Assembly (NCBI GenBank): GCA_021733985.1
Contig: JAIPJT010000024.1
Span: 1-40,740 of the forward strand
Source of the DNA: Victivallales bacterium
GTDB taxonomy: Bacteria; Verrucomicrobiota; Lentisphaeria; Victivallales; GWF2-38-69
Direction of reading: 5' to 3'
Length of the DNA: 40,740 bases
In this document: in pieces, positions 1-40,740 of the stretch
How the letters are laid out: each line of letters begins with the position of its first letter
Numbering within the stretch: position 1 is the first letter of the stretch
The notes under the pieces: generated by a model
Seen by the model: the letters and a program-made list of their open reading frames with translations, nothing else
Told to the model about the DNA's origin: nothing
The model's database searches: none
Made by a program: the position numbers and the translations under genes

Positions 1-1
1 C

Positions 2-106
2 AAAAAGGAATATTATGAGAGTTTTAATTTTGATAATATTTGCTCTTTAAAAGGCAAGTCACTGATAAATTATATTAGAGATATGCTTTTTCAGTGTGCA
101 GGGTGA
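2..106 (+). CDS. 3' end of an unidentified protein (partial)
   Basis: A reading frame is open from the left edge of the window to a TGA at 104-106 and gives 34 residues. The last ones read INYIRDMLFQCAG. The start lies outside the window. The composition (charged residues, then an amphipathic stretch) looks like a genuine protein tail, but I do not recognise the family. The downstream sequence holds a weak hairpin (GGAAT at 128-132, ATTCC at 140-144) without a clear T-run. The frame could be a chance opening, since it is only 105 bases long. Confidence 0.4.
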   Translation, partial: KKEYYESFNFDNICSLKGKSLINYIRDMLFQCAG

Positions 107-134
107 TTTTTTTAACTCTCAAAATAAGGAATGT

Positions 135-218
135 TCAGTATTCCACAATTCTCCTGTGTTGTTTATCGATAAGTTTAATTCCGGTGTTATAATCATCGAG
201 CCATTCAAAAATAGGCAT
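135..218 (-). pseudogene. Truncated bacteriohemerythrin (N-terminal fragment)
   Basis: An excellent ribosome binding site (AGGAGG, just before the start) precedes an ATG at 216-218. The frame encodes only 27 residues before TGA. They read MPIFEWLDDYNTGIKLIDKQ followed by HRRIVEY. This matches the start of bacteriohemerythrins: a W-x-D region, then G-I-x-x-I-D-x-Q-H with the first iron-binding histidine. A working hemerythrin needs about 130 residues forming a four-helix bundle and carrying the other His/Glu/Asp ligands. None of these follow in any frame before the window ends, and the downstream DNA is occupied by the tail of another gene on the opposite strand. I infer a gene cut by a rearrangement. 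A functional 27-residue peptide is much less likely. Confidence 0.6.
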
Positions 219-559
219 TTAGACCTCCTTTGTTGCTTCTTATCATAAATATATATTTTAACCCAAAATAAACATTTTTTCAATAAAAGGAATTCAATCC
301 CGCAGACATATGTAAAAAAATATTCACTTCATTTTGGGTTACCCGGGCTTTACGACACATTACAGAAACTTCAATAATTAATATTTAAAAAAAACAGAAG
401 GCACAAAATTTATATTTTTTCCACTGCCGACTAATTTTATTTCTAAAGTAAAACTTTAAAAAAATCATTGAAATCAAATGATAACTGTGATAGAAAATAT
501 ACTATTGAATCTGTCCTTTCTTTTGTGCCTGATTTCTAATATAGACAAGAGGAGTTATC
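219..559. other. Non-coding region with two inverted-repeat pairs
   Basis: No gene is visible here. There are two perfect 10-bp inverted-repeat pairs. AACCCAAAAT (260-269) pairs with ATTTTGGGTT (331-340). AGGCACAAAA (399-408) pairs with TTTTGTGCCT (521-530). The second pair encloses about 110 bases of very AT-rich DNA and ends 30 bases before the next start codon, so it may hold the promoter and a large leader stem. No clear -35/-10 pair can be chosen because the region is almost entirely A and T. Confidence 0.45.
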
Positions 560-2374
560 ATGAATTTTCTCAAACTTATAAGAAATTTTTTTAAGATTAT
601 GCTTGGGGGTTCAGGAGCAATTGAAATTTATCTCGGCTGTTTCCTTGGTCTGCTTTTAGGAATAATCCCCGGACTAAACCTGACATCGGCAATAATTATT
701 TTGCTGATCCTGATACTCAATGTTAATTTAGGAGCTACTGTTCTGTCTTTTGCATTAGGCGAGATTTTGCTTTATATTTTAGCACCTGTAACCTACAGCC
801 TGGGGTATATTTTAATTCACAGTACAATGCTCAATCCGTTATTTGTTTTCTTATGCAATTCTCCATTTACCGCACTTCTTGGACTGCAGAATTACTGTTT
901 AACAGGCGGCCTTGTTCTCGGTTCTGTAATTGGACTTGTTTTTGCCTATATTTTCTCAAAAATCATTTTTATTATAAGAAAAGGTATGGATTTAACAGGT
1001 ACATCAGGAATTTTAAATAAAATTTCTAAAAATTTCCTTGCCCGGTTTATCATAAGAATTGTTTTTGGTAAAGCTAAATATGATGACCTGAAGAAGAGAA
1101 AGAACAAAATTGTAAGGAAGGGTTTTCTGTATCCATTTACAGTTATTATAATTTTAATTGCCGTGTTTCAATACTTTTTTTTACCCCATATGCTGGAAAA
1201 CTATTTGGTTGGGCAGCTTCAGGAACTGGCAGGTGCTGAAGTTAATATCGGAAAATTTGACTGTTCAATTTTCGGCGGTGATATCAAACTCAGGAAGCTT
1301 CAGATAACAGATGCTGAAAAACCGGGAAACAATGCTGTCTCAATAGATACAGCAAACTGTGAATTCAGTGTAATGTCACTACTCGCCGGAAGAACAGTAA
1401 TCGACCTGCTTGCATTAAAAGGTCTGAGGACTGATACAAAACGTAAAACTCCCGGAAAAGTTTTTGTGTCAAAACGGAAAACAGAAACTGTCATAGAAAC
1501 CGGCAGTTCTGATACAGAATCAGTTAACTGTATTCTGGAAAAAATCAAAAAAGGCAGTAGGTACCTGGAAAAGATACAGGAATATGTAAAGCTCTCAGAA
1601 GAAAAGAAAAAAACCGAAACTGAAGAAGAGAAAGTAGAAACACCCAAATTACAAAAAGAAAGATACATTGAATACCTGACATTATCCGCAGAAAGCCTTA
1701 CAGCAGATAATCCTGCTTTATTAATCAAAAATATCAAAGCTGACTCTAAACTCCCATATCCGATGGAAATTGAAGTTGAAAATTTTTCAACGGACCCTGA
1801 TTTAGTAAGACAGCCTTTGATTGTTGAAGTTAATCCAAAAAAAGAAAACACGGGCCCAAAAATTAAAATGAAACTTAATACACGGGGAAAATATAATAGA
1901 ACAGGTTTTCTCAGTTTAAATATTATAGACTTTAATTTAGGAAAATTCGAAATTTCTTCTCAGTTTCCATATAAACTCAAAAATGCAAAAGCGGATATTG
2001 AGGTGTCAGGAAAATTCACAGGAAAAAAAATTGATTTACCAATGTTAGTAAATATAAAAAATTTAGAACTTGACAAAAAAGCCTCTTCTAAAATTGCATA
2101 CCTTAATACTTCAAGTCTTAAGTCTATTAAAAGTATTCCGCTGTATTTCAATGTTACCGGAACAGTGGACAGTTTAAAGATTCTGCCCGATAATGGAAAA
2201 AATATAGAAAGCCTGAAGTCTGTATTTAAAAGACAGGCAAAAAACGTTTTGTCTGAGAGTATTGATGATCAACTCAAAGAAAATAAAAATTATATACCCA
2301 AAAAAGTTCGGGAAAAATTAAAAACAAAGCATACAGAAAAGCTTAAAGAATCAATTCTCGGAGTATTTAATTAG
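560..2374 (+). CDS. TIGR03546/TIGR03545-type fusion membrane protein
   Basis: The protein has 604 residues and starts at an ATG preceded by AGAGGAG. Residues 1-145 are strongly hydrophobic with about four membrane segments and a G-x-x-x-G-x-x-x-G-x-x-P-x-L-N region near 30-40. This resembles the small membrane family TIGR03546 (DUF2062-like). A further membrane segment lies at about 190-209. It is followed by a long extracytoplasmic region with an AsmA-like opening (GAEVNIGKFDCSIFGGDIKL, then LRKLQITDAEKP), as in family TIGR03545. A Lys/Glu-rich coiled-coil stretch lies at about 330-375. In other genomes the two families are usually separate neighbouring genes, and here they appear joined. 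AsmA-like proteins bridge or maintain the envelope, and lipid transport or outer-membrane maintenance is an inference. The stop codon overlaps the start of repeat-associated sequence. The family call is from memory of the sequence patterns. Confidence 0.65.
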   Translation: MNFLKLIRNFFKIMLGGSGAIEIYLGCFLGLLLGIIPGLNLTSAIIILLILILNVNLGATVLSFALGEILLYILAPVTYSLGYILIHSTMLNPLFVFLCNSPFTALLGLQNYCLTGGLVLGSVIGLVFAYIFSKIIFIIRKGMDLTGTSGILNKISKNFLARFIIRIVFGKAKYDDLKKRKNKIVRKGFLYPFTVIIILIAVFQYFFLPHMLENYLVGQLQELAGAEVNIGKFDCSIFGGDIKLRKLQITDAEKPGNNAVSIDTANCEFSVMSLLAGRTVIDLLALKGLRTDTKRKTPGKVFVSKRKTETVIETGSSDTESVNCILEKIKKGSRYLEKIQEYVKLSEEKKKTETEEEKVETPKLQKERYIEYLTLSAESLTADNPALLIKNIKADSKLPYPMEIEVENFSTDPDLVRQPLIVEVNPKKENTGPKIKMKLNTRGKYNRTGFLSLNIIDFNLGKFEISSQFPYKLKNAKADIEVSGKFTGKKIDLPMLVNIKNLELDKKASSKIAYLNTSSLKSIKSIPLYFNVTGTVDSLKILPDNGKNIESLKSVFKRQAKNVLSESIDDQLKENKNYIPKKVREKLKTKHTEKLKESILGVFN

Positions 2375-2406
2375 CGTTAATCTTCGTTCGGCAAAGTTTT
2401 ATCTAT

Positions 2407-2634
2407 TTGAAACAAATTGGTAGTGCGCGATCATTCGCCGTAATACTCGATAATAGTTACGACTAAAACTGCCTGGCCAGCGTAGTGCCCGAACGGTACG
2501 AAGCGGAGTGAGCCGTAGCCCCTCGACTGCGGGACAACGGCTTAGCGCGCCGTAAATACAGCACTGTTTATAAATGTATTATATTTTTACAATTAAATAG
2601 GAATCTTATCCAAATATAATAGTTGATGTTTCAG
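2407..2634 (+). repeat. Intergenic inverted-repeat element, copy A
   Basis: The element is bounded by TTGAAACAAA (2407-2416) and TGTTTCAG (2627-2634). It contains GGTAGTGCGCGATC, an inner block with GAGCCGTAGCCCC, and CGGCTTAGCGCGCCGTAAAT followed by ACAGCA. This is the long version of the family, about 228 bp. It is close in layout to copy B (13724-13910), and its ends match copy C (34021-34180). The GC-rich core stands out sharply from the AT-rich surroundings. The flank begins with TTAGCGTTAATCTTCG, a motif also found near copies C and F. Confidence 0.75.
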
Positions 2635-2700
2635 GGGGAGCGCTGTACATATCAACAATATACAATCGTTCAGGTTTAGTTAAAAAAAAGAAAAAAAATA

Positions 2701-2754
2701 CTGAAATTTTTCAGGAAAATGATATTATAATAATAAATTTGATTCAGGAAAATG
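2701..2754 (+). promoter_or_regulatory. Palindrome and direct repeats upstream of rnfE
   Basis: CTGAAATTTTTCAG (2701-2714) is a perfect dyad. The 12-mer TTCAGGAAAATG occurs twice, at 2710-2721 and 2743-2754. The copies are 33 bases apart start to start, which is about three helical turns. They lie 30-85 bases before the rnfE start codon. The arrangement suggests a regulator-binding region, but no regulator is identified and chance repetition in AT-rich DNA is possible. Confidence 0.35.
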
Positions 2755-2784
2755 TTTAAATTTAAATACTAAGAAAGGCTGATA

Positions 2785-3456
2785 ATGAGTTTAGGCAAAG
2801 AATTTTCAAAGGGAATCTGGAAAGAAAATCCTGTTTTGGTATTACTTCTTGGCATGTGTCCCGTATTAGCTGTAACCGGAGACGCATATAACGGCCTGGG
2901 CATGGGAATAGCTTCAACATGTGTCCTGCTCGGCAGCAATACAGTTGTATCTTCATGTAAAAGTTTTATTCCAAAAAAAGTACGTATACCATGTTATATA
3001 ATCATAATAGCTACTTTCGTCACCATGGTAGGGCTTGTTCTTAAGGCATACCTGCCTGCACTTGATAAAGCACTGGGAATATTTATACCGCTTATTGTTG
3101 TAAACTGTATAGTTTTAGGCCGCGCTGAAGCCTTTGCAGCAAAAAGTACAATTGCAAACTCTATTGCAGATGCTCTCGGTATGGGTCTCGGTTTTACTCT
3201 GGCATTAGTAGTGCTGGGCGGAATCAGGGAGTTCCTCACAAACGGAACACTTTTTACAATACAGTTTGTTCCGGGCTGGAATGTAAGTTTCCTTCTATCA
3301 AACAGCCCTGCCGGTGCTTTTATTGTTCTCGGATTACTCATAGCCGGAATGAACTGGCTTAATATGATGAAGGCCAAAAAACAGGGAAAGGTATTTGAAC
3401 CTCCTAAACACCTTGACTGCCGTCAATGCAATATTTGCAATATGGAAGATATTTAG
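2785..3456 (+). CDS. rnfE: Electron transport complex subunit RnfE (NqrD/RnfE family)
   Basis: This is a 223-residue membrane protein with about six membrane segments. It is the usual length and architecture of RnfE, a core subunit of the Rnf complex, which couples ferredoxin:NAD+ electron transfer to ion pumping across the inner membrane. Cys25 in LLGMCPVLAV and Cys108 in PLIVVNCIVLGRAEA match the two cysteines that bind an iron-sulfur cluster together with the partner subunit RnfA/NqrE. The C-terminus carries an additional C-x-x-C-x-x-C (Cys212, 215, 218), as seen in some anaerobes. The start is supported by GAAAGG upstream. The odd point is the context. No rnfA, B, C, D or G lies beside it, and intergenic repeat elements sit immediately on both sides. 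The NqrD subfamily is the alternative, but the cysteine tail favours RnfE. Confidence 0.9.
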   Translation: MSLGKEFSKGIWKENPVLVLLLGMCPVLAVTGDAYNGLGMGIASTCVLLGSNTVVSSCKSFIPKKVRIPCYIIIIATFVTMVGLVLKAYLPALDKALGIFIPLIVVNCIVLGRAEAFAAKSTIANSIADALGMGLGFTLALVVLGGIREFLTNGTLFTIQFVPGWNVSFLLSNSPAGAFIVLGLLIAGMNWLNMMKAKKQGKVFEPPKHLDCRQCNICNMEDI

Positions 3457-3461
3457 TTTTC

Positions 3462-3604
3462 CTGAACAAACACAATATTGTAATGTATTTACAGTTAATG
3501 CTGTATTTGCGGCACGACATGCCGCAGCAACACAAGGCAGGCTGTTTTACCTTCCTGTCCGGTATCCCGACGGGACAGGGCCGCATCCTGCATTTCTGTT
3601 TCTG
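3462..3604 (+). repeat. Intergenic inverted-repeat element, copy G (divergent)
   Basis: It is bounded by CTGAACAAA (3462-3470) and TTTCTGTTTCTG (3593-3604). It contains AATGCTGTATTTGCGGC like copy F (40608-40727) and is followed by GAGTAAACTTCG, matching the flank of copies C, D and F. The interior is different. One hairpin is TGCGGCA/TGCCGCA (3508-3514 and 3520-3526). A second is CCTGTCC/GGACAGG (3554-3560 and 3573-3579). It immediately follows rnfE and could act in transcript 3'-end formation, although no T-run follows the stems. Confidence 0.5.
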
Positions 3605-3647
3605 AAAGGAGTAAACTTCGTTTATTTATTAAGATAAATCATTTTAA

Positions 3648-6236
3648 ATGAAAAAAAAAATACATAAAATTAAGTTTTTTTCAGCCCGGGATAAGGGAAT
3701 AGCTACTGTACTTACCCTGGGAATTCTTGCACTTTTAGCAGCTCTTGCAGTAAGCTTCGTCTCCGAATCAATCCTGCTCGATAAAATTTCAAAAAACAGC
3801 CTGGACCTCGAGCGATCCAGGCTTATGGCACAGTCCATGGTTCAGCGCACTATAGCAGTAGCGAATAAATACAACGAAACCACATCATCAAGCCTGATAG
3901 ATTTTCACTCTACCCTGATCAGCGGGGATACAGCTGTTACAGATGAACTCAACGAGGCTATCACAACAAACTTTAATAATATTCGGTACTACCAGTGGAA
4001 CGCCACAGATCCCGATTCTCCGTGCTGGCAGTATATACGAACAATAAGAAACTCAAACAATGACAGTCAGATTATCGGACGTGTAGCCTACGTTACAGTT
4101 AATAATATCGGAAAACTTGATCCGTCCGTAATCGTAGATTCGGGTGCATCAGGTAATGCAGTAACAGAAGACACCAGCCTGTATACCTCTTACGGAAACA
4201 TTGGCCGCCCCGGTAAATATGTTAATGAAATATTTATGAGAAATCTCGATTCAGATTCGAGCTATTTCACAAATGCACAGTTAAAAACAATGAGTGCAGA
4301 CAATGCGACTCCCCCAGGTGAACTTCCATCAAATTCCCGATGGTTCGACCTGTCAGAAATGATCGGAGCAGTAAATTCCAATGCCACGGAAGATACAAGA
4401 ACACGTTTCAATAACTGGTTCACAACAGATGCTCCAAAGGACCCGGAAGCATTCTGGATAGATGTTGATAATGATGATACAATTGACTCACAGTATGAAC
4501 TGTTCCACAGATTTAATTTAAGAAGGAACGATTGGGGTTTGTTGTCCGTCTCTGATATTACAGGTGCAGATGCAGTACTTCATACATCCTCCTACACAAA
4601 TGCAGCAGTAAAATGTATCCCATGGCTGAAAAACTGGAAAAGTTCCGGCGGGATGGGCTCTGCTACCAACTGCAAAAACCAGATCATAGCAAATCTGATA
4701 GATTACTGTGATACAGATACAGAACCGACAACTGATTATCCAGGAACGTCTCCTCCAACATATTTAGGCCATGAAAATGTTCCCTATATTAATGAAATTA
4801 AACTGGAAATAGAAGGATATATTGAAGAGGATGCAAGTTTCCGGTACAGGGCTCATATTGATATAGTATCAGCATCACTTGAACTTGTTAATATGTACGG
4901 TGATACTATAGCTGCGGATGCTGAAATTGATTTTGGATTTGAATCAGATGTATATGTTGATGACGGATTGGGTGATTATTATACTTATAATCGTACTTCA
5001 GATGCAATAGACCCGATAGAAATAAACTTCGGTTCTGTATCATCAGAATCCTACACTGTAGAAACAGGCACAGTAAGCTATGTTTCAAACTGGACAGACG
5101 CTTATGACTCTTCAAGGGACAGGTCTTTTACAGATTTTATAATAACAGAAATTTTAGTTAAACTAAAAGATTCTAATGGGAATATTATTAACTGTTCAAG
5201 TATTGTTGAGGGACAAACAGGTTCAGAGGATTTTTCATTTGACGGCTCTACAGGAACTGTTTACTTTCATGGACAGGTTGCCGACCCGAGACAGAACCTT
5301 CTGGAAGATGACTGGGCCGGCTACGATTTTACTACGGTAGACCCGGTAGATACATTAGACACAAATAATGCCTCTTACAATCCTGACCAGGGGGCCGGCT
5401 ATGACACCGAATCGGAAAATGCCGATCCCTGGGATATTTCCACCGCCTATATCAGAAATGCTCCGATGGAATCCCCCTGGGAACTCGGTTTTATCCACCG
5501 GGGCAAAAAATGGCAGACAATTAACCTGAAAGCCTATGATGATGCTGATACTCAGGGAGCAAAATCAGGAGCGGGAGGAGACGCCTACTCAAACGGCGAC
5601 GCGAACATCCTCGACCAGGTTAAAATGACTTCCGCAACTGAAACTTACGGTAAAGTTAATATTAATTCACCCTATCCGGAAACCGATGCGGACTCTGTCC
5701 CGCAATGCGAAATATATAAAGCACTGTTTACAGATGTCTATTTTGGAACAAATCCTGAAGATCCCGGAGAAAAAACAGGAGCCACACAAATAACTGCAGC
5801 ACATGCGGAAATTCTGGCGGAAGATATTGTCACCAAGTCTAATTCAGATTCAGGAATTTTTAAAACAAGAGGGCAGCTTTTGAGAGATACAAACGGTATA
5901 CCGGATTTATATTCTGTTACAGGAATGAATTCAGATGCAAAGAAAGAAGAACTTATCGGTAAAGTGATAAACCTTACGACAGGCGGCACAAGCAATAATA
6001 TCACGCTTATCGTTGCAGCCCAGACTATTAAGGATGTCGGCGGTAATTCCGACGCTGTTGGTGATTCCGACCCCGGAGTGTCAGTTACATTCAACGGAAC
6101 AACCAAAACCTGTAGATACAACGAATATATTCCCGGATACGATCCGATACTTGCCGAACAGAAAGTACTTGTTATTCTTACCAGAGACCCGGTCACTTTC
6201 GAATGGAAAATAAAAAAACTGCGATATATCAATTAG
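3648..6236 (+). CDS. Large GspK/PilX-like pseudopilin-type protein
   Basis: The protein has 862 residues. The N-terminus is a short basic leader, then DKG|IATVLTLGILALLAALA, a single hydrophobic helix of the type IV pilin/pseudopilin class. Gly17 fits a prepilin peptidase cut. The residue at +5 of the mature form is not Glu, which is also the case in GspK, the tip pseudopilin of type II secretion. Near residue 665 it has GKVNINSPYP, and near 740 FKTRGQLLRDTNGIPDL. These resemble the GspK features of a KVNINTA-like segment followed by helix-hairpin-like sequence. GspK is usually about 300-350 residues, so this protein is far larger; the middle is Asp/Ser/Thr/Tyr-rich and of unknown fold. It probably sits at the tip of a fibre in the periplasm. 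The other pseudopilin genes are about 26-32 kb away. No good ribosome site precedes the ATG, so the start is moderately uncertain. Confidence 0.6.
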   Translation: MKKKIHKIKFFSARDKGIATVLTLGILALLAALAVSFVSESILLDKISKNSLDLERSRLMAQSMVQRTIAVANKYNETTSSSLIDFHSTLISGDTAVTDELNEAITTNFNNIRYYQWNATDPDSPCWQYIRTIRNSNNDSQIIGRVAYVTVNNIGKLDPSVIVDSGASGNAVTEDTSLYTSYGNIGRPGKYVNEIFMRNLDSDSSYFTNAQLKTMSADNATPPGELPSNSRWFDLSEMIGAVNSNATEDTRTRFNNWFTTDAPKDPEAFWIDVDNDDTIDSQYELFHRFNLRRNDWGLLSVSDITGADAVLHTSSYTNAAVKCIPWLKNWKSSGGMGSATNCKNQIIANLIDYCDTDTEPTTDYPGTSPPTYLGHENVPYINEIKLEIEGYIEEDASFRYRAHIDIVSASLELVNMYGDTIAADAEIDFGFESDVYVDDGLGDYYTYNRTSDAIDPIEINFGSVSSESYTVETGTVSYVSNWTDAYDSSRDRSFTDFIITEILVKLKDSNGNIINCSSIVEGQTGSEDFSFDGSTGTVYFHGQVADPRQNLLEDDWAGYDFTTVDPVDTLDTNNASYNPDQGAGYDTESENADPWDISTAYIRNAPMESPWELGFIHRGKKWQTINLKAYDDADTQGAKSGAGGDAYSNGDANILDQVKMTSATETYGKVNINSPYPETDADSVPQCEIYKALFTDVYFGTNPEDPGEKTGATQITAAHAEILAEDIVTKSNSDSGIFKTRGQLLRDTNGIPDLYSVTGMNSDAKKEELIGKVINLTTGGTSNNITLIVAAQTIKDVGGNSDAVGDSDPGVSVTFNGTTKTCRYNEYIPGYDPILAEQKVLVILTRDPVTFEWKIKKLRYIN

Positions 6237-6323
6237 TCCATAAAGAGCAGTTTTAATTTCATATACACATACATGATCACTTTCACGAAAATCTCAAAAA
6301 TTTAATCGCAGTTTGTGTAAATG

Positions 6324-9300
6324 TTATTTTTTTCTTTCTGCAATTTTTTGAAGGATCATATAGAATGCCGGTACAAAGATTATACCTATAACAGCCACAA
6401 AAATCATTCCGCCGAACACTGATGTCCCGATCGCTCGACAATTTCCTGCGCCTGCTCCTGTTGCAATAACAAGCGGCATAACTCCGAACAGAAATGCAAA
6501 TGAGGTCATCAGTATCGGCCTGTATCTTATTTTTGCTGCATATGCTGCAGAATCACGGATAGATTTCCCTGATTCACGCTGTTTTTTCGCAAATTCGACA
6601 ATCAATATTGCTGTTTTGCTTGCCAGACCGAACATCAGCACAAAACCAATTTGTGTAAATATGTTATTCTGAAGCCCGAAACACCAAATTGCTGCAAGTG
6701 AACCTAAAAACGCGAAAGGTATTGACAGAATTACACAAAAAGCAAGCAGCCAGCTTTCATATTGCGCAACAAGGAACAAATACAGAAATACAACCGCAAG
6801 TATAAATATTATTATAATTTTATTCCCTGCAAGCTTCTGCTGATATGCAGTACCTGTCCAGCTGTAGGTCATATCCTTAGGTAAAATCTGATCCGAAAGT
6901 TTTTCCATAGCCGACATGGCCTGTCCAAAACTGTATCCCGGGGCTGATGCTCCATTCACTGATATAGACGGGTGCGTATTATAGTGGTTTATCTCCGGAC
7001 TGATTTTAGGCCTTATATTCACCAGTGTTGCCAATGGAACCATTTTGCCTTTTTTATTCTGTACGTGCAGCTGTCGTATATTCCTTACAGACCTGCGGTA
7101 TTTTTTATCCGCCTGAACTATTACCTGATAAACCTTTCCGAATTTATTGAAGTTGTTTATATAAAACGAACCTAAATTTGCATGAAGAATATTATATATC
7201 CTTTTTAACGGAATATTCAGCCTTCTTGCTTTCATCCTGTCTATATCAACAAAAAGTTCCGGTGAACCTTTTTGATGACTGGTGTATGCATAAGACAACT
7301 CGGGAAGTTCGTTTGCCTTCTGAAGCAGATATTGAGTGTAAATATTGAGTTTTTTTGCAGAAACTCCTGCTCCTCCCATAAGTTCATACTGTAATCCCGC
7401 GGAGACACCCAAACCCGGGATCGGAGGCGGTGCAAAAGGCATTATTTTTGCACCTTTAATATTTGAAAGCTTTTTTTTAGCCTTCCAGATAATCGCTCGC
7501 TGGGACAACCCCGGTGACTGCCTTTTACTCCAGGGGGCAAGGCATGCTACAAGATAAGCTGAATTTGATTGTGTAGCCTCCTTAAGTACTGAATAACCTG
7601 TCATTGAAAGCACCCAGTCTACTCCTTCAATATTTGAAATTAGTTCAGACGCTCTTTTTGTTATCCTGCCGGTACGGGGGAGTGCCGCCCCGTTGGGAAG
7701 CTGAATATCAACCATAAACGCGCCCTGATCCTCCCTCGGCATAAAGCCGGCGGGTATTTTATTATAAAGCATATAAACAGCACATAATAGTAAAACAAAA
7801 AATATTGCTGCAATACTTAATTTTTTAAGCATTAAAGCTACTAAACGGTTATATTTGTCGGCAATAAATTCATAACCCCTGTCAAACAACCTGAACAATA
7901 TGAATTTTCGTTTTTTTCCGGCTTCGGGGGGTTTCAAAATTATTGAGCATAAAGCAGGTGTCAGGGTTAATGCATTAAAGGCAGAAAAGACTATGGCGAT
8001 TATTATTGTGACTGCGAACTGCCTGTAAAGCTGCCCGGTAAGGCCGGGAATGAATGCTACCGGAACGAATACTGCCATGAGCACAAGTGTTGTAGCAACA
8101 ATCGGCCCGGTAACCTGATCCATGGACTCTCTTGTCGCTTCCACAGGTTTTAGACCTTTTTCCCCCATTATACGGTTTACATTCTCAATAACCACTATCG
8201 CATCATCCACCACAAGTCCTATCGCAAGCACCATAGCAAGCATTGTGATAATATTAACACTGAATCCCGCCGCCGCAAGAATAATAAACGTTCCGATAAT
8301 TGATACAGGAATAGCAAGTGTCGGTATCATAACCGAGCGGAAATTCTGCAGAAACAGAGTAACAACAATCACTACCAGTATAAATGCTATAACAAGAGTT
8401 GATATAACCTGTCTTATAGAAGCACTGACGAACTTTGTAGTATCATATAAAACCTCTGCCTTTAAATCTTTAGGGAATTTTTTAGAGAGTTTTTTCAGCT
8501 TTTTCTTAACAGCGCCGGCAACTCTCAGAGAATTAGCACCGGGCTGACGGTATATTGCGAGATTTGCGCTTGCCTGTTTACCGACTTTCCCGTAAGAATT
8601 ATAATTCCGGGAGCCGAGTTCTACTTTTGCAATATCTTTGAGACGTATATATGATCCGTCTTCAAGCTCTCTTATGATAATATTTTTAAATTCTTTTACA
8701 GAAGACAGCCGCCCCTGAGTTTGAACAATATATTCAATTATCTGATCTTTATCTATAGGCGGAGAACCCAGCTGTCCGGTTGCTACCTGGACATTCTGAT
8801 TTTTTATCGCTGAAATCACTTCTTCCATAGTAAGATTCAGCACTGTAATTTTTTTCGGATTCAGCCAAATACGCATCGCATATGTATGTTCCCCGAATAT
8901 CCGGGCTTTCCCTACGCCGTCAATCAGAAGAAGCTCATTTTTGATGTTTAAATCAGTATAATTACTCAGATATAGAGAATCATATGTTTTATGCGGAGAA
9001 AACACACTTACAAAAAGTAGGCATTCACCGGATACCTGCTTTACGGTAACCCCTTCCCTTTTGACTACCTGAGGCATTATAGGCATAGCCTGCTGAACAC
9101 GATTCTGGACATTTATGGCATTTATATTGGGGTCAGTACCAATCTTGAAAGTTATTTTTATATCTGCAGCACCTGTATTAGAAGCTTTAGACGACATGTA
9201 AATCATATCCTTAACCCCGTTGATTCTGGCTTCCAGAGGCTCAATTACAGTTTCCATAATAGCTTCTGAGTCAGCACCGGGATACTTGGCCGAGACAGAT

Positions 9301-9440
9301 ACCTGCGGCGGAGTTATATTCGGAAATTTCTGTACAGGAAGGGAAAGAGCCGCAATAACACCAATAAGAATAGTCACAATCGCTGTAACTATTGCAAACT
9401 TTGGGCGTTTTATAAAAAAATTACTCAGCATTACCTTCAC
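6324..9440 (-). CDS. RND-family multidrug efflux transporter (AcrB/MexB type)
   Basis: The product has 1038 residues, the usual length of hydrophobe/amphiphile efflux-1 (HAE1) RND pumps of the inner membrane. It has the typical N-terminus (NFFIKRPKFAIV), two large periplasmic loops after TM1 and TM7, and twelve expected membrane segments. TM4 reads LAIGLVVDDAIVVIENVNR. The paired aspartates there are the proton-relay residues. GFMPREDQGAF and the FGLASKTAILIVEFAK segment are also family signatures. The start shown is a GTG, and an ATG at 9429-9431 is equally plausible. The gene overlaps the end of the adaptor gene by up to 20 bases, so the two are probably translationally coupled. Substrates cannot be told from sequence. 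No outer-membrane channel gene is adjacent. Confidence 0.95.
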   Translation of the reverse strand: MKVMLSNFFIKRPKFAIVTAIVTILIGVIAALSLPVQKFPNITPPQVSVSAKYPGADSEAIMETVIEPLEARINGVKDMIYMSSKASNTGAADIKITFKIGTDPNINAINVQNRVQQAMPIMPQVVKREGVTVKQVSGECLLFVSVFSPHKTYDSLYLSNYTDLNIKNELLLIDGVGKARIFGEHTYAMRIWLNPKKITVLNLTMEEVISAIKNQNVQVATGQLGSPPIDKDQIIEYIVQTQGRLSSVKEFKNIIIRELEDGSYIRLKDIAKVELGSRNYNSYGKVGKQASANLAIYRQPGANSLRVAGAVKKKLKKLSKKFPKDLKAEVLYDTTKFVSASIRQVISTLVIAFILVVIVVTLFLQNFRSVMIPTLAIPVSIIGTFIILAAAGFSVNIITMLAMVLAIGLVVDDAIVVIENVNRIMGEKGLKPVEATRESMDQVTGPIVATTLVLMAVFVPVAFIPGLTGQLYRQFAVTIIIAIVFSAFNALTLTPALCSIILKPPEAGKKRKFILFRLFDRGYEFIADKYNRLVALMLKKLSIAAIFFVLLLCAVYMLYNKIPAGFMPREDQGAFMVDIQLPNGAALPRTGRITKRASELISNIEGVDWVLSMTGYSVLKEATQSNSAYLVACLAPWSKRQSPGLSQRAIIWKAKKKLSNIKGAKIMPFAPPPIPGLGVSAGLQYELMGGAGVSAKKLNIYTQYLLQKANELPELSYAYTSHQKGSPELFVDIDRMKARRLNIPLKRIYNILHANLGSFYINNFNKFGKVYQVIVQADKKYRRSVRNIRQLHVQNKKGKMVPLATLVNIRPKISPEINHYNTHPSISVNGASAPGYSFGQAMSAMEKLSDQILPKDMTYSWTGTAYQQKLAGNKIIIIFILAVVFLYLFLVAQYESWLLAFCVILSIPFAFLGSLAAIWCFGLQNNIFTQIGFVLMFGLASKTAILIVEFAKKQRESGKSIRDSAAYAAKIRYRPILMTSFAFLFGVMPLVIATGAGAGNCRAIGTSVFGGMIFVAVIGIIFVPAFYMILQKIAERKK

Positions 9441-10680
9441 TTCCCTTCTTGCTTTTATTTACGGAAGAAAGGTACATAGTATCAAATATACTGTCTTCTG
9501 ATTTTTCCCCCAGGTTTTTACTGTGAATCATATGAGATAAAGGTTTACCTTTAACCGGCTTTACTTTCATCCCCTGATGCACCATCTGAAGCCCTTCTGT
9601 AATTATTTTTTCTCCCTGCTTTAAACCGGTTTTAACAACAAAACCATTTTTATATGGAATCCCGAGTTTAATGTGTCGTTTGTGTACTTTATTTTTTTTA
9701 TCGACAGCTAAAACATAATTTCCGCTCTGGTCTTCCTGAATGGCTTTCTGGGGAATAACAATTTCGTTAAATTTCTTTTTAGAAGAGAGTTTTACTGTAA
9801 CATAACCTCCGGGGAACACAATATGATTTGGATTGGGAAAACTTGCACGTAACAGGTTTGTCCCTGTAAGCGGGTTTACATTAACCGATATATAAACAAC
9901 TTTTCCCTCATGCTTATATTCTGTACCATTTGATAAAATAATTTTGACTTTTGTATCCGGAGAGAGATTTCCGGCATCTTCTTTATTACCTGTAAATTTT
10001 TGGGTAAGGGAAACTATTTCGGCTTCAGGTATAGAGAACTCAACCCAAATAGGGTCGGTTTTTTTCATTTTAACAAGTGCGCTGTTCTGATATTTGTACT
10101 GCCTTATGAGATCTCCCACATCTTTATTTGTCTTCTGCACATATCCGCTGAACGGCGCTTTTATTTCAGTATATTTCAAATGAAGCTTGGCTCTCGCGTA
10201 AGCTGCTTTTTTAATCAGTATTTCTGCTTGTGCCAGCTGATATTTCTTTAAAGCCTTGTAGTACTGTCTTTCCCTGGCCGCCATTTCAACATTTAACTTG
10301 TCATACATTTTTAGAATTTTTTTTGCGTAACTGTAATTATGCAGAGCCATTTCCAGGCCCCCCTTGGTGGACTGCAGTTTAATTTCATATGGTTTTTTAC
10401 TTATTTGGAATAAAAGCTGTCCTTTCTTAACGTAATCACCGGCTTCAAAATTCTTCTTTGTTAAATATCCCTCGACTTTAGCATAAAGCTCCACTTTCTT
10501 CGACGCCTTTGCCTGACCATAGTATTCAACTGACAGATTAATATTCTGTTTTTTTAAGGTTGAAACTGTAACTTCAGGCAGCGGAGCCCTTTGAGGTTTT
10601 TTAGCATTATCACACCCGTTTACGATCAGCAGTGTGAATACGAAAATTATAACTGCTTTTATTATTTTTGGAACTTTCAA
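9421..10680 (-). CDS. RND efflux periplasmic adaptor (membrane fusion protein)
   Basis: This HlyD/AcrA-like adaptor has 419 residues. I place the start at the TTG at 10678-10680 because AAAGGAG lies eight bases upstream. The in-frame GTG-like extension further upstream has no such signal. The N-terminus has a hydrophobic export segment ending LLIVNGC, consistent with a lipoprotein-type signal, although Asn at -2 is unusual. Family features are VELYAKVEGYLTKKNFEAGD and YVKKGQLLFQI (lipoyl-like half), a coiled-coil hairpin, IKAPFSGYVQKTNKDVGDLI (second half), then beta-barrel and membrane-proximal domains (VFPGGYVTVKL, VIPQKAIQEDQSG). It joins the inner-membrane pump to an outer-membrane channel and is the first gene of a two-gene operon with the pump. 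No local regulator is seen. Confidence 0.93.
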   Translation of the reverse strand: MKVPKIIKAVIIFVFTLLIVNGCDNAKKPQRAPLPEVTVSTLKKQNINLSVEYYGQAKASKKVELYAKVEGYLTKKNFEAGDYVKKGQLLFQISKKPYEIKLQSTKGGLEMALHNYSYAKKILKMYDKLNVEMAARERQYYKALKKYQLAQAEILIKKAAYARAKLHLKYTEIKAPFSGYVQKTNKDVGDLIRQYKYQNSALVKMKKTDPIWVEFSIPEAEIVSLTQKFTGNKEDAGNLSPDTKVKIILSNGTEYKHEGKVVYISVNVNPLTGTNLLRASFPNPNHIVFPGGYVTVKLSSKKKFNEIVIPQKAIQEDQSGNYVLAVDKKNKVHKRHIKLGIPYKNGFVVKTGLKQGEKIITEGLQMVHQGMKVKPVKGKPLSHMIHSKNLGEKSEDSIFDTMYLSSVNKSKKGSEGNAE

Positions 10681-10957
10681 AATATAAACTCCTTTTAATA
10701 TACTCCTGAATCCGTCTGAATGCCTGCGCATCTACATCGCTGCAAAAAGCTCACGGAACCAGGATACTATGAATAAAACAATCAAGCTCGATTTTATAGA
10801 GTTTCATTATAACTTTTCTTCTTTGAAAAATCAATGTATAATGAAATATTTATTATTTTCTGTTTTTGCTATAAAAATGGCAGAAATTTTCGGCTAATAT
10901 TATATTTATAATAATTTTAGTTTCTGAATATCATAATATTTTATAGAGTATTGTTTT

Positions 10958-12490
10958 ATGAATAAATACGCTGCGGCTGTTACAATTGGATGCAGGTTAA
11001 ACCAGGCCGATACCGCACTGATATTCGATGTTTTAAAAAACACCGGTTTCGAGATCGTGCCTCAAAAAACAGAAAAGAAGCTTTCTCTGGCTGTTATCAA
11101 TACCTGTTCGGTAACAGTCTCTGCTTCTCAGAAAAGCAGACAGGCTGCACGTTCTATAAAAAAAAAACACCCCGAAGCATTTATTATTGTCACCGGATGC
11201 GGTGTAGAAACTGAAGAAACCTGGCAAAATGAAGAATGCATTGACTTGATTATACCAAATTCTGAAAAAACGGAAATTAACAAATATCTTTGTCAAAATG
11301 AAACATTTAAAGAGAAATTTTTAGATAACGTTGATAAAAGCAACACCGTAAAATGTATTTCTGATAATTACACAATAAAGGAAAAACTCCCCCGCACGCC
11401 CGGAAATAATGGAATCAGAACCAGATACACAGCTAAGGTTCAGGACAAAAATCAGGACAAAAATCAGGACAAAGATTATGACAAAGATTATGACAAGGGT
11501 CAGGATTATAGCTATGATAAAGATGCAGTGGAGGAGATTAAATATGACAGTAGTTTCTCGTATGCTGATATAACCGGTTTTTATCCTTTTAAATGCCGTG
11601 CAAACCTGAAAATTCAGGAAGGCTGCGATTCATACTGCACCTACTGCATAGTTCCATATGGAAGAGGAAAACCCAGGTCGAGGGATTTGAATGATACTGT
11701 AAGAGAGTTTAAAGTGCTGCTTGAGAGAGGACACAGAGAAATAGTCTTGACAGGTGTCAATATTGCAATGTATAATGACAGAGGCTTTAATCTGGTCCGT
11801 TTACTTGAGGAACTCACAAAAATTCCGGGCAGGTACAGAATTCGTCTGAGCTCAACTGAACCACAGTTCGACAACAGTAACCTGGTCGGGTTAATGAAAA
11901 CAACAGATAAAATCTGTCGCTTTCTCCATCTGCCTATACAGCACGGTACTAATGAAATTTTAAGACTAATGGGTAGAAGTTATACGACAGAAGAATTTGC
12001 TGATTTTATAGAAAATGCCGTTTCCGAAATACCTGATATCTGCATAGGTACTGATATTATAACCGGCTTCCCCGGTGAAACAGAAGAACTTTTTTATAGA
12101 TCAAAAAATTTTATAGAAAATTTACCTCTTGCATACCTTCATGTTTTTAAATATTCAAAAAGAAGAGGTACTCCGGCAGCTGAATACAAAAACCAGATTC
12201 CTGATAGGATTTCGGCCGGCAGGCATAATGAACTTTCTAATGTCAGCCGCAACCTTGACAAACGTTATCTCGGGCGCCAAATCGGCCTGTATTTGCCGGT
12301 TCTTTTTGAACGGAAAGCCAAAGACGGATTTTATACCGGCTGGAGCGATAACTATGTATCTGTAAAGGTAAATTCTTCGAAGATTCCGGAAAAAGAAGTT
12401 TTAAATAAAATTGTCGATACAAAAATAAGGAAAATCTCAGGAAAAAGAGAATTAATCGGCACTATAGAAAAAGAAAGTATAAAAAAATAA
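10958..12490 (+). CDS. mtaB: tRNA t6A37 methylthiotransferase MtaB
   Basis: This is a radical-SAM methylthiotransferase that adds a methylthio group to t6A at position 37 of certain tRNAs. It has 510 residues. The N-terminal cluster cysteines are Cys12 (TIGCRLNQAD), Cys50 (INTCSVT) and Cys81 (VTGC). The radical-SAM triad is EGCDSYCTYCIVPYGRGKPR (Cys223, 227, 230). The GCRLNQ opening and lack of a long acidic start favour MtaB over MiaB and RimO. MtaB proteins are usually about 430-450 residues. The excess lies between the two domains at about residues 135-200, where seven tetrapeptide repeats of the type QDKN/YDKD occur. The C-terminal TRAM-like region (about 440-505) appears present. It ends two bases before the next gene, suggesting cotranscription. 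Confidence 0.9.
   Translation: MNKYAAAVTIGCRLNQADTALIFDVLKNTGFEIVPQKTEKKLSLAVINTCSVTVSASQKSRQAARSIKKKHPEAFIIVTGCGVETEETWQNEECIDLIIPNSEKTEINKYLCQNETFKEKFLDNVDKSNTVKCISDNYTIKEKLPRTPGNNGIRTRYTAKVQDKNQDKNQDKDYDKDYDKGQDYSYDKDAVEEIKYDSSFSYADITGFYPFKCRANLKIQEGCDSYCTYCIVPYGRGKPRSRDLNDTVREFKVLLERGHREIVLTGVNIAMYNDRGFNLVRLLEELTKIPGRYRIRLSSTEPQFDNSNLVGLMKTTDKICRFLHLPIQHGTNEILRLMGRSYTTEEFADFIENAVSEIPDICIGTDIITGFPGETEELFYRSKNFIENLPLAYLHVFKYSKRRGTPAAEYKNQIPDRISAGRHNELSNVSRNLDKRYLGRQIGLYLPVLFERKAKDGFYTGWSDNYVSVKVNSSKIPEKEVLNKIVDTKIRKISGKRELIGTIEKESIKK
11441..11524 (+). repeat. Seven 12-bp tandem repeats inside mtaB
   Basis: The unit is CAGGACAAAAAT or a close variant such as TATGACAAAGAT, repeated seven times in frame. 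It encodes tetrapeptides (QDKN, QDKN, QDKD, YDKD, YDKG, QDYS, YDKD). Because the unit is a multiple of three, copy-number changes would lengthen or shorten the linker without a frameshift. Confidence 0.9.
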
Positions 12491-12492
12491 AC

Positions 12493-13686
12493 ATGAGGAC
12501 AGCTCCAATAAACCGTCAGATAGGCTGCATACTTCTGATAATGGGTACCGAAATTGGTGTCGGAATGCTGGCACTTCCTATTCTTATAGTGCATTTCGGG
12601 ATCCTGCCCGGCTTTGTTATTTTGATATTTGCCTGGCTTTTAATGCTTTATACAGCACTGCTTATCTGTGAAATTAATTCTACAATATCAGGTAATGCGG
12701 GTTTCGCCTCTATAGCAAAAGAGTTTTTCGGGAAATGGGGCAAATTCTTTATAACAGTTGTATTCTGGTTTACATTATCATCAATCGCAATGGCTTATAT
12801 ATCAGCAGCCGGTTCAACTTTCTGCTACATGCTTTCCGAATCAGCAGACTTAACGTCAGCGTTATTCGTGCTGGTTTTCGGAACTTTCATAACTTTAGGC
12901 ACAAGAACAGTTGATTACATAAACCGATTTTTATTCGGAGCTACACTATTGGCTTTCTTCTCTGCAGTTTATATGCTGCTGATATCCCTTAATACAGCCA
13001 ATCTGATAATTTTCAGAGGTTTTTCGCCTGTTTTATTTTCTATTCCCCCGATAGCAACTGCATTTATATTACATAATATAATTCCAAGTATACGAACCTA
13101 CCTCGGGTATGACAAGAAAGTTTTAAAAAGGGTCGTATTTATAGGCAGCCTGATACCGCTTTTTATGTATATCTTATGGGTAACGGTAATAATAGGAAAT
13201 ATTCCAATGGAAGGTACCGACGGATTCAGTGTATTGTTTGATAAAGGGTCGAAAGCCAATATCGGCGATCTGCTGAATCTGCTTTATCATAACACCAATA
13301 ATAAGTTTGTAATGCTTTCGATTAATTCAGTTGCTGCAATATCCGTAATAACATCTTTTCTCGGAACATCCATATCACTATACCACTTTATTCAGGACGT
13401 TTTCGGGCATGTCAGAAAAAATTTCACTACACATTTTGCTGTCCCGGTTATTATGACTTTTATTATACCTCTTTTAACAGTAATTACCTTCCCTGATGTT
13501 TTTATACTTGCTTTGAGCTATGCCGGAACTGGTGCAATGATTTTATTTGTACTGCTTCCTATCATCATAGTTAAAGGTTTAAATAAAACTGATCATGATT
13601 TCTCTGTAAATGTTCTTAATAATAAATGTTTCCTTATTCCTGCTTTTTTGGCAGGAATTAGTATTGTCTGCTTACAATTTTTTTGA
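12493..13686 (+). CDS. Aromatic amino acid permease (HAAAP family, TyrP/Mtr/TnaB-like)
   Basis: The protein has 397 residues with about eleven membrane segments. The opening, RQIGCILLIMGTEIGVGMLA followed by LPI, matches the TM1 signature of the hydroxy/aromatic amino acid permeases (G-T-x-I-G-x-G-M-L-A-L-P). These are inner-membrane proton symporters for tryptophan or tyrosine. It starts two bases after mtaB and is followed, across a repeat element, by tryptophanase. The likely substrate is therefore tryptophan, as with TnaB beside TnaA in enterics, although tyrosine import cannot be excluded. No strong ribosome site precedes the ATG, and translation may be coupled to mtaB. Confidence 0.85.
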   Translation: MRTAPINRQIGCILLIMGTEIGVGMLALPILIVHFGILPGFVILIFAWLLMLYTALLICEINSTISGNAGFASIAKEFFGKWGKFFITVVFWFTLSSIAMAYISAAGSTFCYMLSESADLTSALFVLVFGTFITLGTRTVDYINRFLFGATLLAFFSAVYMLLISLNTANLIIFRGFSPVLFSIPPIATAFILHNIIPSIRTYLGYDKKVLKRVVFIGSLIPLFMYILWVTVIIGNIPMEGTDGFSVLFDKGSKANIGDLLNLLYHNTNNKFVMLSINSVAAISVITSFLGTSISLYHFIQDVFGHVRKNFTTHFAVPVIMTFIIPLLTVITFPDVFILALSYAGTGAMILFVLLPIIIVKGLNKTDHDFSVNVLNNKCFLIPAFLAGISIVCLQFF

Positions 13687-13723
13687 TTAGAGTTGGCCAT
13701 CGTAACACAAAGTTTTATCATAT

Positions 13724-13910
13724 TTGAAACAAATTGGTAGGGCACGGTCTTTCGCTGTAATGCTCGAAAACAGTTAAGACGAAAAACTGCCTGCCCTGCG
13801 TAGTGTCTAAACGGTACAAAGCGGGGTGAGCCATAACCCCGACTGCGGAGACGACGGCTTAGCGCGCCGTAAATACAGCACCGTATCGTATCCATTAATT
13901 GTAGTTTCAG
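13724..13910 (+). repeat. Intergenic inverted-repeat element, copy B
   Basis: It begins TTGAAACAAATTGGTAGGGC and ends AGTTTCAG at 13910. It has the inner GGGGTGAGCCATAACCCC block and CGGCTTAGCGCGCCGTAAAT. It parallels copy A in order and length but differs by many substitutions and small deletions. It also contains GTATCGT (13883-13889) facing ACGATAC (13913-13919), which could pair. It separates the permease and tryptophanase genes and occupies most of the 261-base gap. Confidence 0.75.
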
Positions 13911-13947
13911 GAACGATACTGCACTATAAAATAAAAAGGATTTGTTC

Positions 13948-15351
13948 ATGACAAAAAAAATACCGGAACCGTTCAGAATTAAAATGGTTGAACCTATTAA
14001 ACAAACAACTAAAGAATATAGGGTTAAAGCTTTAGCAAAAGCCGGGTATAATCCGTTTTTACTGAAAAGCCAGGATGTATACATTGACCTCCTAACAGAT
14101 TCAGGAACAGGAGCTATGAGTGACCGGCAATGGTCAGCAATGATGCTCGGCGATGAAGCTTATGCCGGCAGTAAAAGTTTTTTCAAACTTGAATCAACTG
14201 TCAGAAAAGTTTTTGACTACAAGTATGTAGTTCCGACCCATCAGGGACGCGGTGCGGAACATATACTGTTTACCGCCCTTATCGACCGCCGCAAAGAAAT
14301 CAAAAATGTAACTAACCCCGTGTTTATTTCAAATTATCATTTCGATACGACAGCAGCACATGTTGAACTGACCGGTTCAAAAGCAATCAATGTTGTCGCT
14401 GAAGAAGCTTTAGATACACAGACTTACTATCCTTTTAAAGGCAACTTTGATATCCGGCGTCTTGAAAATACTATACGGGAAAATAAATCAGACAATGTTG
14501 TCGCAATTATTTTAACAATTACATGTAACAGTGTTGGCGGGCAGCCTGTATCGCTGAAAAACATTAAAGAAACTGCAGCTATAGCTGAAAAATATGATAT
14601 ACCTGTTGTCATTGACTCAGCCCGGTATGCTGAAAACTCTTTCTTTATTAAACAGCGGGAAGAAGAATACAAAGACTGGTCAGTATGTGAAATAATCAGA
14701 GAAACATTTAAATTTGGTGACGTATTTACTATGTCTGCAAAAAAAGACGGCCTTGTTAACATGGGAGGTCTCTGCTGTATAAAAAATCGTGAAGATATTT
14801 TTAAAGCAGTTCAGGTAAGATGTATACCGTTTGAAGGTTTTGTAACTTACGGAGGTCTTTCAGGACGTGATATGGAAGCCCTTGCTATAGGTATCAAAGA
14901 AGGAACAGACGAAGAATATTTACGTTATAGAATTGGACAGGTAGCTTATTTAGGTACAAAACTGTTAGATAACGGAATTCCAATACAACACCCTGCCGGC
15001 GGGCATGCCGTTTTTATCGATGCCGCACGTATGCTGCCGCATATACCGGCTGACCGGTTCCCTGCACACGCCCTTGCAAACCAGCTATACATTGAAGGCG
15101 GAATACGCGGCGTCGAAATTGGTTCGCTCCTTCTGGGAAGAGACCCGAAAACAGGTAAACAGAAAGACTCAGATTTTGAACTGCTGAGGCTTACAATCCC
15201 CCGCAGAGTTTATACAAACGACCATATGGATTTTATTGTAGACACCTTAAAAGAATTATTAAGCAGACTCAAAGATATTAAGGGGCTGACTTTTGAATAT
15301 GAACCGCCGATCCTCCGACACTTTACGGCCAGATTAAAATATATTGATTGA
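13948..15351 (+). CDS. tnaA: Tryptophanase
   Basis: This PLP-dependent beta-eliminating lyase converts L-tryptophan to indole, pyruvate and ammonia in the cytoplasm. It has 467 residues from the ATG at 13948, which has AAAAAGGA seven bases upstream. The frame also opens at a TTG six bases earlier. Nearly continuous family signatures are visible: [36 protein letters not shown], the lysine motif [28 protein letters not shown] and [14 protein letters not shown]. It follows tryptophanase in [18 protein letters not shown] and [10 protein letters not shown], where tyrosine phenol-lyase differs. No TnaC-like leader peptide with a conserved Trp is seen upstream; the space is filled by repeat element B. 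The gene converges on the propeller gene with a 22-base gap. Confidence 0.94.
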
Positions 15352-15373
15352 ATAAACTTTTCGGTTCAAATCT

Positions 15374-17629
15374 CTACATATCGAGATATCTTTCCGGGAC
15401 TTCCATTTCAGAGTCAAGCTGTATTAAAAATACCGGTGTTTCTTTATACAGCATATCACCGATATCTTCGCTGAAAGCAGTTTTATAATTCAGGTCAATT
15501 CTTCTGAAGCTTTTGAATTCCATCATATTGCGATAAAGTTCAAGCAGAGCGGTATTTACGGGAACAGTTATAATGACTTTTCTGTTTCTGAAATCTGCAC
15601 TCCTTTTTTCTGTAAATTCTCTATTAAATTTAATTACACCGAGTTGATGTAACTGGTTGAATTTTTCTTTGTCCGGAGTAGACATAACAAAAGCTGTTTT
15701 CAGCAGAAAGCCACCTTTAGACCCCCTCATACCGTCAATTTCTCTGTCATCACCGGAAAAATCGCTTACATCCTCAAGAACTCCATCTGCATCTAAACTG
15801 GAAATATTTTCTTCAATTTCAGTCGAACTCAAGGTTGCCCTGGATTTTGCAACAGCATTTCTGGTCATGTTTTTTCTTAATTCTTTGATTTCTTCGTCTG
15901 CAGTAAGGCTCATGGGTTTCATTTCATGAAAAGAAGGTTCAGCAATTTCTTCGACAACCGCCCTTTCCTTTCTTCTTTTTTCTACGGGCTGTTCGACTGA
16001 AGGCAAGCCCTTGCTTTTTCCTTTTGTCTCGGCAGAAGCTTTGCTGCCGGTACCTTCAGGAACTTCCATGGAGACCTGTGAAGACCCGAACTTAACAGGT
16101 TTGACTTTCGAAATATCCTCTTTGTCACTTGTATAAGTTTTCGCTTTTTCAGAATGTACGCTCTTTTTTACATTTACAGGAGAAGAATTGGGTTTTACTA
16201 TTTCGGCTTCCCGCCATATTTCTGAAACCTCACTGCTTGACACCGGCTGCTGTTCCGGAACAGTTATTTTTTCTACAGGCTTTTCAGTTGTTGCAACAGA
16301 CTTTACCTTAGGAAGAGATGATATACCTTCGCGGACAGCTAAAGCCACGCTTTGTCTGGCAAGAGTATTTATGTTTATAGTCATATCCCGGTTTTTCTTT
16401 TTCATAGCTTCACTTAACTGACCTCCCAAAAACCACAGTCCGGAAAGCAGAGCGAGCAGAAGATGAATAATTAATGCAATTATTAAACTTTTTACAATTA
16501 AAGACATATCAGTTCTGCTTGCGAGAAGCCTTAAAAGAGCCCAAATAACTGCTGCAATTATCAGTATAAGCAGCACCATTGCAAGCAGCTTTAAAAGCAG
16601 AGAATAATCAAATTTATTCACAACTTCAGTGGAGTCGGAGGAAAATACAAGAAAATCTGTTTTTTCCCAGGAACGTCTATTTGTAGAGAAAAACAGTTCA
16701 TATCCATCTTTTGAAATATCCGGAGAAATTTCATCATCAACTGAATTTACAGTTTCCCCAAGGTTCTCAGGATCGGTAAAACCTTCTCTCAAAAGATAGC
16801 TCCGGTATATATCGTACCCCCCATAGCCGCCTCTGCGGTTTGAACTGAAGTATATTATATTACCCCTGAGTGTTGCGGAAATATGTCCTTCATCATATTC
16901 TGTATTTATACTGTCCAGCCTTTTCAGCCTGCTTAATTTTAGATATAAACTCGCATCTTCATTTTCAAAAATCTCCTCAACAAATGAACTGAATATATCA
17001 AAATTTTCCTTTCCGGTATCATCCCGCGGATTATCAGGTGCAGTTTCCGGCCTGTTTGAATTAAAATAAAAGACCTGTTTGTCGACAGTCAGGTAAGGAT
17101 TTTTCTCGTCATAATGAGTATTTATTGAACTGCTTACAGGATATGGGGCCTGCCATGTCTGCCCTCTTCTGCAGGATACGTATATATCAAATCCGCCTCT
17201 TCCTTCAGGACGGTCCGATGCAAAAAACAGATATTTCCCGTCGGAGCTGAGTGAAGGAGTAATTTCATTATATTCTGTATTTACATTTAAAAGTCTTCTT
17301 GGTTTTGTCCATTTTTTATCAATACATCTGGAAATAAATAAATCTCGGTTATCACTGCTGAAATATCTTGAAATAATAATAGTTTTCCCATCTTCTGAAA
17401 CAGTGGACCCCACATTCCCCTGTACTTCATTCAGCTTCCCTTTCAGAGCTTTACTCTCTTCCCAGAGCACAGCCCTTGAATGAGCAGTGAAAGCAAGTTT
17501 TTTTAACCCGAGGCCGTCCATATAATACTCTAAAAAACTGTAACTGGGAATAAAAAGCAAAATCAGAAGTATAATTCCTGAAATCCCTAATACTTGTATC
17601 GTCAATTTTTTAGAAAATATTTTTTTCAT
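15374..17629 (-). CDS. Beta-propeller (PD40/TolB-like) membrane protein with TolA/TonB-like tail
   Basis: The protein has 751 residues and ends a four-gene operon. A membrane segment at about 11-28 is followed by PD40/TolB-like repeats at about 65-330. Examples are TPSLSSDGKYLFFASDRPEG, HISATLRGNIIYFSSNRRGG and SPDISKDGYELFFSTNRRS, each typical of WD40-like propeller blades. Two further membrane segments lie at about 344-368 and 377-402. The remaining 350 residues are rich in Lys, Glu, Pro and Ser, and end in a compact region at about 665-751. With these segments both the propeller and the tail would lie in the periplasm. ExbB and ExbD genes directly upstream suggest that this is the protein they energise, combining roles of TolB and TolA. 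That function is an inference. PD40 domains alone also occur in PorE-like and OmpA-linked proteins. Confidence 0.7.
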   Translation of the reverse strand: MKKIFSKKLTIQVLGISGIILLILLFIPSYSFLEYYMDGLGLKKLAFTAHSRAVLWEESKALKGKLNEVQGNVGSTVSEDGKTIIISRYFSSDNRDLFISRCIDKKWTKPRRLLNVNTEYNEITPSLSSDGKYLFFASDRPEGRGGFDIYVSCRRGQTWQAPYPVSSSINTHYDEKNPYLTVDKQVFYFNSNRPETAPDNPRDDTGKENFDIFSSFVEEIFENEDASLYLKLSRLKRLDSINTEYDEGHISATLRGNIIYFSSNRRGGYGGYDIYRSYLLREGFTDPENLGETVNSVDDEISPDISKDGYELFFSTNRRSWEKTDFLVFSSDSTEVVNKFDYSLLLKLLAMVLLILIIAAVIWALLRLLASRTDMSLIVKSLIIALIIHLLLALLSGLWFLGGQLSEAMKKKNRDMTININTLARQSVALAVREGISSLPKVKSVATTEKPVEKITVPEQQPVSSSEVSEIWREAEIVKPNSSPVNVKKSVHSEKAKTYTSDKEDISKVKPVKFGSSQVSMEVPEGTGSKASAETKGKSKGLPSVEQPVEKRRKERAVVEEIAEPSFHEMKPMSLTADEEIKELRKNMTRNAVAKSRATLSSTEIEENISSLDADGVLEDVSDFSGDDREIDGMRGSKGGFLLKTAFVMSTPDKEKFNQLHQLGVIKFNREFTEKRSADFRNRKVIITVPVNTALLELYRNMMEFKSFRRIDLNYKTAFSEDIGDMLYKETPVFLIQLDSEMEVPERYLDM

Positions 17630-17647
17630 TAATCTATATTGCCTGGT

Positions 17648-18058
17648 TTAAATTGAGGAAGTTACATAACCGATATTAGCCTTTTTAACTCCACTTCTTT
17701 TGCATACAGCTACTGCCGCCGCCACATTTCCGTGAAAAGCATTCTTATCCCCCCTTACAAGTACTTTCTGGGCAGGATTCCTTTTGACAGCATTTACCAG
17801 CCTCTGCTGCAGCTGTGCCAGGTTCAACCTTTTTGTACCGAGATAATAACTTCCATCTTGCCTGACATTGATCACAAGTGCACGGCTTACTGAACTTAAA
17901 GTTGTATCAGTCTTGGGAAGGTTTACGCTTATATCGTGTTCAATCTCTTTAAATGACATGGTAACAAGGAAAAATATGATAAGAATAAACATAACATCAA
18001 CGAGTGAGGATATATTAATTATATCTCCCTCACTTTCCGGAGCCTGTTTAATTTTCAT
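17648..18058 (-). CDS. exbD: ExbD/TolR-family proton-channel subunit
   Basis: The protein has 136 residues with a short cytoplasmic N-terminus, one membrane helix at about 19-35 and a periplasmic domain. The essential aspartate is Asp21 in ISSLVDVMFILIIFFLVTMS, the proton-carrying residue of ExbD/TolR. The periplasmic part (LVINVRQDGSYYLGTKRLNL, KVLVRGDKNAFHG) has the usual ExbD pattern. It starts behind AGAGG, 12 bases after exbB, and ends 18 bases before the propeller gene. TolR cannot be separated from ExbD by sequence alone; the propeller neighbour makes a Tol-like role attractive. Confidence 0.9.
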   Translation of the reverse strand: MKIKQAPESEGDIINISSLVDVMFILIIFFLVTMSFKEIEHDISVNLPKTDTTLSSVSRALVINVRQDGSYYLGTKRLNLAQLQQRLVNAVKRNPAQKVLVRGDKNAFHGNVAAAVAVCKRSGVKKANIGYVTSSI

Positions 18059-18070
18059 TCTGAATGACCT

Positions 18071-18823
18071 CTATTTCTGTTCATTAGCAATGTAAATATC
18101 AATAAAATCGTCACAGATAACTTCTATTTCATTCATCTGCTTATCTATTTTATAAGTTAAAAAATAATAAATAAGCAAAACAGGAATAGCTATAGTCAGC
18201 CCTGTTGCAGTAGTCACCATCGCCTCATAAATACCTTCGGCGAGCCTTTCTGCCTTAGCGATTCCGGCTGTAGTGTTTGCAACAGTCTGGAAAGCTGTTA
18301 TCATACCGTAAACAGTCCCCAGTAATCCGAGAAGAGGTGAAATTGCAGCTATAATCTTCAACCCCTGAAGGCTTCCTTTCAAATTTCTTATTTCACGCCC
18401 TGCGACATCCTCAAGACATTCCTCTATCTCCGAAATTTTTCTCTGCGATTTACACCTTGCTATACCGGATTTGATTATACTCGAAATTGGTGAAGGCTTA
18501 GTATTACAGAATTCAGTCGTTTTATTAAAATCTTCCAAAGTGCACTTGTTTAAGCTGTTTTTTATATCCGCTTCAAAACCTATAGGTATGATTTTATGCT
18601 TCCTTAAACTTATAAATCTTTCAATCATTATCGTTAAAGCCACAATTGAACAGATTAGAAGAGGAATCATCACCGGTCCCCCTTTTATCAAAAGTGCCAG
18701 TAAAGTTTCTGATGATTTACCTCTTATCTGCTCTACATTTTGAGCCATCCCTGCCGGCAGCATAGAAATTAGAAATAAAATACTTAAAAAGGTTTTTTTA
18801 AAAAATTTTACATTTTGATTCAT
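18071..18823 (-). CDS. exbB: ExbB/TolQ/MotA-family proton-channel subunit
   Basis: The protein has 250 residues with an N-terminal signal-peptide-like segment ending GMA|QN near residue 27, as in the ExbB branch that carries a periplasmic N-terminus. Three membrane helices follow at about 48-70, 155-180 and 200-225. The central signature is ISPLLGLLGTVYGMITAFQT, and the last helix reads ATGLTIAIPVLLIYYFLTYK. It assembles with ExbD to use the proton gradient and drive a periplasm-spanning partner. It starts behind AAAGGA, 14 bases after the TPR gene. MotA-like roles are ruled less likely by ExbD next door. Confidence 0.92.
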   Translation of the reverse strand: MNQNVKFFKKTFLSILFLISMLPAGMAQNVEQIRGKSSETLLALLIKGGPVMIPLLICSIVALTIMIERFISLRKHKIIPIGFEADIKNSLNKCTLEDFNKTTEFCNTKPSPISSIIKSGIARCKSQRKISEIEECLEDVAGREIRNLKGSLQGLKIIAAISPLLGLLGTVYGMITAFQTVANTTAGIAKAERLAEGIYEAMVTTATGLTIAIPVLLIYYFLTYKIDKQMNEIEVICDDFIDIYIANEQK

Positions 18824-18837
18824 AAAATTTCCTTTTT

Positions 18838-21800
18838 TTATTGATTAACTATATATGAATTACTTTTGTCCATCAGTTCGGTAGCAGTTATAGCTTCATC
18901 CGATCCGGGATATTTTTTAACAATTTTCTTCAGAATTTCCAGAGCTTCTTTGTACTCTCCGGTCTTCTGTAGTACCTGAGCCATTTCAAGCAGAGCTTTT
19001 GACACCCATTCCGGTTCATTGTAATTCAATTCAACCTTGACAAACGCCTTTATAGCCTGACTATATTTTTCCAGTGCAAAATAGCATTCTCCAATTTGAA
19101 ACTGACTTCTTGCTGCAATTTCAGTATCGTCTTTTATAGATATGGCTTTGAGATAATTTTTAATTGCTCGCGTATAATCTTTTGAGTTTTCCTGCGCCCA
19201 TCCAAGCCACATATACGCTCTGCTTAAATATTTACTGCTGCTGTAATTGCTGATAACCCTTCTAAAGGTTTTAACAGCATCACTCCACCTGTCTGTCAGA
19301 CACTGGGTTTCCCCAAGTCTAAGAAGGACCTGTTCCGCAAGAGAATTATCTTTTCCTAAAGCTTCTGCGGCCTTATTAAAGAAAGAAAAGGCTTTTTCAT
19401 AATATTTTTTCTTTAAATAAATCTCACCTACCTGGTAAGCTGAAGTTACAGTAAACTCGGAATTCGGATATTTATTAATCAGGTTTTTAAAAACTCTTAA
19501 AGCTGCATCTTCCTGTTCGCGACCTATCAAAGCCCATGCCAGCCGGTAAAGCACCTGTTTTTCAAGTTCGGGTTTTAAGTCGGAAGCCTTGAGTTTATCA
19601 AGTTTATTAATTGCCTTATCGTACTCTTTTCTGTTATAATTGTCTTCCGCAAGTTCAAAGAGTACTTTATTATACAGTTTGTGGCCTGGAAATTTTTTAA
19701 GAAACTCTTTGTAATATTTTTCTGCAAGTTTTTCATTACCGAGTTTTTTAGCTCTCCATGCAGATTCATATATTGCAGTCGGAACAAATTTTGATTTGGG
19801 ATATTTCTTTATAAACGGTTCAAATATGTCTTCGATGTCATCGTATTTTTTATTCATGCTTCTACAGTAATAGAGATAATAAAGTGGTTCCACCTTCTTC
19901 TTATTATCCTTTGAATAAACAGTAAGATACTTGTTTAAGTTTTCCTCGGCTTTTTCGTACTTACCAGATCTCATTTGATGGACAGCGAGTTGAAGGAGAG
20001 AGTTGCCGGCCAGCTTGCTGTTAGGATATTTTTCTGAAATCTTCTTGAAATATTCAGCAGCTTCAGCTTCATCGGACTCCTTAAAGGCAATCCAGCCCAG
20101 ATAATATTCGGCCTGCTGAACAAATTCGGATTCTGGATATTGTGCTATTATCCTATCGAAATATTTATCAGCTTTTTTAAATTTATTTTTTTTGAAATAT
20201 ACTTTACCCGCCTCGTTTAAGGCATACGGCATAAACCTGCTTTCAGGATATGTCTTTATGAGTTTGTTTAAAATAACTTCGGCATTACCGTAATCATTTA
20301 CCTTAATATATGAAAGAGCCAGTTTCATCAGCGCACTGTCCGTATTGTTGTATTCTGTATTTACTGTTATATACTCTTTCAGATAATCAATAGCTTTACT
20401 CCAGTTTCCAAGCTCATAAGCACTTATACCGGCTATATAGTAAAGCTGGTTATAAAACTCGCCTTTAATGTTATTTCTGATAAGAGTATCTGTCTCATTA
20501 TAAGCATGCTTCCATTTTTTCTGTTCAGCATAACACTGGGCAAGTCTGTAAATTGCTTCATAAGTATATTTTTCTTTACCGGTGACGGGAATGAACTTTT
20601 TAAATTCTTTAACTGCTTTGTCCAGCTTATCCTGAAAAAACAGATTCTCAGCTTTAAGAAAAGCAATATCGACAGCTTCTTTGCTTTGCGGATATTTTTT
20701 TAAATACAGCGAACATGCCCTGTTGCTTTTTTTGTATAAGCCCGCCCTGTTATAGCAGAAAGCCTGAAACTTCAAAGAATCATTATCTATCTCATTTTCA
20801 GGATACTGCCTGTTAATCTTATCGAGAAGTGATCCGGCTTCTGTATAATCCTTAGCAAGCATTTTGGCATTGGCGAGTTCGAACATCAGTTTTGGTCGCA
20901 GCGGATTATCTTTATATTTCTTTGTTCCTGCAGTAAGAACATCAATGGCTTTTTCATAATCTTCTTTTTCCTCAAATACTTTCCCGAGCCACAAGTGGGC
21001 TTCCGCACCAACTTCTTTATTATCCATAAGTGTTCCGAAAACAGACTGGGCTTTAGTGTAGTCCTTTATCTTGTAAAAGCATTTCCCAAGGTATATTCCT
21101 GCTTCCGAGTTGTATGGGGAGTCGGGAAATATAGATCTTAAATCTGAAAAATCCCTGATTGCGGAATTATAATTTTTCTGTAAATAGTTTATATAAGCAA
21201 GCCTGAAGAGTGAATTATCGGTAAATTTACCCTTAACTCTTTTTACAATAATTTCGTGATTTTTTGCAGAATCATTCAGTTTACCCAGATGCTGCTGACA
21301 TTCGGCAAGCAGAAATAATGCATGAGCATAAAACGGTATTTTCACACCTTTCCTGACAATCGGTTTCAAATTTTTTTCAGCTTCAGCATATTTTTTCAAC
21401 TGATAACAGGCCAGCCCGGATAAAAAGTTAACCCTGTCTTCGTATTTACTGTTCGGCACATTTTTCTTAAGCTCCTTTGCGTAGTTAATCACATCCTCCC
21501 ATTTTTTCTGCTGAAATAAAGCTTCTATCAGGCCGGCATAACTTCTTTCAAGAGGTTCGAGGCTCTGAATGTCTCCCATTGGCACTTGAGGGGATTCTTC
21601 ACTTTTCCGGGAAACTCCCGGCAGATCCAGATATAATTTTTCTTTCCCGCTGTTAATACTCCAGCGGAATGCGGCTTCTGCCTGTGAAGGATTATTTTCT
21701 ATTAAATAGCACTGCCCCAGCAGATTATGAATTTGATCCTGATACGGTACATTCTGTTTGTCTGCAAGTTCACTGAAAATAGGTTTCGCTTCAGAATATT

Positions 21801-22044
21801 TCTTTAATTCGTAATACGAAAGCCCCAGCCCCAGTTTGGCATTGTTTACTTTCGGATGCTCCGGATACCTAATTAAAAAATTCCTGAACTCCTCGGCAGC
21901 AAGTTTGTAAAGTTTCTTGTTATATAAAGCATTGGCAGTGTAATATTTTTCTGTAGATATATCATCCTCTGAAGCATAAATACATACTGGAATAAAAGTA
22001 CTTAATACGATTAGAAAAAACACAAATATCTTTTTAGAATTCAT
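18838..22044 (-). CDS. Large exported TPR-repeat protein
   Basis: The protein has 1068 residues from the ATG at 22042-22044, which has AGGAG six bases upstream; an in-frame extension to 22086 lacks such a site. A signal peptide (MNSKKIFVFFLIVLSTFIPV, then CIYA|SED) is followed almost to the end by TPR units of about 34-40 residues. Many carry the Y-P-x-S-x-x motif, such as KYPNSKLAGNSLLQLA and NYSSSKYLSRAYMWLGWAQE, which is the BamD/CpoB (YbgF) style of repeat. I count over twenty units by eye. It opens the operon with exbB, exbD and the propeller gene, much as the TPR protein CpoB accompanies Tol. It is likely a periplasmic or outer-membrane-associated scaffold. No enzymatic domain is seen. 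Confidence 0.85.
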   Translation of the reverse strand: MNSKKIFVFFLIVLSTFIPVCIYASEDDISTEKYYTANALYNKKLYKLAAEEFRNFLIRYPEHPKVNNAKLGLGLSYYELKKYSEAKPIFSELADKQNVPYQDQIHNLLGQCYLIENNPSQAEAAFRWSINSGKEKLYLDLPGVSRKSEESPQVPMGDIQSLEPLERSYAGLIEALFQQKKWEDVINYAKELKKNVPNSKYEDRVNFLSGLACYQLKKYAEAEKNLKPIVRKGVKIPFYAHALFLLAECQQHLGKLNDSAKNHEIIVKRVKGKFTDNSLFRLAYINYLQKNYNSAIRDFSDLRSIFPDSPYNSEAGIYLGKCFYKIKDYTKAQSVFGTLMDNKEVGAEAHLWLGKVFEEKEDYEKAIDVLTAGTKKYKDNPLRPKLMFELANAKMLAKDYTEAGSLLDKINRQYPENEIDNDSLKFQAFCYNRAGLYKKSNRACSLYLKKYPQSKEAVDIAFLKAENLFFQDKLDKAVKEFKKFIPVTGKEKYTYEAIYRLAQCYAEQKKWKHAYNETDTLIRNNIKGEFYNQLYYIAGISAYELGNWSKAIDYLKEYITVNTEYNNTDSALMKLALSYIKVNDYGNAEVILNKLIKTYPESRFMPYALNEAGKVYFKKNKFKKADKYFDRIIAQYPESEFVQQAEYYLGWIAFKESDEAEAAEYFKKISEKYPNSKLAGNSLLQLAVHQMRSGKYEKAEENLNKYLTVYSKDNKKKVEPLYYLYYCRSMNKKYDDIEDIFEPFIKKYPKSKFVPTAIYESAWRAKKLGNEKLAEKYYKEFLKKFPGHKLYNKVLFELAEDNYNRKEYDKAINKLDKLKASDLKPELEKQVLYRLAWALIGREQEDAALRVFKNLINKYPNSEFTVTSAYQVGEIYLKKKYYEKAFSFFNKAAEALGKDNSLAEQVLLRLGETQCLTDRWSDAVKTFRRVISNYSSSKYLSRAYMWLGWAQENSKDYTRAIKNYLKAISIKDDTEIAARSQFQIGECYFALEKYSQAIKAFVKVELNYNEPEWVSKALLEMAQVLQKTGEYKEALEILKKIVKKYPGSDEAITATELMDKSNSYIVNQ

Positions 22045-22435
22045 AAACACTCCTGATTTAATAATACAGATTCCTATCCAACTCAACCAATTGTAAATTT
22101 AAACAGCATATTTTTTTAATAATAACCAGTCAAAAAAATTTTATCAACATCCAAAGTCCAAAAAAAATGATAAAACATCCGAAAATTGAAAAAAATAATT
22201 AAAACGGTATTGAAAGATTTTAACTAATGGATAAAATTTTAATGGATCAATCGTTTTAATCAATATTTCTCTGTTCTTTTCACTATTTTACTATATACAT
22301 AATGCGTCTATTTTATAGCGTCAGAGCTTTTTATATGGGTAAAAATGTTCTAAATTTTGATTATATCAGTAATAATCATACAGACTAACAATTAAACAAT
22401 ATAATTATAATTATTTATTAAAGAAAGGTATTGTT
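22045..22435. promoter_or_regulatory. Divergent intergenic region between the TPR operon and the DUF11 genes
   Basis: The two gene groups face away from each other here, so promoters for both must lie in this AT-rich stretch. No convincing gene or repeat element is present. TATAAT-like hexamers are too frequent in the A/T-rich DNA to choose a promoter. AAAGG precedes the DUF11 start and AGGAG precedes the TPR gene start. Confidence 0.4.
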
Positions 22436-23968
22436 ATGACAAAAAAAAATCTATCAGGAAGGTTAATAACGTTATTAACCTCAATTGCAGTTTGTATCTG
22501 CTTTACAAGCTGTAAAACAACACAACAGGCAAAACCGAAAGAATCGAAGTTTGCATACGCCTGGCTTGGATTTCCACAACCGGCACCAACACCGGAACAA
22601 TCCAAAATACTTGTAGAAAAGTGGACCCCGAAAAAATCAAAACCTGGTGAAACAGTCCCGGTCAAATTAAAAATACAGAATAATGCTGATTACAAAATAA
22701 GCCATTCTTCAATTATGGAAAAACTTCCTCCTGAATTTAAAATAGTAAAAATAATTCCCAGACCGGAAAAAGAGTCTAATAATAGAATAAAATGGAATCT
22801 TGTGAATATTGCTCCCGGAACCAGTAAAACATTTATAGTTAAAGGTAAAATAAATAAAGTAGGGTCAGTAAGATATACAGGAAAAACCGTTCTTAATTTT
22901 GAATCCAGCCCAATGGGCAGCACAGAAAACTCGGTAGTTAAAGTTATAGCACCGGACCTTGAACTCAACACTGTTGCACCGAATACTTCAGTGATTAACA
23001 GTATAATACCGGTTGAACTAACATTTAAGAACAGAGGGACAGCTCCGGTTGAAAAACTTAAACTTTTCCAAACCCTGCCAAGAGGTATTTTAACTTATTC
23101 AGGCAAGAGTAATATTCAGCTGGATATCGGAACACTGTCACCACAACAGGAGGTAACAAAAAATATCGATATGAAGGGAACTTTAACAGGGGATTACAAT
23201 ATTAAATTAACTGCAGTAGCCGATAACAATATTGAAGACACCTCCTCAATTAATTTAAAAATAACCGAACCACAACTGAAAATTAAACTGATAGCTCCTA
23301 ATAAGAGGTTTGTCGGCGATGTTATACCGTATACTGTTAAGCTGAAAAATACCGGAAACGCCGATGCGGCAAATGCAGTAGTTCAACTGGAATTACCCGA
23401 CGGTATTTCTCTTGCTTCAATAGATAACAACGGAACGAACAAAGACAATATCGTAAAATGGAATATCGGAACACTGCATCCGAACGAAACAAAAACTTTA
23501 TCAGCTAAAGTAGTGGCAAACAGGATTATGACTGCAAGAACTTCCGTGACAGCAGATGCTGATGCTTCTGAAAAAATAGAAACGGCCAGGACTACAGATG
23601 TGGCCGGAATAGCCGCTCTGCTCTGTTCACTTGATGATATTCATGATCCTGTACCGGTAGGTGAAATAGAGGAATATATATTAACTGTAAAAAACCAGGG
23701 TTCACTCCCTGCTACAAAAATCAAGGTTGAATGCTTTATTGAAGATAGCATGCAGTATATTGAATCAACCGGAGCAACCAAAGCAAACTTAAAAAATAAT
23801 CTTCTGACTTTTGATCCGCTGCCGGAACTGGGACCACAGGCAGAAGCGAAATGGAAAATAAAAATTAAGGCGCTCAAACCAGGCTCAACCCGTTTCAAAG
23901 CTGAAGTTACCAGCGAACAACTTACTAAAGAAGTTACTAAGACAGAACCTACATACTTCTATGAATAA
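22436..23968 (+). CDS. DUF11-repeat surface protein, putative lipoprotein (OmcB-like)
   Basis: The protein has 510 residues. The N-terminus has a basic start, a hydrophobic stretch and CICFTSCKTT, so Cys26 is a probable lipidation site, although Phe at -3 is not ideal. The rest is four consecutive Ig-like beta domains of the DUF11/TIGR01451 type. Each has a pattern such as PVKLKIQNNADYKISHSSIM or YTVKLKNTGNADAANAVVQL, followed by L-P-x-G/F and W-x-(I/L)-G-x-(L/I)-x-P. Chlamydial OmcB and many surface proteins carry such domains. It is cysteine-poor, unlike OmcB. It is a full-length paralogue of the next gene, which follows after 38 bases. Both are likely envelope or surface structural proteins, and the function is otherwise unknown. 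Confidence 0.75.
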   Translation: MTKKNLSGRLITLLTSIAVCICFTSCKTTQQAKPKESKFAYAWLGFPQPAPTPEQSKILVEKWTPKKSKPGETVPVKLKIQNNADYKISHSSIMEKLPPEFKIVKIIPRPEKESNNRIKWNLVNIAPGTSKTFIVKGKINKVGSVRYTGKTVLNFESSPMGSTENSVVKVIAPDLELNTVAPNTSVINSIIPVELTFKNRGTAPVEKLKLFQTLPRGILTYSGKSNIQLDIGTLSPQQEVTKNIDMKGTLTGDYNIKLTAVADNNIEDTSSINLKITEPQLKIKLIAPNKRFVGDVIPYTVKLKNTGNADAANAVVQLELPDGISLASIDNNGTNKDNIVKWNIGTLHPNETKTLSAKVVANRIMTARTSVTADADASEKIETARTTDVAGIAALLCSLDDIHDPVPVGEIEEYILTVKNQGSLPATKIKVECFIEDSMQYIESTGATKANLKNNLLTFDPLPELGPQAEAKWKIKIKALKPGSTRFKAEVTSEQLTKEVTKTEPTYFYE

Positions 23969-24006
23969 AATATATATTTGACCCTGTATAGAAAGGAAAA
24001 TAATTT

Positions 24007-25509
24007 ATGAAAAGTTATAAACAGAAATTATTAAATGCATTTCTCATTTTAATCGGTTCTATGACTGTACTAAATGCCGCAAATGCTTATGAAACGGTAA
24101 GCTCCTATGAAGTTTTTCCGGAAACATCTTCTTCACTCAAGGCGGCTAAGCTTACAGTGGATAGAAAAATCCCCAAAAATATAACTCCCGGTAAAAAATA
24201 CAAATATAATCTTAAAGTAACCAATCAGTCACTGTACAATATTGACCATGTTATAATTGAGGAAACTATTCCTGAAAATTTTACGTTTATAGGTGCAGTT
24301 CCCAGACCTACAACGGTAAGAAGAAATTCTATTGTATGGAAAGTTGGAATGATGGCCCCGAGACAAAAAGAAATTTTCTCGATTGAAGGAAAAGCCGTCA
24401 GAGCCGGTAAAATAAAACATGAAGGTAAAGCTATTGTCGCTTATGACCTCGGCAGCATGAATACAGTAATGGATGTTGTTTCAGCAAGATTGAACCTTAC
24501 AGTTGAGAACCCGAGAACTGCAATCGTCACAGAAATAGTTCCTGCGAAACTGACTGTTTCAAATATCGGGACTAGCGAAGTTGTAGCCGCCGAAATTAAA
24601 CATAAGTTTTCAAAAGGTTTAACAACCCCTGACGGCTCTACAACTTACTCTAAATACTTAGGAGATATCAAACCTAGTGACACCTTGACTGTAAATATTC
24701 CGATCAAAGCAAAAGCCAGAGGAGAATATAAAGAAAAGATGGTAGTCAACAGCAAAGAGGGTGTAAAAGCAAATGCTATTCTTAAATTAACAGTCGGCGA
24801 ACCCAAATTGGTAGTTGAGGCCGATGCTCCCGGCCGCAGATTTGTTGGAAACAACATCATGCTGAGTCTTAAACTTAGAAATGCCGGTGACGGTGAAGCT
24901 AAAAATACAAAAGTGGTTATGGATATTCCGTCCAATGTTAAATTTCTTTCTGCCAATGAAGGCGGTACACTGAAGCAGTATAATAAATTAGTATGGGATA
25001 TAGGAACAATGCAGCCGGATTCTGAAAAAAAGGTTACTGCTATATTGGTTGGAAAAAGAATTTCAACTCTTTCTACTAAGGCGGTAACAACTGCAAAAGC
25101 CGTGAATCCTACAACCTCCCAATTTAAAACCAATATCGAAGGAATTCCTGCTTTGTTAGTTTCATTAGGTGACATCAATGACCCCGTTCCGGTAGGAGGC
25201 ACTGAAACCTATGTTGTTCAGGTTGACAACCAGGGTTCTCTTGCAGCTAAAGATATTGTAATAAAATGTGAACTTAATAACTCAATGAAACTTGTAGGTA
25301 TTCAGGGCCCGACTAAAAAGGCCACGCTGAAAAATAATATTTTAACATTAAAACCGCTTGGCCGGCTTAAACCGAAAGACTCAGCAGTTTGGAAGATTAC
25401 AGTCAAGGCTCTTAAAGCCGGAGATATCCGCTTTAAAGTGTTTACTGAAAGCAGAATGTTGAAACGTCCTGTTTTCGAAGATGAATCTACACATTTCTAT
25501 GTTGATTAA
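24007..25509 (+). CDS. DUF11-repeat secreted protein, paralogue of the upstream gene
   Basis: The protein has 500 residues and starts behind AAAGGA. A classical signal peptide (MKSYKQKLLNAFLILIGSMT, then VLNAANA|YE) replaces the lipoprotein signal of its neighbour. The same four DUF11-type domains follow in order. Aligned pieces include IPALLVSLGDINDPVPVG here against IAALLCSLDDIHDPVPVG upstream, RFVGNNIMLSLKLRNAGDGE against RFVGDVIPYTVKLKNTGNAD, and the C-terminal THFYVD against TYFYE. The pair arose by tandem duplication. One member is lipid-anchored and the other free, which suggests they act together in the envelope. A strong terminator lies just after the stop. Confidence 0.75.
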   Translation: MKSYKQKLLNAFLILIGSMTVLNAANAYETVSSYEVFPETSSSLKAAKLTVDRKIPKNITPGKKYKYNLKVTNQSLYNIDHVIIEETIPENFTFIGAVPRPTTVRRNSIVWKVGMMAPRQKEIFSIEGKAVRAGKIKHEGKAIVAYDLGSMNTVMDVVSARLNLTVENPRTAIVTEIVPAKLTVSNIGTSEVVAAEIKHKFSKGLTTPDGSTTYSKYLGDIKPSDTLTVNIPIKAKARGEYKEKMVVNSKEGVKANAILKLTVGEPKLVVEADAPGRRFVGNNIMLSLKLRNAGDGEAKNTKVVMDIPSNVKFLSANEGGTLKQYNKLVWDIGTMQPDSEKKVTAILVGKRISTLSTKAVTTAKAVNPTTSQFKTNIEGIPALLVSLGDINDPVPVGGTETYVVQVDNQGSLAAKDIVIKCELNNSMKLVGIQGPTKKATLKNNILTLKPLGRLKPKDSAVWKITVKALKAGDIRFKVFTESRMLKRPVFEDESTHFYVD

Positions 25510-25524
25510 TTAATAAAATAATCT

Positions 25525-25558
25525 GTTCTCCCTTTTTCAATAAAGGGAGAACTTTTTT
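25525..25558 (+). terminator. Rho-independent terminator after the DUF11 pair
   Basis: An 11-bp perfect stem, GTTCTCCCTTT (25525-25535) and AAAGGGAGAAC (25542-25552), encloses the six-base loop TTCAAT. Six Ts follow at 25553-25558. This is the clearest intrinsic terminator in the window. The start codon of the next gene lies only seven bases after the T-run. Confidence 0.92.
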
Positions 25559-25564
25559 CATTCT

Positions 25565-26455
25565 ATGAACTTCCTCTTAAAAAAATACAATATATTAATA
25601 TTTTTTGCATTTCTTTTAACAGTACTGCAGGTAAATGCCGCAAAAGTAATTCTTCGCGACGGTACTGTTATAAAAAACATAAAGGGTGTAAGAGAACTCG
25701 GAAACTATTTTCTTTTAAAAGATGATCTGAAAAACTATACTTTCAGAAAATCGAAAATCAGTAAAATAATATCATCTGACGGTAAAACGATATTTGAACA
25801 TAAAATTTTAACAGCCGTAAAAAAAACCGAGGATGACGGCTCTCTGTATTATTCTTTCTTTATTAACGGAAAATTTGCCGGACAAGGCGGCTGGGACAGT
25901 TATAACCAGTTTGAAGTTACAGAAGGGGATCTTCCTGACGGTATTTACAAAGAATATTTTAATACAGGGAAACTGAAAAGAACTTTCCCCATAAAAGATA
26001 ATACCCTGGACGGTGTATCAAAGGTATATTATGCTTCAGGAATGGTAGCACGGGAAGGCCGGTTTAAAAACGGTTACGAAGTGGGGGTAAGTAAACTATA
26101 TTATAAAAGCGGAGAATTAAAAGGCAAATCTATTTACAAAAAAGGTGTCAGAGACGGAAAAACTTTACTGTACTATAAATCCGGCAAACTCAAATCTGAA
26201 ATGACTTTTGTAGATGGTGAGCTCAACGGTATACAGAAAATGTATTTTAAAAACGGCAGGATATCCAATATAGTCAGCTATGAGGATGGGAAAAAGAACG
26301 GTAAGTTCAAGCAGTATTATGAAAACGGAAAGCTGAAAGTATCAGGTAACTGTGAATCCGGAAAGCTTTCTGGAATTATTACTACATATTACAGATCAGG
26401 CAGAGTAAAGAAGCGTAAACGTTTTATTGACGGAAGGATATTGAAGGGAAACTAA
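25565..26455 (+). CDS. Secreted MORN-repeat-variant protein
   Basis: The protein has 296 residues with a signal peptide (about 1-25, ending VNA|AK). A small N-terminal domain reads KVILRDGTVIKNIKGVRELG. From about residue 128 onward there are seven or so units of roughly 22 residues, like DGKTLLYYKSGKLKSEMTFV and NGKFKQYYENGKLKVSG. These are MORN-variant (PF07661) repeats as in the YwqK group. Such repeats form extended beta sheets; their roles are poorly known. It is not necessarily an antitoxin despite that family label, since it is exported and alone. No ribosome binding site is visible because a terminator stem ends just upstream. The stop codon overlaps that of ispG, which converges on it. 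Confidence 0.75.
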   Translation: MNFLLKKYNILIFFAFLLTVLQVNAAKVILRDGTVIKNIKGVRELGNYFLLKDDLKNYTFRKSKISKIISSDGKTIFEHKILTAVKKTEDDGSLYYSFFINGKFAGQGGWDSYNQFEVTEGDLPDGIYKEYFNTGKLKRTFPIKDNTLDGVSKVYYASGMVAREGRFKNGYEVGVSKLYYKSGELKGKSIYKKGVRDGKTLLYYKSGKLKSEMTFVDGELNGIQKMYFKNGRISNIVSYEDGKKNGKFKQYYENGKLKVSGNCESGKLSGIITTYYRSGRVKKRKRFIDGRILKGN

Positions 26456-27558
26456 ATCTCAATCAGCTTAAGCAGCTCGGTATGGAACAGTTCGATAGCT
26501 TTCTCCTCTTCATAAGCACCTATCGGAGTTCCTTTTTTAAAAACAACATATCTGCCTTTGGCTCCGGCTATTCCGAGATCTGCTTCTTTTGCTTCTCCCG
26601 GTCCGTTTACAGCACATCCCATAACCGCAATCTTACAGGCGGTAAAGCGTTTACCCAGGCTTTTTATATCTTCAATTTTTTTTTCTATCTTTTCAGCTAA
26701 TGTAATTAGATCTACAGCAGTTCTCCCGCAGGTTGGACATGAAATGATTTCAGGCCTGGCTTTTCTGTGTCCCGTATTCTCCAATATCTGTCCTGCTGCT
26801 TTTATCTCATCAAGAGGATTACCAGTTATACTCACACGTATCGTATCGCCTATCCCTTCTGTTAACAGCCCGCCAATTCCTATAGAAGATTTGACCAGGC
26901 TTTGAGTTAATGTACCTGCTTCAGTAACCCCTAAATGAAGCGGGAAATCTGTTTTCAACGCAAATTTCCTGTAAGCCTTAACAGTAGTAACCACATCTGA
27001 AGCTTTCAAAGAAACTTTTATATCTTTAAAACAGAACTTTTCGAGAAGTTCACATTGATACATGGCACTCTGAACTAATGCTTCAGCGAACAATTCCGTT
27101 CTGTTTATTCTAACATCGTCTTTATTTTTCGGGTGATATACCCTGGGAAGGCTTCCGGTGTTAGCACCTATCCTGATTGGTATCCCTGCTTCACCTGCAG
27201 CTTCTGCAACTATCTTGACATTTTCTTCTGAACCTATATTCCCGGGATTAATCCTTATGCCGTCAACTCCGGACTTTATAGCGCATAGAGCGAGTTTGTA
27301 ATCATAATGAATATCAGCAATAATCGGAATACTGCAGTTCTCAATAAATATTTTGATATTTTCTGCAGCTTTTTTTGTAGGTACTGCAATTCTTATAATT
27401 TCGCATCCCGCCTTTTCCAACCCCTGAATTTGGTTTATAGTTGCAAATATATTTTCACTGTCAGTATTTGTCATAGACTGTATACTTACAGGATGCTCAC
27501 TGCCGATAACAACTTTTCCTACTTTGACCGACCTTGTTTTTCTTCTTCTAAATTCCAT
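26452..27558 (-). CDS. ispG: 4-hydroxy-3-methylbut-2-enyl diphosphate synthase
   Basis: IspG (GcpE) makes HMBPP from MEcPP in the MEP isoprenoid pathway, using a [4Fe-4S] cluster in the cytoplasm. The product has 368 residues from the ATG at 27556-27558, close to the usual bacterial length. A frame extension to 27666 would add 36 atypical residues. The TIM-barrel part starts RRKTRSVKVGKVVIGSEHPV and contains SIQSMTNTDS and ADIHYDYKLA. The cluster ligands are ISCPTCGR (two Cys) and MGCAVNGPGEAKEAD (third Cys). No close partner genes of the pathway are present. There is no clear ribosome site. Confidence 0.96.
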   Translation of the reverse strand: MEFRRRKTRSVKVGKVVIGSEHPVSIQSMTNTDSENIFATINQIQGLEKAGCEIIRIAVPTKKAAENIKIFIENCSIPIIADIHYDYKLALCAIKSGVDGIRINPGNIGSEENVKIVAEAAGEAGIPIRIGANTGSLPRVYHPKNKDDVRINRTELFAEALVQSAMYQCELLEKFCFKDIKVSLKASDVVTTVKAYRKFALKTDFPLHLGVTEAGTLTQSLVKSSIGIGGLLTEGIGDTIRVSITGNPLDEIKAAGQILENTGHRKARPEIISCPTCGRTAVDLITLAEKIEKKIEDIKSLGKRFTACKIAVMGCAVNGPGEAKEADLGIAGAKGRYVVFKKGTPIGAYEEEKAIELFHTELLKLIEI

Positions 27559-27719
27559 AATATAAACTGTCAATATATTTTTGATTTTAATTTTATAACA
27601 GACTTTTTCAAAAAAATTAAATGCAAGTTTATGCAGACCAACTTTATTATTAGAGCCATATGACATACCAGCGCCATATCCGGCTTTAAATATATTTAGT
27701 TATTGATAAGCGAAACCGT

Positions 27720-28391
27720 TTACCGCCGACGGCCTCCTTTTCCTTTCTTAAGGAAAATAGCTACTTTTGCCAAACCCTTTTCTTTCATTCCGAGCTTTAA
27801 TGCTGCGAGATAAGAGAGATCAAGTATCCTGCCTTTTTTATACGGACCTCTATCATCGATTTTAACATAAACGATACTGCCGTTTTCAAGGTTTTTAACT
27901 TTTGCTGTTTTACCGAGCGGTATTGTTTTACTGGCAGCAGAAACATCCCATGGATAATATAAACTTCCGTCAGCCTTTCTGTGCCAGTAAAAACCCGGGC
28001 CATACCAGGAAGCTGTTCCCTCCTGGATTTTTTCCCAGGGCCCCCAGTGTGAAGGAGGATAAATCATATATGCTGCAAGAATGATAAAAAAAACAGCAAA
28101 TACCCGTTTTATTATTTTTGATTTGCCGGCATAATCAAGAAAGCCTTTATAAATTGTAGAAATGGTATCGATTACAATAACAATAGAGTATTTGCATACT
28201 GTTCTTCCGGGGTTCTCTACTTTTTTATAGACTTTTCCGATCGGCCCTAATTTAGAAATGAGTACAAACAAATATGTAAATATAAAAATCAGAAAATAAA
28301 AAAGGATAAAAAGTACTTTATTGAATGCAATAAAAATAAGCCATATTAAATGGCATAAGAAATCAATTATTTTCAGCAAACTGCACCTCAC
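27720..28391 (-). CDS. Membrane-anchored RlpA-like double-psi beta-barrel protein
   Basis: The protein has 223 residues. Two hydrophobic segments (about 8-44 and 90-108) are followed by a C-terminal RlpA/DPBB domain at about 125-215. It has GTASWYGPGFYWHRKADG, SKTIPLGKTAKVKN and VYVKIDDRGPYKKGRILDLS. The last motif includes the catalytic-type Asp of the D-R-G-P-(Y/F)-x-x-x-R-x-(L/I)-D-L-S signature. RlpA is a septal lytic transglycosylase acting on denuded peptidoglycan. It is normally a lipoprotein with a SPOR domain. This one has no lipobox and no SPOR domain, so it is anchored in the inner membrane instead. The first codon is GTG; a TTG four codons later has AGGTG upstream and could be the true start. 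Confidence 0.8.
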   Translation of the reverse strand: MRCSLLKIIDFLCHLIWLIFIAFNKVLFILFYFLIFIFTYLFVLISKLGPIGKVYKKVENPGRTVCKYSIVIVIDTISTIYKGFLDYAGKSKIIKRVFAVFFIILAAYMIYPPSHWGPWEKIQEGTASWYGPGFYWHRKADGSLYYPWDVSAASKTIPLGKTAKVKNLENGSIVYVKIDDRGPYKKGRILDLSYLAALKLGMKEKGLAKVAIFLKKGKGGRRR

Positions 28392-28445
28392 TTAAAAACA
28401 TATTTGTCAACCAGGTTGAAGCAGTCATCAAACTGCTATAATATA

Positions 28446-28668
28446 TATAGCAAGGTTAAATACAAAAAACAAGCTTTAAAAAGAGTTTATCAGCAATGGA
28501 CTCCGTACAGCGGTTGGATCGCTGTGCTTTAAGTCAATAATAAATATACTAACGAAAGACATTATACAAAAACCGATTTAATTTATTCATCCATCACACC
28601 ATACGGTATGACCTGTATCGAATGATAAGGTCGAGAATTAGAATTAAAATATATTTAAACCTTGCTAT
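28446..28668. repeat. Small region bounded by 16-17 bp inverted repeats
   Basis: ATAGCAAGGTTAAATA (28447-28462) faces TATTTAAACCTTGCTAT (28652-28668). The arms differ only by one inserted T. Inside are a CAGCG/CGCTG hairpin (28508-28524), the odd palindrome CATACGGTATG (28600-28610) and a 20-mer also found at 31387. The layout is that of a small non-autonomous element or a long leader stem in front of the MFS gene. No coding sequence is present between the RlpA-like gene and the MFS gene. Confidence 0.45.
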
Positions 28669-28700
28669 GAGATTAGGACAGTAAACAGGAACGACTTTTT

Positions 28701-29900
28701 ATGAATTTATACTTAATAATTTTTTTGACTACAATACTCGTTGCCGCGGGCCAGATGGCTAATACTATTTTTGTCCCTGCAATGACGTTGATAGCAGAGG
28801 ACCTGGGTGTTATGCCTACATATATTCAGGGTTTTATTGCCGCTTACCTGCTTCCATACGGTATATCACAGTTTTTTTACGGGCCTGCATCAGACGAATA
28901 CGGCAGAAAACCTATAATTTTCCTTGGACTGGTAATATACTGTTCCGGTGCATTGACATCTGCTTCCGGAAATACTTATATAACTGTTTTATCCGGATGC
29001 ATACTGCAGGGTATTGGCGCAGGAGTCGGTGGAGTAATGTGCAGAACTTTAATGCGCGACTGCTTTTCCGGAACTAAACTGCAAATATCAAACAGTATTC
29101 TTACTATGGCACTTATTTTCGCACCTCTGTTAGCTCCGCTGATTGGAGGTATTATGACTGTTTACTACGGCTGGAGGTCCGCATTTCTATTTCTTTTCGT
29201 GCTGGGACTATCTGTTCTTATTATTGAAGTAATCTTCCTTCCGGAAACAAAACCTGAAGTTCCTGAAACAACTCTATTATATAAATATTCACTGTTGATT
29301 AAAAACAAATATTTTCTTGTATACGCAATAATTTTGACAATGGTTTTCAGCAGTGTTGCTGTTTTTGAAGCAACTTTCGGAATCCTTCTGAGCAATATAT
29401 TTAAGCTTGGACCGGAAATTATCAGTATTCTTTTTATTGTTCCTCTCCCTTTTTCTTTCCTTGGATCCTTCACGGCCGGCATTCTCGGCAAAAAAGTTTC
29501 ATTAAATATTATTATATTTGCAAATATAATGATTATGCTTATATCTTCTTCTGTGATTTTAGTATCCGGTATGATGATGGTACTTAATATTTATATTATT
29601 ATCATCCCGATTTGTTTTTTAATGTTTGGAGCAGGCTCACTTGCACCTACTGCTACAACCTGCGCCATTGACCCATTAGGCAGTATTGCCGGCACAGCGG
29701 GTGCCGTGCTCGGCGGAATGCAGAATCTCGGCGCCGGAATATTCACAAGCTTCTCATCACTTATACCACAGAAAACACAGTTTCCTCTTGGAATTATTTT
29801 AACACTTCAGGGAACAATAATGCTGGGGCTTTTCCTTTTTTTAACACTCAGAAAAGTTGAACACAATAAAAAAAAAGCGGATAGAAAAGTGCGTGTATGA
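28701..29900 (+). CDS. emrD: EmrD-type MFS multidrug efflux transporter
   Basis: The protein has 399 residues with twelve membrane segments, and belongs to the DHA1 (Bcr/CflA/EmrD) drug:proton antiporters of the inner membrane. It tracks E. coli EmrD along its length. Matching parts are VAAGQMANTIFVPA, AYLLPYGISQFFYGPASDEY followed by GRKP (MFS motif A), QGIGAGVGGVMCRTLMRD, LLAPLIGGIM and GTAGAVLGGMQNLGAGIFTS. The start has AGGAACG upstream. The gene stands alone, with no regulator beside it. The upstream 309 bases contain inverted repeats that may affect expression. Confidence 0.88.
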   Translation: MNLYLIIFLTTILVAAGQMANTIFVPAMTLIAEDLGVMPTYIQGFIAAYLLPYGISQFFYGPASDEYGRKPIIFLGLVIYCSGALTSASGNTYITVLSGCILQGIGAGVGGVMCRTLMRDCFSGTKLQISNSILTMALIFAPLLAPLIGGIMTVYYGWRSAFLFLFVLGLSVLIIEVIFLPETKPEVPETTLLYKYSLLIKNKYFLVYAIILTMVFSSVAVFEATFGILLSNIFKLGPEIISILFIVPLPFSFLGSFTAGILGKKVSLNIIIFANIMIMLISSSVILVSGMMMVLNIYIIIIPICFLMFGAGSLAPTATTCAIDPLGSIAGTAGAVLGGMQNLGAGIFTSFSSLIPQKTQFPLGIILTLQGTIMLGLFLFLTLRKVEHNKKKADRKVRV

Positions 29901-30024
29901 AAGGTACAGCAACTGAATACCGGACAAAAGGTTTCATACTCTGCATCCTATTATGAGGCTGCACTTTCTTACAGACTACCGAACTTTTCATCCAGCCCAA
30001 ATCATGCATAATCCGGGTTTAACT

Positions 30025-30699
30025 TCAAAATAATTCGACAAAAGAAAATTCAGCATTTCTGGTTGTCAAATCAAAATCAGCAAGTACCGCCCCTCCCCTG
30101 TCGAATCTGCCGGGATTCATAACATATGTTTTTCCTATTTGATCTATACCGTCAGCTTCATGAATATGCCCGCAAAGACACGCAAGAGGCTGGTGCTTTT
30201 TAATAAAGTCTGTCAATTCCTGACATCCGGCATGAAAATCCCCAATCAGATCACACACAGTACCAAACGGCGGTTGATGAGTTAATATTATAACAGGTTG
30301 AGAATCCGGATAAATACTGTCATAATATTTAATTATAGTTTTATAATAATCAGAAGTATATTCGTTCGGTGTACTGGAAGGGGTTTTAAGAGAAGCGTTA
30401 AGACCAAAGACCTTTATCCCGTAAATATCAGTAATTTTTTTATTTAAGTTGATATTTTTCTCTGTTAAATATTCATCAACTTCCGGTTTATCACAGTTTC
30501 CGCTAACCGCAAAAATATTTTTATTATATTTACTGAATTCATTAATGACTTCTGCAGCCTCTTTTTTTCCACCAAAATGCGTAATATCACCGGAGATCAA
30601 TATAACATCTGCCTCATACAGTGATTTCCTGCTGTTATCTATTAAATTAACGGAACCATGAATATCGGAAACTGATAAAAATTTAATTTTCTCTTTCAT
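30025..30699 (-). CDS. Calcineurin-like metallophosphoesterase
   Basis: The protein has 224 residues with all five motifs of the family: SDIHG (Asp12, His14), ISGDITHFGG, VSGNCD, LTHQPPFG and CGHIHEADG. These residues bind two metal ions. The protein is cytoplasmic in appearance, with no signal peptide. It resembles the small YfcE/Icc-like phosphodiesterases; the substrate is unknown. It starts two bases after the stop of the DUF3574-like gene, so the two are cotranscribed and probably translationally coupled. Confidence 0.88.
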   Translation of the reverse strand: MKEKIKFLSVSDIHGSVNLIDNSRKSLYEADVILISGDITHFGGKKEAAEVINEFSKYNKNIFAVSGNCDKPEVDEYLTEKNINLNKKITDIYGIKVFGLNASLKTPSSTPNEYTSDYYKTIIKYYDSIYPDSQPVIILTHQPPFGTVCDLIGDFHAGCQELTDFIKKHQPLACLCGHIHEADGIDQIGKTYVMNPGRFDRGGAVLADFDLTTRNAEFSFVELF

Positions 30700-30701
30700 T
30701 A

Positions 30702-31136
30702 TTAATTAATAAAATTTACTTTGACAGGATAAGATATACAGAACACGTCTGTTTTGCTATTTTTTAAAAGCGTTAATATTCTATTTAACCTTTTCTTGTT
30801 CCTTTCAGTATCAGGATATGACATATAAATTACCAGAGATTTGTCATCTTCTACCTTTCTATCTCCTCTATCATTTTTCCAGGCCCCGGTAGCATTATGA
30901 AACGATATCCCTTTCGGAAAATAATTGAGAATATAACTGATGATGAAAACTTTTTTCTCGGAATGTTTCAGGCCTCCGCTCATATTAAATGAATCTAAAC
31001 TCATATGAATTTCAGTCTTTATCCATTTCTTGTCCTTTGCGCTGTTGTTATTTTCTGTTGTTTCGGCATTTAAGTTAAAAAATAACGCAAAAAGTAAACA
31101 GGTTGCTGAAAAAATGAAAATTTTGTTTTTACTCAT
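30702..31136 (-). CDS. Small secreted protein, DUF3574-like
   Basis: The protein has 144 residues with a signal peptide (MSKNKIFIFSATCLLFALFF, then NLNA|ET). The start is well supported by AGGAGGGAG. The mature part follows the pattern I recall for DUF3574: KTEIHMSL, then FPKGISFHNATGAWKNDRG, KSLVIYMSYPDTE, a helix and FCISYPVKVNF. The family's function is unknown. It is the first gene of a pair with a metallophosphoesterase. The family assignment is by eye and moderate. Confidence 0.6.
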   Translation of the reverse strand: MSKNKIFIFSATCLLFALFFNLNAETTENNNSAKDKKWIKTEIHMSLDSFNMSGGLKHSEKKVFIISYILNYFPKGISFHNATGAWKNDRGDRKVEDDKSLVIYMSYPDTERNKKRLNRILTLLKNSKTDVFCISYPVKVNFIN

Positions 31137-31671
31137 GGCTTAAACTCCCTCCTAATATTGTTGTTGACAACGAAAATCATAGTTTCATACTGATTTAGTT
31201 TACCCGAATATAATATAAAGAGACATTTTATATTTTTTCGCAATAATTAATTTTAACTGCAAGAGAAGTTGTTTTCCACCTGTAATTCTACATTGGATAA
31301 AGAATTTTTTTTAAAATTTTACAAAATTCCCTGCAGACAAATAAAGTTTAGGTTTTTATACCCAAAACATTTTGGTTTATTTATCCGTATCGAATGATAA
31401 GGTCGAAAAATAGAATATATGTCCAGGTTCATTTACAAAGGACAAAAACCATAAAACCGCATACACTTGTGTATATTAAATTGTAATACGGTATTTGCTT
31501 GTTATTTTAATCAGTCTGAAAGCATAGAAAAATGAGGCAAGAAGCATTTTTCTGAGGAAAATAGAAATCTTAAATAATGCTTTGAGCCTAAAAAGCTCAA
31601 CAAATAAACAAATAAACAAATAAACGACTATACAAATTTACAAAACCATTTTAAAATACAGGGTGACAAAC
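31137..31671. promoter_or_regulatory. 535-base leader region upstream of meaB, rich in dyads
   Basis: No gene is seen. Dyads are CCAAAACATTTTGG (31362-31375), ATACACTTGTGTAT (31461-31474), AGAAAAATG/CATTTTTCT (31526-31534 and 31545-31553) and TTGAGC/GCTCAA (31582-31587 and 31595-31600). An 8-bp unit CAAATAAA occurs three times at 31601-31624. GTATCGAATGATAAGGTCGA (31387-31406) is identical to 28615-28634. The first part must also hold the promoter of the DUF3574-like gene on the other strand. No cobalamin-riboswitch conserved box was recognised. Confidence 0.4.
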
Positions 31672-32664
31672 ATGAAACTTGCCAAAGCAGAAGATTTTGT
31701 AAAAGGCATTGTCAACGGCAGCAAAAAAGCATTATCTAAAGCCATAACACATATTGAAAGCACACATCAAAAACATCAGACTCTTGCCGATGAAATAATG
31801 CGGGATGTAATTCCGTATACAGGAAATTCAATACGGCTCGGTATAACAGGAGTACCCGGTGTAGGTAAAAGCACATTTATTGAAGCTCTCGGGATGTATT
31901 TAATAGAACAGGGACATAAAGTAGCCGTCCTTGCCATAGATCCCTCCAGTACTTTAAGCGGAGGCAGTATACTCGCTGATAAAACACGGATGGAACTGCT
32001 TTCATCTGCAGAAAATGCTTTTATACGCCCCTCCCCTTCAGGAAAATATCTCGGGGGCATTGCTCAGAAAACAAGAGAAACAATGCTGCTCTGCGAAGCT
32101 GCAGGATATGATGTTATTATAATTGAAACCGTAGGTGTAGGCCAGTCTGAAACAGAAGCTGCCGGTATGGTGGATTTCTTTTTATTTCTGGCCTTAGCCA
32201 ATGCAGGTGATGAACTTCAGGGTATTAAAAAAGGAATACTCGAACTTGCAGATGCTATTGCAATAAATAAGGCGGACAAAAATAATATAGAACAGGCTGA
32301 GGCCGCCCAGAAGATCTATTTCAATGCACTTCATATTGTAAATCCCGCTTCTAAATACTGGAACCCTAAAGTTTTAATGTGCAGCTCTATTGAAAAAAGC
32401 GGAATAAAAGAAATCTGGGATGTTGTCCTTGAACACAATAAAATATTCAGAAACAACGGAGAACTGGATAAAAAACGACATGACCAGTCGGTAAAATGGA
32501 TGTGGTCAATTATTAAAGACGGCATCAACCAGTACTTTACAAATATGCCGAAAATAAAAAACCAAATTCAATCTCTGGAAAATGATATACGCTCTGATAA
32601 GCAAACGCCGGCAAATGCAGCTAAACGTGTATTAAACTTAATTACAAATATGACAGCTGAATAA
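31672..32664 (+). CDS. meaB: MeaB/ArgK-family G3E GTPase (methylmalonyl-CoA mutase chaperone)
   Basis: The protein has 330 residues from the ATG at 31672, with AGGGTG six bases upstream; an in-frame GTG three codons earlier overlaps that site. Walker A is GVPGVGKST. Other family signatures are AVLAIDPSSTLSGGSILADK followed by TRM, RPSPSGKYLGGIA, ETVGVGQSE, and INKAD for guanine recognition. MeaB guards the cobalamin-dependent methylmalonyl-CoA mutase and controls cofactor loading through GTP hydrolysis. No mutase or epimerase gene lies in this window, which is uncommon but not rare. The C-terminal dimerisation arm is present. Confidence 0.92.
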   Translation: MKLAKAEDFVKGIVNGSKKALSKAITHIESTHQKHQTLADEIMRDVIPYTGNSIRLGITGVPGVGKSTFIEALGMYLIEQGHKVAVLAIDPSSTLSGGSILADKTRMELLSSAENAFIRPSPSGKYLGGIAQKTRETMLLCEAAGYDVIIIETVGVGQSETEAAGMVDFFLFLALANAGDELQGIKKGILELADAIAINKADKNNIEQAEAAQKIYFNALHIVNPASKYWNPKVLMCSSIEKSGIKEIWDVVLEHNKIFRNNGELDKKRHDQSVKWMWSIIKDGINQYFTNMPKIKNQIQSLENDIRSDKQTPANAAKRVLNLITNMTAE

Positions 32665-32742
32665 AGTTAAATTTGTGAAAGAGCTGATACGGAGTTTGAT
32701 AAATCGAACAGCTGGCTGCCCGGTGCGGTTTAAATCTTTTTT

Positions 32743-33591
32743 TTATCCTCTTTCGCCGAGATATACTGTTTTAGTAAATGTTCTTTCATGTTTCTTCCTG
32801 AACGAACTTGCGGTAACAGGTTCGCAATCAGGATAATCCCCTTCAGCAAACAAATCCAGCCATTTATTCCACGACTCCTTATCCATTGTCTTAATAGTTA
32901 CGTCCACCGAAAACGGAAATACAGTAGCACTGCAGGCATCACCCTCCTTACTGATCGTCTTATCCGGTTCAATAATATTTCCCTTTTTATCATAACATGT
33001 AAAAGAAAACATTGTTACATAGGGCATAACTCTATAATAATATTCACTGGAGTTTGAATTAGCAGTAAAAGTAGATACCGGTTCAGACGAATCCGTAGTA
33101 TAGCCAGCTTTTTGGTCTGAATATATATTCCATCTTTTATTTTTTTTTGTAGAAGTATAATCTCCGGTCACACTCCTTCTGATCCAGCCGTTCTTTGAAT
33201 CCTTTGGATTTGTGGCATAATAAAGCTGATACTTTACTTCGCATAAGCTGGATTTACAGTTTTTATTCGGTTTTAATCCCGTTGAAGCTATAAATGCTAA
33301 AAGTTCATTCCTGTATACACCCCATGAAGCAGGCTTGCCGTCTGGCTTCCAGTGCCAAAACGGTACTTTGCCGCTATCATAATAAGCTGTCTGAAGATCA
33401 CGGGTAATCAGGTCTAATGTTATCCTTGTATTCTCAAAAGTGACACTTCTGCCCATTAAAGAATTTGTTGCAGAAAAAGCTGTCTGATATACGCTGATAA
33501 GTGTAGCAGACAGCAGACTGAAGATCGAAAGCGATACAATTATTTCTACTAATGTAAAAAACTTTCCGGACATTTTACAGAAAATTAACAT
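32743..33591 (-). CDS. GspJ/PilW-like pseudopilin
   Basis: The protein has 282 residues; GGGAG seven bases upstream supports the start. A short leader MLIFCKMSGKF is followed by FTLVEIIVSLSIFSLLSATL, a pilin-type helix with Glu at +5. The residue before the cut is Phe instead of Gly. The large C-terminal region has NCKSSLCEVKYQLYY and ends KHERTFTKTVYLGERG. Both are closely mirrored in the next upstream gene (34265-35137), so the two are paralogues. Length and helix fit the GspJ/PilW minor pseudopilins that sit near the tip of type II secretion or type IV pilus fibres. It is the last gene of the pseudopilin series. Confidence 0.75.
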   Translation of the reverse strand: MLIFCKMSGKFFTLVEIIVSLSIFSLLSATLISVYQTAFSATNSLMGRSVTFENTRITLDLITRDLQTAYYDSGKVPFWHWKPDGKPASWGVYRNELLAFIASTGLKPNKNCKSSLCEVKYQLYYATNPKDSKNGWIRRSVTGDYTSTKKNKRWNIYSDQKAGYTTDSSEPVSTFTANSNSSEYYYRVMPYVTMFSFTCYDKKGNIIEPDKTISKEGDACSATVFPFSVDVTIKTMDKESWNKWLDLFAEGDYPDCEPVTASSFRKKHERTFTKTVYLGERG

Positions 33592-33823
33592 TCATTTCTC
33601 CCTTCAACCGCTTAAAGTTTTAAGAATTACTGCGCAGCTGCCCCAAAACATATCCCGCTTTAAAACAGGTCCCTATAAATATTTTTTATTCAAAACAAAA
33701 GAATAAAAGTTATTTTTGTAAAATTAATTTAAAATGTTACTAAATATGTAACTTTTTGTAACTACTTCGTAACTTTTGGGGACTTAGATAAAGCCTGTCC
33801 CAAAAGTTGCACTTTTGTCCGGC

Positions 33824-33879
33824 TCAGTTGTCAGTTGTCAGTTGTTGGTTGTCGGTAGTCGGTAGTCGGTAGTCGGTGA
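33824..33879. repeat. Heptanucleotide tandem array (8 units)
   Basis: Eight consecutive 7-bp units occur: TCAGTTG three times, TTGGTTG, TCGGTAG three times and TCGGTGA. The gradual change of unit across the array suggests slipped-strand growth. It lies between two GspJ-like genes and next to mobile-looking repeats. Confidence 0.9.
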
Positions 33880-33880
33880 C

Positions 33881-33930
33881 ACATTGAATTAAGGCAAAAT
33901 TATTGATTTTGCTGCAATGACGGAACCATC
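33881..33930 (+). repeat. End fragment of the 248-bp palindromic element
   Basis: The segment runs ACATTGAATTAAGGC, ATTATTGATTTTGCTGCA, CGGAACCATC, and matches 35953-36002 with few substitutions. Only this one end is present; the rest of the element is missing or replaced. The boundary abuts the heptamer array. Confidence 0.7.
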
Positions 33931-34020
33931 TGTCGGTGATTAAAGAAGGATTTCTGTCCGGGGATTGAGCTGATTTCCGGTAATTAGCGTTGATCTTCAC
34001 ACGACGAAGTTTAATCTTTT

Positions 34021-34180
34021 CTGAAACAAAACGGTAGGGCGCGATCTCCGACCGTGTGAGCCATAGCCCCGCTACTCCGGGGCGACGGCTTAGCGCGCTG
34101 CAATACAGCATTATTGTTAAATGTATAATAAAATTATACGATTTAATGCAATATTTTACTGTATAGTATTTTTGTTTCAG
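34021..34180 (+). repeat. Intergenic inverted-repeat element, copy C
   Basis: It has perfect 10-bp ends, CTGAAACAAA (34021-34030) and TTTGTTTCAG (34171-34180). Inside lie GGTAGGGCGCGATCTCCG, the block GTGAGCCATAGCCCCG, CGGCTTAGCGCGCTG, then an AT-rich half with CAGCATTATTGTTAAATGTA. The AT-rich half is nearly identical to that of copy F in the opposite orientation. Copy F lacks the block of about 40 bases in the middle. Confidence 0.85.
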
Positions 34181-34264
34181 GGGAGCAATTGCATGAAAAG
34201 AGTTTATCTCTGCAGAGATCGTATAAGGCTGCAGAGCATACAGCCTTTTTCAGGCTTTACCTAT

Positions 34265-35137
34265 TTAATCTCTTTTTCCGATATAAATAGTTCGTCTGAA
34301 GGTGTGCTCTTTTTTGTTACGGAAATTTTCTGCGGTAGAAGTCTCATTGGTTATAACACTATTATTATTTTTATTTCCGTTTGCCCCCAGAGAGATCCAT
34401 TTATTCCAGTCGTTTCTGCTCAGGAGTTTAAGAGTAATTTCGAGTGAAGAGGGTATAACACTGCTGTCACTTTCATCGCCGCTTATAATCGAACCGCCTG
34501 AATTATAACCTTTACACGAGAACTCTGTTACGTAGGGTATAAGTTTGTAATAGCAGTTTCTCGAACCGGTACTGCCGGTGAAAACTGCGTTTTCATAGCT
34601 CCCGTCTTTTTTATATATCTCAAGATTATTTGCCGCATAATCATAAAAATTCCAGGAATCATTATCTTCAGATGTACTGACTTTATTCCCCGTAATACTC
34701 ATAAGCAGCCAGCCTGCAGTATCCTGAACAGTATCATCGTCGGTGTTATAATAAAGCTGATACTGTACTTCGCAGGCATTTGAAGTACAATAATCATTAG
34801 GCGGTTCATTCAGGTAAGCAACAAAACAGATCATATCGTTGGAGTATTTGTTTTCATTATCATAATCACTTCCTTTATGATAAAACGGTACAACATTGTT
34901 TTTATAATAAATACCCTGAATCTGTCTGTTTAACATTCCCAGGGCTACTCTCGCATTTTCAAAGATAGTGGCCTTGCCGGAAGTTGAACTCCATCCTTTC
35001 TGAGCAGAACTGAAAAATTGCATAATAATAGTCAAAAGAACAGCAAGCACAAGCATCGCGACTGTTACTTCAACAATGGTAAAGTGATATACTGTGTACA
35101 GTATGCCCGGTCCTGCTTTTCCATATTTTTCCTGCAT
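34265..35137 (-). CDS. GspJ/PilW-like pseudopilin (paralogue)
   Basis: The protein has 290 residues. The leader is longer than usual (MQEKYGKAGPGILYTVYH) and precedes FTIVEVTVAMLVLAVLLTII, the pilin helix with Glu at +5. His precedes the expected cut site instead of Gly. The globular part contains DYCTSNACEVQYQLYY and ends KKEHTFRRTIYIGKRD, and both correspond to the downstream paralogue at 32743-33591. The shared C-x4-C-E-V pair may form a disulfide. It is a minor pseudopilin candidate in the series. No strong ribosome site precedes the ATG. Confidence 0.75.
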   Translation of the reverse strand: MQEKYGKAGPGILYTVYHFTIVEVTVAMLVLAVLLTIIMQFFSSAQKGWSSTSGKATIFENARVALGMLNRQIQGIYYKNNVVPFYHKGSDYDNENKYSNDMICFVAYLNEPPNDYCTSNACEVQYQLYYNTDDDTVQDTAGWLLMSITGNKVSTSEDNDSWNFYDYAANNLEIYKKDGSYENAVFTGSTGSRNCYYKLIPYVTEFSCKGYNSGGSIISGDESDSSVIPSSLEITLKLLSRNDWNKWISLGANGNKNNNSVITNETSTAENFRNKKEHTFRRTIYIGKRD

Positions 35138-35227
35138 ATAACTTTACAACTTTACTTTTTCAAAATCAATTAAATAAAATTCAGTGAGCTGAATACACCT
35201 TAATATTGATTTATCATAATTATATAC

Positions 35228-35243
35228 CAATGTCATTGAATTA
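35228..35243. repeat. Solo end of the 248-bp palindromic element
   Basis: CAATGTCATTGAATTA matches the reverse complement of the right end of the element at 36179-36195 and the left end at 35948-35964. No second end was recognised within this gap. It may be a relic or a solo arm. Confidence 0.45.
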
Positions 35244-35326
35244 TATACAACAAGTACATTGCTTTATTTAAACTGAATTATAAGGGAAAGTTATTAAAAA
35301 AGAAACATTACACGGGATTTTATTCG

Positions 35327-35923
35327 CTAATTACTGTTCCTAAGTTCAAAGTAGTAATAATTTTTTTTTCTTTCTGAGTATGGTTTTTCAACAGGCCAGC
35401 TGATTTCAAGATTAATACCTACTGCCTCATCAGAAGACAGGCTGACTTCCTCACCTGTCACTTGAGCCGGGGGAATATCTGTCTGCCACAGCAAAGCTTC
35501 ACCTGTAAAATCAACAACATGGTCGGTTAATACCTTAATGCCGTAAACACCGTCCCCTGCTGTAACAGTTTCTCCGGAAGTATTTATATCATCTGCATCG
35601 TAATAAATATCACCTTCTGAATTAGCTGTATCACCGAATGAGAAGTCGGAACCTAAACGACCGGTATCCGGAATATCAACCTTTTCCCGGGGTAAAAGAG
35701 AAACTATACCAGCCCAATCCCCTGTAGAAGCATTTGCTGCTCTTGAAATATAAGCAAAAAGACTGTCAGCAGCATCAGCACAGTAATTTTTTCCGATAGC
35801 TCCCCGGCTTCTGCTTAAACCTACAGGAAACAGTGACATTATAGCAGTCACACCTATAGCAAGAATACCAATGGCTATCGCTATTTCTACAAGACTGAAA
35901 TATTTTTTTCTGTTTAAAATCAC
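35327..35923 (-). CDS. GspI/PilV-like pseudopilin
   Basis: The protein has 198 residues. The leader MILNRKKY precedes FSLVEIAIAIGILAIGVTAI, a pilin helix with Glu at +5. The I-L-A-I-G turn and the following SLFPVGLSRS are typical of PilV/GspI. Tyr stands at -1 in place of Gly. The start codon is GTG and lacks a clear ribosome site. The globular part ends with WPVEKPYSERKKNYYYFEL. It lies between the GspH-like and GspJ-like genes, which matches the usual H-I-J order of type II secretion operons. Confidence 0.75.
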   Translation of the reverse strand: MILNRKKYFSLVEIAIAIGILAIGVTAIMSLFPVGLSRSRGAIGKNYCADAADSLFAYISRAANASTGDWAGIVSLLPREKVDIPDTGRLGSDFSFGDTANSEGDIYYDADDINTSGETVTAGDGVYGIKVLTDHVVDFTGEALLWQTDIPPAQVTGEEVSLSSDEAVGINLEISWPVEKPYSERKKNYYYFELRNSN

Positions 35924-35947
35924 TGTTTTTTTCTGTTATTTATTGCC

Positions 35948-36195
35948 CAATGCCGTTGAATTAAAGCAGAATTATTGATATTGCTGCATTCACGGAACCA
36001 TCATCAGCCTTCGCTGGAAGCTACGCCAAGACACAGGAGGACTGGTTCCTTCCATGTATTCCGCAGTTTGTGGAGGAAATCAATCCTTCTGTGTCGGTCA
36101 TACAGGAACTTCTGTACGACGGCTGACGTGTCTAGGCGAAGCTACATGCGAAGCCAGATGATTCCGAAAACAGAACCCTTAATTCAATGACATTG
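35948..36195. repeat. 248-bp palindromic element with 17-bp inverted ends
   Basis: The ends are CAATGCCGTTGAATTAA (35948-35964) and TTAATTCAATGACATTG (36179-36195), complementary at 15 of 17 positions. Inside, GGAACCATCATC (35994-36005) plus CTTCGC, AGC and CGCCAAGACAC face GTGTCTAGGCGAAGC and CGAAGCCAGATGATTCC. The whole element can therefore fold into a long imperfect hairpin. Partial copies occur at 33881-33930 and 35228-35243. It has no transposase and would be non-autonomous if mobile. Confidence 0.75.
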
Positions 36196-36226
36196 ATTCG
36201 TTCATTCGTTCATTTGTTGATTTGTT

Positions 36227-36280
36227 AGTCTTAGTCTTAATCTTGATCTTGATCTTAATCTTGATCTTGATCTTGATCCT
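36227..36280. repeat. Hexanucleotide tandem array (9 units)
   Basis: There are nine 6-bp units of the AATCTT/GATCTT type, beginning AGTCTT and ending GATCCT. Upstream, imperfect units such as TTCGTTCA and TTTGTTGA at 36196-36225 look like older, decayed repeats. Confidence 0.9.
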
Positions 36281-36340
36281 GGTTATTTATTGTTGATTTG
36301 TTGAACTGTTTATTTTAGTCTTGATCATTTACTGTTGATC

Positions 36341-36389
36341 CAACATCCAACATCCAACATCCAACATCCAACATCCAACATTCAACATT
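36341..36389. repeat. Heptanucleotide tandem array (7 units)
   Basis: CAACATC occurs five times and is followed by CAACATT twice, all in register. It is followed by decayed units (ATAATCC). It ends about 30 bases before inverted-repeat element D. Confidence 0.9.
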
Positions 36390-36420
36390 CATAATCCATA
36401 ATCACCTCTCACCGTCTCCC

Positions 36421-36524
36421 CTGAAACATCATTTACTATTCAGGGAAAATTGACAAATAAACGAATTAACAAATTGACGGATCACGGCGGTCTCGGAGAG
36501 ACGCGCCCTACCAGTTTGTTTCAA
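36421..36524 (-). repeat. Intergenic inverted-repeat element, copy D
   Basis: The ends are CTGAAACA (36421-36428) and TGTTTCAA (36517-36524). The core is CGGCGGTCTCGGAGAGACGC followed by GCCCTACC, a hairpin with GTCTC pairing GAGAC. Copies E and F have CGCGCTCGGAGATCGCG in the same place, so the arm sequence differs but pairing is kept. The flank AGGATTAAACTTCGTCGT matches that of copy C. The element is reversed relative to A, B and C. Confidence 0.8.
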
Positions 36525-36551
36525 ATAGGATTAAACTTCGTCGTACGAAAA

Positions 36552-37160
36552 TCAGCCTTCATAAGAAACACGGCCGGTATATGCTGCTATTTTAATACTT
36601 ACAGTATTATTAGAGCCTTCGCCTTCTACAGTCTCTCCGACAGTAATAGTTGCACCGCCGCTGCCGACACCCTCGCATTTACCTGTTGGAGAAAAAACAA
36701 CAGTCGGATAGATTTCTTTATTATCAAGACTAATTGATTTATCTGTAATACCCTTAACTCTTTCTGATAAATCTTTAATATCATCAATTTGCGCCCCTTT
36801 CGGCAAAAATTCCCAACGCTCGCCTTCAACCCAGTTACTGTTATCGGTACCGTTTCCGCCGGCATCCCAGTCACTGCCATCCTGAGTAACAATACACGGC
36901 CTGAACGCTACAGCAGAATAATCTGCCGGTAAGACAGATGAGCCTTTATCCTCAAAAATCAGAGCCACATATTTCCTGTTGGTAATGGCATATTCTCTGA
37001 CGGATTTAAGCTGTGCGCCGAGCTGCCTGGCTCCGTTTTCCACACTCACACCTTTGGTGATCTTATGGAAAGTGGGTATAACAATTCCAAGCATTATCGC
37101 TGAAATCACCATTACAAGCAGGAGTTCAATAAGTGAAAATTTACTTTTTTTCATTCTCAT
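36552..37160 (-). CDS. GspH/FimT-like pseudopilin
   Basis: The protein has 202 residues. The leader MRMKKSK precedes FSLIELLLVMVISAIMLGIV, then PTFHKI, the pilin helix. VENGARQLGAQLKSVREYAI follows and is typical of GspH/FimT, where the helix leads into N-A-x-x-L-x-x-x-L-x-x-A-R-x-x-A. Lys stands at -1 in place of Gly. Of two possible ATGs, the second at 37152-37154 gives a shorter leader of five residues. It follows the second GspG-like gene, with a 190-base gap that contains repeat cores. Confidence 0.8.
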   Translation of the reverse strand: MRMKKSKFSLIELLLVMVISAIMLGIVIPTFHKITKGVSVENGARQLGAQLKSVREYAITNRKYVALIFEDKGSSVLPADYSAVAFRPCIVTQDGSDWDAGGNGTDNSNWVEGERWEFLPKGAQIDDIKDLSERVKGITDKSISLDNKEIYPTVVFSPTGKCEGVGSGGATITVGETVEGEGSNNTVSIKIAAYTGRVSYEG

Positions 37161-37250
37161 ATTAGAATATCAGCCCAATCGATTGATTAATTTTTTAAGT
37201 TTTATAGATAAAATTATTCGCAACTAAAGCTACCAGCAATCCGGATGACG

Positions 37251-37289
37251 GATAGGGTCAGACCTCCGGGCTGATCGCAAATACAGCAA
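37251..37289 (+). repeat. Hairpin core variant E1 of the intergenic family
   Basis: The sequence runs GATAGGGTCAGACCTCCGGG, CTGATCGCAAATACAGCAA. The layout matches the TAGGG...core...AAATACAGCA part of copies A-C, but the arms are TCAG and CTGA where others have GCGCG and CGCGC. No outer inverted ends are recognised. Confidence 0.55.
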
Positions 37290-37311
37290 TATCTTTAATT
37301 ATGCTTGATAT

Positions 37312-37340
37312 CGGCGCGCTCGGAGATCGCGCCCTACCAG
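37312..37340 (-). repeat. Hairpin core E2 of the intergenic family
   Basis: CGGCGCGCTCGGAGATCGCG followed by CCCTACCAG matches copy F's core at 40690-40715 base for base, in the same orientation. It is placed head to head with core E1, with 22 bases between them. It lies 11 bases after the stop codon of the GspG-like gene on the minus strand. Confidence 0.75.
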
Positions 37341-37350
37341 TAACCACTCC

Positions 37351-37869
37351 TTATTTCCAGGAGTAAATTGTTTCGCCCTCCGGGCCTCCGTATTTAGTTG
37401 TAACAAATACAGTTCCGTAGAGCGTCTCTCCCCCGGGAGCATTGCGTATTTCTCCGTTATAATCTGTATCGAGGTAGACAGTATAGTCATTACCCCACGG
37501 GTCCTTAAAACCGTTATCAGTATAACCGTCCGGAACATCAAGAAAACGTATTCCTCTGCCATTTCCGGAAACATCAGCACCGGAGGTCGATACATTCGTT
37601 AACAAAGTCAGTAGATTGGGATATTCTGCATTGCCTGTATCAACCTTACCATTACCGGTACATCCATCGGGTATCGGCAATACGCCGTAAGTCATTTCAT
37701 AACTCTTGACGGCTGTAATTATTGAATGCATTTCGGACTTTGCTTTAGTTTTGTTTGCTCTGTTTCTAACGTTAGTCACCATTGGCATTATCAGTGCAAT
37801 TAAAACAGCAATAATAGCTATAACAGCCAGCATTTCGATTAAAGTAAACTTTTTTGTAATATATTTCAT
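37351..37869 (-). CDS. GspG-like pseudopilin
   Basis: The protein has 172 residues and is well started (AGGAG upstream). The leader MKYITKK precedes FTLIEMLAVIAIIAVLIALI, the classical pilin helix with Glu at +5. Lys is at -1. The C-terminal part has DGYTDNGFKDPWGNDYTVYL, matching the GspG pattern of L-x-D-P-W-G-x-x-Y that bears the calcium site near the end. GspG is the major pseudopilin of type II secretion. It follows the other GspG-like gene by 16 bases, so the two are cotranscribed. Confidence 0.85.
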   Translation of the reverse strand: MKYITKKFTLIEMLAVIAIIAVLIALIMPMVTNVRNRANKTKAKSEMHSIITAVKSYEMTYGVLPIPDGCTGNGKVDTGNAEYPNLLTLLTNVSTSGADVSGNGRGIRFLDVPDGYTDNGFKDPWGNDYTVYLDTDYNGEIRNAPGGETLYGTVFVTTKYGGPEGETIYSWK

Positions 37870-37885
37870 TCAATCCTGCTCCTAA

Positions 37886-38374
37886 TTACATATTTGTATT
37901 TGTTATGTCATCTCCGCCATTTCCGAAATTTGCACTGTCCGGATCATCAGCTTTAGACTGACCCCATTTCCCGTCCTTTCCGGGAGATCCTAAATCAAAC
38001 AATGTTGAATTCCTTATTTTACTTGAATCACTGCAATAATAAATTGGATTATTCCACGCATCAATAACTTCACTATCAGTGTTTATCTCCCCTTTATTTT
38101 TCATTGCGGAATAATCGATCAGGCTGGTAAAGGTTGTATCTTCTTCAGCAACTTTCAAGGGAGCATAGTTATTGTACTGAAAATAGTATCCGGTTTCGTG
38201 TTTATATGCCCTCATCGCCATTTCAAGTTTTTTTACAGTTGATTTTGTCCTTGCCTCGTTGATTTTTGTGATTACCAGCCTGTAGACACCAACCCCGATA
38301 GTCATAAGAATAACTACAATCACAAATGCAGTAATCAGCTCTATAATCGAAAAATAATTTTTTCCTTTTAACAT
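37886..38374 (-). CDS. GspG-like pseudopilin, first gene of the series
   Basis: The protein has 162 residues. The leader MLKGKNY precedes FSIIELITAFVIVVILMTIG, a pilin helix with Glu at +5 and Tyr at -1. The region VKKLEMAMRAYKHETGYY and the late VIDAWNNPIYYCSDSS, then LGSPGKDGKWG, resemble GspG (D-x-W-G/N-N-P-x-x-Y and the GxDGxxG calcium motif). It begins the pseudopilin series, and the 254 bases upstream separate it from the end of glmS. These bases are AT-rich and must contain the promoter. Confidence 0.82.
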   Translation of the reverse strand: MLKGKNYFSIIELITAFVIVVILMTIGVGVYRLVITKINEARTKSTVKKLEMAMRAYKHETGYYFQYNNYAPLKVAEEDTTFTSLIDYSAMKNKGEINTDSEVIDAWNNPIYYCSDSSKIRNSTLFDLGSPGKDGKWGQSKADDPDSANFGNGGDDITNTNM

Positions 38375-38628
38375 ATAAGTTAACTTTCGGTACTAAAAAT
38401 TTCTGAATAAAAACAGCATTCAATCAACAAATATTAAACCACCGAATCTGTTGTAATAAATTTAGCTTTAATATCTTAATCATTCAACAAAATAATTATA
38501 TAAATCAGGAATAAAGCTGTTTATTTTTTCCGGTAACATGAAGTTTACCTTGTTCAACTAATTTAATTTTCCGCCTCCGTTGTATCTCATGCAGCAAATT
38601 AACCACATCTTTATAAGCTGTAAATCTA

Positions 38629-40470
38629 CTATTCCACAGTAACGGATTTTGCGAGATTACGGGGTTTATCAATATCACGGCCTCGTTTATCTGCAATGTA
38701 ATATGCGAAAAGCTGCAGAGCAATAACCGTTAAGATCGGAGCGATATATTTTGAAGTTTTAGGTACCCGGATAATATCTTCTACATATTCTTTAATTTCT
38801 TCATCCCCTTCTGTTGCCACCGCAATCACCGGCGATTTCCTTGCCCTGCATTCCTGTATATTACCTATAACCTTATCTTTTCCGGGAATGTCATTTGCCA
38901 GTGCAACAACAGGTACTTTTTCATCAAGCAGCGCTATCGGACCGTGTTTAAGTTCCGCCGCATGGTAGCCTTCCGCGTGGATATAACTAATTTCTTTAAG
39001 TTTTAGTGCTCCTTCAAGCGCAGCCGGATACATGTAACCACGGCCGATATAGAAAAAATCCTCTGCGGCGGCATATTTTTCAGCTATTTTTTCAATTTCG
39101 GATTTTGTTTTAAGAAGTTTACTTATCATTTCAGGTATTGATTCAATTTCATCAGCTATCAGGTTTCCCGCATCTATCGAAAGCCTGTTTATCCTTCCGA
39201 ACTTCAATGCCATCATTAAAAGTACCGCCACCTGACATGTAAATGCTTTAGTGGAAGCGACACTGATCTCAGGACCTGCATGAAGGTAGACACCCCTCCC
39301 CGCTTCCCTCGCAATAGTTGATCCTACAACATTGCACAGACTGACTACTGAAGCACCTTTCCCGGCAGCTTCCCTAACAGCGGCTAAAGTATCTGCTGTC
39401 TCACCGGACTGGCTTATAGCAACAACCAAAGAATTTGGTTTCAAAATAGGATTTCTGTATCGAAATTCTGCGGCCTGCGCTACTTCGGTTGGAATATCTG
39501 CTAAATCTTCGAAATAATATTCGCCGACAAGCCCCGCGATGTAGCTCGTCCCGCATGCAGTTATAGTTATGTCAGTTGTTCCGGATACTTCTTTTGGCGT
39601 TATATTCAGCCCCTGCAGAATAGCAGTCCCTGTTTTAAAATCAATTCGTCCTCGTATCGAATTTCTAACGGAGTCCGGCTGTTCTTCGATTTCCTTGAGC
39701 ATAAAATGTTTATAGCCGCTTTTTTCAATCTCGCCCGGGTCCCAGTCCACCAGTGCAGTTTCCCTGGTAACGGGAACTTCATCTATGTTGTATATCTGGA
39801 CATCATCCTTTTTAACCATTGCAATATCATCATCGTTAAGATATATCACTCTTCTTGTATAGGCAACCAGAGCCGACACATCACTGCCTACAAGCATTTC
39901 GTTAGTACCGAGGCCCACTACTATCGGGCTCCCTCTTCTGGCTACAACAATATTCCCCGGATGACGTTTGGAGATAACTGCTATTCCGAAAGTACCGTGA
40001 AGCTCCTTCAGTGCGGCGGCAACAGCTTTAAAAAAATCTTTTTCATATAAGTAGTCTATAAGATTTACAATTACTTCGGTATCTGTACCGGATTTAAAAG
40101 TATAGCCATGAGAAACAAGTTTGTCCTTCAGATTTTTATAATTTTCAATAATGCCGTTATGGACGAGAGCAAAATTGCCGTTCATATCCAAATGCGGATG
40201 AGCATTTTCTTCCGTAGGCATCCCGTGTGTGGCCCATCTGGTATGCGCAATACCGGTTGTGCATACCCCGCCTTTCCCACCGGAATATTTTTTTGTAACG
40301 GCATCATGAAGGTTCTGAGTTTTACCGATTTTCTTTACTGTTTCTATTTTATCATTAATAAGCAGTGACATCCCGGCTGAATCATAACCTCTGTATTCAA
40401 GTCTTTTCAATCCGTTTATCAATGCATCTTCAACATTATGTTCTCCGATATAACCAACAATTCCGCACAT
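38629..40470 (-). CDS. glmS: Glutamine--fructose-6-phosphate aminotransferase (isomerising)
   Basis: GlmS makes glucosamine-6-phosphate from fructose-6-phosphate and glutamine, the first step toward UDP-GlcNAc for peptidoglycan and lipopolysaccharide. It has 613 residues, as usual. The start MCGIVGYIG exposes the catalytic Cys2. The glutaminase domain (to about 220) has TRWATHGMPTEENAHPH. Two SIS domains follow (about 285-425 and 455-600), with TACGTSYIAGLVG, SQSGETADTLAA and STKAFTCQV. The ending PRNLAKSVTVE is the family hallmark. GGAG precedes the ATG by eight bases. No glmS ribozyme was recognised upstream; that region holds intergenic element F. Confidence 0.97.
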   Translation of the reverse strand: MCGIVGYIGEHNVEDALINGLKRLEYRGYDSAGMSLLINDKIETVKKIGKTQNLHDAVTKKYSGGKGGVCTTGIAHTRWATHGMPTEENAHPHLDMNGNFALVHNGIIENYKNLKDKLVSHGYTFKSGTDTEVIVNLIDYLYEKDFFKAVAAALKELHGTFGIAVISKRHPGNIVVARRGSPIVVGLGTNEMLVGSDVSALVAYTRRVIYLNDDDIAMVKKDDVQIYNIDEVPVTRETALVDWDPGEIEKSGYKHFMLKEIEEQPDSVRNSIRGRIDFKTGTAILQGLNITPKEVSGTTDITITACGTSYIAGLVGEYYFEDLADIPTEVAQAAEFRYRNPILKPNSLVVAISQSGETADTLAAVREAAGKGASVVSLCNVVGSTIAREAGRGVYLHAGPEISVASTKAFTCQVAVLLMMALKFGRINRLSIDAGNLIADEIESIPEMISKLLKTKSEIEKIAEKYAAAEDFFYIGRGYMYPAALEGALKLKEISYIHAEGYHAAELKHGPIALLDEKVPVVALANDIPGKDKVIGNIQECRARKSPVIAVATEGDEEIKEYVEDIIRVPKTSKYIAPILTVIALQLFAYYIADKRGRDIDKPRNLAKSVTVE

Positions 40471-40607
40471 AAAAAATACTCCGTTTATATATAATTAATT
40501 GTCAAATACTGAATTAAAAATGATACTTTTTATTAGTTAAATTAAAAGAATTAGCGTTAATCTGCGTAATCCGCTGATAAGTTAACAATTAAATGTCATA
40601 CTCTCCC

Positions 40608-40727
40608 CTGAAACAAAAAATTACTATACAGTAAAATATTGCATTAAATCGTATAATTTTATTATACATTTAACAATAATGCTGTATTGCGGCGCGCTCG
40701 GAGATCGCGCCCTACCTTTTGTTTCAG
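40608..40727 (-). repeat. Intergenic inverted-repeat element, copy F (short form)
   Basis: It has perfect 11-bp ends, CTGAAACAAAA (40608-40618) and TTTTGTTTCAG (40717-40727). It has the same AT-rich half as copy C (GTATAATTTTATTATACATT is shared exactly) and the core GGCGCGCTCGGAGATCGCGC. The inner block found in A, B and C is absent, giving 120 bp. It lies upstream of glmS. The flank AGATTAAACT reaches the window end, and TTAGCGTTAATCTGCG lies on the other side at 40551-40566. Confidence 0.88.
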
Positions 40728-40740
40728 AAAAGATTAAACT

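Follow-up and report, generated by a model that had tools for sequence, protein, structure and literature searches.

The window, a 40,740-nucleotide stretch of the genome of a Victivallales bacterium, contains four adjacent genes that recall the Tol system, except that one protein carries a β-propeller, a membrane hairpin, and a long tail. The locus raises the question of whether it encodes a form of Tol, as proposed in the first-pass annotation, or another kind of envelope machine, and which part of the fusion protein a motor would move. The analysis presented here indicates that the fusion protein probably acts as a transducer, driven by the motor and carrying its own propeller.

The four genes were confirmed at their place on the − strand, where they are read in the order TPR, ExbB, ExbD, fusion from position 22044 to 15374 and are tightly packed, with intergenic gaps of 14, 12, and 18 bases (Table 1). 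The product of the first gene is matched by many TPR families of Pfam, and its best match among NCBIfam families is tol_pal_ybgF (E = 8e-108). Comparison with the E. coli proteins aligns Thr170 and Thr205 of ExbB with conserved threonines of TolQ, and Asp21 of ExbD, which is invariant in the alignment, with the transmembrane Asp of TolR. These residues are the proton-path positions of the ExbB/TolQ–ExbD/TolR family. Judged from the sequence, the proton path of the window motor is intact.

Table 1 Features of the four-gene set in the window (residue numbers refer to the fusion protein).
Feature	Position	Strand	Evidence
TPR protein of 1068 aa with an N-terminal signal sequence, gene 1 of 4	18838..22044	-	TPR_6 E=1e-71
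ExbB/TolQ-type motor subunit, 250 aa, signal-like N-terminal extension	18071..18823	-	Pfam MotA_ExbB 3e-29
ExbD/TolR-type motor subunit of 136 aa with a single transmembrane helix	17648..18058	-	Pfam ExbD 3e-27
Propeller/hairpin/tail fusion protein, 751 aa	15374..17629	-	Pfam PD40 E=2e-17
TM1, about residues 12-31, predicted N-terminal membrane anchor, N-in	17537..17596	-	AlphaFold2 helix 2-31; N-terminal charge +4
PD40 β-propeller, about residues 52-340, five repeats	16610..17476	-	Pfam; AlphaFold2 pLDDT about 95; fold search
TM2, residues 342-371, predicted hairpin helix 1	16517..16606	-	AlphaFold2; positive loop after helix
TM3, residues 377-405, putative TolA/TonB-like motor-binding helix	16415..16501	-	His motif; TolA register
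His389 codon, register of TolA His22	16463..16465	-	His in 75/75 homologues aligned there
Conserved stretch right after TM3, residues 416-440, spacing of the TonB/TolA motor box	16310..16384	-	Family alignment
Predicted periplasmic tail, about residues 441-660, largely disordered and Lys/Glu/Ser-rich	15650..16309	-	AlphaFold2; composition
Conserved C-terminal end, about residues 661-751, closes with DSEMEVPERY	15374..15649	-	Family alignment

Full-length versions of the fusion protein are encoded by 7 of 60 genomes from the order, counting that of the window. These genomes come from three families, and the distribution of the set in the order is patchy. All seven homologues are encoded behind ExbB and ExbD, and in three of the seven loci a TPR gene is adjacent. 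A scan of genome contigs retained 80 loci from Planctomycetota, Verrucomicrobiota, Kiritimatiellota, and Lentisphaerota, along with a small number of Bacteroidota propellers that are more distant and have no hairpin. Among the 76 non-duplicate hairpin-bearing loci, ExbB and ExbD lie upstream on the same strand in 61, a TPR gene lies upstream in 63, and all three are present in 56; wherever any ExbD was found, there was exactly one. The gene order read from the window is thus conserved in related genomes. Because the full-length fusion and the order ExbB, ExbD, fusion recur both in the seven relatives and across PVC bacteria, chance alone is inadequate to explain the layout. A match extending through the hairpin is present in 4 of 195 sampled Verrucomicrobiota genomes, and 22 of 196 genomes have a match in the phylum of a Phycisphaerales member, as counted from the match table. 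The family tree mostly tracks the phyla, and the seven Lentisphaerota-type sequences form one clade with 100/100 support on the Verrucomicrobiota side. Old inheritance in PVC bacteria followed by loss fits the tree, which is still compatible with some transfer.

The structure of the 751-residue fusion protein was predicted by AlphaFold2 from a 63-sequence alignment. The model contains three membrane helices, formed by residues 2–31, 342–371, and 377–412, and the N-terminal one lacks a lipobox. Averaged over the family, the net charge of the N-terminus is +3.2 and that of the hairpin loop +2.75, whereas the segments after TM1, before TM2, and after TM3 have values of −0.5 to −0.8. The charges agree with the model in predicting that the N-terminus is inside, the propeller outside, the hairpin loop inside, and the tail outside. 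A periplasmic location of both the propeller and the tail, as had been suggested, is therefore also the predicted one, and the tail is not predicted to be cytoplasmic. In the window protein itself, the segment after TM3 has a charge of +2, which weakens the signal at this place relative to the family. The tail, including the C-terminal end, is mostly modelled with pLDDT <50. It had been described as long and rich in Lys, Glu, and Pro; the length, Lys, and Glu hold, but residues 440–640 comprise 12% Lys, 13% Glu, 14% Ser, and just 6% Pro, and "Lys/Glu/Ser-rich" is therefore the better label. A Pfam search with the tail and the C-terminal end gave no match.

Most relatives with complete genes are 1000–1900 residues long, and many of them end in a well-conserved domain (mean column identity 49% over 42 sequences), which was modelled with pLDDT 94 as an alpha/alpha toroid. 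The folds matching the toroid are those of squalene-hopene cyclases, GH76 mannanases, and sugar epimerases. Other relatives have a carboxypeptidase-regulatory-like domain in place of the toroid, or both domains. Unlike most relatives, members of the window clade have only the short conserved end. A family of transducers would be expected to look like this, with exchangeable tips on a constant motor-binding part.

The link between the fusion protein and the motor would be provided by the tail side of the hairpin. For this comparison, 77 homologues were selected by profile coverage, ignoring any motif, and 75 of them have a residue aligned with His389. This residue is His in all 75; the position four residues before it is Ser in 65 and Ala in 9, and that nine residues before it is Lys or Arg in 65. 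The pattern [KR]x4[SA]x3H does not occur in any of 491 membrane segments of unrelated proteins from the same loci. When the family profile was compared with whole E. coli TolA, the highest-ranking local match placed TM3 on the TolA helix and His389 on His22, with weak statistics (E = 0.005, probability 7%). The profile consisted of 63 rows picked with the His pattern, and the invariance of His within that alignment is therefore circular. Direct comparison with TonB gave no meaningful match. The Ser/His motif is a motor-binding feature common to TolA and TonB (PMC12204202). The sequence evidence supports the assignment of TM3 as a TolA/TonB-type motor-binding helix, and the TolA-like part recognized in the first-pass annotation is borne out.

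The propeller is predicted with confidence, and a PDB fold search with the model of the fusion returned TolB structures as all of the top 12 matches, including TolB–Pal complexes. PDB sequences searched with a profile yielded no match. By sequence, the nearest curated NCBIfam families are CHU_0125 (E = 1e-35) and PorE (E = 6e-28), with scores far under the family cut-offs (123 vs 620 and 97 vs 600), as against E = 0.0016 for TolB, where the score for propeller_TolB is 17 and the cut-off 343. The propeller has five sequence repeats, the number of blades being counted from repeats and strands and not from coordinates. PorE combines a five-bladed propeller with TPR and carboxypeptidase-regulatory domains (PMC7463736), the last of which also occur in several relatives of the fusion. 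In contrast to the fusion, which has no OmpA domain, PorE is an outer-membrane lipoprotein of Bacteroidota, like CHU_0125, and has an OmpA-like peptidoglycan-binding end.

The operon is fairly likely to encode a proton-driven force transducer spanning the envelope, of a kind found across PVC bacteria. The inner-membrane motor would consist of an ExbB pentamer and an ExbD dimer. TM3 would dock the fusion protein on ExbB, with His389 in the role of TolA His22 or TonB His20, and the motor would work the periplasmic tail behind TM3, as in TolA and TonB, so that the C-terminal end may reach a partner at the peptidoglycan or the outer membrane. TM1 and TM2 would fix the propeller to the inner membrane beside the motor. 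Since membrane helices pin the propeller at both ends, the tail is likelier to be moved than the propeller; the earlier suggestion that the motor moves the propeller directly is not upheld, and by analogy with TolA and TonB it is the free tail that would move. The propeller would not be a free shuttle like TolB but most likely a fixed docking or clutch platform, either for the TPR protein or for cargo delivered by the tail. By analogy, and from gene neighbours in three genomes only, a role at the outer membrane is likely, and it may be energised outer-membrane upkeep or the assembly of envelope or surface proteins.

Several observations count against this mechanism. The motor box of TonB and TolA, as published, is a strand, whereas residues 416–440 of the fusion were modelled as a helix (about 420–437) with no strand and pLDDT of about 75–79. 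The window protein carries Ala where the motif has Ser. No fold could be recognised in the C-terminal end, for which no partner is known. In seven Verrucomicrobiales-type loci, the TPR gene and the fusion are present and ExbB and ExbD are absent nearby.

The closest published relatives are the vWA force transducers of PVC bacteria (Williams-Jones et al. 2025, PMC12204202). They share with the fusion a motor-binding helix with a conserved His, a disordered linker, TPR and TolQ-like neighbours, and the distribution in PVC bacteria. They differ in having a pair of TolR-like genes where the present set has a single ExbD; in the fusion, moreover, the motor-binding helix is preceded by a propeller on the N-terminal side and by one additional membrane helix, and the vWA domain that these transducers have at the C-terminus is absent from the window protein and eight relatives. 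Full-text searches, incomplete in coverage and thus not proof of absence, returned no published description of a propeller–transducer fusion. We tentatively suggest that the fusions may form a previously undescribed PVC-wide class of proton-driven envelope machine, in which a transducer has its own propeller, anchored in the inner membrane next to the motor, and an interchangeable periplasmic tip and unites recognition and force delivery in one chain.

The window genome contains two ExbB and two ExbD genes above the cut-off. The second motor operon has the order TPR, ExbB, ExbD, TonB-like and lies next to recA; a search of 41 genomes found its type of ExbB in every one, and those relatives for which the gene neighbourhood was inspected had the order TPR, ExbB, TonB-like, in most cases next to recA. 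The genome also has an orphan TolA/TonB-like gene (C45:2045–2770). Therefore, the window set is an extra system and no replacement of the core motor, and it would act as an accessory to the separate motor operon carried by the whole order. That the set replaces the only motor of the order is ruled out by the different ExbB in all 41 genomes.

A more specific form of the transducer mechanism is that the system uses energy to export, assemble, or anchor DUF11 (OmcB-like) and MORN-repeat surface proteins. The model for it is the type IX secretion machinery of Bacteroidota, which is motor-driven. A DUF11 pair and a MORN_2 protein adjoin the operon in three genomes (G000, G002, and G017) from three genera and two families, in differing arrangements, and the affinity of the propeller to PorE and CHU_0125 points the same way. 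However, these neighbours are absent in the four f7 genomes among the seven loci of the order, and no translocon gene was identified. This explanation is somewhat unlikely.

It is unlikely that the locus is a true Tol–Pal variant, in which the tethered propeller would be the TolB of the lineage and would load an orphan Pal onto peptidoglycan at division sites. As in the E. coli system (TolQ, TolR, TolA, TolB, Pal, and CpoB), the motor is of the TolQ/TolR type, with identical residues at the proton-path positions; the helix of the transducer has the Ser/Ala-x3-His motif, and its His is in register with that of TolA; TolB structures are the best fold matches of the PD40 propeller; and the operon encodes a TPR protein. 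Furthermore, no second PD40 gene was found elsewhere in the window genome, and its only OmpA-domain gene encodes a lone Pal-like lipoprotein (C7:9328–9927). An OmpA-domain protein is present in 45 of 47 fusion-bearing genomes, which is weak evidence because OmpA domains are common. By contrast, TolB has a Rossmann-like N-domain and a six-bladed propeller and is free in the periplasm, whereas here the propeller has five repeats, lies between the predicted TM1 and TM2, and is in one chain with the transducer, which has three membrane helices. The TolB N-terminal domain is absent from the fusion, and a TolB_N search of the window genome was negative; across the phylum, its absence proves little because just 8 of 195 genomes matched, several close to the cut-off. 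The locus also lacks the TolA C-terminal domain, and Pal lies outside it, with no OmpA-domain gene within the window. Most relatives carry the other motor operon and no fusion, and the fusion is therefore not the general TolB of the order. A classical Tol operon is ruled out, as TolB_N, the TolA C-terminal domain, and pal are all missing from the locus. The proposed membership of the Tol system is thus not supported by the propeller, the tip, or the position of pal. Of the classical components sought in the window genome, no TolB_N domain was found, and a Pal-like lipoprotein and the orphan TolA-like gene were present; the genome is 96% complete in 71 contigs, and the absences are therefore likely but not certain.

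The seven loci with a TPR gene and a fusion but no nearby ExbB and ExbD would be expected if the fusion took no force from a motor, TM1, TM2, and TM3 merely anchoring a propeller scaffold that shares the operon by chance. Such a scaffold gives little reason for an invariant His within a helix, in the register of TolA and nine residues after a basic one, and the His is kept in all seven of these loci, which makes a plain anchor very unlikely. An ordinary TonB system for nutrient uptake, already disfavoured, is extremely improbable: ExbB, ExbD, and a TonB-like helix are present, but the fusion has no TonB C-terminal domain, and the rejection of a Ton uptake system follows from the absence of any TonB-dependent receptor Plug domain in the window genome in a search with E up to 0.1.

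To our knowledge, few kinds of transducers are known for ExbB/ExbD-type motors, namely TonB, TolA, and the vWA proteins proposed in 2025. The fusion represents a further candidate kind, one that would combine a TolB-like propeller with a force-transmitting helix in a single protein. Many Planctomycetota and some Verrucomicrobiota have this arrangement, and the candidate kind therefore spans two large, poorly studied phyla. His389 and the defined operon provide handles for testing how such motors work, and the fusion bears on how TolA and TolB became separate proteins.

Among relatives of the propeller/hairpin/tail fusion protein, the organization of the locus varies. At loci L064, L074, L078, L081, and L084, ExbD is followed by a tandem paralogue of approximately 800 residues and then by the fusion. 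The paralogue contains the propeller and the alpha/alpha toroid, lacks the hairpin, and has one C-terminal membrane helix. At the Verrucomicrobiales-type loci L044, L048, L070, L077, L080, L085, and L098, a TPR gene immediately precedes the fusion, and neither ExbB nor ExbD was detected near this pair. Several of the fusions encoded at these loci have an N-terminal extension.

The signal-like, hydrophobic N-terminal extension of ExbB from the window operon is absent from Escherichia coli TolQ and from the other ExbB of the window genome. This genome's other motor operon encodes a TonB-like protein in which Tyr (SAVYV) occupies the position of the motor-binding His; the His is present in the corresponding protein of relatives, two of them from the same family (compare L165 and L166). 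The genome also encodes an orphan TolA/TonB-like protein whose membrane helix contains a His and which has a segment, PISVTLVPP, resembling the TonB motor box.

Coordinates of motor-related proteins and of the neighbours of the fusion operon.
Feature	Location	Remark
Orphan TolA/TonB-like protein, 241 aa	L120:2045-2770 (G000:C45)	
ExbB, window operon	18071-18823	signal-like hydrophobic N-terminal extension
TonB-like protein, other motor operon	L004:8158-8913 (G000:C59)	basis: sequence vs L165, L166
Two DUF11-repeat proteins and MORN_2 protein	window 22436-25509 and 25565-26455; also L018, L021	

Two other parts of the window, 32743-38374 and 3648-6236, encode several consecutive small proteins whose N-termini resemble those of prepilins, together with a large protein that begins with a hydrophobic segment. 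These genes may form a cluster for type II secretion or for a pilus-like structure.

Two DUF11-repeat proteins and a MORN_2 protein adjoin the fusion operon in the window genome (G000) and in its relatives G002 and G017; these neighbours are collinear in G002 and differently arranged in the other two. One of the two DUF11-repeat proteins has a weak match to Chlamydia OMP6. The DUF11-repeat and MORN_2 proteins are possible partners or clients of the operon.
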